NCBI GenBank assembly: GCA_009746045.1
Contig: RPFO01001943.1
Coordinates: forward strand, 32,725 to 96,724
Length of the DNA stretch: 64,000 bases
Direction: 5' to 3'
Source of the DNA: Mesostigma viride
Taxonomy: Eukaryota > Streptophyta > Mesostigmatophyceae > Mesostigmatales > Mesostigmataceae
This document shows positions 1 through 64,000 of this stretch, piece by piece. Every line of letters begins with the position of its first letter. Position 1 is the first letter of the stretch. The position numbers and the translations under genes were made by a program. Under the pieces are notes generated by a model that did no database searches, was not told where the DNA came from, and saw only the letters and a program-made list of their open reading frames with translations.

Positions 1-248
1 TCCTCTTTGCAGCTCCCACCCACCCACCCTTGCTGCCAGACGGATGTTACAAAGCCCAGGTCCTCTTGACTGGCCCAGGTCCTTATGACTGGTATGATGT
101 TTCGGCCCTTGTTGTGTGGCCTAGTTAGCTTAGAAACTGCAGATTCTTAGGTTAGCTAATGGCTTGGACGTGTGCCTAACACGTATTTGTAATAAACATG
201 TTTCTCTGGCAGCCCCTCACTCCAATGGAACTAAAGCAGCAATTGGAT
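1..248. repeat. Right end of the array-boundary unit (third, partial copy)
   Basis: This stretch matches 25,421-25,666 and, from the GATGTTACAAAGCCC segment on, also 24,914-25,119. It ends with an AATAAA hexamer near 190 and the sequence CAATTGGAT, directly before the 40-bp array begins. No gene is visible. It is the truncated right-hand end of the unit described at 23,659-25,666. Function unknown. Confidence 0.8.
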
Positions 249-3200
249 ACACACGTACATCCACCGCGCACGCAAGGGGCAACTGCACACACATGTACAC
301 ACACCGCGCACGCTTGGGGCGGCTGCACACACACGTACCTACACCGCGCACGCAAGGGGCGGCTGCACACACATGTACACACACCGCGCACGCAAGGGGC
401 GGCTGCACACACACGTACACACACCATGCACGCAATTGCCGGCATGCACACACACGTACATCCACCGCGCACGCAAGGGGCAACTGCACACACATGTACA
501 CACACCGCGCACGCTTGGGGCAGCTGCACTCACATGTACACACACCGCGCACGCTTGGGGCGGCTGCACACACACGTACATACACCGCGCACGCAAGGGG
601 CGGCTGCACACACACGTACATACACCGCGCACGCAAGGGGCGGCTGCACACATACGTACACACACCGCGCACGCAAGGGGCGGCTGCACACACACGTACA
701 TACACCATGCACGCAAGGGGCTGCACACACACTTACACACACCATGCACGCAAGGGCCGGCATGCACACACACTGGCATACACCGCGCACGCAAGGGGCG
801 GCTGCACACACGTACATACACCGCGCACGCAAGGGGCGAGTGCACACACACGTACACACACCGCGCACGAAAGGGGCGGCTGCACACACACGTACACACA
901 CCATGCACGCAATTGCCGGCATGCACACACACGTACATCCACTGCGCACGCAAGGGGCAACTGCACACACATGTACACACGCTCGGGGCGGCTGCACACA
1001 CACTTACACACACCATGCACGCAAGGGCCGGCATGCACACACACTGGCATACACCGCGCACGCAAGGGGCGGCTGCACCCACATGTACATACACCATGCA
1101 CGCAAGGACAAGGATTCACACACACGTACACACACCGCGCACGCAAGGGGCGGCTGCACACAAACGTACACACACCATGCACGCAATTGCCGGCATGCAC
1201 ACACACGTACATCCACCGCGCACGCAAGGGGCAACTGCACACACATGTACACACGCTTGGGGCGGCTGCACTCACATGTACACACACCGCGCACGCAAGG
1301 GCCGGCTGCACACACACGTACATACACCGCGCACGCAAGGGGCAACTGCACACACACGTACACACACCATGCACGCAAGGGGCGGCTGCACACACACGTA
1401 CACACACCATGCACGCAAGGAGCGACTTCACGCACAGGTACACACACCATGCACGCAAGGTTCGGCTGCACACACATGTACATCCACCGCGCACGCAAGG
1501 GGCGAGTGCAAACACATGTACATACACCGCGCACGCAAGGGGCAACTGCCCACACATGTACATCCACCGCGCACGCAAGGGCCGGCTGCACTCAATTGTA
1601 CATACACCGCCCATGCAAGGGGCGGCTGCACACACACGTACACACACCATGCACGCAAGGGCCGGCATGCACACACAGTACACACACCGCGCACGCAAGG
1701 GGCGGCTGCACACACACGTACATACACTGCGCACGCAAGGGGCTGCTGCACACACACTTACACTCACCATGCACGCAAGGGGCGGCTGCACACACACGTA
1801 CACACACCGCGCACGCAAGGGACGGCTGCACACACACGTACATACACCGCGCACGCAAGGGGCGGCTGCACTTACATGTACACACACCACGCACGCAAGG
1901 GGCGGCTGCACACACACGTACATACACCGCGCACGCAAGGACCGGCTCCACTCACATGTACATCCACCGCGCAACCACGGGGCGGCTGCACACACACGTA
2001 CATACACCGCGCACGCAAGGGGCTGCTGCACACACACTTACACACAAAATGCACGCTTGGGGCGACGGCACTCACATGTACATACACCGCGCACGAAAGG
2101 GGTGGCTGCACACACACGTACATCCACCGCGCACGCAAGGGGCGGCTGCACACACACATACATACACCGCGCACGCTTGGGGCGGCTGCACACACACGTA
2201 CCTACACCGCGCACGCAAGGGGCGGCTGCACACACACGTACATACACCGCGCACGCAAGGGGCGAGTGCACACACACGTACACACACCGCGCACGCAAGG
2301 GGCGGCTGCACACACACGTACACACACCATGCACGCAATTGCCGGCATGCACACACACGTACATCCACCGCGCACGCAAGGGGCAACTGCACACACATGT
2401 ACACACACCGCGCACGCTTGGGGCAGCTGCACTCACATGTACACACACCGCGCACGCTTGGGGCGGCTGCACACACACGTACACACACCGCGCACGCTTG
2501 GGGCGGCTGCACACACACGTACCTACACCGCGCACGCAAGGGGCGGCTGCACACACACTTACACACAAAATGCACGCTTGGGGCGACGGCACTCACATGT
2601 ACACACACCGCGCACGCAAGGGGCGGCTGCACACACACGTACACACACCATGCACGCAATTGCCGGCATGCACACACACGTACATCCACCGCGCACGCAA
2701 GGGGCAACTGCACACACATGTACACACACCGCGCACGCTTGGGGCAGCTGCACTCACATGTACACACACCGCGCACGCTTGGGGCGGCTGCACACACACG
2801 TACATACACCGCGCACGCAAGGGGCGGCTGCACACATACGTACCTACACCGCGCACGCAAGGGGCGGCTGCACACACACGTACATACACCGCGCACGCAA
2901 GGACCGGCTCCACTCACATGTACATCCACCGCGCAACCACGGGGCGGCTGCACACACACGTACATACACCGCGCACGCAAGGGGCTGCTGCACACACACT
3001 TACACACAAAATGCACGCTTGGGGCGACGGCACTCACATGTACATACACCGCGCACGAAAGGGGTGGCTGCACACACACGTACATCCACCGCGCACGCAA
3101 GGGGCGGCTGCACACACACATACATACACCATGCACGCAAGGGGCGAGTGCAAAAACATGTACATACACCGCGCACGCAAGGGGCAACTGCCCACACATG

Positions 3201-6200
3201 GACATACACCATGCACGCAAGGGGCGGCTGCACACACATGTACATCCACCGCGCACGCAAGGGGCGAGTGCACACACACGTACACACACCGCGCACGCAA
3301 GGGGCGGCTGCACACACACGTACACACACCATGCACGCAATTGCCGGCATGCACACACACGTACATCCACCGCGCACGCAAGGTGCAACTGCACACACAT
3401 GTACACACACCGCGCACGCTTGGGGCAGCTGCACTCACATGTACACACACCGCGCACGCTTGGGGCGGCTGCACACACACGTACATACACCGCGCACGCT
3501 TGGGGCGGCTGCACACACACGTACCTACACCGCGCACGCAAGGGGCGGCTGCACACACACTTACACACAAAATGCACGCTTGGGGCGACGGCACTCACAT
3601 GTACACACACCGCGCACGCAAGGGGCGGCTGCACACACACGTACACACACCATGCACGCAATTGCCGGCATGCACACACACGTACATCCACCGCGCACGC
3701 AAGGGGCAACTGCACACACATGTACACACACCGCGCACGCTTGGGGCAGCTGCACTCACATGTACACACACCGCGCACGCTTGGGGCGGCTGCACACACA
3801 CGTACATACACCGCGCACGCAAGGGGCGGCTGCACACATACGTACCTACACCGCGCACGCAAGGGGCGGCTGCACACACACGTACATACACCGCGCACGC
3901 AAGGACCGGCTCCACTCACATGTACATCCACCGCGCAACCACGGGGCGGCTGCACACACACGTACATACACCGCGCACGCAAGGGGCTGCTGCACACACA
4001 CTTACACACAAAATGCACGCTTGGGGCGACGGCACTCACATGTACATACACCGCGCACGAAAGGGGTGGCTGCACACACACGTACATCCACCGCGCACGC
4101 AAGGGGCGGCTGCACACACACATACATACACCATGCACGCAAGGGGCGAGTGCAAAAACATGTACATACGCCGCGCACGCAAGGGGCAACTGCCCACACA
4201 TGGACATACACCATGCACGCAAGGGGCGGCTGCACACACATGTACATCCACCGCGCACGCAAGGGGCGACTGCACACACACGTACACACACCGCGCACGC
4301 AAGGGGCGGCTGCACACACACGTACACACACCATGCACGCAATTGCCGGCATGCACACACACGTACATCCACCGCGCACGCAAGGGGCAACTGCACACAC
4401 ATGTACACACACCGCGCACGCTTGGGGCAGCTGCACTCACATGTACACACACCACGCACGCTTGGGGCGGCTGCACACACACGTACATACACCGCGCACG
4501 CAAGGGGCGGCTGCACTTACATGTACACACACCACGCACGCAAGGGGCGGCTGCACACACACGTACATACACCGCGCACGCAAGGACCGGCTCCACTCAC
4601 ATGTACATCCACCGCGCAACCACGGGGCGGCTGCACACACACGTACATACACCGCGCACGCAAGGGGCTGCTGCACACACACTTACACACAAAATGCACG
4701 CTTGGGGCGACGGCACTCACATGTACATACACCGCGCACGAAAGGGGTGGCTGCACACACACGTACATCCACCGCGCACGCAAGGGGCGGCTGCACACAC
4801 ACATACATACACCATGCACGCAAGGGGCGAGTGCAAAAACATGTACATACACCGCGCACGCAAGGGGCAACTGCCCACACATGGACATACACCATGCACG
4901 CAAGGGGCGGCTGCACACACATGTACATCCACCGCGCACGCAAGGGGCGAGTGCACACACACGTACACACACCGCGCACGCTTGGGGCGGCTGCACACAC
5001 ACGTACCTACACCGCGCACGCAAGGGGCGGCTGCACACACACGTACATCCACCGCGCACGCAAGGGGCAACTGCACACACATGTACACACACCGCGCACG
5101 CTTGGGGCAGCTGCACACACATGTACCACACCGCGCACGCAAGGGCCGGCTGCACACACACGTACATCCACCGCGCACGCAAGGGGCAACTGCACACACA
5201 CGTACATACACCGCGCACGCAAGGGGCGGCTGCACACACACGTACACACACCGCGCACGCAAGGGGCAACTGCACACACATGTACACACACCGCGCACGC
5301 TTGGGGCGGCTGCACACACACGTACCTACACCGCGCACGCTTGGGGCGGCTGCACACACACGTACATACACCGCGCACGCAAGGGGCAACTGCACACACA
5401 TGTACATACACCGCGCAACCACGGGGCGGCTGCACACACACGTACATACACCGCGCACGCAAGGGGCGGCTGCACACATACGTACCTACACCGCGCACCC
5501 AAGGGGCGACTGCACACACATGTACATCCACCGCGCACGCAAGGGCCGGCTGCACACACACGTACACACACCATGCACGCAAGGGCCGGCTGCACACACA
5601 CGTACATACACCGCGCACGCTTGGGGCGGCTGCACACACACGTACATCCACCGCGCACGCAAGGGGCGGCTGCACACATACGTATACCTACACCGCGCAC
5701 GCAAGGGGCGACTGCACACACATGTACATCCACCGCGCACGCAAGGGCCGGCTGCACACACACGTACACACACCATGCACGCAAGGGCCGGCTGCACACA
5801 CACGTACATACACCGCGCACGCAAGGGGCGGCTGCACACACACGTACACACACCGCGCACGCAAGGGGCAGCTGCACACACACGTACATACACCATGCAC
5901 GCAAGGGGCTGCACACACACTTACACACACCTTGCACGCAAGGGCCGGCATGCACACACACTGGCATACACCGCGCACGCAAGGGGGGCTGCACACACGT
6001 ACATACACCGCGCACGCAAGGGGCGAGTGCACACACACGTACACACACCGCGCACGCAAGGGGCGGCTGCACACACACGTACACACACCATGCACACAAT
6101 TGCCGGCATGCACACACACGTACATCCACTGCGCACGCAAGGGGCAACTGCACACACATGTACACACGCTTGGGGCGGCTGCACTCACATGTACACACAC

Positions 6201-9200
6201 CGCGCACGCAAGGGCCGGCTGCACACACACGTACATACACCGCGCACGCAAGGGGCAACTGCACACACACGTACACACACCATGCACGCAAGGGCCGGCT
6301 GCACTCACATGTACACACACCATGCACGCAAGGGCCGGCTGCACACACACTTACACACACAATGCACGCTTGGGGCAACGGCACTCACATGTACATACAC
6401 CATGCACGCAAGGGGCGGCTGCACACACACGTACACACACCATGCACGCAAGGAGCGACTTCACGCACAGGTACACTCACCATGCACGCAAGGGGCGGCT
6501 GCACACACACGTACACACACCGCGCACGCAATTAAGGGACGGCTGCACACACACGTACATACACCGCGCACGCAAGGGGCAACGGCACTCACATGTACAT
6601 ACACCATGCACGCAAGGGGCGGCTGCACACACACGTACATACACCGCGCACGCAAGGGGCGGCTGCACACATACGTACCTACACCGCGCACCCAAGGGGC
6701 GACTGCACACATACGTACCTACACCGCGCACGCAAGGGCCGGCTGCACACACACGTACACACACCATGCACGCAAGGGCCGGCTGCACACACACGTACAT
6801 ACACCGCGCACGCTTGGGGCGGCTGCACACACACGTACCTACACCGCGCACGCAAGGGGCGGCTGCACACACACGTACATACACCGCGCACGCAAGGGGC
6901 AACTCCACTCACCTGTACATCCACCGCGCAACCACGGGGCGGCTGCACACACACGTACATACACCGCGCACGCAAGGGGCTGCTGCACACACACTGACAC
7001 ACAAAATGCACGCTTGGGGCGACGGCACTCACATGTACATACACCGCGCACGCAAGGGGCGGCTGCACATACACGTACACACACCGCGCACGCAAGGGGC
7101 GGCTGCACACACACGTACATCCACCGCGCACGCAAGGGGCAACTGCACACACACGTACATACACCGCGCACGCAAGGGGCGAGTGCGCACACACGTACAT
7201 ACACCGCGCACGCAAGGGGCGGCTGCACACACACGTACACACACCATGCACGCAAGGGCCGGCTGCACTCACATGTACATACACCATGCACGCAAGGGGC
7301 GGCTGCACACACACGTACACACACCATGCACGCAATTGCCGGCATGCACACACACGTACATCCACCGCGCACGCAAGGGGCAACTGCACTTTACACATGT
7401 ACACACACCGCGCACGCTTGGGGCAGCTGCACTCACATGTACACACACCGCGCACGCTTGGGGCGGCTGCACACACACGTACCTACACCGCGCACGCAAG
7501 GGGCGGCTGCACACACACGTACATACACCGCGCACGCAAGGGGCAACTGCACACACATGTACATACACCGCGCAACCACGGGGCGGCTGCACACACACGT
7601 ACATACACCGCGCACGCAAGGGGCGGCTGCACACATACGTATACCTACACCGCGCACGCAAGGGGCGACTGCACACACATGTACATCCACCGCGCACGCA
7701 AGGGCCGGCTGCACACACACGTACACACACCATGCACGCAAGGGCCGGCTGCACACACACGTACATACACCGCGCACGCAAGGGGCGGCTGCACACACAC
7801 GTACACACACCGCGCACGCAAGGGGCAGCTGCACACACACGTACATACACCATGCACGCAAGGGGCTGCACACACACTTACACACACCTTGCACGCAAGG
7901 GCCGGCATGCACACACACTGGCATACACCGCGCACGCAAGGGGCGGCTGCACACACGTACATACACCGCGCACGCAAGGGGCGAGTGCACACACACGTAC
8001 ACACACAGCGCACGCAAGGGGCGGCTGCACACACACGTACACACACCATGCACGCAATTGCCGGCATGCACACACACGTACATCCACTGCGCACGCTTGG
8101 GGCGGCTGCACACACATGTACACACGCTTGGGGCGGCTGCACTCACATGTACACACACCGCGCACGCAAGGGCCGGCTGCACACACACGTACATACACCG
8201 CGCACGCAAGGGGCAACTGCACACACACGTACACACACCATGCACGCAAGGGCCGGCTGCACTCACATGTACACACACCATGCACGCAAGGGCCGGCTGC
8301 ACACACACTTACACACACAATGCACGCTTGGGGCAACGGCACTCACATGTACATACACCATGCACGCAAGGGGCGGCTGCACACACACGTACACACACCA
8401 TGCACGCAAGGAGCGACTTCACGCACAGGTACACTCACCATGCACGCAAGGGGCGGCTGCACACACACGTACACACACCGCGCACGCAATTAAGGGACGG
8501 CTGCACACACACGTACATACACCGCGCACGCAAGGGGCAACGGCACTCACATGTACATACACCATGCACGCAAGGGGCGGCTGCACACACACGTACACAC
8601 ACCATGCACGCAAGGAGCGACTTCACGCACAGGTACACACACCATGCACGCAAGGTTCGGCTGCACACACATGTACATCCACCGCGCACGCAAGGGGCGA
8701 GTGCAAGCACATGTACATACACCATGCACGCAAGGGGCGGCTGCACACACATGTACATCCACCGCGCACGCAAGGGGCGAGTGCACACACACGTACACAC
8801 ACCGCGCACGCAAGGGGCGGCTGCACACACACGTACACACACCATGCACGCAATTGCCGGCATGCACACACACGTACATCCACCGCGCACGCAAGGGGCA
8901 ACTGCACACACATGTACACACACCGCGCACGCTTGGGGCAGCTGCACTCACATGTACACACACCGCGCACGCAAGGGCCGGCTGCACACACACGTACACA
9001 CACCATGCACGCAATTGCCGGCATGCACACACACGTACACACACCGCGCACGCAAGGGGCGGCTGCACACACACGTACACACACCATGCACGCAATTGCC
9101 GGCATGCACACACACGTACGTCCACCGCGCACGCAAGGGGCAACTGCACACACATGTACACACACCGCGCACGCTTGGGGCAGCTGCACACACACGTACC

Positions 9201-9386
9201 TACACCGCGCACGCAAGGGGCGGCTGCACACACACGTACATACACCGCGCACGCAAGGGGCAACTGCACACACATGTACACACACCGCGCACGCAAGGGG
9301 CAACTGCACACACACGTACACACACCGCGCACGCTTGGGGCGGCTGCACACACACGTACCTACACCGCGCACGCAAGGGGCGGCTG
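249..9386. repeat. 40-bp minisatellite, block 1 (about 228 units)
   Basis: Tandem units of 40 bp share the core GCGCACGCAAGGGGC, alternate with a GCGCACGCTTGGGGC version, and are joined by CA-rich linkers containing ACGTAC or TGTACA. Some units are 41 bp (the ATTGCCGGCATGC variant), which shifts the reading frame. A higher-order repeat of 1,002 bp (about 25 units) is visible: variant patterns at about 2.55-3.43 kb recur at 3.56-4.44 kb. The unit is nearly stop-free in most frames on both strands, so it generates apparent proteins of up to 3,088 residues rich in His/Thr/Arg or Cys/Val/Arg. These have no domain and are not called as genes. The last five bases (GGCTG) are the target-site duplication of the copia element that follows. 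Confidence 0.95.
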
Positions 9387-9842
9387 AGTTGGATGGAGAC
9401 TAGGGACGACGAACAACTGCGAAAGCTGAGAGCGAATGATGATTGTATTACAATAATACAATGAGAGAGCGATGAAAGCTGAGGGCTCAGAATGGAACTG
9501 GGCAGACTCGGGGTGCTGTGGCACTCCCCAGTGCTACGCCTATATGCCTATGGCGGTGCTACCTGCAGCACACGACCAGTGGACAAGTGTACACCGCAAT
9601 GCCATGCGACCACGTCACTAGCAACCAGCTAAGACTCGGCCCGTCAGGCCCGGCTACACCGGACCTGGCGGGTCGAGCTAGCACCTAGGAACAGTCTGGC
9701 ACTAACCGCACATCGGTCCACATGACACCTCAGTACCGTACACCCTGCCGTACTGTACTGAGGTGTCCCGCTCAGCCGCGGTAGGCAATACGCGGCGCGC
9801 AGGCCGGAAATCCGTGTGTCAGCCTAAGCATCTCATCTAACT
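9387..9842 (-). repeat. 3' LTR of the copia element
   Basis: 456 bp. It is essentially identical to 20,105-20,559; the one visible difference is GGGG versus GGG near 9,510. A purine-rich tract (AAAGGAAAACATAATGGG on the minus strand, 9,843-9,860) lies immediately inside it and fits the polypurine tract. Confidence 0.9.
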
Positions 9843-10910
9843 CCCATTATGTTTTCCTTTCAGGTTGAAGGCTAGCGACTTCAAGCCTGACCCTGCCCAG
9901 CTAGGAGACTGACTCCAAGCTGACTGAGGTGCTGAGCAACTGACACCCATACTGCAACATCTGGACTGAAAAAGATGGGCCCCAGAACTCGTGCAATACT
10001 TGTGATGGCATCACGTTTAGCTCAACATGCCCGGGGAGTTCCTCCTCCTCGCGAGCTCACAAGGGAGATAGCTATGCCTGTCTGCCTATCCAGGGAGTGC
10101 GCCACCAGCCAAGAGAGCCCTTGTAAAAAAAATGCCAAGGTAACCGTTTAAGAGGTTCCATGTGGTTCCATCATCATCGCCCACTCAGAGAGAAAATACC
10201 CAGCCAGGCTGGGTCCACTGAGCTCAGGTTACCTGCAACCTGAGGAGTGACAGTGGACAGATTTATGGCACCCTGCACTGTCCATGTTGTACCTGCACAA
10301 CATGTGAGGACCAGCCACCCCTGCCCTGCACAGAGGGGGCTGAAGTCCGAGTGACAGGTGACAGGACTATGACATCCTGGACCTGGCCACATTGCACCTG
10401 CACAACGTGGGAGACCAGCCACCCCTGCCCTGCACATGGGTGACTGAAGTCCTGGTGACAGGTGACAGGAATATTTCATCCTGCACCTGTGCTGAGCACG
10501 TTGTACTAGACAACATGACAGCACCCATGCCTGTACTGCCACTGAACAGTAAGGCCAGATGGCCCAGGATATCCACAGTGAACTGGGGTCCTGGGTAACC
10601 ACCTGTCAAGGGAGCTTTGACCCTCCACTTGAATGGGGGCACCTGAGCCACTGAGCTCAAGGCCATTCCACCAAGGCATACGCCCTAGGGAATAAAGGTG
10701 TGAGATACATCCCATGCCCACCTATGAAGGTGTGCATAACGAAATTCCATGGTGTTGAGAAAATCAAAACAGATTTTATTGGGCTTAGGGCACGCAGATG
10801 TATGAAAAACAGACTCCAACCAACCCCCCTGGCTGGAAGCCACAACCTACCCCTTGGACCTGCCCAAGGGGTACTGGGTGACCTAGGCAGCCCTGGTGAA
10901 CAGGACCCTG
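9843..10910 (-). other. 3' non-coding region of the copia element
   Basis: About 1.07 kb between the RNase H stop and the 3' LTR. No supportable gene is seen. It contains two diverged tandem copies of roughly 120 bp around 10,240-10,480, sharing CACCTGCACAACRTG and CCAGCCACCCCTGCCCTGCAC, and both contain GTGACAGGTGACAGG. Confidence 0.6.
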
Positions 10911-12354
10911 CTAGGCGTCCCCCCTATGGGGCAGGGTTGCCTGCTTGCCATAGGGGTTCATCAAGTGGTACAACAGCTGATATTGTTCAGCTGCCTGCTG
11001 AGGCACTTTAGTGAGTGCATCAGCAGCGTTGTGTTTGTCCTCCACGTGACGGGTGGACTCCCAGTAGGTGGACTCCTGTTTCAGGACCACCCAGTCAAGA
11101 TCAGTGTGGACAGCATAGGGGTTAGCAAGGAAACTGACTGACTGACTGTCAGTGAGCAAGTGTGCCACCACCCCAGCATTGCTGCCTGCTTGCATCTGCA
11201 ACCAAACCAGCACATGATTCAAGTACCTGGCATGAAGCACTGCTGACGCCACTGCCCTGCACTCAGCAGCATTGCTGCTGACAGCCTTGCGTCTATGCAA
11301 CCGGCTGTACCACGAAATGAGAGACAAGGGTGCATCATCATTCTGCACAAAATACAAGCCTGACTCCCTTGCCTGCATCTTGGTAATCTGCCTGGACTCC
11401 ATGGAACTATCCATCATAGCTTGGATGTGAATGGTTTTGTGGAGATCCAAGGAGTGCAAGATAAGGGGAGGGCCCTCCTGGAGAGTTTTGGTGATGGCTT
11501 TGTGACCTACTTGCATCAAGACATCATCATCAACTCTGCTAACCACAGCCAGGTGAGGTGCACACGTTGAGCACAACCACCCCAGCTTGCCTCTAATGGT
11601 AGGACAGGCTCCAGGTTTAATTTTTGTTTGCAAAACCTCCAAGCAGCTGTGCATGTAGTCATTGGGAGAGTAGAGTGCACACACCCACTGGTTTTGATGC
11701 TGCTGGAGTTGTAACATTGTGCCACAAAATTTTATGGCAGTGGTGCCCAGCTCTACTTGCTTGCCAATCTCAAAATGCTGTGACACTTGTTGAATAAAAT
11801 CATCCACAGCACGCCTTGGCCCAGCAATCAGCTGATCATCCCCATGCCACACAAAGGTGAGAATGCCATGAGGGTGTGGGACCACAAAGAAGCAAGGGTC
11901 TATGTCATCATATCTAGCCCCTAACTTTTCAAACACAGCCTGAGCTGACATCCTGAAAATGCGAGGAGCTGATTGCAGCCCTTCAACACCTATGTTAGCT
12001 TTCAGGTACTGCTGAGGTATGTGTTTTGCCCAAACTCTGGGAGTGGAGACTACGTACACCTGACCATGCCACACTTGTTGTGCTATTTCAGGTGAGCCTT
12101 TCAGGAAAGCCCTTTTAATGTCTGTAGCCTTACAGATATAGTCATCCCCATCATTGAGATGACCCACAAAGACAGACAGCAAGATTTTTAGGGATGTTTG
12201 CTGAATGCCTGGCGTGTACAACTCTGCCTCTGTCAGATCAGTGGTGCCCTTGAACTCTGTCACACAAGGTCTAGCATGAAAGATGACTGACCCATCTGCT
12301 GCTGGCTTATGTTTACACACAAACTTCAGGCGCAAGTGCTTGCACCCTGCAGGC
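10911..12354 (-). CDS. Copia-type reverse transcriptase and RNase H (3' part of pol)
   Basis: This is the catalytic part that copies retrotransposon RNA into DNA. From the first Met at 12,335 the visible frame is 474 residues. It shows the RT motif ATDIKRAFLKG (Asp at about 72), the metal-binding HGDD box at about 164-167 in place of the common YVDD, and copia-type RNase H motifs SSNAAECRAV and LLTDSQSV. The frame is open beyond 12,335 to the junction with the nested element at 12,354. Across the nested element the frame continues into the integrase ORF at 15,035, so this is the 3' half of one pol ORF split by insertion, not a separate gene. The element is therefore disabled as it stands. Confidence 0.9.
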
Positions 12355-12866
12355 TGTTAAAGGGCATGGGGTTATTATTATGGGGACTTAAATTAATAAT
12401 TTGTAGGTGGTGAATCATTGCCAACTTAAGCGTCAGGAGCCAGGAAAATTATTTATTACGTCCATATGGTGTGGCTTTCCATGGCTACCTCAAGGTAGCG
12501 TGTACATTGGTAATTATGGTAGGTGAGTGGTGGCGGCGGCCCTGGTATGCGCATGGGCCGACAATGGGTCGATAACAACAGCTGGTATGTTGGAACATGG
12601 TGCATGCGCATGCATGACTCGGTACGGCATGGTATGACATGCACATGACACAATACTATAATCTGGTGAAGATAGTGACCAATCGTCCTAGTGCCATTGT
12701 ACAACTTGGCACATAGTCATAGTGTCCGTTCACGTAGGACAAATCCCACTTAGGTACTACTATCCGAGCATATCTATTTGTTAATTAGGGCTCGAATACA
12801 ACTGCCCGTATTATAGATTTCTGCACGGTCAGCATAATGGGCATATTCAAGACAGGATTCTTGACA
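12355..12866 (-). repeat. 3' LTR of the nested element
   Basis: 512 bp, visibly the same as 14,518-15,029. Ends are TG...CA. Confidence 0.9.
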
Positions 12867-14517
12867 CCCTCCTTGCACATGATGCTGTCTATAAATACAA
12901 ATGCTAGATCCTGGGCGAGGGTAGTCGGGTACCTAAGTGGATTCCCTCCTTACACGACACCCTGGTCTTGATATAAAACAGCAAGAAAAATGAGGGCAAG
13001 GTTGTGTAGCCCCATATTGTCACATGGAGTGCGCCACACGAGGGTGGAGCCAAACTGGAAACAGGCTCTTAAACTGTAAAGACTGGTTGCTCAGTGTTGA
13101 GTCTGGATGCAGACTGTAGCCGGTACTGGTTGATGCCAGGGTTGCAGCTGGAAACGTTGGGTACTACTGGTAGCTGCTGGTAAACCGGTGACGTCAGCTG
13201 TTGTGTGTGCACACACGATCTATGCTGTGTGTGGGTACAGTTTCTTGTGTGGTGCTGGTAGTGCTACTTTGACCTGCTTGCCAACGGGTTTTGGTGCAAC
13301 TTACTGCAACTACTACAAGGTGAACTGTGACGTGAGGATGTAGAGCTGGTTGCTGGACTGCTACTTGCTAGCTAGACAAGTGCGTGCAGCTGACTGCAGC
13401 TACTATCTACTCTACGCCTGTGGTGGAGAGTCATGCATGTGCTGCTGGGTGCTACTACTTCTCCTTGCTGGCTAGGCAAGTGTGGGTAGCTGCCTGCATG
13501 GACTATGCAGTGTACTCTGTTTCTGCTGGTGTTGCCTGCTGTGCTTGTTGATGCCAGTGTGATGGTGCTGATGGGACTGTGCTGTTACTGCTGCTTACAT
13601 TATGGGGCAACTGGTTGCTAGTGGGTGTCTAGTGCTGGCACGTGATAATGCAACTAGCTGTTACTGCTGCTAGTGGTGCCTGCAACTAGTTAAATGTGAC
13701 TGAATTATAAAACTGCAACTAGTGCTGAAAACAACGTGGGGAGTTAGTGAGCACCCTCCTTAGTGTGGTGTGCAGCTGTGTCAGCAGGCTGGCCTTGAGA
13801 GCAGGACCCAGGGAATGTTCCCTTTTTTCTTGGAAACTTGGAGCATGGCAGGCTCTGGGCTCTTGAAGTGATGACCGTTAAAAAAGAATTCCGGTTTAAA
13901 AGAATGCGCCCAAAAGAATGTTGATGCCACGCGAAATGGTGCCGGTACAAAAGAAAGACCGGTTCTCATGAAAAATTCTTGAGGTAAACAGCTCCGCCGA
14001 TTTCTCGTCGATGCTCACAGCTCGCGCAGCTCAGTGGGAGCCCGTCAGTGACCCCGCGCCGATTGAACGCACTGCACTTGGCCAAAAATGTGCTGCCAGG
14101 TAAAAAATCACTGGCGCTGCCTGGAACCAGAGCCGGCACCTTTTGAGTGCCAGGCTTCAGCGCCGACGTCCCCATCACCGAAATGTTGGCGTTTGATCAG
14201 TTTCGGGCATATATAAGTATAAAAGCGTAGATCTGGCCTGCGCACCGGAGCTTGGGAAATTCTTGACGGATTTTAGCGACGGTAGGTGTCACCCCGAATA
14301 TTTGGTGTTACCACACATTGAAGTAAGTCGATTGAAAGCCTTGAATTTCACGGTAGCATCTGCGCCATAATCATGGTCGTATCAAGTACAAGAATTCGAC
14401 CAAGCTGCTCCGTATATGAAAATATAAACTATGATCAAGGCGCTCAATAAAATGTGAGCTGCCGCTTAGAGGTTGGTTAATTCCGTTGAAAGATCTTGCC
14501 CCGGACCTCCGATACCA
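12867..14517. other. Interior of the nested element, non-coding
   Basis: No gag, pol or recognisable gene. The plus strand contains a TATA-like CATATATAAGTATAAAAG near 14,207-14,224. Short coding-like stretches lie on the minus strand at 13,781-14,178 (for example a 70-codon frame starting at 14,178), which could be a captured host fragment, but I recognise no family. The rest, 12,900-13,740, is rich in GCTG/CTACT motifs and shows nothing further. Confidence 0.5.
14504..14517 (-). promoter_or_regulatory. Primer-binding site of the nested element
   Basis: On the minus strand TGGTATCGGAGGTC follows the LTR end directly. It resembles the initiator tRNA-Met primer-binding site used by many copia elements, with a mismatch. 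Confidence 0.7.
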
Positions 14518-15029
14518 TGTTAAAGGGCATGGGGTTATTATTATGGGGACTTAAATTAATAATTTGTAGGTGGTGAATCATTGCCAACTTAAGCGTCAGG
14601 AGCCAGGAAAATTATTTATTACGTCCATATGGTGTGGCTTTCCATGGCTACCTCAAGGTAGCGTGTACATTGGTAATTATGGTAGGTGAGTGGTGGCGGC
14701 GGCCCTGGTATGCGCATGGGCCGACAATGGGTCGATAACAACAGCTGGTATGTTGGAACATGGTGCATGCGCATGCATGACTCGGTACGGCATGGTATGA
14801 CATGCACATGACACAATACTATAATCTGGTGAAGATAGTGACCAATCGTCCTAGTGCCATTGTACAACTTGGCACATAGTCATAGTGTCCGTTCACGTAG
14901 GACAAATCCCACTTAGGTACTACTATCCGAGCATATCTATTTGTTAATTAGGGCTCGAATACAACTGCCCGTATTATAGATTTCTGCACGGTCAGCATAA
15001 TGGGCATATTCAAGACAGGATTCTTGACA
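14518..15029 (-). repeat. 5' LTR of the nested element
   Basis: 512 bp, the partner of 12,355-12,866. It supplies the last few codons and the stop of the truncated integrase frame. Confidence 0.9.
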
Positions 15030-15034
15030 CAGGC

Positions 15035-17028
15035 TTTTTGTCAATAGGTGTGACAGGGGGAGTATGAGAAGGACTAAGAGGATCTGGCACTACCCATTCT
15101 TCCCTGGCCTTGTTAAAGGCCTCCACCCATTTTAGGAATCCTATGTGTGTGCGACAGTCTTGCTCTATCTGTTCATAAGAGAGAGGAGACATTTTAGCCA
15201 CATCATGCTTGCCCAATCCAAATGAGTTGGGATGAAGTTTTTGGTTGTGAACCAGGTCTGCCACACAGGGTTCTTGCCCTGGGGCATACTTGGGTGTAGC
15301 AAATTTTACAGAAGCAATGTTGGTGTTAAGAAGTTTTTCAAGAGAAATTTTGAAATGATTCAGATCAACACCACCCATGTCCTGGATGGATAGTCTATCA
15401 CTGGATATGAGGACACCAGGGTAACAGAGAAAAGGATCCCCCAATAAAGCATTCCCTTTATAACCTTCCAAGACCTGAAAAGGAGTGGGGATACCAAGTA
15501 TAGTCAACATGACCTGACCTAATACCTTGAGGGATGATTGCCCTGAGAAATCAGCCACATGGTGCCAGGGTGAAGGTTCCAAAGGCAAATGGGGCACAGC
15601 CAGGGCACTGATAATGCTGACCTGGGCTTGTGTGTCCACTGCAACCATAAATGGGCTATTGTCATTCTGCCCAACCTTCCCCACCTTAGCTGATCCTGCA
15701 GCAGTTTGAGCTTTGGCTCTATGAGCTGCTTGTAAAATGCGAACAGCGTCTGCTAGGCTGCGTTTGGAAGGTGCAGCTAGTGGCTGAGCTATGTTCACAC
15801 TTGTAGAGGTGATAGGTTGCTGATCACCTGTTTTGCCAATGTGACCCTCTGCTGCAGGGGGCCAATCCTGCAGTGACTGCCTGCAATCATCAAGGGTGAC
15901 CTGGGTGTCACAGTGGGTGTGGCTCTCACACTCACCAGTGGGTGTTCCAAACAACCACTCACTGGGCAACGCTGGGATGCCAGGCAACTGTACAGGGCTG
16001 TCGGCCAACAGCTCTTCCTCCTCTGCCACGTCTGACACAGTTGGAAAATACAATTTCATCCTGTGAGGTGAACACCTGTGAATTTTTCCCGTGTCATTGT
16101 GTTTAACTAACACTGTCCTGCCAGTGGTGTTAAACTTTAGGATGGTGGCTGGCCCATGCCAGGTACCCACCTTGCCTAGTCCCGACTCCTTGTAGAATAG
16201 GACCTGATCCCCTTCTCTGAAGGTGGGACGTGGATGCTTTGCATCCTTGACAGCTAACCTGCTAGCTGTCTGTGCTCGCTGTGCGTTGTAGAGGGCTAGT
16301 ACCTCAGGTGGATAAATGCCTGCATGCAATCCATCTGGTGTAATGACCACCCCTTGTGGGGTTTTCATGAGTGGCCTCCTGTTGAGGACTTGGCACAACC
16401 TGGTGGACCACAGAGCTCTGTCAGCATAGGACCCACTGTCAGCCAGCAGATTGCCATCTTCTTTGGCTACAAGGGTTTTAATGGACCTGATGGCCCTTTC
16501 AATAATGCCTTGCCTCTCATGATCTTCTAGCCCAGCCAGATCAATAGCCTCACACCCTGGTTCATTGGCAAGACATGTGAACTGCTGATCCAGTAACAAT
16601 GCCTCCACAGGGTAGTACCTGGCCTGAGCAATCAAGAGAGCCCTGAGCAACTGTGTCTTGTCCATTCCAGGTAATGGTTCAATGGTTGTGTACCTTGACC
16701 ATGCATCTTTAAGTGCCAAGTAAGATTGTCCTTTGATATGAAAGACATCTCCTACCACCCTGCCCTTGCTCTTAGGTGGGGTAGCTACATGCCACTTAGG
16801 GGGTTTGGGTGCATTGAACTGACAATGCTGGCAGTGGGATCTGACCACCTGGCATGCACGTCTGAGTGCTGCCCCCCCTATTGCTGCTGCCACCACCTCT
16901 GCACTCACTTCATGCCCATAAAGGAAATGCAACTGCAAAGCAAGCTCCTGAAAACTGATCTGAGCATCCTCTGGGGGACACTCTGCACACCTTGGGAACC
17001 ATAGATGTGAAGGTTGGTTTAGAGACAT
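15035..17028 (-). CDS. Integrase with a downstream retropepsin-like segment (5' part of pol)
   Basis: Inserts element cDNA into host DNA. From Met at 17,028 the frame shows the HHCC zinc site (His34, His39, Cys66, Cys69), catalytic acids at about Asp92, Asp145 and Glu175, and a basic C-terminal region to about residue 325. A Pro/Ser/Thr-rich linker follows, then at residues 463-466 a DTQA motif within a VAVDTQAQVSII context, resembling an aspartic-protease active site with Gly replaced by Gln. If that is the protease, the order is IN-PR-RT-RH, not the normal copia PR-IN-RT-RH. The frame is cut at 15,034 by the nested element and continues in frame at 12,354. It overlaps the preceding ORF by 119 bp in a different frame. 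Confidence 0.8.
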
Positions 17029-17347
17029 AATCTTCTGAAACCAGCTGTAGCACCTTTCCAGAACTGCTCACTGCTCTGACAGTGGGGCATGCAGATGAAA
17101 GAGGTGAAGCAGGCACACTCAAGCCAGCATGAGAGGGAGACTCACACTTCTTGCCGTAAGGAGGCCGCTTGCAGTCCTTGGGGTCACCGTGGGGCGGCCC
17201 GTGGCACTTGTGGCACAGGACGTCCAAATGCCCCAGCTCGTCCACGTTCTTGCGGCAGGTGGGCCGCAGGTGGTACTTCATGCCACAGCGGGTGCACCGC
17301 TGAGAAGACTTGTCCTCCTTGTCCTGCTTCTTGTTGTTGTTGTTGTT

Positions 17348-17389
<42 letters not shown>

Positions 17390-17704
17390 ACTGTTGTTGT
17401 TGTTGTTGCTGGAGCTGCCCCCCTTGGAGGGAGACTGCCCCTTACCCTTGCCCTTGCCCCAGCCCCTGCCCTTGCCCTTGCCCTTGCCCTTGCCCTTGCC
17501 CTTAAACATTTGTCCCAGCAGGGACTTGACTTCTGCCATAGTGACAGGTCTCTTGCTCCTGTCTTCCCTCTCCCTATCCTCCTCCTCCCTCTCTTCCCCC
17601 CTGACCCTCTTTACAGAGGTGCCCATGGCCCCCTGGCTAAGGGGAGCCAAGGCCAGCTTGATATAATCCAATGCCTCCTTCATGTCCTCCCAGTACTTTG
17701 CCAT
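16910..17704 (-). CDS. Nucleocapsid-like basic protein with CCHC zinc knuckles (Gag C-terminal part)
   Basis: 264 residues. It opens with a helical segment, then a charged Glu/Arg/Lys region, a Lys-Gly repeat tract, a long poly-Asn tract (encoded by 17,331-17,408) and a zinc region: one canonical C-x2-C-x4-H-x4-C knuckle and a second C-x2-C-x4-H-x5-C. Such knuckles bind the element RNA during packaging. It overlaps the upstream capsid-like ORF by 25 bp and the integrase ORF by 119 bp. Successive frames alternate, so expression would need frameshifting or re-initiation, unless single-base errors have split one polyprotein. Confidence 0.75.
17331..17408. repeat. (TTG)n trinucleotide microsatellite, encodes poly-Asn
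   Basis: An almost pure TTG repeat on the plus strand (AAC codons on the coding strand) inside the nucleocapsid-like ORF. It also creates spurious poly-Leu and poly-Val frames on the plus strand. Confidence 0.9.
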
Positions 17705-18351
17705 CCTGTGGCAAGCATAGCGTAGGTGTTTTTGTCAAGTTTGAGTTTCTCAAGGAAAGAACGCAGCAAGAACTTGTGATCTAGCTGCTGGACATCAGGA
17801 CGTGCTTTGATGGCTAGCTCATATTTCTTTGTCTCAGCCACATAGTCCACTGATGTGACCCTGTATTCCTCTACCCACCTGAATGCCCCATATATGTCCA
17901 CAGATGAGGGGGTGGAGAGGAGGTCAGTTAGCTCCTTCATGAAAGCCTCCCAAACTGCCCTAGCCTGCGTGTCCTGCCACTTGGGATACCTACGCTGGAA
18001 GACAAGAATGAGATTCTGAATCTGAGAAGAGGACTGATGGTAGAAATCCCCCTGCATGAGAGATCCAAACCAATTCTTGACATTCAGTTCCTCCCTAGCC
18101 AGCTGCAGAGAGAGAAGTGCATGATTCCCCTGCTCCCTAGTATACCCCTCAGGCAGCCCCCTGACATTAATCCTATCCACAGGACGGTTTTCATTGTAAG
18201 TGGGCAACCTAGAGGGGGATGCAGGGGGAGAGGGAGAAGATGGTGTTGCTGCTGCAGCATTCACAGGAGAGACCTGCTGAGAGGGAAGTGCTACTTGAGT
18301 GAGCTGAGCAGGATGGGCAAACATGGGCTGTGTAGGAGGGTTAGACAACAT
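17680..18351 (-). CDS. Capsid-like Gag protein of the copia element
   Basis: 223 residues. A Pro/Ser/Ala-rich N-terminus is followed by a helical region (about 85-215) with the aromatic/charged pattern of retrotransposon Gag, such as FRWVEEYR and FLRSFLEKLKLDKNTYA. It would form the particle shell. Its ATG overlaps the end of the upstream ORF by 11 bp, just after a run of seven Cs on the coding strand, a plausible slippage site or homopolymer error. Assignment to Gag is by position and composition, without a family match. Confidence 0.65.
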   Translation of the reverse strand: MLSNPPTQPMFAHPAQLTQVALPSQQVSPVNAAAATPSSPSPPASPSRLPTYNENRPVDRINVRGLPEGYTREQGNHALLSLQLAREELNVKNWFGSLMQGDFYHQSSSQIQNLILVFQRRYPKWQDTQARAVWEAFMKELTDLLSTPSSVDIYGAFRWVEEYRVTSVDYVAETKKYELAIKARPDVQQLDHKFLLRSFLEKLKLDKNTYAMLATGWQSTGRT

Positions 18352-20059
18352 AGGGGGGGCTGGTGGGGGTGTGAGTGTGTGTCACTTCCCGCCTCCTGCT
18401 GCGGGCCTCCTCCCAATCATGGAAGGTGGGAGAGAGGGACACTTCATCGTCAGTAGGGTTAGTAAGATCATGATGCAACCAGGTAGGCAGAGTTAGCCAC
18501 CTACCCGCCCCTCTCAGGATGGCGTTGTGCAGGAGCTCCAGCAAACGCACCAGACGCACCCTGCTGCCCTGCACCCTCCTCCCTGAGAGGAGAGCCTGCA
18601 GGGCAGGCAGCAGGTCGTCGCACACCCTACGTGTGCCCGCTTGGAGGTTGGGCAGGCCCAGGATGTGCGTGATGATTGCACACACCAGGCTGCCCGCCTC
18701 CGCGACGTGCATCTGCTGGCTCCTGTCGGCCAGCCCACGGAAGGAGGCTGTGGCTGTCTGTATGGCACGCCACACGGCCTCATCACCCAGGGTGATGAAG
18801 TCGCGACCTTGCAGGTCGCCCTCCAGCAGTGCTGGTTGCTGCCCAGCTGCGGTGGGACCCTGGGGCCCCTCCGGCCCTGCCAGGGACTTGTCCTTGTTGC
18901 GACTAGAGGGGGCCTGCCCCCCAGAGCCGCTGGAGGTGCCCGTGACACCCTCCATGGGGGCTGCATCCCCCGCCAGCGCCGGAGGCGCCGGCGTCGCTGC
19001 CGGGGTCCCTGCGACCCCGGGCGCTTGTGTCGCCGCCGGGGTCCCTGCGACCCCGGTGGCCTCCTCAGCCACCTGGCCCCCCACGCTGGGCGGGGGAGCC
19101 TGCGGCTGAGGTTGGACCCTCTGACCTGCCAGAGGGTCCTGGGTGGCTTCACCACCCATGGGCGTGTTGGGGGCGTCTGCCGCCCCGCGCCCCGTCGCAG
19201 GCGGCATCGCAGCCGCCTCACGCCTATCCGGGCCCCAGCCAACTGGCGTGACTTGGGGCCACGCTGGCAACGGAGTCAGCGCGATCTCTGGTCTGGAGAC
19301 CACGCGCAGCGCCTCTCTCTGGCGCTGCCTGGACGCCCACTGATCAACAGTGCCGGGGTTGTGCCTCGGCCGATTGGCGAAACAGTACAGCCAAACCGCC
19401 ACCTGAACCAGTGGGAGCTGCATCCTAAGACGCCCCTCGATCAGCGAGTGCACCCGATGAACCTCTATCGCGTGTATCTGCTCATCTGGAAGCAACTGAA
19501 AACGATCGAGCAAGATCCGGCCGTTCACCGCAATGAACGCCGGGATGTCGTCCTCCCCAAGGGGGAGAAAATGGGGTGGGCGCCCGAACATGACCGGGGG
19601 CGGAACATGTTCCCCATACCGGTCAATGTCCATGGTGGCCATCTGTCGGCCCACGGAAAGGTTGCCAGACGTCGCAGGTGTCTGCGACGAAAGCTCAAGC
19701 GAAGGCCGAGGCCTCGCAGGCGGCACCTCGCCATCCTCCTCGGAGGAATCACTCCGCTCACGACCCCCGTCACCTGCGACGGGTGAACGTCGTGCCCGGG
19801 GGACCTGCCCCCCAGGTGCCATGGCGGACAAACCGCCAGTGGCAAACGGCCGCCCGCTCGCCATCCCCCGGGCGCCGGGCCCCACCTGCGGGCCCCGACG
19901 CCTGGGTTGGTCAGCGACCACCGTGCGGAAGGGGACGTTGGGCGTCACCCTCGCATCGGTGGTGGAGGGCGTGCCCTCCGGCGAAAGGCGGGGTGAGGTG
20001 CGCCTGGCAGGCGCCTTCCCCTTGTTGTTGTTGCCGTTGTTGCCGTTGTTGGACGCCAT
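18341..20059 (-). CDS. First ORF of the copia element (Gag N-terminal or accessory)
   Basis: 572 residues from the first ATG (20,059) after the 5' LTR. The N-terminus is Asn/Gly/Lys-rich, followed by long Pro/Gly/Ala/Arg stretches, a more ordered segment at about 170-260 (PRHNPGTVDQWASRQRQ) and a helical C-terminal part (LGLPNLQAGTRRVCDDLLPAL). I recognise no named domain. It lies between the primer-binding region and the capsid-like ORF, so it is probably part of Gag or an accessory structural protein. GC-rich, high-coding-quality sequence. Confidence 0.6.
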   Translation of the reverse strand: MASNNGNNGNNNKGKAPARRTSPRLSPEGTPSTTDARVTPNVPFRTVVADQPRRRGPQVGPGARGMASGRPFATGGLSAMAPGGQVPRARRSPVAGDGGRERSDSSEEDGEVPPARPRPSLELSSQTPATSGNLSVGRQMATMDIDRYGEHVPPPVMFGRPPHFLPLGEDDIPAFIAVNGRILLDRFQLLPDEQIHAIEVHRVHSLIEGRLRMQLPLVQVAVWLYCFANRPRHNPGTVDQWASRQRQREALRVVSRPEIALTPLPAWPQVTPVGWGPDRREAAAMPPATGRGAADAPNTPMGGEATQDPLAGQRVQPQPQAPPPSVGGQVAEEATGVAGTPAATQAPGVAGTPAATPAPPALAGDAAPMEGVTGTSSGSGGQAPSSRNKDKSLAGPEGPQGPTAAGQQPALLEGDLQGRDFITLGDEAVWRAIQTATASFRGLADRSQQMHVAEAGSLVCAIITHILGLPNLQAGTRRVCDDLLPALQALLSGRRVQGSRVRLVRLLELLHNAILRGAGRWLTLPTWLHHDLTNPTDDEVSLSPTFHDWEEARSRRREVTHTHTPTSPPYVV

Positions 20060-20084
20060 ATCTTTTTTTTTTTGCTTAAAAAAA

Positions 20085-20104
20085 ATATCGAACTTTTCAG
20101 TCCA
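20085..20104 (-). promoter_or_regulatory. Putative primer-binding site of the copia element
   Basis: Minus-strand TGGACTGAAAAG follows the LTR directly. It starts with the TGG expected for pairing to a tRNA CCA end. The tRNA is not identified. Confidence 0.45.
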
Positions 20105-20559
20105 AGTTGGATGGAGACTAGGGACGACGAACAACTGCGAAAGCTGAGAGCGAATGATGATTGTATTACAATAATACAATGAGAGAGCGATGAAAGCTGA
20201 GGGCTCAGAATGGAACTGGGCAGACTCGGGTGCTGTGGCACTCCCCAGTGCTACGCCTATATGCCTATGGCGGTGCTACCTGCAGCACACGACCAGTGGA
20301 CAAGTGTACACCGCAATGCCATGCGACCACGTCACTAGCAACCAGCTAAGACTCGGCCCGTCAGGCCCGGCTACACCGGACCTGGCGGGTCGAGCTAGCA
20401 CCTAGGAACAGTCTGGCACTAACCGCACATCGGTCCACATGACACCTCAGTACCGTACACCCTGCCGTACTGTACTGAGGTGTCCCGCTCAGCCGCGGTA
20501 GGCAATACGCGGCGCGCAGGCCGGAAATCCGTGTGTCAGCCTAAGCATCTCATCTAACT
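20105..20559 (-). repeat. 5' LTR of the copia element
   Basis: 455 bp, the partner of 9,387-9,842. It is followed by the GGCTG duplication and the resumed 40-bp array. Confidence 0.9.
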
Positions 20560-23500
20560 GGCTGCACACACACGTACATCCACCGCGCACGCAAGGGGCA
20601 ACTGCACACACATGTACACACACCGCGCACGCTTGGGGCAGCTGCACTCACATGTACACACACCGCGCACGCAAGGGGCGGCTGCACACACACGTACATC
20701 CACCGCGCACGCAAGGGGCAACTGCACACACACGTACATCCACCGCGCACGCAAGGGGCGGCTGCACACACACGTACACACACCGCGCACGCAAGGGGCA
20801 ACTGCACACACATGTACACACACCGCGCACGCTTGGGGCGGCTGCACACACACGTACCTACACCGCGCACGCAAGGGGCGGCTGCACACACACGTACATA
20901 CACCGCGCACGCAAGGGGCAACTGCACACACATGTACATACACCGCGCACGCAAGGGGCAACTGCACACACATGTACACACACCGCGCACGCAAGGGGCA
21001 ACTGCACACACACGTACACACACCGCGCACGCTTGGGGCGGCTGCACACACACGTACCTACACCGCGCACGCAAGGGGCGGCTGCACACACACGTACATC
21101 CACCGCGCACGCAAGGGGCAACTGCACACACATGTACACACACCGCGCACGCTTAAGGCAGCTGCACTCACATGTACACACACCGCGCACGCAAGGGCCG
21201 GCTGCACACACACGTACATCCACCGCGCACGCAAGGGGCAACTGCACACACACGTACATCCACCGCGCACGCAAGGGGCGGCTGCACACACACGTACACA
21301 CACCGCGCACGCAAGGGGCACCTGCACACACATGTACACACACCGCGCACGCTTGGGGCGGCTGCACACACACGTACCTACACCGCGCACGCAAGGGCCG
21401 GCTGCACACACACGTACATACACCGCGCACGCAAGGGGCAACTGCACACACATGTACATACACCGCGCAACCACGGGGCGGCTGCACACACACGTACATA
21501 CACCGCGCACGCTTGGGGCAGCTGCACTCACATGTACACACACCGCGCACGCAAGGGGCGACTGCACACACACGTACACACACCGCGCACGCAAGGGCCG
21601 GCTGCACACACACGTACACACACCATGCACGCAAGGGCCGGCTGCACACACACGTACATCCACCGCGCACGCAAGGGCCGGCTGCACACACACGTACATA
21701 CACCGCGCACGCAAGGGGCAACTGCACACACATGTACACACACCGCGCACGCAAGGGGCAACTGCACACACACGTACACACACCGCGCACGCTTGGGGCG
21801 GCTGCACACACACGTACACACACCGCGCACGCAAGGGGCGGCTGCACACACACGTACATCCACCGCGCACGCAAGGGGCAACTGCACACACATGTACACA
21901 CACCGCGCACGCTTGGGGCAGCTGCACTCACATGTACACACACCGCGCACGCAAGGGGCGGCTGCACACACACGTACATCCACCGCGCACGCAAGGGGCA
22001 ACTGCACACACACGTACATCCACCGCGCACGCAAGGGGCGGCTGCACACACACGTACACACACCGCGCACGCAAGGGGCAACTGCACACACATGTACACA
22101 CACCGCGCACGCTTGGGGCGGCTGCACACACACGTACCTACACCGCGCACGCAAGGGGCGGCTGCACACACACGTACATACACCGCGCACGCAAGGGGCA
22201 ACTGCACACACATGTACATACACCGCGCACGCAAGGGGCAACTGCACACACATGTACACACACCGCGCACGCAAGGGGCAACTGCACACACACGTACACA
22301 CACCGCGCACGCTTGGGGCGGCTGCACACACACGTACATCCACCGCGCACGCAAGGGGCGGCTGCACACACACGTACATCCACCGCGCACGCAAGGGGCA
22401 ACTGCACACACATGTACACACACCGCGCACGCTTGGGGCAGCTGCACTCACATGTACACACACCGCGCACGCAAGGGCCGGCTGCACACACACGAAAAAC
22501 CACCGCGCACGCAAGGGGCAACTGCACACACACGTACATCCACCGCGCACGCAAGGGGCGGCTGCACACACACGTACACACACCGCGCACGCAAGGGGCA
22601 ACTGCACACACATGTACACACACCGCGCACGCTTGGGGCGGCTGCACACACACGTACCTACACCGCGCACGCAAGGGGCGGCTGCACACACACGTACATA
22701 CACCGCGCACGCAAGGGGCAACTGCACACACATGTACATACACCGCGCAACCACGGGGCGGCTGCACACACACGTACATACACCGCGCACGCAAGGGGCA
22801 ACTGCACACACATGTACACACACCGCGCACGCTTGGGGCGGCTGCACACACACGTACCTACACCGCGCACGCAAGGGGCGGCTGCACACACACGTACATA
22901 CACCGCGCACGCAAGGGGCAACTGCACACACATGTACATACACCGCGCAACCACGGGGCGGCTGCACACACACGTACACACACCGCGCACGCAAGGGGCA
23001 GCTGCACACACACGTACATACACCATGCACGCAAGGGGCTGCACACACACTTACACACACCTTGCACGCAAGGGCCGGCATGCACACACACTGGCATACA
23101 CCGCGCACGCAAGGGGCGGCTGCACACACGTACATACACCGCGCACGCAAGGGGCGAGTGCACACACACGTACACACACCGCGCACGCAATTAAGGGACG
23201 GCTGCACACACACGTACATACACCGCGCACGCAAGGGGCAACGGCACTCACATGTACATACACCATGCACGCAAGGGGCGGCTGCACACACACGTACACA
23301 CACCATGCACGCAAGGAGCGACTTCACGCACAGGTACACACACCATGCACGCAAGGTTCGGCTGCACACACATGTACATCCACCGCGCACGCAAGGGGCG
23401 GCTGCACACACATGTACATACACCATGCACGCAAGGGGCGGCTGCACACACCTGTACATCCACCGCGCACGCAAGGGGCGAGTGCACACACACGTACACA

Positions 23501-23658
23501 CACCGCGCACGCAAGGGGCGGCTGCACACACACGTACACACACCATGCACGCAATTGCCAACATGCACACACACGTACACACACCGCGCACGCTTGGGGC
23601 GGCTGCACACACACGTACCTACACCGCGCACGCAAGGGGCGGCTGCACACACACGTAC
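20560..23658. repeat. 40-bp minisatellite, block 2 (about 77 units)
   Basis: Continuation of the array after the copia element. A large part (at least 21,928-23,050) recurs 7,469 bp downstream at 29,397-30,519 with the same order of unit variants, including the rare CACGAAAAACC unit near 22,492 and 29,961. This indicates a segmental duplication of array after the units had diversified. Confidence 0.95.
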
Positions 23659-25119
23659 TTTGTGAGCTCACGCTCGTTCTATCTATGACCTGCGGAAGTC
23701 TCAAAGGGGGAGGGGAGGCCGCAGTAGACAGGTCTGACTAGGTAGCCAGTACTAGGGGGGGGGGGTACGGTGTTGTGGGGGGGGGTACTGGGGACGGTAC
23801 TGTGGACCGGGTCCAATTTGTGTTGTGGACCGGGGGCAGTCCTGTGGACCGGGGACGGCGCGGCGCCACTGGCCTGTTGGTCAGTGGGCTGGCGTCCGTC
23901 ACCCCACCTACGACTAGGTAGACGGTGGATACTTAGGGTTGTGGCGGGGCAACAACCACTCCTCTTTGCAGCTGTGTCGACGGCCCACTGACGGCGTGTG
24001 TGCACTGCTATGGCGGTGCCGAATGTAAATCACAGCTACCGGCCTCCGAATTATTATTCGGGGGCCTGTTTTATGTAAGGTTATGACGGCTGCGCGACGG
24101 GGGTCGGCAGCACCCCAATAACTTGCCGTTCGAAGTGCAGGCGGTAGCTGCCAGTGCCAGATTGTTCTATTTTTGCTGCGTTGTACTCGCCACCCCGAGC
24201 TCGCGGGAGGGGTCTGGATAGACGCGGGAGTGACTCTTGATCGGACAACTAAAGCGGGGCAGTCGTGGTGCTAGGGTGGCAACAGCTACAGGCGGAGGGG
24301 GAATACGCCGCAGGCAAGTTCGTTGTGTATCGTATGTGCTGGGCCTGGCTAATGAATATCGTCAAGAATAGTGCATGAGCGCGCTATACGAGCATGGGAA
24401 GAAGGGGGAATCGAGCCCCCAGGCCAGCATAGGAGCGGGGTGGCTGCAGCCCCAGCGCCAGGGGGGCAGCACCCTAAACAGCCTAACATTTCCTCGTGCC
24501 AAGTGAGGCGACAGCGGCCGGCGGCCAGCGCGGAATGGCGGGGTCGTTGCCGCGTAATTTAAGCGGGGACGAGTTGTTGGGACTGACGGTGCACAGCGGG
24601 GAAGGGGAAGGATGTTAGGGCGGGGCGATAGCGGATCCCAGACGCAGCTGCGTCATTGGGGTGCCGGGGGTGCTATGCCTGTGAAGAAAGGTGTACAAAG
24701 AATTGCCGAGCCTGCAGGGGTGGCTGCCGAGGGCAGTGCCCACATGGGTGAGAACCCCCCCGCAGTGGGGGGTCCCTACGGGGATACTTTTGGCTTCCCC
24801 CTTGTATTGCCGCCTGGTTAATGAAGCACTGGTAGCGGCAGGGGACAAGGGGGGCGACGAGAAGTCTGGGCCATACGACAGCTTGCGGCCAAGTGGCCAG
24901 GTAGTGGGTGCGGGATGTTACAAAGCCCAGGTCCTCTTGACTGGCCCAGGTCCTTATGACTGGTATGATGTTTCGGCCCTTGTTGTGTGGCCTAGTTAGC
25001 TTAGAAACTGCAGATTCTTAGGTTAGCTAATGGCTTGGACGTGTGCCTAACACGTATTTGTAATAAACATGTTTCTCTGGCAGCCCCTCACTCCAATGGA
25101 ACTAAAGCAGCAATTGGAT
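23659..25119 (+). repeat. Array-boundary unit, long copy
   Basis: Begins TTTGTGAGCTCACG and ends CAATTGGAT. Its left 0.3 kb (G-run-rich GGTACGGTGTTGTGG sequence) and right 0.2 kb are shared with the following copy. Its middle (about 23,963-24,913) is unique. The right end has TTTGTAATAAACATG, a possible polyadenylation signal. No supportable coding frame. It interrupts the 40-bp array without an obvious target-site duplication. Confidence 0.75.
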
Positions 25120-25666
25120 TTTGTGAGCTCACGCTCGTTCTATCTATGACCTGCGGAAGTCTCAAAGGGGGAGGGGAGGCCGCAGTAGACAGGTCTGACT
25201 AGGTAGCCAGTACTACGGGGGGGGTACGGTGTTGTGGGGGGGGGTACCGGGGACGGTACTGTGGACCGGGTCCAATTTGTGTTGTGGACCGGGGGCAGTC
25301 CTGTGGACCGGGGACGGCGCGGCGCCACTGGCCTGTTGGTCAGTGGGCTGGCGTCCGTCACCCCACCTACGACTAGGTAGACGGTGGATACTTAGGGTTG
25401 TGGCGGGGCAACAACCACTCCTCTTTGCAGCTCCCACCCACCCACCCTTGCTGCCAGACGGATGTTACAAAGCCCAGGTCCTCTTGACTGGCCCAGGTCC
25501 TTATGACTGGTATGATGTTTCGGCCCTTGTTGTGTGGCCTAGTTAGCTTAGAAACTGCAGATTCTTAGGTTAGCTAATGGCTTGGACGTGTGCCTAACAC
25601 GTATTTGTAATAAACATGTTTCTCTGGCAGCCCCTCACTCCAATGGAACTAAAGCAGCAATTGGAT
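25120..25666 (+). repeat. Array-boundary unit, short copy
   Basis: Tandem second copy of the preceding unit. The roughly 0.95-kb middle is replaced by about 29 bp (CCCACCCACCCACCC...). The same short version forms the left edge of the window (1-248). Confidence 0.8.
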
Positions 25667-26372
25667 ATACACCGCGCACGCAAGGGGCGGCTGCACACAC
25701 ACGTACATACACCGCGCACGCAAGGGGCAACTGCACACACATGTACATACACCGCGCAACCACGGGGCGGCTGCACACACACGTACATACACCGCGCATG
25801 CTTGGGGCAGCTGCACTCACATGTACACACACCGCGCACGCTTGGGGCGGCTGCACACACACGTACCTACACCGCGCACGCAAGGGGCGGCTGCACACAC
25901 ACGTACATACACCGCGCACGCAAGGGCCGGCTGCACACACACGTACACACACCATGCACGCAAGGGCCGGCTGCACACACACGTACATCCACCGCGCACG
26001 CAAGGGCCGGCTGCACACACACGTACATACACCGCGCACGCAAGGGGCAACTGCACACACATGTACACACACCGCGCACGCAAGGGGCAACTGCACACAC
26101 ACGTACACACACCGCGCACGCTTGGGGCGGCTGCACACACACGTACCTACACCGCGCACGCAAGGGGCGGCTGCACACACACGTACATCCACCGCGCACG
26201 CAAGGGGCAACTGCACACACATGTACACACACCGCGCACGCTTGGGGCAGCTGCACTCACATGTACACACACCGCGCACGCAAGGGGCGGCTGCACACAC
26301 ACGTACATCCACCGCGCACGCAAGGGGCAACTGCACACACACGTACATCCACCGCGCACGCAAGGGGCGGCT
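25667..26372. repeat. 40-bp minisatellite, block 3 (about 18 units)
   Basis: Variant order matches 28.9-29.5 kb with a 3,140-bp offset, so it is another copy of the same higher-order segment. The last bases AAGGGGCGGCT (26,362-26,372) are the target-site duplication of the LINE-like element. Confidence 0.95.
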
Positions 26373-26586
26373 TGTGTGGGATGCTTGGGTGGGATGCTTG
26401 CTTCCTTGATGAGGCACGCAAATGGCTGACGGCGGTATGGCTGACGGCGGAGTTCAGATCTTTTGCGTCTGAGCCCCAAATTCGGTCAGACCACTTGCAT
26501 TCGATGCGCCTTTCTAAGACGCACTTGCCAGTATAAACGGTTACGGCTGCCACGCAGTATAGACAAAGTTACGCACGTGACCAGCT

Positions 26587-27974
26587 ATGACGACTACCAA
26601 AGCAAAACGAGGGCTGGAAAAGGAGCTGGCACAGCTTCCCAGCGCCCAGCCCAACCCTCTCGCCCTCGCCATTGTTCCGCCGCCAGGCTTACCCGCCAAC
26701 CAGCCGTCTGGGCCTGCCAACCCACCGCCAGCAGCCCCATCTCCCAGCGCCTCGCCTGAGCCCAAGAAACCCTGCCACGCTCGCAAATGGCGCCAGTTCC
26801 TCCCCGGCGACCGAGGATTCTCCCTCACCGGGTGGCAAGAATTGTCGCCGCAGGAATGCATTGAGGTTCTCCAGTTCCTCGAACAGGAGCGGAAGCTCTT
26901 CGTGAAGGGGGCTATTGACTACGATGGAGACATGTCCTGGCTCTATGCTATGAACGAAGCACAACAACGCCTGGCTATCTTGACCAGCCATTTCCAGCTC
27001 CGCCTCATCGACATCACCCGCACGCTCCGCACCCCAGCCCCCGCACAGCCGGCAGCCCCCTCGGCTTCCTCCCTCTGCAAGGATGACATCCGCGCAGTGC
27101 TGGAGGAGCACGTGACCTGGCCGCTGGCCGAGCAGCTGACATCGCTGAACACCACGCTCAACACGGTCGAGGCCCGGGTCTCCAACGTGGAAACCAAGGT
27201 CGTCCACAAGCTCCAGCCCCAGTTCACGACGCTGCACACCGCGGCACAAGCTTCGGAAACGCATGCGGCACTTGTCTCTCGCCTTAACCAGGTGGAGGGC
27301 AAGTGTGGCGTGCTCCTGAAGAAGCTTGAGGCCATCACCGCCCACACCGAGGCCCTGGCCACACAGGTCCCCAAGATAGCGGAGCAGACGGCCACCATTG
27401 CATCCCAGCCACCCCGGCAGGATGCTGGCGACCTCCCGCCGCTCTCCTACGCGGACCTGCTGCGGTCAGCGACCGCCTCCACCACCGACGCCATCGCCAC
27501 AAAGCTCCAGGAGCTGGAGGACCACCGCCAGGCCCAGCAACGGGAGGTCACCGATCGCGCTCGCCGCGAGTGCCGAGTGGTGCTACGTCGCTTCCCCCAG
27601 AAGCCAGGTGAGACGTCAACCTCTCTTGCTGACGAGCTCAAGAACCAGCTTCTTACCCTCATGGGCCTGGTAGGTGAGGTAGAACTGCGTGGGTGCCACC
27701 GCCTTCCCCACTCACGGGACAAGGCGGCTCCCCCACCAGTCCTACTCACCTTCTCCTCCCCTGAGGATAAGCAGCGGTTCCTCTCTCGTCGCAAGCGGTT
27801 GCACGACCTCACCTGGACGCTGGATGACGACCTCACCCCGCTCAGCAACAGCAGCGACGCGACCTGTGGCCGGAATACCTCCGCCATAAGCAGGACCCCC
27901 AGAAGCCCAAGGTGTACTGGAGGGGCGGGGACCTGATGATCAACCACAAGATGTGGACGCCCCCAGCGGGCTAG
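26587..27974 (+). CDS. L1 ORF1-like nucleic-acid-binding protein (late frameshift)
   Basis: LINE ORF1 proteins bind element RNA and act as chaperones. The N-terminal 70 residues are Pro/Ala-rich. A middle region with a heptad-like pattern (about 180-300) could trimerise. The C-terminal part (about 315-430) has the RRM-like and C-terminal-domain pattern RRECRVVLRRFPQKPGETST and ends in DDDLTP. In the uncorrected frame the protein stops at 27,936 (449 residues). One base shift near 27,843 restores the tail QQQRRDLWPEYL...VYWRGG to 27,974, as found intact in the other copy. Confidence 0.75.
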
Positions 27975-28347
27975 AATAGCAATAGCCCTAGCTTGTAACC
28001 ATTGGCGTCACTGCCGCTAAGGCAGCCATGCCTAGAATGTTGCCTAGCTGTGCCAACACACCTAGTCACGTGCCGCCAACGCACGGTACACAACCAGCCA
28101 TAGCCTAGTCCTAGTACAGCCATGCTACGCCCTGGCTATGTTCAGATTACTTGCCCACGCTCCTTGCTATGATATGCTCACATGGGTCTTATTGCACCCA
28201 CAGTTTGCCGGATCGTTAGCCTGTCCTTTTAGCTAGCCGCGCCCGATTGCAGCTGTGGCATGCCTTTGGCATGAAGGAGACTGGGGGTCTCTGCCCTTTC
28301 TCCTGTAGTGCACACACAGGGATTAAAAGCACTTCGGTGCTCCGTGA

Positions 28348-28361
28348 CTCCCCAACGGGAG
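28348..28361 (+). promoter_or_regulatory. 3' stem-loop of LINE-like copy 1
   Basis: CTCCC-CAAC-GGGAG hairpin next to the TTAA tail. It has the same CAAC loop as copy 2 but a different stem sequence, the pattern expected for an RT recognition hairpin. Confidence 0.6.
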
Positions 28362-28382
28362 CACGAGTTTAATTAATTAATT

Positions 28383-28490
28383 AAGGGGCGGCTGCACACA
28401 CACGTACACACACCGCGCACGCAAGGGGCAACTGCACACACATGTACACACACCGCGCACGCTTGGGGCGGCTGCACACACACGTACCTA
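28383..28490. repeat. 40-bp minisatellite, block 4a
   Basis: Short stretch of array between the LINE-like element and the fold-back element. It continues the unit order interrupted at 26,372. Confidence 0.9.
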
Positions 28491-28696
28491 AGTTACGTTA
28501 AATAGTGCCGGAACCTTTTGCCGCCTGAGGCAAATCGGTCCGTAACACTATTTTGCCCGGAATAACCACTTCCGAGCACCCAAGTTTATTCGGCCGAATT
28601 AACTTGGGTGCTCGGAAGTGGTTATTCCGGGCAAAATAGTGTTACGGACCGATTTGCCTCAGGCGGCAAAAGGTTCTAGCACTATTTAACGTAACT
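28491..28696. mobile_element. 206-bp fold-back element (MITE-like)
   Basis: Near-perfect inverted repeat with arms of about 96 bp: AGTTACGTTAAATAGTGC... mirrored by ...GCACTATTTAACGTAACT, around a short centre TATTCGGCCGAATT. The one arm mismatch I saw is CCGGAACC versus GGTTCTAG. No coding capacity. It sits inside the minisatellite. I see no clear target-site duplication. Confidence 0.85.
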
Positions 28697-31600
28697 AAAA
28701 CCTGGCCTCATGGAGCACACACGTACACACACCGCGCACGCAAGGGGCGGCTGCACACACACGTACCTACACCGCGCACGCAAGGGGCGGCTGCACACAC
28801 ACGTACATACACCGCGCACGCAAGGGGCAACTGCACACACATGTACATACACCGCGCACGCAAGGGGCAACTGCACACACATGTACACACACCGCGCACG
28901 CAAGGGGCAGCTGCACACACACGTACATACACCGCGCACGCTTGGGGCAGCTGCACTCACATGTACACACACCGCGCACGCTTGGGGCGGCTGCACACAC
29001 ACGTACCTACACCGCGCACGCAAGGGGCGGCTGCACACACACGTACATACACCGCGCACGCAAGGGCCGGCTGCACACACACGTACACACACCATGCACG
29101 CAAGGGCCGGCTGCACACACACGTACATCCACCGCGCACGCAAGGGCCGGCTGCACACACACGTACATACACCGCGCACGCAAGGGGCAACTGCACACAC
29201 ATGTACACACACCGCGCACGCAAGGGGCAACTGCACACACACGTACACACACCGCGCACGCTTGGGGCGGCTGCACACACACGTACCTACACCGCGCACG
29301 CAAGGGGCGGCTGCACACACACGTACATCCACCGCGCACGCAAGGGGCAACTGCACACACATGTACACACACCGCGCACGCTTGGGGCAGCTGCACTCAC
29401 ATGTACACACACCGCGCACGCAAGGGGCGGCTGCACACACACGTACATCCACCGCGCACGCAAGGGGCAACTGCACACACACGTACATCCACCGCGCACG
29501 CAAGGGGCGGCTGCACACACACGTACACACACCGCGCACGCAAGGGGCAACTGCACACACATGTACACACACCGCGCACGCTTGGGGCGGCTGCACACAC
29601 ACGTACCTACACCGCGCACGCAAGGGGCGGCTGCACACACACGTACATACACCGCGCACGCAAGGGGCAACTGCACACACATGTACATACACCGCGCACG
29701 CAAGGGGCAACTGCACACACATGTACACACACCGCGCACGCAAGGGGCAACTGCACACACACGTACACACACCGCGCACGCTTGGGGCGGCTGCACACAC
29801 ACGTACATCCACCGCGCACGCAAGGGGCGGCTGCACACACACGTACATCCACCGCGCACGCAAGGGGCAACTGCACACACATGTACACACACCGCGCACG
29901 CTTGGGGCAGCTGCACTCACATGTACACACACCGCGCACGCAAGGGCCGGCTGCACACACACGAAAAACCACCGCGCACGCAAGGGGCAACTGCACACAC
30001 ACGTACATCCACCGCGCACGCAAGGGGCGGCTGCACACACACGTACACACACCGCGCACGCAAGGGGCAACTGCACACACATGTACACACACCGCGCACG
30101 CTTGGGGCGGCTGCACACACACGTACCTACACCGCGCACGCAAGGGGCGGCTGCACACACACGTACATACACCGCGCACGCAAGGGGCAACTGCACACAC
30201 ATGTACATACACCGCGCAACCACGGGGCGGCTGCACACACACGTACATACACCGCGCACGCAAGGGGCAACTGCACACACATGTACACACACCGCGCACG
30301 CTTGGGGCGGCTGCACACACACGTACCTACACCGCGCACGCAAGGGGCGGCTGCACACACACGTACATACACCGCGCACGCAAGGGGCAACTGCACACAC
30401 ATGTACATACACCGCGCAACCACGGGGCGGCTGCACACACACGTACACACACCGCGCACGCAAGGGGCAGCTGCACACACACGTACATACACCATGCACG
30501 CAAGGGGCTGCACACACACTTACACACACCTTGCACGCAAGGGCCGGCATGCACACACACGTACCTACACCGCGCACGCAAGGGGCGACTGCACACCCAT
30601 GTACATCCACCGCGCACGCAAGGGCCGGCTGCACACACACGTACACACACCATGCACGCAAGGGCCGGCTGCACACACACGTACATCCACCGCGCACGCA
30701 AGGGGCGGCTGCACACACACGTACACACACCGCGCACGCAAGGGGCAACTGCACACACATGTACACACACCGCGCACGCTTGGGGCGGCTGCACACACAC
30801 GTACCTACACCGCGCACGCAAGGGCCGGCTGCACACACACGTACATACACCGCGCACGCAAGGGGCAACTGCACACACATGTACATACACCGCGCAACCA
30901 CGGGGCGGCTGCACACACACGTACATACACCGCGCACGCTTGGGGCAGCTGCACTCACATGTACACACACCGCGCACGCAAGGGGCGACTGCACACACAT
31001 GTACATCCACCGCGCACGCAAGGGCGGCTGCACACACACGTACACACACCATGCACGCAAGGGCCGGCTGCACACACACGTACATCCACCGCGCACGCAA
31101 GGGCCGGCTGCACACACACGTACATACACCGCGCACGCAAGGGGCAACTGCACACACATGTACACACACCGCGCACGCAAGGGGCAACTGCACACACACG
31201 TACACACACCGCGCACGCTTGGGGCGGCTGCACACACACGTACATACACCGCGCACGCAAGGGGCGGCTGCACACACACGTACATCCACCGCGCACGCAA
31301 GGGGCAACTGCACACACATGTACACACACCGCGCACGCTTGGGGCAGCTGCACTCACATGTACACACACCGCGCACGCAAGGGGCGGCTGCACACACACG
31401 TACATCCACCGCGCACGCAAGGGGCAACTGCACACACACGTACATCCACCGCGCACGCAAGGGGCGGCTGCACACACACGTACACACACCGCGCACGCAA
31501 GGGGCAACTGCACACACATGTACACACACCGCGCACGCTTGGGGCGGCTGCACACACACGTACATACACCGCGCACGCAAGGGGCGGCTGCACACACACG

Positions 31601-32743
31601 TACATACACCGCGCACGCAAGGGGCAACTGCACACACATGTACATACACCGCGCACGCAAGGGGCAACTGCACACACATGTACACACACCGCGCACGCAA
31701 GGGGCAACTGCACACACACGTACACACACCGCGCACGCTTGGGGCGGCTGCACACACACGTACCTACACCGCGCACGCAAGGGGCGGCTGCACACACACG
31801 TACATCCACCGCGCACGCAAGGGGCAACTGCACACACATGTACACACACCGCGCACGCAAGGGGCAGCTGCACTCACATGTACACACACCGCGCACGCAA
31901 GGGCCGGCTGCACACACACGAAAAACCACCGCGCACGCAAGGGGCAACTGCACACACACGTACATACACCGCGCACGCAAGGGGCGGCTGCACACACACG
32001 TACATACACCGCGCACGCACGGGGCCAGTGCAAGCACATGTACATACACCATGCACGCAAGGGGCGGCTGCACACACATGTACATACACCGCGCACGCAA
32101 GGGGCGAGTGCAAACACATGTACATACACCGCGCACGCAAGGGGCAACTGCCCGCACATGTACATCCACCGCGCACGCAAGGGGCGGCTGCACACACATG
32201 TACACACACCATGCACGCAAGGACAAGGATGCACACACATGTACACACACCATGCACGCAAGGGGCGGCTGCACACACACGTACACACACCGCGCACGCA
32301 AGGGGCGAGTGCAAACACATGTACATACACCATGCACGCAAGGACAAGGATGCACACACATGTACACACACCATGCACGCAAGGGGCGGCTGCACACACA
32401 CGTACATACACAATGCACGGTTGGGGCGACGGCACTCACATGTACATACACCATGCACGCAAGGACAAGGATGCACACACATGTACATACACCGCGCACG
32501 CAAGGGGCGGCTGCACACACACGTACATACACCGCGCACGCAAGGGGCGAGTGCAAACACATGTACATACACCGCGCACGCAAGGGGCGGCTGCACACAC
32601 ACGTACACACACCATGCACGCAAGGGCCGGCATGCACACACACGTACATACACCGCGCACGCAAGGGGCGGCTGCACAGAAACGTACACACACCGCGCAC
32701 GCAAGGGCCGGCTGCACACACATGTACATACACCTTGCACGTA
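28697..32743. repeat. 40-bp minisatellite, block 4b (about 101 units)
   Basis: The array resumes at about 28,713 after a short non-repeat stretch. Its first 1.6 kb repeats block 2 (offset 7,469 bp). Another copy of the rare CACGAAAAACC unit is at 31,918. Units become more divergent toward the right end (AAGGACAAGGATGC variants at about 32.2-32.5 kb). Confidence 0.95.
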
Positions 32744-32900
32744 CAACACACAACACACACACACAACAAAAAATTATATACACACACACACGCACACGCA
32801 CACGCACACGCACACGCACACGCACACGCACACGCACAACACACACAACACACACAACACACACACGCACACGTGAACAACACACACACACAACAATTAT
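32744..32900. repeat. CA/CG dinucleotide-rich microsatellite at the array edge
   Basis: ACACACAC and repeated CGCACA hexamers end the array before AT-richer unique sequence. Confidence 0.9.
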
Positions 32901-33003
32901 AATATTAGTGTAGTATATCAAACAAAATAGTAATAAAGTATTTGCAAGCGTACTTCGTGTGAATTATGTGTAGACGAGAATAGAAGCTAAACAAAACTCT
33001 AAT

Positions 33004-33071
33004 GGAGAAAGAGGGATTCGAACCCTTGGGAAAGTTACCCCATACATAGCATTCCACTCGGACATTTCTCC
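33004..33071 (-). pseudogene. Internally deleted tRNA-Ser(GGA), plastid-type
   Basis: On the minus strand GGAGAAA and TTTCTCC form a perfect 7-bp acceptor stem. TGTCCGAGTGG is the class II D-arm start, and GGGTTCGAATCCC is a perfect T arm, preceded by a serine-type variable arm. From GAGTGG the sequence jumps directly to AATGCTATG, which fits the end of a GGA anticodon and its 3' stem. About 20-25 nt (D-loop and 5' anticodon stem) are missing. It therefore looks like a plastid-style tRNA-Ser(GGA) broken by an internal deletion at a TGGA-like microhomology. It ends without an encoded CCA. Confidence 0.65.
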
Positions 33072-33106
33072 GAAAAAAAGGTCACGTAAGCTAAGGGTGG
33101 AGAGTT

Positions 33107-33163
33107 AAGGGTGTAGGTTGTAGGATGTATGGTGTAGGGTGTAGGGTGTAGGGTGTAGGGTGT
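33107..33163. repeat. Short GGTGTAG tandem repeat
   Basis: About five 7-bp GGTGTAG units plus degenerate neighbours. It differs from plant/algal telomere repeats TTTAGGG or TTTTAGGG and is not called a telomere. Confidence 0.8.
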
Positions 33164-33500
33164 CTTGAGCTTTCTTTTTTGAGATCAATAGAGTCCCCTT
33201 CCATGATCATGTGCGTGATCTGGTTATGATTTTCATCTATGGCGTGTGTGGCCACATCGTGTATTTACAACTTTCTAGCCATGGATAACTAGGTAACCAT
33301 AAATTGGTTACCATGATAACTAGGTAAAAACGTGTTGGTTTCAGAATACATGTGATCGCTGCATTGTCATCTACAATGTACAAATCAATCACGGATTTCG
33401 GGGCTACGGATTTCGGGGCTAAGTTTTTGTGGGTAGAGATTGGCAAGGGTGTCTTTATCTTGCCACTTGGTCACTTGGTGTGCATTACGTCTGTTCTTGC

Positions 33501-33811
33501 GTTGGAGTCAAAAAACTGTCCGTGTGTGGTGGTGGACTTTTCCTCACGGGCAGTCGCCATATGTCATACAAGCACTTGTTCGGCGTACCACTAGCTCATG
33601 TATGTCACCATTGTAATTTTGCGTTGTAACAGCATTTCTCGGAGCCAACGGCCGTTGGACTCAAAAAACTGACCGTGTGTGGTGGTGGACTTTTCCTCAC
33701 GGGCAGTCGCCATATGTCATACAAGCACTTGTTCGGCGTACCACTAGCTCGTGGATGTCACCATTGTAATTTTGAGTTGTAACAGCATTTCTCGGAGCCA
33801 ACGGCCGTTGG
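33501..33811 (+). repeat. 154-bp tandem duplication with dyad
   Basis: Two copies (about 33,501-33,654 and 33,655-33,808) of a segment running from GTTGGAGTCAAAAAACTG to TCTCGGAGCCAACGGCCG. Small substitutions only. No convincing gene. Each ends in the dyad listed next. Confidence 0.85.
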
Positions 33812-34323
33812 ACTTCGAAAAACTGATAGCCTTGTCTGAAGGTGTGTGCGTGAATGGCACATGTGCATCGTCGGGGGGAGTTTTCTCAAGAGCCACATGT
33901 GGTAGTGTAAGGTGGGCATGCTTAGTGCGTACGGGTGGGAGGGACAAGAGGTGCAGAAGTTGACGGCTTTTGACCTTGGGAAATGACACGGCACACATAA
34001 GACAACAAAGTGATAATTTTAATGTCTTTACGGGTGTACTGTCAATTTCTCCGAGCCAACGGCCGTTGGACTCTCGAAACTCTCCTGTCTACAAAGTGTG
34101 TGCGTGCGATGGCACTTGTTCCATGTGCCGGGGGGGGGTGAGAAATCTGTCGTTCATTAATTTGTGCCTCGTCGGGGTGGGCATGCATGAATTTGTGCCT
34201 CGTCGGGGTGGACATGCATGAAAGCATTTTCATTGGTACTCGGGGTTCAATATTTTTGTCTTGCTGTTGAAACGTCGACGTGCTCTTCTCCTGCTCTTTT
34301 TTTTTCCTACTCAACGGCCGTTG
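33645..34323. promoter_or_regulatory. Recurrent 14-bp dyad CCAACGGCCGTTGG
   Basis: A perfect palindrome at 33,645-33,658, 33,798-33,811 and 34,056-34,069, with variants at 34,312-34,323 (12 bp) and 35,367-35,380 (CCGACGGCCGTTGG). Most copies are embedded in TCTCGGAGC...GGACT. It could be a site for a dimeric DNA-binding protein or part of a dispersed repeat. Function is inferred only from symmetry and recurrence. Confidence 0.5.
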
Positions 34324-35845
34324 GTGCTTTTAAACTTGCCCAGCGTTATGACTAGGATGCCCTTCTTTACTGCTAGCCACCGCCCCTTGTGTACAATGCT
34401 AGAATTAGGCCGGGGTAATGGTACACGTCCACCGCGTCCCCAGTGCAAGGTTCGTGAATGCGCTGGTTCGTAAAAAATTCGGCACTTGGAAGGTTCGAAC
34501 ACCTGACCCCACTTTCGTTATTTCAACATGCCCTGAACGAAAAAGCTGCGTAAAGGATACATTAACCGTTCCCTGTTATTCTTGATTATATTATTGCGAT
34601 ATCATGGACGTACACACGCGGTTGGTGGTCCGTACTTGCCAACTGCACTTGCAAACTGACTGACTGACTGCCTCCGTTACGCACTTGCGTGTGTTTCCGT
34701 ACTTGCCAACTGAACTTGCAAACTGACTGAATGACTGCCTCCGTTACGACTAACAAGTGAACGACGAGTGAGCTACTAAAGTTTTGTTCAGTTCATTGTG
34801 TCTATATGTACATAGCCGTTTCTTCAAAACCGTTGCGTGGATACCTTGATTCTGGGTTCGCTGATACTTGTTTCCCATTTTAAATCTCCCGTCCATAATT
34901 GGATACATGTAATGTAGGAGGATACCCACTTGCCCGAAATCCGCGTAACGGGTGATTAGTACTGCTGTAAGCGGAACCACAGACAAATCTGTCTAACGGG
35001 CTAACATTATTGTCCTTCATGTACTGGTTTTTGCACGCAGGACGCCATTCGCAACACCGCCTGACGGAGTCGGATGGACCGGACGTGCGTGAGGCTGCTG
35101 TTCACAGTCGTGAAGTTGGCAGACATTAATATCAACACGGTCACGAGAATTCGTCCAGAGAATAATTGATGCTTGTGACGTGCTCGACGGCTGCGATGAC
35201 CGAGATGATGCGTGTAGTGCACAGCGTCCGAGACGTCGCGACACCCGTGGCTGTCCTGTTGATGCGAACGCACGGTGACGAGACGGAGCCCATTATATAG
35301 GTGGATTACAAGTTAGAACGGCCCTCGCGGTTGCACTGTTTAATCGCGAACGTGGATTTTGCGGAGCCGACGGCCGTTGGGGATTGGAAATCTGATGATA
35401 TCGGGGCTGCGCACGACATCGAGGAACTGGGGATCGACGTAGGTCTACAGGCTCACTTGTCCGTCAACATGTATGGCCTCGCTTGACTGTCATCATCTTG
35501 ACATGTACATAACTAGTTCATATACCATGCATTTGACACTGCCTGCACGTGGATTTTCCAGACATACATTGAGGGTAATTATAACTCGAAAGCACTACGT
35601 ACGATTGAGACGTCCGGTCGTAGAGCAGATGCACTGGAGCTTTCTGATCTTCCAATTGATGGGTCTGTAATTATGTAAGATATTCAGATATCGCGATGAC
35701 TCGAGCATCGATGCATGGAATGTAATAATGTATTTCATTCAATTATACATCCAATTTAACTCCGCAATTGAGGGGCACACATGTCCATCAGCCCGAGACA
35801 ACATTTCCCAAGTAATTTTCGATTAGTGATTTAGTGTGGGCCTTC
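34324..35845. other. Transition zone without a supportable gene
   Basis: AT/GC-mixed sequence with short open frames on both strands and no recognised domain. A roughly 75-bp tandem duplication (CTTGCCAACTGMACTTGCAA) lies at about 34,640-34,750. Minus-strand frames at 34,750-34,986 and 35,007-35,273 read like possible decayed coding sequence, but I cannot assign them. Confidence 0.5.
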
Positions 35846-36285
35846 CCTGCACCACTCGGGGTGTTGACAGGGGGCGGATGACAGCATCAGGGTGCGTGCG
35901 CAGCCAGACAGGCCACTCTGGTGTCAAAGTTTGACATATCCTGGCCAAAAATAATATCTAAGACACCCAGTATAAAGAGTTTCTTTTCCCCAGCCTCCCG
36001 GTGTCCAGCCGTCCGACGGACGGGAGGACGCCCCGGGTGCCCCCCCGAAAATGAATCACTACATGCATGTAGTGATTCATTTTCGGGGGGGCACCCGGGG
36101 CGTCCTCCCGTCCGTCGGACGGCTGGACACCGGGAGGCTGGGGAAAAGAAACTCTTTATACTGGGTGTCTTAGATATTATTTTTGGCCAGGATATGTCAA
36201 ACTTTGACACCAGAGTGGCCTGTCTGGCTGCGCACGCACCCTGATGCTGTCATCCGCCCCCTGTCAACACCCCGAGTGGTGCAGG
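35846..36285. repeat. Perfect 440-bp palindrome
   Basis: The sequence equals its own reverse complement about the centre at 36,065/36,066 (ACATG|CATGT). The arms include CTTTATACTGGGTGTCTTAG and a GC-rich CGTCCTCCCGTCCGTCGGACG segment. Symmetry ends at 35,846 and 36,285. The same 107-codon open frame is present on both strands as a result and is not a gene. It marks the left edge of the virus-like gene block. Possible origins are a fold-back element, a hairpin end of a virus genome captured at integration, or a template-switch artefact. Confidence 0.9.
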
Positions 36286-36363
36286 CAGGGGGCTTTTTTG
36301 CGTTTGGGATAACTGGGTTTCATAGCCAACCAATCATGTGGTGACACGTGGCAGTAGAGACAA

Positions 36364-36450
36364 GGGGTAAGAAAGTCGTCTTGCCAGGCCGGGGCTTTGC
36401 AGGTGATGCCAAAGTTATTCGTGACTTTTCAAAGTCTTAAAGGACAACCA
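36364..36450 (+). repeat. Direct repeat upstream of the zinc-protein gene
   Basis: About 87 bp with CCAGGCCGGGGCTTTGCAGGTG and TTTCAAAGTCTTAAAGG. A diverged copy lies downstream of the gene at 37,003-37,089. It may be a promoter cassette or the scar of a duplication. Confidence 0.65.
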
Positions 36451-36478
36451 CATTTTTTATGTAACTCTGAGATGTGTC

Positions 36479-36973
36479 ATGATCAAGTGCGGCGCACCTA
36501 CGAAAAGCGGCAAGAGGTGCAAAAACCCTGACCAAGGGGGAGGCTGTCATCTGCACATCGGGAGAGGCTATTGGCACCGTGTCAGAGCGTCAGATTCGAC
36601 ACCGCGCACGTCGCGCAGGATAACGAGAGATCAATGCGATGTAGCATTTCTCAAGAACCGTCATCGCAGGGATTTAGAGAGACGGTATAAAGATCTTTGG
36701 GACAAATTTTTTGTCAAATTCGGCAGGTTCATCGACGAAGATGCCGTTCCTGATGTCTACAACGAAGCTGCACGTGCACAATTTAAAAAATATGCCGTCG
36801 AAAACAAAAAAATTATACGAGATCCTAACCGAGCCTCTCTTATGGAAAAAAGGGCAGAATTGGCAGAGGAGGCTAAAAAAATACACGAAGAAGAGATGAA
36901 AGTACACCAGTGGGCATACGAAACAGCTAGGAAGGAATGGGAGGAAAAGGGTCGTATAGACTACTCGGACTAA
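36479..36973 (+). CDS. Small Cys/His zinc protein, virus-like
   Basis: 164 residues. The N-terminus has a compact Cys/His module: C4, then C13, C22 and H24/H26 in a GAPTKSGKRCKNPDQGGG context. This resembles short zinc modules common in giant-virus and protist proteins (DUF5763-like pattern). The rest is strongly charged and helical (RAELAEEAKKIHEEEMKVHQ), probably a coiled coil. Start chosen at the first Met, directly before the module. The AT content is higher than in neighbouring genes. A similar zinc module occurs at 45,573-45,899. Function unknown; nucleic-acid binding is an inference. Confidence 0.7.
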   Translation: MIKCGAPTKSGKRCKNPDQGGGCHLHIGRGYWHRVRASDSTPRTSRRITRDQCDVAFLKNRHRRDLERRYKDLWDKFFVKFGRFIDEDAVPDVYNEAARAQFKKYAVENKKIIRDPNRASLMEKRAELAEEAKKIHEEEMKVHQWAYETARKEWEEKGRIDYSD

Positions 36974-37002
36974 GACTAACAAACCGAGAGGTCACGGACA
37001 AT

Positions 37003-37089
37003 GGGTGGGAAGGCTGTTTCGCCAGGCCGGGGCTTTGCAGGTGTGCCAGAATTATTGTAAAATTTCAAAGTCTGAAAGGGCAACGAGGG
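37003..37089 (+). repeat. Direct repeat downstream of the zinc-protein gene
   Basis: Partner of 36,364-36,450. Shares GCCAGGCCGGGGCTTTGCAGGTG and TTTCAAAGTCTGAAAGGGCAAC-type sequence. Confidence 0.65.
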
Positions 37090-37273
37090 GTCGGTTTGCT
37101 AGGATCTAGGCAATAGGACTCGGTGTCTTTTCGGGTGGGTGGAGCACTTTCTCAGCACTGGCTAGGCTCCGCGAGGGCGACCCCCCGTGCTGGTTGACAG
37201 TTGGCAGCAGTTGGCAGCAGTGGGCAGGGGTGGCGGTCGTCAGCAAAAAATGTGGTGCATTAGTGAGGCAGCT

Positions 37274-37508
37274 ATGCCGTTGAAACTGTCCAAGGACGAC
37301 TCTATCGTTCGGTCCCGTAACTACTGCGGCATCGCAGTGGGGTAGCGCCCGCACGTGCGCTCGTTTCGGTCAGGTGCGGCGTTTCGGGCTGTACCTGCTC
37401 CCGGCGTCTCTGCTCCAGAAGTACAGGGCGAGGGACGAGAAGATCCGCCAGGGGCTGTGCAGCCGGGCACGCCGGCAGCGCAAGAGTGAGGGCGCGGGGC
37501 GGGCTTGA
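37274..37508 (+). pseudogene. Possible small broken gene
   Basis: An ATG at 37,274 opens 23 codons (MPLKLSKDDSIVRSRN...) and stops at 37,345. In another frame from about 37,295 a basic stretch with good coding character (RRFGLYLLPASLLQKYRARD) runs to a TGA at 37,508. The two parts could be one small protein with a frameshift near 37,300-37,340. No family recognised. Confidence 0.35.
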
Positions 37509-38128
37509 GGGAGTGGATGCTGGCCGGGGGCCTTTTTGCCCGAGTGCCTATCCACCTTCCCTGGGCGACACGGGGTTGTCGCGGGCTGAAGGTCAAAAAA
37601 GGCCCTTTTTGCCTATCCACTGTCGCTGCCCGCCACACGCGTCTCGCAGGTCTGCGCTGGGGGCACCCGTCGAGACGGGGTTCTCGAGGGCACTCGTTGG
37701 ATAGTCACTTTTGGATAGAGGCTTTTTTTCGACCCCGTCTCCAAGTTTATTTCTGTGGAGGCATGCATGCGTGCATGTGTATGCTGTATACGCTAAGTCT
37801 TTTTTTCCAATTTGCACTACCATAAAATAAATTTCTTTTTCGAGTAAAAAAAACACCACTATCCAAAAGTGACTATCCACCGCCGCGTGTCGGCAATCGC
37901 GTGTCGGGGCGTGCCCCGAATGGCACCCCTCGAGCGTGCATTCTCGGTGCCACTCGCTGGATAGTCAAAAACGGTCCAAATCGGCCTTCACCGGGCGGCG
38001 CGGGCGGGTGGGCGGACGAAGGTGGATAGTGGGTGGGGTGCAAACGGGTGCGGTGCCTATCCAAGCCGCGAGCCGCGAGTGGGAGGGGATGAACGCAAGG
38101 ATTCGTTTATTGATGAATAAATAGACAT
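37509..38128. promoter_or_regulatory. Intergenic region with repeated TGGATAG / CTATCCA motif
   Basis: No gene seen. CTATCCA or TGGATAG (or close forms) occurs about eight times on the two strands (near 37,548, 37,612, 37,698, 37,712, 37,860, 37,874, 37,958, 38,021 and 38,061), often next to CACTCG(T/C). An inverted arrangement pairs 37,697-37,716 with 37,860-37,878. It could be a viral promoter motif cluster or a small inverted element. Confidence 0.45.
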
Positions 38129-38431
38129 TCAGCACCTGGCGAAGTTGTAGGTGAGCATCCTGGCCAGCCGGCAGCCGGCGCTCTTGCCCTTCTGCGTGAG
38201 CCCGGCGACGGGCGTGTGCCTGGCTATGAAGGACGTGACGCGCTTGCCGGCCCCGGAGACGGCGTCTCCCACGGGGTTGCGCGCGAGCCCGAACGCGTTG
38301 AGCGCGCCCCCGGCGAGCGAGAGGGGGTTGACCGAGTCGATGACGGCGTGCTGCACGGCGCCGAGCGCCCCGTGGCCGTATTTGGGCCAACCCACGCTCA
38401 AGCTATAGAGCGCAAGATTCAGATCACCCAT
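38129..38431 (-). CDS. Small hypothetical virus-like protein, 100 aa
   Basis: Gly/Ala/Ser-rich, moderately hydrophobic protein with segments GALGAVQHAVIDSVNPLSLAGG and a basic C-terminal end. Weakly amphipathic, with no clear membrane helix and no recognised domain. High GC and strand-specific codon bias support it as a real gene. It is transcribed away from the membrane-protein cluster, sharing the 38,432-38,558 intergenic region. Confidence 0.55.
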   Translation of the reverse strand: MGDLNLALYSLSVGWPKYGHGALGAVQHAVIDSVNPLSLAGGALNAFGLARNPVGDAVSGAGKRVTSFIARHTPVAGLTQKGKSAGCRLARMLTYNFARC

Positions 38432-38558
38432 ATCCCAGGCAGTAGGGATAGGCTGGGTCGCTAGTCACTCAATCAACATCATATAGGCCCTCTACATACT
38501 AGTAGTGCGCTGGTCTTACACGCGCCCGTAAGTTTTATAAGCCCGTATAGTATACACA
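38432..38558. promoter_or_regulatory. Divergent promoter region
   Basis: AT-rich stretch between divergent genes. TATA-like TATAAGCCCGTATAGTATAC lies just upstream of the ATG at 38,559. Confidence 0.4.
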
Positions 38559-38774
38559 ATGATCAATTTGAATGACGGTCGCAACAATCGTAGGTGGACA
38601 TTTCGCGTTATTGCGCTCGTGTTTCTTGTCACAATTGGCATAACAGCGTATTTTGTTAGCTTGTCACTTGACGATTTACGTGATACAGGCTTGCCAGATT
38701 CGGACACGCCTTGGACGAGTGCAGTTTTATACCCGTCGCGCGGGCTTAATGCCCTTGAAATATATATGCCGTGA
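38559..38774 (+). CDS. Small single-pass membrane protein, 71 aa
   Basis: The basic N-terminus (NDGRNNRRWTFR) is followed by one hydrophobic segment (about residues 17-37, VIALVFLVTIGITAYFVSLS) and a polar C-terminal tail, so it is probably anchored with the tail on one side of the membrane. First of six closely spaced plus-strand genes coding membrane proteins, likely virion or host-membrane components. No family recognised. Confidence 0.6.
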   Translation: MINLNDGRNNRRWTFRVIALVFLVTIGITAYFVSLSLDDLRDTGLPDSDTPWTSAVLYPSRGLNALEIYMP

Positions 38775-38808
38775 GCAGATTATTTTATATAGTGTATTTA
38801 TAACTATC

Positions 38809-39147
38809 ATGGCCGTTGCTGCGGGAGTAGAAACAGCAGGGGCACTTGCAAAATTTTTGCCGACTATCGGAGAACACATTGCGAGTTCTGCGGTGGCATT
38901 CGGTGTGTTCTCGTCTCTCGGCGCGATCTTTGACAGACGTCATCGTTCGCCTCGTCCGGCCGCAACCGTCGCGTATCCCAAAAAGGAGGACATCGGGCTC
39001 TCGCCTTTTGGTAACTTCATCATAGTCGCGTTCATCATTCTGACAGTGGTGCTGATGTACAGTCTGTGGACAGAGACCCCGCCTCCAGGTCCAGGTGTTT
39101 TAGAAATGTTAAAAAGATTTGGCGCAAGAGCTTACGTACACATGTAA
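38809..39147 (+). CDS. Membrane protein, 112 aa
   Basis: Start chosen at 38,809 (ATGGCCGTTGCTGCG), because a longer frame from 38,653 runs through the preceding gene. An Ala/Gly-rich hydrophobic N-terminal region (about 1-42), a basic Pro-rich linker (RRHRSPRPAA), then a strong membrane helix (about 69-87, FIIVAFIILTVVLMYSLW) and a Pro-rich tail. No known family. Part of the membrane-protein run. Confidence 0.6.
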   Translation: MAVAAGVETAGALAKFLPTIGEHIASSAVAFGVFSSLGAIFDRRHRSPRPAATVAYPKKEDIGLSPFGNFIIVAFIILTVVLMYSLWTETPPPGPGVLEMLKRFGARAYVHM

Positions 39148-39198
39148 AGTCATTCTTTCATTCATTTTTTTTTTTCGCGTGTTATAGATGTATTCACA

Positions 39199-39462
39199 AT
39201 GAGTCCGTTCTCCGGTTTGGAACCGTGGCAAATCAAGTTGCTAATCACAGTGATCCTCGTCCACACAGCGGCAAGTGTCCAGGTTTACAACAAGGATAGA
39301 TATCGTTGCGGGTCGTATTCCGATTGGACGTGTCATTATTCGAAACGCATCGTCCCGTTTGCCAGTTTTGCGGCAGTTGTTTGGATGGTTATGGTGCTAT
39401 TCTGCCGCAGTTCAATTGGAAAAGACAGCAAAGCTTGCATGTACAGGGGGCTTTTGGCGTAA
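39199..39462 (+). CDS. Membrane protein with Cys-containing loop, 87 aa
   Basis: Two hydrophobic segments (about 11-28 and 50-69) flank a loop with the pattern YNKDRYRCGSYSDWTC. The next gene has an equivalent loop (YVRRDGFRCQLSPLDKEC) between similar helices, so these look like paralogues from tandem duplication. The paired Cys could form a disulfide on a lumenal or virion surface (inference). Confidence 0.6.
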   Translation: MSPFSGLEPWQIKLLITVILVHTAASVQVYNKDRYRCGSYSDWTCHYSKRIVPFASFAAVVWMVMVLFCRSSIGKDSKACMYRGLLA

Positions 39463-39490
39463 CTTATTTTCTACCAACAAATTAAGAATA

Positions 39491-39832
39491 ATGGCATTCT
39501 GGGGTGCTTCTCTGTCTCAGCTATGGAGTATCATGTTTGGATCGCCTGCAAATTTCTTGTCCGCAGCTTTGGGATTTTCAGTTGGAATGATTGCCGAAAA
39601 GTACGCCGTGTCTTTGGTCTTTATGGCAGTCGCCGCAGTCGTTGTGTTACACACAGCCGCTACGGCTAGCTATGTACGTCGCGACGGCTTCCGCTGTCAA
39701 CTGTCGCCGCTCGACAAGGAATGCATCTGGGTAAAATGGGTGTCACTCGCACTTGGCTTGTACTTCAGCTATTACATGATAACAAGATCGATATCCGAGG
39801 CCAGAATTGTCATGTATCCAACAAGGACTTAA
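39491..39832 (+). CDS. Multi-pass membrane protein, 113 aa, paralogue of the preceding gene
   Basis: Start at ATGGCATTCTGGGG (39,491), 28 bp after the previous stop. Hydrophobic segments near 20-36, 40-60 and 84-100. The loop RRDGFRCQLSPLDKEC carries two Cys and an acidic residue spaced as in the upstream neighbour. No named family. Probably part of the same membrane module. Confidence 0.6.
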   Translation: MAFWGASLSQLWSIMFGSPANFLSAALGFSVGMIAEKYAVSLVFMAVAAVVVLHTAATASYVRRDGFRCQLSPLDKECIWVKWVSLALGLYFSYYMITRSISEARIVMYPTRT

Positions 39833-39861
39833 ACTTTATCAAAGGCATTAATAGTACGATA

Positions 39862-40200
39862 ATGGATCGCGATTTGGTGCTGTTTATACTTGTCGTGCTT
39901 GCTTTGCTATACGTCGCAACGAAACTGAGCTTTTCGATAACAAACGGCCTTGCCACCGCGTGGTGCACAGTGACCCTGCGTCCTGGCGATAAGAAATGCA
40001 AAGAGAGCACCGCGTCCCGCATCAGGGCATCTTTTGGCGGTGGAATCTTGCCCGTTATCGTTGGAGCGGCAGGGGCGCTTTCGATTCGCCGGCTTATTGC
40101 AATTCCAAGCGAGCGACCGGTGGTGATGGTGTACGACAACGAACCAAGGGTGCCAAGATCACCAAGACGCGGGCGCATGCCATTTTTTAAATGGAAGTAG
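39862..40200 (+). CDS. Membrane protein with basic C-terminal tail, 112 aa
   Basis: N-terminal hydrophobic helix (about 5-23), a loop with two Cys (AWCTVTLRPGDKKC), a Gly-rich hydrophobic segment (about 56-76) and a basic tail (RSPRRGRMPFFKWK). It has the same helix-loop-helix layout as the two preceding genes and is probably the third paralogue. It ends only 3 bp before the stop of the convergent gene. Confidence 0.6.
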   Translation: MDRDLVLFILVVLALLYVATKLSFSITNGLATAWCTVTLRPGDKKCKESTASRIRASFGGGILPVIVGAAGALSIRRLIAIPSERPVVMVYDNEPRVPRSPRRGRMPFFKWK

Positions 40201-40203
40201 GTG

Positions 40204-40584
40204 TCACTTTTGATTCTTGTTTATTCGTTTAATGAATACCCACTTTCCCATCTTCATAGCCGCAAACAGTAGTTTGTACGCTAGGATCCATAGAAACACA
40301 GTTCTAAGCATCACGTGTACACTTTCTAGGCGGTCATCTATGACCTCCTCGCAATATTGCGGGCTTTCTTTCCACATTTCAGACGATGTTGACGTCATCT
40401 GTGCACAAATGTCATGCTTTTCCATGTTCATCCAAAAGCCCATGTCTCCAAAATGGGGGCCTTTTAAAAACAGATCACGCAGAGGGCGTTTTACAACTAG
40501 ATCGTACACTATCGCCATTGTATCGCTCTCATACACAAGGTACGCGATTTTAAACGCGCCATGCTTATTCAAACCTAACAACAA
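40204..40584 (-). CDS. Hypothetical protein with C-terminal membrane helix, 126 aa
   Basis: Globular N-terminal two thirds, then a hydrophobic segment (about 93-109, VFLWILAYKLLFAAM) and a Lys-rich C-terminus (KRINKNQK), a possible tail anchor. Convergent with the membrane-protein cluster. Overlaps the next minus-strand gene by 20 bp, typical of compact virus genomes. No family recognised. Confidence 0.6.
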   Translation of the reverse strand: MLLGLNKHGAFKIAYLVYESDTMAIVYDLVVKRPLRDLFLKGPHFGDMGFWMNMEKHDICAQMTSTSSEMWKESPQYCEEVIDDRLESVHVMLRTVFLWILAYKLLFAAMKMGKWVFIKRINKNQK

Positions 40585-40783
40585 AGCGGCGCACCACCTG
40601 TTTCACTTGTGGCCGCACAATGATAGCAAGATCCGAAGCCTTGCATCTGTTTCTGCACTTGATGATTCTGCCGCCTTTGACTCGCACGTTTGGCACCTTG
40701 TCTTTCCCCCTTGGCAGGTCGGCCCTTATTTCGTCTGACTGTGGGACCGCGCATATTCGATCACGCCATGCTGGATGGCCCAT
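40565..40783 (-). CDS. Small basic protein, 72 aa
   Basis: Lys/Arg-rich with two Cys in IIKCRNRCKASDLAII and a helical C-terminus (VKQVVRRFVVRFE). It overlaps the 3' end of the upstream gene by 58 bp, so translation may start later than the first ATG. Kept because the frame continues the minus-strand series and has consistent composition. Function unknown. Confidence 0.4.
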   Translation of the reverse strand: MGHPAWRDRICAVPQSDEIRADLPRGKDKVPNVRVKGGRIIKCRNRCKASDLAIIVRPQVKQVVRRFVVRFE

Positions 40784-41232
40784 CGGAAGAAGTTCATCTG
40801 TCCAGGCGTGGTCACGATCTGCTTCACCCCGTTGCAGAGTTTGGTCTTGTTGCGCCTGGCGAACGGGTCGAACATGCGCTTCGAGTAAAATTCAAGCTGC
40901 TCGCGGTATGACATGTACAGGTTAAACGGTAGCGCGCCCTCCTCGACGCAGTATTCGACTCTCCGCGTCTTAGCAAAGTTTGTAACCAGCCACTCAATCA
41001 CGCGCAAAGAAAGGCCTGATGATGGCTTCCTCCCCTCGGCATTCGCAAACTCGTACAGCGTGTCAAAGTTGGCCGAGTTGCCATAAAAACGCTGAAGAGA
41101 CCTCTCCAGCAGGTCCATGGCGTCCAAGGCTGAGCTTGTACGTGTAAGATCAGGCGTGGAAATGTCGCGAGCGTCCGCTGTGTCACGTGTCGTAGTGAAT
41201 GCGCAAATCGAGGACGATTTCGACCGCTGCAC
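40726..41232 (-). CDS. Conserved giant-virus-type small protein, 168 aa
   Basis: The C-terminal half has the pattern YSKRMFDPFARRNK followed by IVTTPGQMNFFRWAIQHGVI, which I associate with a small protein conserved in several nucleocytoplasmic large DNA viruses. Its role is not established to my knowledge. The N-terminus is Ser/Thr/Asp-rich and the middle is helical. Divergent from the gene at 41,291 across a 58-bp gap with a TATA-like CTATATATTTC. Confidence 0.6.
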   Translation of the reverse strand: MQRSKSSSICAFTTTRDTADARDISTPDLTRTSSALDAMDLLERSLQRFYGNSANFDTLYEFANAEGRKPSSGLSLRVIEWLVTNFAKTRRVEYCVEEGALPFNLYMSYREQLEFYSKRMFDPFARRNKTKLCNGVKQIVTTPGQMNFFRWAIQHGVIEYARSHSQTK

Positions 41233-41290
41233 TACGAGACGCTTGACTGGCAGATGATCGTGCTATATATTTCTATGCGTGTAGATGTAG

Positions 41291-41896
41291 ATGATGGAGG
41301 ATGTTAAATTGCTAAAGAAATCCCTCGCGACAACGGAGAGGATGATAAAGCAAGGGTTGCGGATACCGTCCGACACAGACCGCGGTCTGTCTTTATTGCT
41401 CAGGAAGTGGAATCGTCTTAAGAAGCAGCTCGCGTACGTCATGCAGTATTACGGACCGGGCGTATCGACAGGCCTGATCGTTCCTCGCCCACCCAGTGAC
41501 TCACGCAAGGTGGCGGGCGACAATTCTGCCACGTCGCCTATTCAAAACGCCGAGATGGGCGACGCTATCTCTGCCAAAAAAGACAAGGTCGCTATCTCTG
41601 CCAAGAAAGAAAGCGTCGGAGACAATCAGGAGGTGCGACCCAAGACTCGCAACTATGAATACGGCGAGTCCGGTGGGGACATGGGTATCAGTCGAGACAT
41701 GATGGAGAGAATCGTTGACAAGGTCAAATACGCCGCTCGTATTCTATGGTTAGGGTCATCATGCAGCCATATAACCACATATCAGTGCCAAGCTCCTCAA
41801 CTGCCTCATTATGCCAGGGATGATCAGAATGGGGCGATTTATTCTGCCTGCTGGTATCCCTATCAGCCTAAACCGTGTATGCCGACCCGGACCTGA
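41291..41896 (+). CDS. Hypothetical charged protein (C-terminal end uncertain)
   Basis: The first 150 residues look genuine: a basic helical N-terminus (LLKKSLATTERMIKQG) and a Lys/Asp-rich linker with an internal repeat (AISAKKDKVAISAKKES), ending in a helical segment with DMMERIVDKVKYAARIL. Beyond about 41,750 the frame runs through the start of the next gene and its composition changes, so the natural end is probably lost or lies near there. No family recognised. Confidence 0.5.
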   Translation: MMEDVKLLKKSLATTERMIKQGLRIPSDTDRGLSLLLRKWNRLKKQLAYVMQYYGPGVSTGLIVPRPPSDSRKVAGDNSATSPIQNAEMGDAISAKKDKVAISAKKESVGDNQEVRPKTRNYEYGESGGDMGISRDMMERIVDKVKYAARILWLGSSCSHITTYQCQAPQLPHYARDDQNGAIYSACWYPYQPKPCMPTRT

Positions 41897-42618
41897 GCAC
41901 AGTGGAGGTGTACATCGACGGTGTGCGTCGGCTGGTGATCAGAGGCGCAGACTCTGCCATTCCAAATGTCCAGATCTCGCAACCGGTGTCACTTACATTT
42001 GGCGGAACTGAATACTGTTTTGCCTTAGCTCAGTACGACAACGTGCGCATTGAGGTCGTGCACACTCCGACAAATTCGAATGCCGACGGTGCGGGGTTGG
42101 CGGTCATGGGCGACGGACTCGTCAACAAGAGGTGGTGCGACAGATCCATCACGTGGAATAAAAACGTGACGCAGGAGCAAGGAGACTACCGCGGTTCGTA
42201 TTGGCATGTCAAGGGAGGCCAGATCATGTTTTCACGCGTCATTGACAGTGGTGTAAGAAAGGCGCCCGGATCTGGCGTCTTACTGAGCTCTCTCCCGGTC
42301 AAGTCCCTCTCCGCTCCTTTGACAGAGCCCCACATGTGGAAACTTGCGGCATATACCTCCAATCAGCCCACGGCGCACGTTTCTCCCGACAGCGTGTCTA
42401 GCCTAGCACTCGAGTACTCGGGCACGACCCCACCGCATCACGAAGGCGGATACTTTGAAACCAAGTACGGCCTTACCGGCTTCCTTACTTCTTTTTACAG
42501 CGCTGCCGCAGTTGCCAGGGCTGGCTCCGACATCCTTTACACTGGAGTGGTAAAGCCCATTACGTCACTATATCGGCGGCCATCGGTGGTTACTCTGGGG
42601 CGGAAGGTGAAGCGATGA
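41747..42618 (+). pseudogene. Virion/fibre-like protein, two frameshifts near the start
   Basis: The main frame (from about 41,872 to 42,618) encodes a beta-rich protein of about 247 residues with EVYIDGVRRLVI, a strand pattern like that of LamG or fibre domains, and a basic end (RRPSVVTLGRKVKR). Its N-terminus appears to continue upstream in two other frames: ATG at 41,747 (MVRVIMQPYNHISV) and then GRFILPAGIPISLNRV at about 41,826-41,874. Shifts near 41,813 and 41,872 would join them. It lies in a row of similar genes, 4 bp overlapping the next. Either a decayed virion gene or a correct gene with sequencing indels. Confidence 0.55.
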
Positions 42619-43343
42619 CGGCACCGTTTGCTTGCGACATCAGCGGCTCCGTTAACACCGCGGTAGACATGGTGGAACTTGTCACAATAGGCTACGTACC
42701 TGACAGTGTTGACGCGTACGTGAGCGTGTGGGTCTGGCGCGGGGGTCGCATCCTTCTCACCACCGGTCTGAAGTACACAGAGACGGCGTACCCTGTTGTC
42801 GGCAGCCGCGAGTTCGTGCTCGGCATCCTCATGGGGCCGACGTCGCCGGAACTGTTTATTAACGGCGTAAAGAAGACACTGGCTCCGTGGAGGACTATTG
42901 CCACGAATGATGTATCCCCCTCTCAGATCGTGTCTGTTGCCTCCTTGCAAAGTCAAACGGCATCTGATCGCGGGCTATTCATAGGTTCAAGGCGTACTTA
43001 CACATCCGGCGCTGCCATATCGGTCGCATACAAGAACTGGCGCGTTGTAGACACCACTAACCCGATAATGACCGTCGCGCAAATTCGTGACACGCAGTTG
43101 TACAGGTACGCCAACGAATACGACTCGGAACCGCTGACAGTCACTTACGGTTTTCGAATCGCCGACGACGAGACGCTCCAGATTGTAAAGACGCAGGGGT
43201 CGATGGCGGCGGACACACTCCTGGGCAACCCACTCCCAGCCGCCGACGACCCGTCAGGCTCGGCCGGTCTGACTGTCAACTCTTTGGGCGCGATCGACTC
43301 AGACGCTGTGGACGTTGTCATGGAGGTGTACAACAAACGCTAA
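42615..43343 (+). CDS. Beta-rich, LamG-like virion protein candidate, 242 aa
   Basis: ATG at 42,615 overlaps the preceding stop. The pattern ELFINGVKKTLAP followed by GLFIGSRRTY and a terminal KNWRVVDTT is typical of concanavalin/LamG-like jelly rolls, which bind glycans or build surface fibres. Acidic C-terminus. Likely a structural or host-attachment protein of the virion. The assignment is by fold-like pattern, without a family match. Confidence 0.55.
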   Translation: MTAPFACDISGSVNTAVDMVELVTIGYVPDSVDAYVSVWVWRGGRILLTTGLKYTETAYPVVGSREFVLGILMGPTSPELFINGVKKTLAPWRTIATNDVSPSQIVSVASLQSQTASDRGLFIGSRRTYTSGAAISVAYKNWRVVDTTNPIMTVAQIRDTQLYRYANEYDSEPLTVTYGFRIADDETLQIVKTQGSMAADTLLGNPLPAADDPSGSAGLTVNSLGAIDSDAVDVVMEVYNKR

Positions 43344-43407
43344 GACTGTGCTTTGGTGGCCGTTTTTTTCATCGATGCTAGTGTGAAAACCTTTGCCGGA
43401 TCTCATA

Positions 43408-44445
43408 ATGCCTCCTCCGCTCGAAAACGCGACGGGGCGGCTGTACTTCCGGTCCATCCAGACCAAGGAACTCATCACTGTGTCTGATGACGGCACAAAG
43501 CGCGGCGCTCTTAAGCTCGACCAGACGGCGGAAGGGCCCGTGCTGCAATCAGGATCAACGGGGGCAAAGCTCATCATTGGAGAGGATGACACCACTTTTG
43601 AGACCAAGACGGGGGTGGCAGTAAAAAAGTACACAGCGAGTTCCATTGGAACGACAACTTCAGAAGCCGACACATTAATCGGTCTTAAAACGTCGACAAT
43701 TGGGTCGACGTCTGTGATGCTTCAAGGACTTCACGCTGATCAATACCCGACAACAAATAACACTGCGGTTTATCACACACTAGTGCAATCGACTAAACGC
43801 GATCTTGTGTTATCAGGCAATAGCGTGCTTGTAAATGACGGAACGCCGGGTCACGTTGTGACGGTCGGCGAGCTGCACACGTATCCCGGAGACGGCAAGG
43901 CGGCTAGCGGCGGTACGTCCATTCGCGCGCTGGGAAAGCACCTGGTCGACGCAGCCACCAACACGTACGAATCAGCCTCACTCGACATCGGGGTGCGCGC
44001 CGATGCCTCCTTTGCCAGCACGGGATCGAGCGCAACACGCGCAATTGTGTCCAGCACCTCCAATGCCGACCTGTCCGTCCAGTCTGGCAGGCAGCTACGG
44101 TTGATGGGAGATGCCGTGTTGATCGGTTCCACCTCGTCGGTCAAGTTTTTCCCCAGCGGCGAGTCGGGACAGGAGACAACCAACCCGCACGGTTTTCTGG
44201 AAATCGCACATGCGAATGACAACCGGTCGGAGGCGATCACAATCTCTACTCCGCAGGTTGCCCAGCCGGTTGATATCATCGTACGGCCTGGCACTAGCAA
44301 GATGGTGGCAGAAGCCGACTCGTTTGAAATGGGGTCTGGCGACACTAGGTATAGGTTCACCATAATCAATGGACAGTTGAGGATAAACAAACGCGTATTG
44401 GGATCTGCCGATCCTGAAAAGACGATCTTTGTGTTTGACAGTTGA
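43408..44445 (+). CDS. Fibre-like repetitive beta protein, 345 aa
   Basis: Start at ATGCCTCCTCC (43,408). The sequence is rich in Ser/Thr/Gly/Asp with recurrent short strands (TGRLYFRSI, GALKLDQT, SVKFFPSG, RYRFTIINGQLRINK), similar in style to tail-fibre or knob proteins of viruses and phages. No Cys-rich or enzymatic motif. Third in the co-directional virion-like row. The exact role is an inference. Confidence 0.55.
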   Translation: MPPPLENATGRLYFRSIQTKELITVSDDGTKRGALKLDQTAEGPVLQSGSTGAKLIIGEDDTTFETKTGVAVKKYTASSIGTTTSEADTLIGLKTSTIGSTSVMLQGLHADQYPTTNNTAVYHTLVQSTKRDLVLSGNSVLVNDGTPGHVVTVGELHTYPGDGKAASGGTSIRALGKHLVDAATNTYESASLDIGVRADASFASTGSSATRAIVSSTSNADLSVQSGRQLRLMGDAVLIGSTSSVKFFPSGESGQETTNPHGFLEIAHANDNRSEAITISTPQVAQPVDIIVRPGTSKMVAEADSFEMGSGDTRYRFTIINGQLRINKRVLGSADPEKTIFVFDS

Positions 44446-44514
44446 ATGATTCACTAATGAGATTGGGGTTCGTTATTTGCTCGCAAAACATGTCATTTAC
44501 TACTGTGTCCGCAA

Positions 44515-45588
44515 ATGTCAGTCTCGAACGTTGACCGGCTTGACGTAAATGGCTCCATTACGTTCTCGGATCACACAAAGATGTTTGGTCTCAACCCGTT
44601 CGCACTCGGTAACCTGGCCAGATTTCAGGCCGGCCTGAACGCGTACGGTAAGGACGTGCTAGCATTCGACGTGTTCAACCCGACTAGAGGCGTGTACGAG
44701 ACGTTTTTTGAAGTTAGCGGCGACGACGCGTTCGATCCCATAGACGGCGACTATCGACTCACATATCTTGAGATAGCGAGAGACATGCGAGACCCGCCCG
44801 ACGTTGACTGGACGGTGGCAAACGTCACTCCCAGTCGCGCGAGTTTGCTGAAGGCAGGTACGCCCCCTCTGTTCACGCTGACAGAGAGTGTGCGAAACTC
44901 GCTGGTCGCCAAGACGGTGGCTGATGTGAACGCCATTATCGCCGCAGCTGACACGCAGAGGTTGGCGGCTTACGACTCCGAGAACCCCGTGTTTCCTTCT
45001 TGGGCCTTTGACTCGACAGGGTACAACGACAGGCGCCTGCGCGTGGACCGATATGCCCGCATGCCGTTGCAGGATGAACGCCTCATAATCGTGCCAGCGA
45101 CAAACACTCCCGCGATACTTCCTGGCGAGTTTGCAGTCAGGATAAAGTTCTGGAACCCAACACTCGGGAGGGGACCCAATAGCATATCTATCAGCATCAA
45201 ACACAACGGAGCGCTCGACTTTTTTATGATTGGAGCAGGGTCTTCGTACCCCACTTCCCCCCAAACGTCCGTATATAGTAGCGGTACAACCACCACCGTC
45301 ACCGTGTCGCATCCGTTCGCATTTGACGCGAATTGGGCGTACGGCCTGATAGATATCGGCATTGTGCGATGGATGAACACCACGGGCGAGGCCTTCTCCG
45401 CACCCTCGAGTCCAATATGGTCGACATCAAGTGTGACGCAGGTCACAGGATACGCGCCCTATACGATGTCAACCCCTGAGGCAGTTGTGGTGGCTAATGA
45501 GGATGTAGACTTGCTGGAACTTATGCATGGTTATGCTCTCTGCTCGATAAATCTGCAGCAAATTCCAATTAATTACGTTTTTAAGTGA
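44515..45588 (+). CDS. Virion-like protein with beta-sandwich C-terminal half, 357 aa
   Basis: Start at 44,515; an ATG at 44,489 is in a short closed frame. The N-terminal part begins VDRLDVNGSITFSDHTKMFG, a strand pattern also seen in fibre shafts. The middle is helical and the C-terminal half is beta-rich (GEFAVRIKFWNPTLGRG, SISISIKHNGALDFFMIG). Last of four plus-strand structural-type genes. Overlaps the convergent zinc-protein gene by 16 bp. No family recognised. Confidence 0.55.
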   Translation: MSVSNVDRLDVNGSITFSDHTKMFGLNPFALGNLARFQAGLNAYGKDVLAFDVFNPTRGVYETFFEVSGDDAFDPIDGDYRLTYLEIARDMRDPPDVDWTVANVTPSRASLLKAGTPPLFTLTESVRNSLVAKTVADVNAIIAAADTQRLAAYDSENPVFPSWAFDSTGYNDRRLRVDRYARMPLQDERLIIVPATNTPAILPGEFAVRIKFWNPTLGRGPNSISISIKHNGALDFFMIGAGSSYPTSPQTSVYSSGTTTTVTVSHPFAFDANWAYGLIDIGIVRWMNTTGEAFSAPSSPIWSTSSVTQVTGYAPYTMSTPEAVVVANEDVDLLELMHGYALCSINLQQIPINYVFK

Positions 45589-45899
45589 AGAAGACGATTG
45601 CCGAATTCCAAAATCCAAGCCGGGGACGGAGGAGGCCCCTCTTTCGCCTCCTTCCGATGGTCCCTTATCCAACGTTTCAATTTCTTGTTGTGCACGCGCA
45701 ACTCCTTCGGCGTGGGCTCGCGGTTCTCGGCTATCGCCCTCTCCAATGTAGGATACCCGTAATGCTCCAGTACGTTCTTGCCTCTTGTTGTATGCGCCGT
45801 GCGGGCACGAGATAAGACGTGAACCGAACACGCGGCTGTTTGGTGCGCGCAACTGTTCCTGCATCTTCTACCAGCCAGCGTTGACATTGAGCACCTCAT
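45573..45899 (-). CDS. Small Cys/His zinc protein, 108 aa
   Basis: The N-terminal module CSMSTLAGRRCRNSCAHQ plus CSVH has the spacing of the zinc module at 36,479-36,973. The remainder is Lys/Arg/Glu-rich and helical (PTPKELRVHNKKLKRWIRD). Its ATG is 4 bp from the divergent ATG of the nuclease gene at 45,903, so the two genes must share promoter elements inside coding DNA. Function unknown. Confidence 0.6.
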   Translation of the reverse strand: MRCSMSTLAGRRCRNSCAHQTAACSVHVLSRARTAHTTRGKNVLEHYGYPTLERAIAENREPTPKELRVHNKKLKRWIRDHRKEAKEGPPPSPAWILEFGNRLLHLKT

Positions 45900-45902
45900 C
45901 GA

Positions 45903-46550
45903 ATGTCATTATATGCTGACAAAAATAAACTGAGCTTCATTCAAATGGGAATAGGGAAGATGCTGCTTAGAAAGATACAATGCAATTGCGGTCCTAAGCC
46001 GGACAAACAGCCGGAAGAGGTCCTCAGAAACGCGGTGCTGCACGAACTTGAGCCGTTCTCTTTTAAAGGGCACGCATTTTCGCCCGTCAAAGTTGTCAAA
46101 GCATACGACGGGGACACCGTCAAGGTCGCGTTCCTGAGCCCGTGGACCAGCTTGCCAGCGACGCTTACCGTGCGACTTTGGGGAATAGATGCCGCGGAAA
46201 TCGCACCCAGGCTCGATACTCCCAACCGCGACACCACGCGCATGGCAGCAGTCAAGGCGCGCAACCGACTGATACAGTTGTCAACAGACGTGAAACTAGA
46301 CGTCGACGATATGGTCAAGACCTCCAAGGATATCCAGACGCTGATCGACACCACTAACAAAAAGTTCCTTACACTGCACTGCCAAGGGTTCGACAACTTT
46401 GGACGAGTGCTGGGGGTAATTTACACGTTGGACGGAACGTGTATCAATAAGGTCCTGTTGGATGAGAAGATCGCAGGACCTATGGCCACCATCGACGAGC
46501 ATCGGGCAGCATCACCCTTTAGACCAGAAACGCTTATAGGTCCATTGTGA
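45903..46550 (+). CDS. Staphylococcal-nuclease-family (thermonuclease-like) protein, 215 aa
   Basis: SNase-fold proteins hydrolyse DNA or RNA in a calcium-dependent way. After a 50-residue leader the fold is visible: VVKAYDGDTVKV (Asp-Gly-Asp-Thr turn), TLTVRLWGIDAAEIAP (the Arg-x-x-Gly-Ile-Asp-x-x-Glu active-site strand) and DNFGRVLGVIY (strand with the second Arg). The key acid, Arg and Glu are in place, so it may be active. Such genes occur in several giant viruses. Convergent with the DUF5767-like gene and overlaps its 3' end by 17 bp. Intact. Confidence 0.85.
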   Translation: MSLYADKNKLSFIQMGIGKMLLRKIQCNCGPKPDKQPEEVLRNAVLHELEPFSFKGHAFSPVKVVKAYDGDTVKVAFLSPWTSLPATLTVRLWGIDAAEIAPRLDTPNRDTTRMAAVKARNRLIQLSTDVKLDVDDMVKTSKDIQTLIDTTNKKFLTLHCQGFDNFGRVLGVIYTLDGTCINKVLLDEKIAGPMATIDEHRAASPFRPETLIGPL

Positions 46551-47667
46551 CCCGTGACGGGTCGTCGGTCGCCGATGCGGCCGTCTGAGACTTCTTGCCG
46601 CCAGACCTCCTCTTGGCCTTCTTCTTTACCGCGTCCACCTGCACCTTGCGCACATCGCTGTCCCACCCGCGCACCGACCCGTCCTCGACCCCGCTGTCGC
46701 CAGCCTCGTCGTCAATTACTTGCACGGCGGCAGGTGGAGGAGGGGCAGGCGGAACGACCTCCCTGACGACCCTGTCCATGTTCACGGGGATGGGGATGTC
46801 GGGTCTGAAGAACCCCGGGCCGCGCATCACGTACCCGCCAGCAGCGCCCGCTTCTTCATCGTTTGCGGCCGGGGACGGGGGTCTGGGAGGCGCCGATGCG
46901 TTCGCGGCCTCCTGTTTGGACACCATCATCTTGACAAGGCTTTTCATCAGCTCGGGGTCGGTCTTTGCGATCTCCGTCATTGACGGCAGTCCGGCGCTGG
47001 CAAACGACGCCGACATATGAAACATCATGGCCGAACCCCCCAGCATCAGCATCAGCTCGATCTCAGGGGGCATGGCCACGCGGTGGCGATGCTTGTCGTA
47101 CAGTCTCTCAAACACAGTGTCGTAGTCGGATATGTTTGCCAGAATGCTCTCGGACCATCCGTCCAGGCGCAGGCCCACCGGGTCGTACCGTGTGTTAAAA
47201 AACTGAATGGCGGACGTAGTGGCCACCAGCATCTGTCGCATCGTGTTGACGGCGTGCCTGGACTCTACCGACCGCGATACTTTGTCGAACTCGAACCGCA
47301 TCTCGTCAATGTCCGACCGCATGTCGAACGCCGGCACGGAAAACCCTTTCTCCTTGTAGCGGTGCAGCTTGTGCAGGATCTCCATCTTCTCCGCGTGTAT
47401 CTGCTGGGGGCTCTTTTTGGGCATCACGGCTTCGGCGTCCACCACGTCAGCCCCGAAGCCGAAGTCCTCCTCGTACGCGTCGTCGTCGTCGTCGTACCCG
47501 TCAAACGTGAAGTCGTTCTCCGCTACCGGCGGGGCAGATGGAGGCGCAAAGAATGACTTGGACTTTTTGGGGTTGGCAAGGGACTCAAAAAATTCGCCCT
47601 CGTCCGCCTTCGCACTCGCCTTCTTCTTAGCCAGTGCGTATTAATTAATTAATTAATTATCAACATC

Positions 47668-47681
47668 ACTCCGTTGGGAGT
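47668..47681 (-). promoter_or_regulatory. 3' stem-loop of LINE-like copy 2
   Basis: ACTCC-CAAC-GGAGT. Same loop and position as 28,348-28,361, with compensating stem differences. Confidence 0.6.
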
Positions 47682-48082
47682 CAATGTAGCACATATCCCT
47701 GAGAAGGGGCATATGGCTTTAAATACATCCTAGGCTACTTCATGCAAGGGTGGGAATGTAAGCAACACTTGCTCTAGGTGCCGCAAGGGCACCGGCACCA
47801 CCATGCTGTCTCAGGTTCAACCCAGCTAAGGGGATCCTGGCACGGGGGAGGAAGATCATCATGGCTATGCAAGGGCTAGGGCATGGCTTCTCGACAGAGA
47901 GCATCTCTCTGCATGGCATAGCATGGCTAAGTTCTTAATGCAACATCCATGGGGGTCCCATTATAGACAAAGCATGGCTAAATGTTGAAGGCATCATCCA
48001 TGGGGGCCATTATGGGCGCACATGCGCGTGGGCCACATGCTAGGCTAAGCCTTACTAATCTACACTACTGGTATATATATTC

Positions 48083-49429
48083 CTAGTCTGAGGTGGCAGG
48101 AGGGGGCTGCCAGGGCTTGTGGTCAACGTGGATGACCGCCCCCCTCCAGTATACCGGCTTCCCCCTTGCGCTCTGCCGGAGCTGAAGGTAGGCCGGCCAT
48201 AGCTCGCGTCGCCGTTGTTGCTGGGCCAGGGTCAAGTCGTCGTCCAGCGTGAAGCGAGTCTCCGAGAGCTTCTTGCGGCATTTAAGGAACGCCAGCTTGT
48301 CCGCCATGTACTTAAAGGTGAGGAGCACGGGGGCCGGGCCAGCCTTCCCCCGCGCGCGGGGGAGGCGGACAGCCGACATGTCCAGCTCACCAGTGAGTAA
48401 CATGGGGGCAAGAATGGCGCGCTTAAATGCCTCAAGAAGGCTCGTGGAGGTCTCACCTGCCTGCTGGTCGAAGTGCTTGACGATGACATTGTGGCTGCGC
48501 CGGGCGATGTCGGCTTCCTCGCGAAGGTCGAGGGCTTGTTGCTTGAGTTGTGCCGAGATGGTGGAGGTGGTGGAGGTGGTGTGCTGCTTAAGCAAGTCCG
48601 CCCAGGTGGAGGGAGCATCGCCGGCCGAGCCAGCAGGCGCCGGCTGGGCGGCGATGTCCTTCACCGCCTGGGCGGTGAGGCCGGCGGTGTCATGCAAGCT
48701 CTCAAGGGCGTTGGCGGTGGCTTGAAGGCGTTGGTCGAGGTCGAGGAGCTGGGCTTTGATGTCGGCAGTGGAGGCGGAAATGGCCGTGGAGGTGGAGGCG
48801 GCGGCGGTGGAAATGTGAGGAAGTTCAGCAGTCAGCGTGCCGCCGATTGCTGCTATGTCGGCAGCAAGGGGGGTCACGTGCTGCTGAAAGGCTTCCGTGA
48901 GGATGGAGCGGAGGGTGGGGACGGAAAGGGGTGGAGCCCAGATCTCGCCGTCAGAGCGCTGGAGAAGGGAGTTGAGGATGGCGTGCTGGAGATGGGGGCG
49001 GACGCAGCCGGACAGCCCGTAGATGTTGGCCCAGCGGCTGCCGTCCGGGGCGAGGAGGCGATTGATGGAGTGGAAATGGAGGCACAGGTCGTAAAGCGAA
49101 GCGTAATCCCCGAAGAAGATGCAGCGCAGAGCATCGGTCGGAGAAATGGTGGCCCAGTCGTAATCTGCGACCTTGAAAGGCCGGGGCCGAAAGCTCGGTT
49201 CTGGGCGTGAAGACCCTCCTGTGTCGTCGGCTGGGCGGGTGCGCTTGGGGTCAGGCGATGCAGATGGCGAGGCGTTAAGCCCGGGGGGTTGCTGGACGAC
49301 CACCAGTGCACGACTAGTGTCATCGCCGCCTGCCGGACCTGAAGGCGAAGCTGCAGCCTGAGCTGCAGAATTTTCATTGCCGAGCGCAGCCGCCAGGCTG
49401 CGTTGCGTCGAGGCGCGTTTGTGCGCCAT
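48083..49429 (-). CDS. L1 ORF1-like nucleic-acid-binding protein, intact
   Basis: 448 residues. An Ala/Ser/Pro-rich N-terminus, a conserved-looking globular region (about 80-160), a Thr/Ala-rich helical stretch (about 190-300) that could be a coiled coil, and an RRM-like region with a C-terminal domain ending DDDLTLAQQQRRRELWPAYL and VYWRG. It is only distantly similar to the copy at 26,587 in the N-terminal half but clearly homologous at the C-terminus, so the two belong to different subfamilies. No reverse transcriptase follows. Confidence 0.75.
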   Translation of the reverse strand: MAHKRASTQRSLAAALGNENSAAQAAASPSGPAGGDDTSRALVVVQQPPGLNASPSASPDPKRTRPADDTGGSSRPEPSFRPRPFKVADYDWATISPTDALRCIFFGDYASLYDLCLHFHSINRLLAPDGSRWANIYGLSGCVRPHLQHAILNSLLQRSDGEIWAPPLSVPTLRSILTEAFQQHVTPLAADIAAIGGTLTAELPHISTAAASTSTAISASTADIKAQLLDLDQRLQATANALESLHDTAGLTAQAVKDIAAQPAPAGSAGDAPSTWADLLKQHTTSTTSTISAQLKQQALDLREEADIARRSHNVIVKHFDQQAGETSTSLLEAFKRAILAPMLLTGELDMSAVRLPRARGKAGPAPVLLTFKYMADKLAFLKCRKKLSETRFTLDDDLTLAQQQRRRELWPAYLQLRQSARGKPVYWRGAVIHVDHKPWQPPPATSD

Positions 49430-49622
49430 ATATTGCGTTTTAGATTCGGAAAATTATATCAGCATGTGCGTCTTAGAAAGACGAAGCGATAGTGATATTC
49501 ACGGCTAAATTCGGTGCTCAAACGTGAAAGTTATGAGCTCCGACAGCCATGGCTACCTCGTGGCCGGAATTGATGGGCCCCCCCCCAGTGCGTATGGCGC
49601 ACCCTTATCACTAGGAAGTCGG

Positions 49623-50000
49623 AAAAAATTCGTCCTGAGATCTCTTGAGATTCTCCTGAGTTTTTTTTTGACAAATCTTGAGAAATCCTGAGAAATCCTG
49701 AGATGTCCTGAGAATATCTTGAGATTGTCCTGAGATTAATCCTGAGTTTTCCTGAGATTGTCCTGAGATTCATCCTGATATTTCGTCTTCACAAAATCTG
49801 GTAAGTGCACACCTCGGGTCCTGAGATTCTGGTGAAAAACTCAGGACAAAATCTCAGGACAATCTCAGGACAAAATCTCAGGACAATCTCAGGACAAAAT
49901 CTCAGGACAAAAAAACGAGTAGAATCTCAAGAAAATCTCAGGACAAAAAAACGAGTAGAATCTCAAGAAAATCAAGAACATGCACAGGCGAATTCTCCAG
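49623..50000. repeat. Left subterminal CCTGAG/CTCAGG repeats
   Basis: Many tandem or scattered copies, in the TCCTGAGAT orientation to about 49,830 and ATCTCAGGACAA after that, so the region can fold on itself. The right-hand counterpart is at 53,930-54,237. Confidence 0.85.
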
Positions 50001-50559
50001 CCATTCTGGGACAAAAAAATGGTGTTATCAGGGACCGTCAGAAATACGACAATGCAAGATGATTACAATAGGGGCATGACTCACAATCAGTGCATTTATT
50101 ACATTGATAAATATTATTTAAAAAATCTTTTATTCATAGGCAAAAAATAAATCACAACAAAAAGAGGATTGCTTCTTCATCGTTTGGCAGATCTTGTAGA
50201 TCATTTGGTTCTTCATATACTCTGCCAAACTGTGCTTCGTTGCACATTTACCTGCACGCATAAACCAGGAAGGGGGAAAAACAGCATTAAACAGGACCAT
50301 GATTAGAACGCTGGGCTGCAGCATGTGCACATGTACACCTAACCAGACCAAAGGCATAGCAAACAACATCATGCTCGGCATAAAAAAAGATACTTCTGAC
50401 TGGTACAAAACATTGAAAGGGTGACCCAAGTGAAAGCCTAGCACCGCCATTATTGAGATGTGCAAGACCAAGAAACCACGACATTGCATATGACCGATGC
50501 ATTGAAAAAGGGAAAACACGTTTATTAACTGTGAAGCTCCAGGGTAACTAGACTAAATT
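50001..50559. other. Interior of the TIR element, no gene seen
   Basis: AT-rich unique sequence. A 129-codon minus-strand frame (50,130-50,519) has Met/Cys/Phe-rich composition without a domain and is not called. Confidence 0.5.
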
Positions 50560-51150
50560 TCTTCAGGGCAAGGGACTAATTGAATTCAGCAAGCAAGCGT
50601 ACATGCGCGCAAGGACGAGAGTGGCTAAATAAGGAAGCAAGGGCCTAACAAAGGAAGCAAGGGACTGATTAGATTCAGCAAGCAAGCAATTGCAAGCATG
50701 CAAGGAAGAGGGGCTAACAAAGGAAGCAAGGGCCTAACAAAGGAATCAGGGGACTGATTCCATTCAGCAAGTGGTCAAGCATGCAGGGAAGGAACGGCCT
50801 AACCAAGTAGGCAAGGTCATATCAAAGGAAGCAAGGCATTAATTAAATTCAGCAAGCATGCGAGGAAGAGTGGCTTACAAAGGAAGCATGGGACTAAGAA
50901 AGGAAGCAAGGGACTAATTACATTCAGGAAGCACGCATGCAAGGAAGCAAGGGAATAAAGCAAGGAACTAATCAAATTCAGCAAGCGGCTAAACAACCAA
51001 GCAAGGGCCTAATCAAGGAAGAAAGCAACCACGCAAAGAAGCAAGCAAGCACGCAAAGACGGAAACAAGCATGCAAGGAAGCAAGGGGTTTATCAAACTC
51101 AGCAAGCAAGCATGCAAGGAAGCAAGGAGCAAGTGAGGGACCAAGGGACT
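50560..51150. repeat. AAGCAAGG-type degenerate tandem repeat
   Basis: Repeated phrases GGAAGCAAGGGACTAATT, AATTCAGCAAGCAAGC and CATGCAAGGAAG, irregularly spaced. No gene. Confidence 0.8.
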
Positions 51151-53011
51151 AATCAACTTTATGACACTTACCACGCAGAAGGGACAACCTCATGACCGCG
51201 GAGAAGATAACATTCCGTCCCTCCTGTTGCGATTGCAAAGGGGAGAAAGAATAGTAGTGATGTAAGGAATGAATTCCAGTGCAAAATTAGGAAAATACCT
51301 TCAATAACAAAGCTAGTAAGTAGGCAAGGTAATTAAAAAGTAGGTAGCAAACTGATGACAACATGCACATACTCACGCATGGACCAACCAAGTTAGTATC
51401 TAATCTACTATGTGGCTTATGAGGAAGCACCATGAAACATTTGACCTTACTGGCTTCATCAGAACACGTCTAGATGCTTTTCCTTTGCAAAGATAGTCGC
51501 AATTGACGCTTGGGGCTTGCATGGGATTCAGGTCTGCATGGACGTGCTTTGACAACAAACGGGCATGTACGCACAAAAATGCCCAAGGACGGTACTTCAT
51601 GATGGTCATCTTCATGAACTTGACCACGCATGTAAGAGGACAAGAAATCAAGTATTCAGAGTTCATGCTATACTAAGAAACCAGCTTTTGCTCAGAATGC
51701 CGCTTTTGCGGTCTATGGGCCTTCCAATGCAACCTGCCAAGCAATTCTCATAAGTATCCTTGCTCAGCTACGCAGTTGCTCATTTTCCCGGCTCCATTCC
51801 TCTTCGATCACAGCCTGTCCATGACGGCCTTGTAGGTTTTGGATAGCTCCAGAATCTCGCTCTGTTTATTCTCCGTTACTTATGTCACTCACATGTCGTC
51901 GCTACTAGAACCGCTTCTAGTGCGGTTCTCGCTGCCACCCCTGCTGCCACACCTGCAGCGCTTGTTATTCGGTGGTTGCATTCATTGGTTACGTATGGAA
52001 ATCGGTTGCCCCATCGCTCGAGCTAGCGTGTATGTGCCCTCACTGCCCGCTAGCCCCAGCACTGACTTGACTGCGAACAACGGCTAGGGCTACGTCAAAC
52101 GCGTTTTTTTGAATTTGCGCAAAAAAAAAGATTGCGACTAGGTCACATCCGTAGCCAGCGGCAGGCGGAATGTCTCGAGTGATTCCAGCCAAGCGATCTT
52201 CCGTATTGTCATGACATCTTACCTTTCCACTGGTTACTACTTGTCTCAAAGCCTTTTAGAACGGTCGGAGCCGCAAACTGCCGATAAATTTACAGGTACA
52301 GTAACTAGTATTCACCAATGAAAGCCACAGGCATTTAAAAAACCGCCGTCCTGCCAGACCCTAGAAAACGCTTGGTCCTGACTTTGCCGGACAACCATTG
52401 GAGCAGGTTATAAAGTGCGACAACGATTTCTGATTGTTGGCTGACAGACTGACAGCCGACAATTATTAACGCAAAGTCACTAAAGCAATTAGGCAGTGAG
52501 AACATTCTACAAAAGAGCTCTTAGTTCGGGCTTTATATAAGTAGTACCTGCCTGTTAAAAATTGGAACAAGGATACGGTTCCGGCATCCGTTTATTCCGA
52601 AGCCGGTACGGGCAAGGCTAGGGAACCGGCGTGGGAATAAACTGAACTGAACATAACTGAAATAAAGGCCGTTATGGTGCCGTGAAATAGCCGCATGACG
52701 ACAGTGCCGTTCCAAACTTTCAACTTCGCGCCCTACCTCTCTTAACCGTTACCTGGTAGACCGTTGGTCCAACGAGCGAAAAATTTAGAAAGGTTGCGAT
52801 TAGGCAACGCGACCTTGCACCTAGCCGCACCCATGAACGCCTTCAGCAGCCATGTTAGGCAACACAACCCTGCACCTAGCCGCACCATTCCATAAACGCC
52901 TTCATCAGCCATGTTAGGCCGGAATAGACACGGCATTTCCACTTTGGGTCTCGCACTAGTCAAGTCACTTGCTCAGATAGTATATCACTAGCTCTGACCC
53001 GCCTTCAAGCG
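51151..53011. other. Interior of the TIR element, no supportable gene
   Basis: Only short frames without recognisable motifs. A small tandem duplication (CTTGCACCTAGCCGCACC...AACGCCTTCA) is present at about 52,803-52,920. Confidence 0.5.
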
Positions 53012-53387
53012 GTTTGGTAGTGCAGCGGCTGTGTGTGGTTCTACCAAACGACTTTCAGAAATATGTGCCTACTCCATGGCCCCATCGCGGCAAGTAGCGG
53101 GAGCGCTTGCAGAATGTAAGTGATGCTGCGCCTATACCGAACCCCGTCTTTGCCGCCATGAACCATGACTCCGGACGGAGCTGCGATGACGTAAAGATGG
53201 TTGAAGGTCGCGGGTTGCTGTTCTGTAGTTGCCCCAATGCTGTTCTGTAGTGCTCCGATTGATGTGAGCTGATAGCGGCCTCTTCAATACCTTGAGTTTT
53301 GCACGTGCTCACGTGGGGCCATGGAGTAGGCACATATTTCTCAAAGTCGTTTGGTAGAACCACACACAGCCGCTGCACTACCAAACC
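53012..53387. mobile_element. Nested MITE-like inverted-repeat element, about 376 bp
   Basis: Inverted repeats of about 78 bp: AGCGGTTTGGTAGTGCAGCG at 53,012 is mirrored by CGCTGCACTACCAAACCGCT ending at 53,387, and both arms contain ATATGTGCCTACTCCATGG. The centre is unique and non-coding. It lies within the larger TIR element. Confidence 0.85.
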
Positions 53388-53929
53388 GCTCGCGTGGCAA
53401 GAGCCGCACTGCTGGCAAGTCCATGGCAGCGGCTAGTGTCAGCGCATCGAGCCCTGATGACATAGCTAGTGTTTCGTCGTTCAGCAGCAACGGTGAGGCA
53501 TGCATTCCCTCACAAAGGAGAAGTGAGAGGCAGCGTGCTGTAGTAAATTATGCGGACAACTCTGACAGTGCTGCATACACTGATGAGGAGTGGCATTGAT
53601 TATATTTCTGGCAATGATGCCTGTAATGTAACTTGTTGTGTGCTTGTCGCACTGCATTATCAAGGAGACAACCAGCGCAGGCCAGAAATCGGGAGAATCC
53701 GGACCATGCATTATATTTATTTATTTCCAATGAACATGTGTGTCAACTGCATCATTTCTGCATCCACATATAATGCATAAGTGTCCTGTCTTCATGCACT
53801 TGAGAGTTCTCAAGTGTCATGCTCAGTGTCCTGATTTTCCTGATTTTTTGTGCCATGCTAAGTGTCCTGATTTTCCTGATTTTTTGTGCCATGCTAAGTG
53901 TCCTGATTTTCCTGATTTTTTTCTGATTC
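53388..53929 (+). other. Interior of the TIR element, short C-terminal-like frame
   Basis: A plus-strand frame ends at 53,599 with a Ser-rich, then acidic tail (RRSERQRAVVNYADNSDS). It could be the remnant of a transposase C-terminus, but no catalytic part is present. Then three copies of a TGTCCTGATTTTCCTGATTTTT phrase at about 53,825-53,930. Confidence 0.35.
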
Positions 53930-54237
53930 AGCGGGAAAATCTCAAGATCTTGAGATTTTTTGTGTTGTTTCGACATTTTTCTCAGGATCTCAGGATTTTC
54001 TCAGGATTCTCAGTGTTTCTCAGTGTCTTCGCGAGACGCATCTCAGGCACTTCTCAGGACTCTCAGGAGGAAGTCCTGATATAATATCAGGATTCCTGAG
54101 AAAATCTCAGTTTTTCTCAGGATTTCTCAGGACATCTTGAGAAAAAAATCAGGATATCTCAGGAAATCCTGAGAAAATCTCAGGAAATCCTGAGAAAATC
54201 TCAGGAAATCTCAGGATTCCTGAGAAAAATCTCAGAA
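53930..54237. repeat. Right subterminal CTCAGGA/TCCTGAG repeats
   Basis: Dense short inverted and direct copies of AATCCTGAGAAAATCTCAGG, leading into the right terminal repeat. Confidence 0.85.
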
Positions 54238-54507
54238 CCGACTTCCTAGTGATGCTTGCGTCCGCTGTGCGGCGCCTGCGCGGGCCAATCGCCGTCGTCG
54301 TCTTCCACGAACTCGACGTTGTCCATCACACCGCCCGAACGGCCGGTGCCGAAACGCCGCCCCCCGAGCCCGCTTCCTCCTCCTCCAGGTCCACGGGTAT
54401 GAGCTTGGTAGACATGGCATCTAATAAACCGGGCCGATTTAGACTCACACGGAAGCGCGAACGCGTTTGTTCCTCCTCAATGCCTGTTGCCTGGCCCTGC
54501 TGCGTGT

Positions 54508-55460
54508 TCACGCGGAAGAGCGTATCAACATGGCGCATACGATCATCTCCCCCGTGTCCACAAGCGGCTGATCGCAACCGATCCCGGCGTCGTGCAGCGT
54601 GTGGTATGCCATGGAAGCCGCCAGCCACGCTAGCGTGTACGCGGGCACCTCGCCGCCCAAGGCGGCCGCCGCGTCCCTCTCAGCCTTCACCATGTTCACG
54701 CACGTCTGCGCCGTCGCCTTGCTCGCGTGCTCGTCGAGCGCGCGCAAGTGCCGCATGTAGACGCGCCATTGGGGAATATAGTCCGTCGCCACCGCCATCA
54801 GCGATTGCGCGTCCACGTTCTCTCCGCCCACGATATCGATCATGCTAGACACCAGCTCGGTCGCGACCCTGTCTATGCCGGCAACTAGCGACTCGTGCTC
54901 GCGTATCGCGTCCACTATCTCCGGGTGCTGGTATATGAACAGCGTCGAGTGCCTCTGGAACCCCAGCTCCCTCACCTGCTTATCCAGACGCCACAGGTCT
55001 ACCGCCGTGAACGGAAAACGCGTGGCGGGGTCCTCGAACCTCCCTGACGTCGCGATGTACTCCGCCAGCCGCACGGCGTCAAACCCCACCACTTGCCGCG
55101 TGGGACGCACGAACTTGAAGACTCTCTCTTTCGACGGCAGCGCGTCCATCGTTATCGGGTCCTCCTTGTTAGACACCCTCGCTGCCAGGTGACGAGCGAT
55201 CGTTCTCTTGGCGCGTGCGTACGGCAGCACCTTGCGCCTCACCCACCGCTGTATGGTGATGGCCCGCTGGTTTGCGAACACGCTGCACTCCAGCTCGCGC
55301 AGGGTGGCGCTGCGGAACGGTCGCAAGCCCTGCATAAGCGCGATGCGGCGTAAGTCTCTCGCCGCGCTTTGCCGTAATAATTGAACGGGACCACGGACGC
55401 CGCACGCACGCTGAGGCGCACGTCGCGGGCGTCCGGCGACACACGGAACTGCTTTGTCAT
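54508..55460 (-). CDS. IQ-motif and U-box-like virus protein (probable frameshift near the start)
   Basis: From Met at 55,335 the frame is 275 residues. An IQ-like helix (AITIQRWVRRK) is followed by DPITMDALP, GFDAVRLAEYIATSGRF and DPATRFPFTAVDLWRLD. This resembles the U-box-like arrangement seen in many giant-virus proteins, where a loop-helix module without zinc may act in ubiquitin transfer or as a binding platform. The C-terminal half is helical. A second frame from ATG 55,460 (MTKQFRVSPDARDVRLSVRA) runs into it if one base is shifted near 55,350, giving a longer protein of about 317 residues. Its stop lies 92 bp before the ATG of the split gene. Confidence 0.6.
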
Positions 55461-55549
55461 TTACTGAGTGTTTCTACAATTTCGTCGCCCTGTTAGGCGA
55501 GCGTTTGCGTCAAAATCCTTTTTATTAACGAAAGTTACGAAAGTTATAT

Positions 55550-55708
55550 TTACAAATGCCATCGTGGCTGCACACGCCCATCACCCACCGCGCGAGGCAC
55601 GGAGTCGCGCACCGACTCCAGCAGCGGCTCTACGATCACGCGCCCATTCACGACAACCACGCATCTGCCGCAGTGCGTGTCTGTCCTCTTGCTAAAACAC
55701 GCGCCCAT
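55550..55708 (-). CDS. Small protein with N-myristoylation signal, 52 aa
   Basis: ATG at 55,708. The N-terminus MGACFSKR fits the myristoylation consensus (Gly2, small residue or Ser at position 6, followed by basic residues), as in membrane-attached virion proteins. Two further Cys (HCGRC). The rest reads VVVVNGRVIVEPLLESV. It lies 27 bp after a small membrane protein gene on the same strand. Confidence 0.5.
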   Translation of the reverse strand: MGACFSKRTDTHCGRCVVVVNGRVIVEPLLESVRDSVPRAVGDGRVQPRWHL

Positions 55709-55735
55709 AAAGTGCACACACAAAATAATCGACAG

Positions 55736-55894
55736 CTACTGCAATAGCACCCATAGCATTGCAAACAGGATGAGCCAGGCGGACAGTCCTACTGACAGCA
55801 AACCCAGAATCGCCGCAATGTGCCTGCCTGGCAAAACAGGGTCGAGTGACTCGACCGGCTTCAGGTCTGAGAGCCCCTCCACAACCGGGGGCAT
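55736..55894 (-). CDS. Small tail-anchored membrane protein, 52 aa
   Basis: ATG at 55,894. A polar N-terminal half (VVEGLSDLKPVESLDPVLP) and a long C-terminal hydrophobic helix (AAILGLLSVGLSAWLILFAM) reaching the stop. The frame has better coding character than the longer overlapping frame at 55,692-55,922. Typical of small virion or host-membrane proteins in large DNA viruses. No family recognised. Confidence 0.55.
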   Translation of the reverse strand: MPPVVEGLSDLKPVESLDPVLPGRHIAAILGLLSVGLSAWLILFAMLWVLLQ

Positions 55895-55940
55895 GCTCGT
55901 TGGAAGATGTCAAAGGGCGCATGATATATACATTATAAGA

Positions 55941-56204
55941 TTAGAAACTACTGTGCGCTATAAGGTCTATCGCGTCTCCCTGCACAACCTGGATTTCTCG
56001 CGGCGAGGGACCGGATACGGATGTTCTAAATCCAAGCTGTTGTGTCTGGTTCGCTCGTCCTGATTTCTGGGGGCCGACATCTGGCGACGCAGCAGGCATT
56101 CCGCCGATACAACCGCCCTGCTTCTGCCCCTTGTTAAAAAGCGTAACAGCCTCCGCAAAGCGCCGACGACGCCTTTCCGCTTCTCCATGACAACTGGCCG
56201 TCAT
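55941..56204 (-). CDS. Hypothetical protein, 87 aa
   Basis: A basic N-terminal region (RRRRRFAEAVTLFNKG), a Gly/Pro/Ser-rich middle and an acidic/hydrophobic end (QGDAIDLIAHSSF). The ATG at 56,204 follows the stop of the coiled-coil gene by about 1 bp, consistent with tightly packed minus-strand genes. No domain seen. Confidence 0.45.
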   Translation of the reverse strand: MTASCHGEAERRRRRFAEAVTLFNKGQKQGGCIGGMPAASPDVGPQKSGRANQTQQLGFRTSVSGPSPREIQVVQGDAIDLIAHSSF

Positions 56205-56205
56205 T

Positions 56206-56856
56206 TTATTTTACAGTCGCCTTCTGATTCGCAAGCGCCGTCTCGACCTCCGAAAGCCTGCACCTCAGCCTGTCGTTGCTGCTCATAAGGTCAGACACCG
56301 TCCGCCTCATCTGAATAATGGTGGCATCCTTCTCCTCCAGCTCCTGCCTGACCGTTTCCACCTCCACGACCAGCTTCTTCCGGACCCTCTCGTGCCGTTT
56401 TCGGGCGGCGTCGCGCAGTTTCTTGTTCTTTGAGACGACATTCTCGATCTTGTCCTTCATATCAGAGAACTGGGCCAGGACATTGGTTGCAAAGTCCCTG
56501 GGAACCAAAACTTTGGAAGGCAAAGGCCCCTCGTTGAGCCTTATGACGCGATTTCCGGTGCACGGGCTCTGCTCCGGCGTCCCATCCACACGAGAAGCGA
56601 AAACTTGGGCGGACTCGTGCAGCCTCCTGCTCTCGGAAACAGGCTCTGAAAACTCGAAAGAGGCCACTTGATCCCTAGAAACCAGCTCTTTAGACGACAA
56701 ACAGCTGTTCGTGAAATTTCCGGTGGACGAGCTCCGATCCGGCGTCCGCTCCACCCGAATTTGCCCTTTGGGAGGTACGTTCTCCTTGTCAGAATCGCAT
56801 TCACTGCTGCTTTCCGTGGAAGAATACTCAGAACTGGATGTATTCTCCTCCTCCAT
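56206..56856 (-). CDS. Ser/acid-rich protein with C-terminal coiled coil, 216 aa
   Basis: Start taken at ATG 56,856 (MEEENTSSSEYSS). The longer open frame upstream (to 57,087) runs through intergenic repeats. The N-terminal 130 residues are Ser/Glu-rich with two similar R(T/V)(D/E)xTP(D/E)(Q/R)SxxTGN segments, an internal duplication. The C-terminal 90 residues form a long heptad pattern (SDMKDKIENVVSKNKKLRD ... RRTVSDLMSSNDRL), so an oligomerising scaffold is likely. No family recognised. Confidence 0.6.
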   Translation of the reverse strand: MEEENTSSSEYSSTESSSECDSDKENVPPKGQIRVERTPDRSSSTGNFTNSCLSSKELVSRDQVASFEFSEPVSESRRLHESAQVFASRVDGTPEQSPCTGNRVIRLNEGPLPSKVLVPRDFATNVLAQFSDMKDKIENVVSKNKKLRDAARKRHERVRKKLVVEVETVRQELEEKDATIIQMRRTVSDLMSSNDRLRCRLSEVETALANQKATVK

Positions 56857-57615
56857 GGCAACACAATTTCGGACAGAATGGCACTGAATGCAGCTGATAT
56901 GGTGTCCAGAGCTCAGGTCGACGGGTCCACCAAAAATTATTGGCATGCAATTCCTGTCAATGCACTTGAGCTTTCGGTCCGCACGGATTTCTGCCCGAAC
57001 CGGCCCAAGCGCCCAAAAAGACGCCACGTGGATCCGGTCCTCTGGAAATGCGTCAGCCCGTACGGATTTCTGCCCGAACCGACCCAAGCGCCCAAAAAGA
57101 CGCCACGTGGATCGTGGTCCTCTGGAAATGCGTCAGCCCGTACGGATTTCTGCCTGAACCGGTACAAGCGCCCAAAAAACGCCACGCGGTGCCGGTCCTC
57201 TGAAAAAACGGATTTCTGGTCGAAAAGCCAAAATGGCAGTGAACAAAAAAGGTTATTAACAGGAAGCCCCCACCAAAGTCATCCATCTCACTGTCCATCC
57301 AGTCTGCACACCCAAGAAACTCCTAAACGGCCCGAACCACCCAAGAATTCGCCTGTGGTGTTGTTTGCTAAGCGTCCGAAGCACCCAAGAATTTCGCTGT
57401 TCGAATTCCCGAGGCCCGAACCACCCAAAAATCGCCGCTGGTCGTCTTCCGGAGTTCCGGACCGCCCAAATTTGTTTTCCTTCCGTCGTCAAGGGCTCGA
57501 CCGAAATTCGGTCCGGTTTGCGTTCCAGAGGCCCTGAGCACCCGAAATTCGCTTCTGTTCGTCTCTCGAGGCCCGAATCACCCGAAATTTTGCCTGCTCA
57601 CGACTTTTTTCGAGG
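56857..57615. repeat. Divergent intergenic region with two degenerate repeat families
   Basis: Three copies of a roughly 70-75-bp unit (CGTACGGATTTCTGCC...CAAGCGCCCAAAAA) at about 56,975-57,200. Then five degenerate copies of GAACCACCCAAGAATTC-type sequence about 45-60 bp apart at 57,330-57,595. They lie between divergent genes and could be promoter-associated. No gene seen. Confidence 0.7.
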
Positions 57616-58548
57616 ATGAGGACGTGCGGAACCCAGAACCGATGGCTGTACGACCCGGAAACCGGCGAGATGGTGAAGAAAACCTACAAGAACGAAGAGA
57701 GCATCGAAAAGTGGAAGGCAGCCAACCCTGACAAAACGCCAGCCTCACCCAAGGCCAGGTGCCACCGCTGCAAAGGTCTGGTACCCGTGTCCTCCTTCCG
57801 TCTGAACGGCGTTTTTTTCGAGGGCATCGCAAGAAATTGCGCCCCTTGCAGGAAAGAGATGACGAGTGCTGTCAAGGACGCGGCTGCCGTGCACGAGGAG
57901 AGGGCGAGGGTGGCGGCCCTCAAGCTTCACGGTGACGAGAAGGCAGACTGCTCATTCACTCCCAGCGTCGGCAGGGGCAACGAGGAGTTCGAGATGGCCG
58001 CGTTCATCTGCACCAAGACCGGCGGCTTCCTGGAGAACGGCGCGGGCGTCCTCGAGTCCTACAGCACCTGCCAGGTCTGCAACGAGACGCTCACCAACGT
58101 GTACTCCTGCAAGACCCCTAACCCGCACTTCCACATCGGCGGCGTGTGCATCAGCTGCGTCTGGGACTTCCTGGAGAGCGCCGACCCGGACTGGCCCGTC
58201 CTCTGCCCCATCTGCACCGAGCTCGGCATGGACACCGACGAGGAGAACGACGAGCGCCATCCCGAGCTGTCGTTCCCTTACTTCGAGTTTGACACCCAGC
58301 TCACTGTGCTCGCGTTCATGGCCGGCTCCGACACCCTGCCCGACAGCGTGGACGACGAGCCCGAGCCCGAGCCCACGTACGAAGAGGATGAACACGTCGC
58401 CGCGGACAACAAGATCGACGACGTCCAGCACTCGGAGGTCGGCAAGCGCGACGGCAACGGCGAGGACGAGCAGGCCAGCAAGCGACAGAAGACCGACAAC
58501 GACGTCATCGTTTTGGACAGCGACGATGACGCTGATCAGGCCTCCTAG
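57616..58548 (+). CDS. RING-like zinc protein with acidic tail, 310 aa
   Basis: Probable E3-ubiquitin-ligase-type or zinc-scaffold protein. An N-terminal C-x2-C pair (ARCHRCKG) is followed by a second pair (NCAPC). The central region (about 154-205) has CQVC ... HFHIGGVCISC ... LCPIC spaced like a RING/PHD-type cross-brace, ending with an acidic C-terminus (EPEPEPTYEEDE), a basic KRQKTD motif and DSDDD. It is intact, in a region where most neighbours are frameshifted. The target is unknown. Confidence 0.65.
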   Translation: MRTCGTQNRWLYDPETGEMVKKTYKNEESIEKWKAANPDKTPASPKARCHRCKGLVPVSSFRLNGVFFEGIARNCAPCRKEMTSAVKDAAAVHEERARVAALKLHGDEKADCSFTPSVGRGNEEFEMAAFICTKTGGFLENGAGVLESYSTCQVCNETLTNVYSCKTPNPHFHIGGVCISCVWDFLESADPDWPVLCPICTELGMDTDEENDERHPELSFPYFEFDTQLTVLAFMAGSDTLPDSVDDEPEPEPTYEEDEHVAADNKIDDVQHSEVGKRDGNGEDEQASKRQKTDNDVIVLDSDDDADQAS

Positions 58549-58749
58549 GTGTCGTTACGACTGACAAGCGCATTCTATCGATTTAGCTAGGCGGCTTTTT
58601 AAGCTGTCACACATGCCTCAAATGCCATTTGTTAATGGGGAAACGGAAGTTAAACTTGTGGGAATTTCTTGCAAATAAAATGAACCATCTTACATACGCC
58701 ATGTGTCTGCAAGCGTGAGCCAATTAGATCATTGTATTACATATATTAT

Positions 58750-59673
58750 TTAACATTGGACCATTTTAACTCGCTTGTCTCTATTCCAGGCCTGGTTTTC
58801 CAGCATCAATCGTTTGTTGTTTGCGGCAAATTCGGGCCCGCGGTACTTGCGAGCCTCCTCGTAGTGACCTAGTTTTTCCAGTCCAGGGGCAAGCGCCTCC
58901 ACTATGGAAAGGGCCGACTTCTCGGGGTCTTTCCCGCCCACCACCTCTTTCTCGTGGCGAGAGTGGAAGAATATTGACAAACCGCACATTTCGTCTGTGA
59001 ACGTGTCGCGAGTGGCCTGACTCTTCTTTGTTAGTCCCTGGTCCTTCCTGTAGTCGGCGGTCTGCTCGTATCCAGTCACCAACTTGTTGGCGGCGTTGTT
59101 GACGACAGCGTACACTCGCGCCGGCACCGGCTGGGCGCTGCTATCCCTAATGGCGCGCATGTCCAGTTTCGTCTTCTCGCAACTCTTGATGCGAGGGGCA
59201 TCCGCCACTTGCTGGCGAGATATTGGCACAAACTCCTCGCCGGTCTTCTCGCGATACCGGTCGTGCAGGTCTTGGATGAGCGCCGGGTCCGCATCCAGGT
59301 ACTTCTCCAACAGCACGGCCACCGAGTGGCGGAACGCCGCCGCCTTCTTGCCTGGCAAGAGCTGGATGATCTTGATGATCCCCTGTCGATCGGTGACAGG
59401 TGTGTCTCGCTGTCTGGCACCGGGGAACTTCCAGAGACCACAGAGAGTGGTCACTACCGCGTGGCTTTTCTCAAGTCTTGACAGATATTCAGAAGCTCTT
59501 GCACTTGCTTTTTCCAACAAAACTCCGCCCTCCGACATAAAACATGAAGCGGATATGACATCCAACACAGATATCCTGCCATCGGGCGTAACTCGTATCT
59601 TGTTTGCAAAGGGGTCCTCACCCGGCATGTCGCGCGAGGGTTGCAGATACATCACAACCGCTTGTGACGCCAT
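58750..59673 (-). CDS. VTPDGRIS-domain protein, 307 aa
   Basis: Start set at ATG 59,673 (MASQAVV); ten more residues are open upstream. The N-terminal domain (about 25-135) has KIRVTPDGRISVLDVISASC, then a helix, WKFPGARQRDTPVTDRQG and IIKIIQLLPGKKAAAFRHSV. This arrangement recurs in the broken gene at 59,758-60,484 and resembles expanded KilA-N/Bro-like DNA-binding domains of large viruses and protists (similarity by eye). The C-terminal half is charged and helical (GHYEEARKYRGPEFAANNKR). It may bind DNA. Confidence 0.55.
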   Translation of the reverse strand: MASQAVVMYLQPSRDMPGEDPFANKIRVTPDGRISVLDVISASCFMSEGGVLLEKASARASEYLSRLEKSHAVVTTLCGLWKFPGARQRDTPVTDRQGIIKIIQLLPGKKAAAFRHSVAVLLEKYLDADPALIQDLHDRYREKTGEEFVPISRQQVADAPRIKSCEKTKLDMRAIRDSSAQPVPARVYAVVNNAANKLVTGYEQTADYRKDQGLTKKSQATRDTFTDEMCGLSIFFHSRHEKEVVGGKDPEKSALSIVEALAPGLEKLGHYEEARKYRGPEFAANNKRLMLENQAWNRDKRVKMVQC

Positions 59674-59757
59674 GGGTGTTTGTTGTATTAATAGAAAATT
59701 CATTCATCAATATAAGCGCGCCGCCCTTACAAGGTTGTCCATAAAATTGAGATTTGT

Positions 59758-60484
59758 TCACGAGTTGATGTTGGGGTCCTGCAACTCTATGCTTTCGTCC
59801 AGTGTCAGCTCTATCTTATGCAAGTCGCAGACCTCCTTGAGTACAAGCAGCCTTTCCGCCGTCACGTTGGGCGTCGTAGGCGTGCGAAACAGGTGAAGGC
59901 GCTTGGTGTAGTCCGGGTAGTCAAGCCCGTACCCGATGAGCTGACCCACGCCGTGCAGGCCGGAGCTGAACTCCTTCACCTCGATCAAACGCTTGGTGTC
60001 CGGGCACAGGATGTCGATCACCCCCGCCCGGCACCTCACCTCCCGCTTGCCTCTGAGCCTCTCCGCAAGGCCGGCCTGTACGTCTCTTTCCCCCCCCTTT
60101 TGCGCTTTCTGTGTGTAGATGAAGACAAAATGTCTATTAACTTGTGCAACGTGTCCGCCTTTTCCACGTCGTTTGCGCACTCGTGTGACACGCATGACAG
60201 TACGCGAACAAGTCTTTTGATGCTGTCCAAATCCATAACCGGGTATCCCTTTGCCTTTGTTCCAAAATTTATCCATTTGATATCTCCTCGTGCATCTTTC
60301 CGATGCGTTTTAGACAATACGATGCGTGAACGGCTGCATTGGGAGTACGCACGCCGTTTTTCACAAAGCAAGCCAGCGTTATGACATCGATCACCGAGAT
60401 CCTCCCGTCAGGCGTCACACGGACGCGCGGGGACGCTTTGAGGACGTCCGCTTCCGTGGACGCTTCAAGGATGTTTGAGGACAT
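59758..60484 (-). pseudogene. VTPDGRIS-domain protein with PD-(D/E)XK-type nuclease motif, two frameshifts
   Basis: Three consecutive frames look like parts of one gene. 60,484 to about 60,290: RVRVTPDGRISVIDVITLAC. Then about 60,290-60,095: IKWINFGTKAKGYPVMDLDS, equivalent to the WKFPG...PVTD part of the neighbour. Then about 60,090-59,758: GVIDILCPDTKRLIEVKEF, with the Asp and Glu-x-Lys of a restriction-endonuclease-like core, and LIGYGLDYPDYTKRLHLF. The second shift sits at a run of eight Cs (60,088-60,096). An intact ancestor would pair a DNA-binding-like domain with a nuclease. Either decay or homopolymer errors broke it. Confidence 0.55.
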
Positions 60485-60539
60485 GTTTGCGCAGTCGCGT
60501 CACGAGGCTCGGGAGGCTCCGGCCGTCTCGCTGAGCAAT

Positions 60540-60604
60540 TTATGGCGCGCGTGGGACGGGGGCGCCCAACCGGCGCGACAACGTGTTGCGACTCTCGTAG
60601 CAGC
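60540..60604 (-). pseudogene. Fragment resembling the 3' end of the gene at 61,020-61,308
   Basis: Shares GTCGCAACACGT and GCGCCGGT(T/C)GGGCGCCC with the neighbour's 3' end, but lacks about 25 bp between them. A partial duplication remnant. Confidence 0.4.
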
Positions 60605-60938
60605 CTACTGTGTTTCACACCATCCGTCTCTTAAACGAGCACATCCAATCTTGTGAAGCGGCCACGCCTCCGTTTGGCATTTCTTTGAGCAGTAATATGC
60701 CTTTTTGCAAGTTGCGCACTTTTTCATGCCGCCCTTTCTGGTAATTTTGTCGCAAACTCTATTGCAACAGAGACGGTGTGTGGACGATATCACGAAATCC
60801 ATCTGATCGTCACCCTCCTCCAATATTGGACACGCGTCCCCGAAAAAATGGTGGTGCATTTCTCGCCCATGGGTACAGAAAGTCCGTTATACAAGGTGCC
60901 CTTTCCACCACCACCGGACCTTCATCCTCATCGCTCAT
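60605..60938 (-). CDS. MYND-type zinc-finger protein (frameshift near a T run)
   Basis: MYND fingers bind proline-rich partners. From Met at 60,859 the frame is 84 residues with CCNRVC, then CATCKKAYYCSKKCQTEAW, HKIGC, the eight-ligand pattern of MYND. An acidic N-terminal part (MSDEDEGPVVVERAPCITDF) is open in another frame from ATG 60,938 and would join after one base shift in the six-T stretch near 60,848. Complete length would be about 110 residues. Small MYND proteins are common in giant viruses. Confidence 0.65.
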
Positions 60939-61019
60939 ATGTGCTTTAAGAAGTTGGTAGATTATTGAGACCGCGTGAACGAAAGAGGCTAGTGAGTAGC
61001 CACAACTGTTGTTGGCATT

Positions 61020-61308
61020 TCAAGTCTTGGGCACGCGGGCGCCCGACCGGCGCAACAACTCGGCCATGATGTCCATGACGTGTTGCGACCAGTTCCTCCC
61101 CCGACCCTCCTCCATATGATCGCGGCCTCGTTGGCCAGTAGCGCTGTATCATCGCCTCGTTCACGCACACGTTTGGGCCGAACGTGGCCCGCGCCTCGTT
61201 CAGCATGCGCGTGGTCTCCTCCATCCACCGCGTCAACATCTGGTACTCTTTGAGGCCTCTCCCTCGGCCTTTGTGAATCTCTTGCGCGCCCTCATTTTTT
61301 GTGCTCAC
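61020..61308 (-). pseudogene. Hypothetical helical protein, two frameshifts
   Basis: ATG 61,308 opens a charged helical region (EYQMLTRWMEETTRMLNEAR). Better coding continues in a second frame (TALLANEAAIIWRRV) and then a third (GRNWSQHVMDIMAELLRRSG) to a TGA at 61,020. The uncorrected frame runs to 60,946 with low-quality sequence. No family recognised. Confidence 0.45.
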
Positions 61309-61320
61309 ATAATGCTGACA

Positions 61321-62342
61321 TTTTCTACGCGAAAGGCTCGGGGCACATGATGCCGTAGACCTTCTTCATCCGGTCCCTGTACAACTTCACGAACGCGTCA
61401 CCCGGAGTCAGGCGATTGCGCCACCACTCCTCCGCCACGACGTTCGCGACAATGTCTCATCCTCCTTCAGCGGCAAGGCGTTGACCAGCCAGAACAGCAT
61501 GTCCCACGCGGGGGCCGTCAGTATGTTGCGCGACACGCGACAGGTGACCAGCGACTTGTTCGCTTCGTAGGGCTGCACGCTGAACCAAAGGAGGAACACG
61601 GGCTTTTCGTGCCCGGATATCCTGAAACGCAGACTCGCCGTGTACGGCAGGTAAACTCGTTGTCGACGGATATCGACAGCGCGCCATGGGAGGCACCCTC
61701 GCGACCTTGCCCTCGACCGGCATGAGTCGAAGCAGCAGGCGACCCGCAAGGTCGGCGGACACAGGATAGCTGTACACGCTCTTTCCCGTGAGGAGACTCG
61801 CGTCCCCGCCCGTCTCGGTCGTCACGTCTGCGCTCTCAACGTCCACGATCTTCCCTTGTGCACGTGCTGGAGATGCACGTGTCCAGGAGGTTCTCCATGA
61901 CGATCATCGGGTGCGCCCTCACGCACGTCGAGTACGAAAACGTCCTGTATCCGTCGTCAGCGAACTCCGGCATAGTCGGCGGAGACGATCCCCCGTCCCC
62001 GATGCCGGCGTTCACCCAGACCAGGCCCGTATCTTCTTTGGCATCGAGGTGGTTGTCGCCGTTGTTATGCTTGCCCCAGTACATCCCGTGGTACGGGCAA
62101 CGAACGCACCCGTCTTCCACCTTGCAGTTGTGAGACAGTCGCGCCCCGCGGTGAGGGCACGCGTTTCTCACGGCGAGCGTCTCGTTCCTCTGCCGGTGAT
62201 CGTACAAGAGTATCTCCTCGTTGTACACCTTCGTCACCTTCGGCTGGCGAGATTTGCGTCCCACGCACACCCACTTGTCGGGGTGCTCGCTGGACGCCTC
62301 GCACAGTGGGAGCAGGCTCGGAGTGAAATGGGCAGTCGTCAT
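61321..62342 (-). pseudogene. Rieske [2Fe-2S] oxygenase-like gene, several frameshifts
   Basis: The N-terminal 168 residues from ATG 62,342 are clean. The Rieske cluster ligands are CPHRGA and CPYHGMYWG (C-x-H...C-x2-H). Beyond about 61,870 the reading passes through other frames that together match a Rieske-oxygenase C-terminal half: SVYSYPVSADLAGRLLLR, then YLPYTASLRFRISGHEKPVF and FSVQPYEANKSL, then AFVKLYRDRMKKVYG to a stop at 61,321. At least three single-base shifts are needed. Plant and algal relatives act on chlorophyll catabolites, choline or sterols, and the substrate here is unknown. One of few metabolic genes in the virus-like block. Confidence 0.7.
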
Positions 62343-62345
62343 CTG

Positions 62346-62961
62346 TTAGTGGTGGTCGTCATTTCTGTCACACCGAGGCGCGCGGACTCGCTCCATGACT
62401 TGCAGGATGCAGATTTTTGTTTTCCCGTTGTAGGTCCCGATCAGTTCGTACACGGTGAAGTCCTTGCAATAGTCGAAAAGGAGGCGACGGTAGGCGGCGG
62501 GAAATGAGTACTGCCCTATCTGCAGCTGGTCAGGTGGCGGGACGGACTTGTTAGAACTCGGGGCTTGTGCGGCCTTTCCAGGTGAGCTCGTACTACGCGC
62601 ACCTCGGGCGGCGGATGTCGATGTACGATTCCCATCGCCTCCAAGTAAGGGCACTCGCGCCACTCGCGCACCTGGGTCCGCGGTAGAACTCGACGCTGAA
62701 CGGCACCTTCTTGTGAAGAGTACGTCGATGACGCGTTCATGCAACAGTCCTCCAAGTGCTCGTCATACGCGTTGAAAAACGAGGCAGTAGCGTCCAACTT
62801 GTCTACAAACCCTTGCGTCCCCTTTTCATCAAAATCGGTGGTAAAGAGATCCGGTCAGGTTTAGCCAAAAACCCTCTGCCGTCCCCGTTTCGGTCTCTGA
62901 CGGCATTAGGCGGTCTAGGCCGGACACGACTGGATGCGACATCCTAAGATTGATGTTCATA
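62346..62961 (-). pseudogene. Hypothetical gene with frameshifts
   Basis: ATG near 62,961 (MNINLRMSHPVVSGLDRLMP) reads to about 62,850, continues in a second frame (GFVDKLDATASFFNAYDEHL) to about 62,710, and ends in a third frame with FPAAYRRLLFDYCKDFTVYE to a stop at 62,346, 4 bp from the Rieske gene start. No family recognised. Consistent minus-strand order supports one broken gene. Confidence 0.4.
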
Positions 62962-63180
62962 TTTATTAGTGGTCTGAGCGCAGGCGTGGGCCGGCCGAGG
63001 CACAGGAAGGCCCCTTGGTGCAAGGGCGCAAAACTTGTACATGTGTGATTACCTTCCAAACAACGACCGCGCATATGGTTCCAAGTCCTCGGCAGTCGTG
63101 CCGTCCTTGTATCGAAGCTTCGGCATTCTCATGGAGCAATCTCAGAAAGATGCGACCCCCTGGCTTTCTGTTTGTAAACA

Positions 63181-63550
63181 TTATTGTACTTTGTCATGTC
63201 GCGTTTTTGGTTGTCCACGATGTTTTGTAGTGCGGCTGTAGTAGTCGTCGTTGAAATCCTGACGCCACTCCGGTTTAATGCGCCATTCCAGCTCGTCTCT
63301 TCGCTCTTCGATCTGTATCCCAGAGTTCTTTGCCACCACCAGGTTTCATGACAGTCTTCTGAATTTGCAGACGCGGGTCGAGATCCAGGTGTGTCGTGCA
63401 GTAGTCGCAATCTACGAAATATCCTCTTATTCTTGCCACGTCTTGAGGCCCCCTGACCCTAAAATCTTGCTTTTTATTGACGTCAGTTTCATATCTTAAC
63501 CAACCAACGTTTATTACGACACTGTTTTCCTTTGTGTAGTCGCCTTGCAT
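63181..63550 (-). pseudogene. Hypothetical gene with one frameshift
   Basis: ATG 63,550 opens MQGDYTKENSVVINVGWLRY...RGYFVDCDYCTTHLDLDP to about 63,350. A second frame (IQIEERRDELEWRIKPEWRQ) with strong charged composition then runs to a stop at 63,181. Joined length would be about 120 residues. A C-x2-C pair is present. No family recognised. Confidence 0.45.
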
Positions 63551-63683
63551 CGCTCGACCCTGTTAGGCATTGTGTTGATCCTTCACACAGAACACACATT
63601 TTTGTTCATAGTACGGGAAACGCGCCTGTGTGTCCCAAGTCTTGCGATCGCGGATGGCGCGTTACGGCTAGCAGAATCTGAGT

Positions 63684-63899
63684 TCAAATCGCGGATCGCC
63701 TGGGCAGGCGCGGCACAGGACATGGGTTGTCTGTCCGGCGCATGGTGTTTCGCAACTCCTCTCCAAGACCGGCTGCATCCTGCGCCAGCCGCCGCGCCGA
63801 GGCCACGAAATCCGCAACCTTGTAAGCGTCCCTTGCAAACTCTTCGTCGGGTGAGGAGGGTCATCGGCTCGTGGTGAGGCGCCGCCCGTCGGAGTGCAT
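63684..63899 (-). pseudogene. Possible small gene with in-frame stop
   Basis: ATG 63,899 is followed by a TGA after 12 codons. Downstream in the same frame DEEFARDAYKVADFVASARR and EELRNTMRRTDNP read as a good helical protein to a stop at 63,684. Either a pseudogene or the true start lies elsewhere. The last 100 bases of the window show nothing else. Confidence 0.35.
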
Positions 63900-64000
63900 T
63901 TTGCACGTCGACTGGAAAAACGGATATTGAGCGTACCAATTAGCCCTGCCTCGCGTGAATCAAGTGCAGGCTGCATGCTGTCCTTCTGGCTTGTGCCTCG

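What the first reader, a model, noticed from the sequence alone, without database searches (positions are those of the whole stretch)
46534..54415. A giant-virus gene cut by two mobile elements whose removal restores one exact reading frame
The virus gene carries an ORF1-only LINE-like element (11-bp duplication CCAGTGCGTAT) and, 11 bp away, a 4.6-kb TIR element (AT duplication). Counting 73 + 2 + 11 + 11 + 1,097 bases gives 1,194, exactly 398 codons, with both junctions in frame and the residue pattern continuous. Host-type elements jumping into virus DNA, after which the gene could no longer work, is direct evidence that the virus block is a resident, ageing insertion and not a contaminating virus genome.
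Basis: partly seen in the sequence, partly recalled or inferred. Interest (0 to 1): 0.92.

Follow-up and report, generated by a model that had tools for sequence, protein, structure and literature searches.

The report
Virus gene split by two transposons
In the DNA of a cell that carries many giant-virus insertions, one virus gene has been cut by two of the cell's own jumping elements, and uncut copies of the same gene elsewhere in that genome show exactly where each one landed.

Summary
A DUF5767 gene is cut by a 1.94-kb ORF1-type element with an 11-bp target duplication and a 4,643-bp TIR element with a 2-bp duplication.

Three other loci of the same 440-Mb assembly carry the gene uncut. They are 99.3-99.5% identical to the window and have each duplicated sequence once, at exactly the predicted point.

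Both inserts are repeats of this assembly: 39 more full-length or nearly full-length rows for one and 9 for the other, one of each being contig C432, the same locus.

The virus DNA is resident: DUF5767 at 133 places, NCLDV capsid at 150 scored places, many on megabase contigs. 'Ageing' is half right: the block is truncated and permuted, but the inserts are young, with 0 substitutions against 12 of 18 other loci. Host elements in virus DNA alone do not prove residence, since free viruses can carry them.

Transposons colonising endogenous giant viruses are already described. This is a clean, datable new case.

The parts
46534..47631 (-). 3' piece of the DUF5767 gene (365 aa and stop; domain at residues 128-209 of the piece)
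   Evidence: Pfam PF19071, E 1.1e-29, 102.8 bits; 99% identical to three uncut copies
47631..47641 (.). target-site duplication of the ORF1-type element, copy next to its 3' tail
   Evidence: exact CCAGTGCGTAT
47642..49584 (-). ORF1-type element: (TTAA)n 3' tail on the left, ORF 48083-49429, 13 bases at the 5' junction (49572-49584) that most other copies do not share
   Evidence: core 47643-49571 recurs as a unit of about 1,929 bp: 40 full-length or nearly full-length rows at 96-100%, window and C432 included; duplications of 8 bp or more in 18 of 20 fetched rows
48083..49429 (-).
   Evidence: the residue pattern is recalled only
49585..49595 (.). target-site duplication of the ORF1-type element, second copy
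   Evidence: exact CCAGTGCGTAT
49596..49606 (-). 11-base piece of the virus gene between the two insertions
   Evidence: present between the flanks in the uncut copy
49607..49608 (.). AT, duplication of the TIR element, left copy
49609..54251 (.). 4,643-bp TIR DNA element, non-autonomous (only one ORF of 120 aa or more lies wholly inside it, 129 aa), 14-bp TIRs, subterminal repeats, nested 77-nt inverted repeat
   Evidence: 10 rows span its whole length at 96-100%, window and C432 included: 8 with ends 1-4643, 2 with 1-4641; two-base duplications in all 8 of 10 fetched rows with both ends readable
54252..54253 (.). AT, duplication of the TIR element, right copy
54252..54415 (-).
   Evidence: start inferred from the frames of C487 and C1724 and of the diverged copy L013; not supported by C1835
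41872..64000 (.). virus block shared, whole or in part, with C432, C487, C1724, C1835, C36 and C1522
41872..42618 (+). virus gene cut short at 41872: the three uncut copies continue differently upstream
35846..36285 (.). perfect palindrome, 2 x 220 bp, at the left edge of the virus-like block
33000..35847 (.). part of another high-copy repeat whose end is at 35847
   Evidence: matches at 35 other places, 99-100% (39 of 580 candidates scored); the two copies fetched diverge from each other and from the window after exactly that base

Best explanation
This is one locus of a nucleocytovirus family that is endogenous and repeated in a 440-Mb genome (eukaryotic by size and repeats, an inference; the host was not identified). 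After the virus DNA was integrated, two host elements inserted into its DUF5767 gene 13 bp apart. One is a short retroelement that behaves as if copied by target-primed reverse transcription with borrowed enzymes. The other is a non-autonomous cut-and-paste DNA element. Each made its usual target duplication, so the gene lies in pieces of about 164, 11 and 1,100 bp separated by 6.6 kb of inserts and very probably cannot make its full protein. Shown: boundaries, duplications, repeated nature of both elements, uncut copies at other loci, a second assembled copy of the cut version. Inferred: that insertion followed integration, the enzymes that moved the elements, and loss of function. Which element came first is unknown.
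For: Exact duplications. Three natural uncut copies, one of them read base by base with each duplication once and the frame open. ORF1-type element: 40 full-length or nearly full-length rows (40 of 7,422 candidates scored), (TTAA)n tails, duplications of 8 bp or more in 18 of 20 fetched rows, two of them the same locus, against 1% of 5,706 mismatched pairs. TIR element: 10 full-length rows (28 of 1,376 candidates scored) and a 2-bp duplication of varying sequence in all 8 of 10 fetched rows with readable ends, 7 independent loci. The same double insertion on contig C432, 99.3% identical over window 41427-64000; contig C36 (664 kb) begins 34 bases inside the TIR element and continues the same flank. 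Virus context: DUF5767 at 133 places and NCLDV capsid at 150 scored places, 0 of 14 controls each; 18 of 52 DUF5767 sites on long contigs have a scored capsid gene within 70 kb, about 2.5 expected; the uncut copy on C1724 has two capsid genes 25-26 kb away. Window and C432 share 17 differences from an uncut copy in 2,988 bp, while the ORF1-type insert has none against 12 of 18 other loci: the inserts look younger than the split of the virus copies.
Against: No reads were available. C432, C36 and C1597 may come from one locus and are not independent. The window block has no capsid match among the ORFs scanned. No autonomous partner of either element was identified. The ORF1 label rests on a recalled pattern; Pfam and PDB gave nothing usable. 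Most TIR-element relatives listed (17 others) share only parts of it, 1-3372 and often 4103-4643. The element copies compared were the best-scoring ones, which favours young copies, although zero private substitutions in the window's ORF1-type copy does not depend on that choice. One uncut copy (C1835) lacks the upstream frame that I take as the gene's start.
Confidence: 0.9

Rival explanations
1. The elements jumped into replicating or packaged virus DNA before integration, so the virus brought the cut gene with it.
For: Precedents in free viruses: MITEs in pandoraviruses (PMC6004678, abstract) and a SINE-like sequence in IIV-6 (PMC6401454, abstract).
Against: The cut version was found in one local context only (C1597, C432 and C36 share flanks), while C487, C1724 and C1835, identical to each other apart from one gap over the 3 kb compared, lack both inserts. 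The block around the cut gene is also truncated and permuted, as expected for a resident relic.
Confidence: 0.08
2. Assembly artefact: a collapsed or chimeric join of repeats in a repeat-rich assembly.
For: Both inserts and the virus block are multi-copy; window and C432 differ by many small indels (79 gap openings over 22.6 kb); C36 and C1724 contain runs of N.
Against: Exact duplications at both inserts and a matching empty site in three other contigs cannot easily arise from mis-joins. The same structure is assembled on a second contig.
Confidence: 0.03
3. The inserts are spliced out like introns and the gene still works.
For: The uncut copy's frame is open across the sites.
Against: They are elements of 1.9 and 4.6 kb with target duplications found at many places; removal of an element alone would leave the second copy of each duplication. 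No RNA data to test it.
Confidence: 0.02

Closest known systems
Giant endogenous viral elements with secondary TE insertions in Amoebidium (PMC11244446, passages seen)
   Same: Many dispersed nucleocytovirus insertions, some with later TE insertions
   Different: Another host (reference assembly 202 Mb there, 440 Mb here); here one gene with both insertion sites shown by uncut copies
TE colonisation and rearrangement of viral regions in Acanthamoeba Neff (PMC12210455, passages) and Euglena gracilis (PMC12455990, passages)
   Same: Mobile elements, truncation and shuffling inside viral insertions
   Different: Other hosts; the virus lineage here was not placed
Ngaro retrotransposons in endogenous virophages of Cafeteria (PMC8547959, passages)
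   Same: Retroelements interrupting endogenous virus genes
   Different: Virophages and tyrosine-recombinase retrotransposons there; a giant-virus gene, a TPRT-like and a TIR element here
Pandoravirus MITEs (PMC6004678) and the IIV-6 SINE-like sequence (PMC6401454), abstracts and outlines seen
   Same: Host-type elements within nucleocytovirus DNA
   Different: Those are in free virus genomes; this one is in a resident block
HAL1-type ORF1-only LINE derivatives (recalled)
   Same: Short retroelement with an ORF1-like frame and no reverse transcriptase
   Different: No sequence relation tested or claimed

Membership tests
DUF5767 (PF19071) | domain above Pfam's gathering score | tested here: met
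   102.8 bits against 26.9
Endogenous nucleocytovirus element | hallmark capsid gene in the same block | tested here: inconclusive
   none among the window ORFs scanned; two PF04451 genes 25-26 kb from the uncut copy on C1724, and 18 of 52 DUF5767 sites on long contigs within 70 kb of a scored one
Endogenous nucleocytovirus element | joined to host DNA | tested here: met
   the same contig carries a repeat of the assembly up to 35847; related copies lie on megabase contigs
Endogenous nucleocytovirus element | phylogenetic placement by marker genes | not tested
Non-LTR retrotransposon (LINE) | variable-length target duplications, simple-repeat 3' tail, irregular 5' junctions | tested here: met
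Non-LTR retrotransposon (LINE) | reverse transcriptase and endonuclease | tested here: not met
   the five ORFs of 120 aa or more in the element (448, 245, 167, 158 and 128 aa) have no Pfam match; so it works like a TPRT-mobilised non-autonomous element and is not filed as a LINE
Non-LTR retrotransposon (LINE) | ORF1p homology | tested here: inconclusive
   no Pfam match for the whole protein, a sub-threshold unrelated one for its C-terminus; PDB matches weak or by composition; fold model too poor, pLDDT 45.6
CACTA/EnSpm | TIR beginning CACTA (recalled) | tested here: met
   CACTAGGAAGTCGG
CACTA/EnSpm | 3-bp target duplication (recalled; 2 bp also known in some) | tested here: inconclusive
   2 bp in all 8 of 10 fetched rows with readable ends, 7 loci; one of them (CC) could be longer
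CACTA/EnSpm | CACTA transposase in the element or a partner | tested here: inconclusive
   one internal ORF of 129 aa with only a sub-threshold unrelated Pfam match; a partner was not searched for

The most novel reading that the evidence does not exclude
Host elements entered virus DNA while it was still replicating, so this virus family can carry host retroelements and DNA transposons between cells; two hits 13 bp apart in one gene would then mark a target that is open during infection.
Probability: 0.07. Interest if true: 0.75.

Novelty: new member of a known kind. Interest (0 to 1): 0.42.

Why it matters
It is a clean case in which the order of events can be read: virus copies diverged by about 0.6% (17 of 2,988 sites), then two elements landed in one copy, and the retroelement has not changed since. 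With 133 DUF5767 sites in one assembly, the same comparison could date virus integration and host transposon activity against each other, and test whether resident virus DNA is a preferred or merely tolerated target.

Tried and rejected
Homologous-protein search was off, so relatives came from the own assembly and Pfam only. Scans of viral contigs with the protein, with a motif and with alignment A1 found no relative (the 12 stretches gave no tblastn match to 18 window ORFs); the ORF1-type protein found none either. No match in phage records. Fold models of P0001 and P0002 made without alignments were too poor to use (pLDDT 43.5 and 45.6); no fold search was made. A PDB match of P0002 to an engineered coronavirus spike fragment (E 7e-4) was set aside as coiled-coil composition. 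I dropped the idea that C432 is an older allele: its 51 substitutions against the window are absent from 46478-57110 and lie outside that stretch, which looks like polishing from other copies or recombination. Cymbomonas was considered as host and set aside on assembly size (PMC10675990, part 1 of 5 of the text read), as was Amoebidium (passages). The host was not identified. PMC13236599 (Ectocarpus) was seen in search listings only. Searches of the own assembly with window 35840-36480 and 36480-41860 never got an answer.

Full report
What was checked. The window is the last 64 kb of contig C1597 (96,724 bp) in an assembly of 440 Mb and 2,243 contigs. The 3' piece encodes a DUF5767 protein.

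Natural empty sites. A DUF5767 search of the assembly gave 133 matches (141 of 141 candidates scored), against none in 14 control genomes. Of five further copies fetched for comparison (L044-L048), three (C487, C1724, C1835) are 99.3-99.5% identical to the window and carry the gene uncut; the other two (C667, C2022) align only over part of the gene at about 71%. In the three, the alignment runs to window 54252, then 11 bases, then from window 47641 onward. Read base by base in C1724, each duplicated sequence is present once. No joining of the window's own pieces was needed. The frame of C487 and C1724 opens 90 bases further upstream and gives 427 aa, and the more distant copy L013 has a similar N-terminus. 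The third uncut copy, C1835, differs by a one-base gap and has another upstream frame, so the start is likely, not proven.

The two inserts. The ORF1-type element is a unit of about 1,929 bp. Of 7,422 first-look candidates 40 were scored; they gave 95 match rows, of which 40 are full length or nearly so at 96-100%, the window and C432 among them. In the 20 fetched rows, target duplications of at least 8 bp were found in 18 (two rows are the same locus), and in 1% of 5,706 mismatched flank pairs. The tail is (TTAA)n and the 5' junctions carry extra bases. This is how a product of target-primed reverse transcription looks (established knowledge of non-LTR elements). None of its five ORFs of 120 aa or more matches a Pfam family, so it must borrow a reverse transcriptase (inference). 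For the TIR element 28 of 1,376 candidates were scored. Ten rows span it whole at 96-100%, window and C432 included: eight with ends 1-4643 and two with 1-4641. Most of the others listed share 1-3372, often with 4103-4643, and belong to a related subfamily. In the 8 of 10 fetched rows where both TIRs could be read, the two bases outside are duplicated: AT (twice, same locus), TG, TA, CC, CA, TT, AA.

Age. Against 18 ORF1-type copies at other loci, the window copy has 0 substitutions in 12 and 1-2 in 6; these are the best-scoring copies. Against 8 TIR-element copies at other loci it has 0-72 substitutions, 0 in two. In 2,988 bp of virus flank, window and C432 share 17 differences from the uncut copy, and C432 alone differs at one more site. 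So the inserts look younger than the separation of these virus copies. Which insert came first cannot be told: neither lies in the other.

Second assembled copy. Contig C432 carries the same double insertion and is 99.3% identical over window 41427-64000. Contig C36 (664 kb) starts 34 bases inside the TIR element and continues the right flank, and C432 and C36 stay collinear for the 7.4 kb searched beyond the window. They may all represent one locus.

Is it a giant virus, and resident? NCLDV capsid (PF04451) matched at 150 places, with 150 of 507 candidates scored, and in none of 14 controls. For neighbourhood I took the 52 of 133 DUF5767 rows and the 44 of 150 capsid rows at contig positions above 200 kb: 18 of 52 lie within 70 kb of a capsid gene, about 2.5 expected from the genome-wide density of the 150. 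The other 34 do not, but 357 capsid candidates were not scored. The uncut copy on C1724 has two capsid genes 25-26 kb away. The window block itself showed no hallmark gene among the ORFs scanned; besides DUF5767 it has a DUF7197 match and a Rieske protein whose neighbourhood recurs at 82-85% DNA identity in 33 other places (39 of 454 candidates scored). Its left neighbour, window 33000-35847, belongs to a repeat found at 35 other places that ends exactly at 35847 in the two copies looked at.

Damage beyond the two inserts. A virus gene is truncated at 41872, where the three uncut copies continue differently. Beyond the window's end, C432 and C36 join a segment that in uncut copies lies on the other side of 41872, in the same orientation, so the block is permuted. 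Most DUF5767 copies are nevertheless open: by my reading of the table, 11 of 133 rows show a frame under 270 aa, a stop or a cut domain. The window copy is not among the 11, because its domain piece is open.

What is known. TE insertions in endogenous giant viruses are reported in Amoebidium, Acanthamoeba and Euglena, and retroelements in endogenous virophages of Cafeteria (passages seen). DUF5767 is listed in the genome of the algal virus CpV-BQ1 (PMC12085832, one passage).

Verdict. Interest is moderate, for the exact empty sites and for the dating they allow.

Noticed in passing
35846-36285: Perfect 440-bp palindrome (2 x 220 bp) at the left edge of the virus-like block, its left arm ending where a host repeat ends; could be a virus hairpin end, a head-to-head join or an artefact.
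   Followed up: partly
33000-35847: Another high-copy repeat ending exactly at 35847 against virus-like DNA; a tRNA-Ser-like primer-binding motif (recalled) at 33003.
   Followed up: partly
41872: Junction truncating a virus structural-type gene; C432 spans it too.
   Followed up: partly
L049:6070-7422 (C432:26070-27422): DDE_3 transposase-like ORF lying across the permutation junction of the cut block.
   Followed up: no
249-9386, 20560-23658, 25667-26372, 28716-32741: Arrays of one 40-bp satellite unit, also in the contig just left of the window.
   Followed up: no
12355-12867 and 14518-15030: Identical 513-bp direct repeats near a Copia-type RVT_2 match in ORF 10911-12335; possible LTR pair.
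   Followed up: no
53008-53390: 77-nt inverted repeats, 99% complementary, inside the TIR element; the related subfamily differs in this part.
   Followed up: no
61839-62342: Rieske [2Fe-2S] protein gene in a stretch (61325-62321) conserved at 82-85% DNA identity in 33 other places.
   Followed up: no
45903-46550: SNase-like ORF (below Pfam's cut-off) converging with the DUF5767 gene, ends overlapping by 17 bp.
   Followed up: no
41427-64000 against C432: No substitutions from 46478 to 57110, all 51 outside: polishing from other copies, or recombination.
   Followed up: partly
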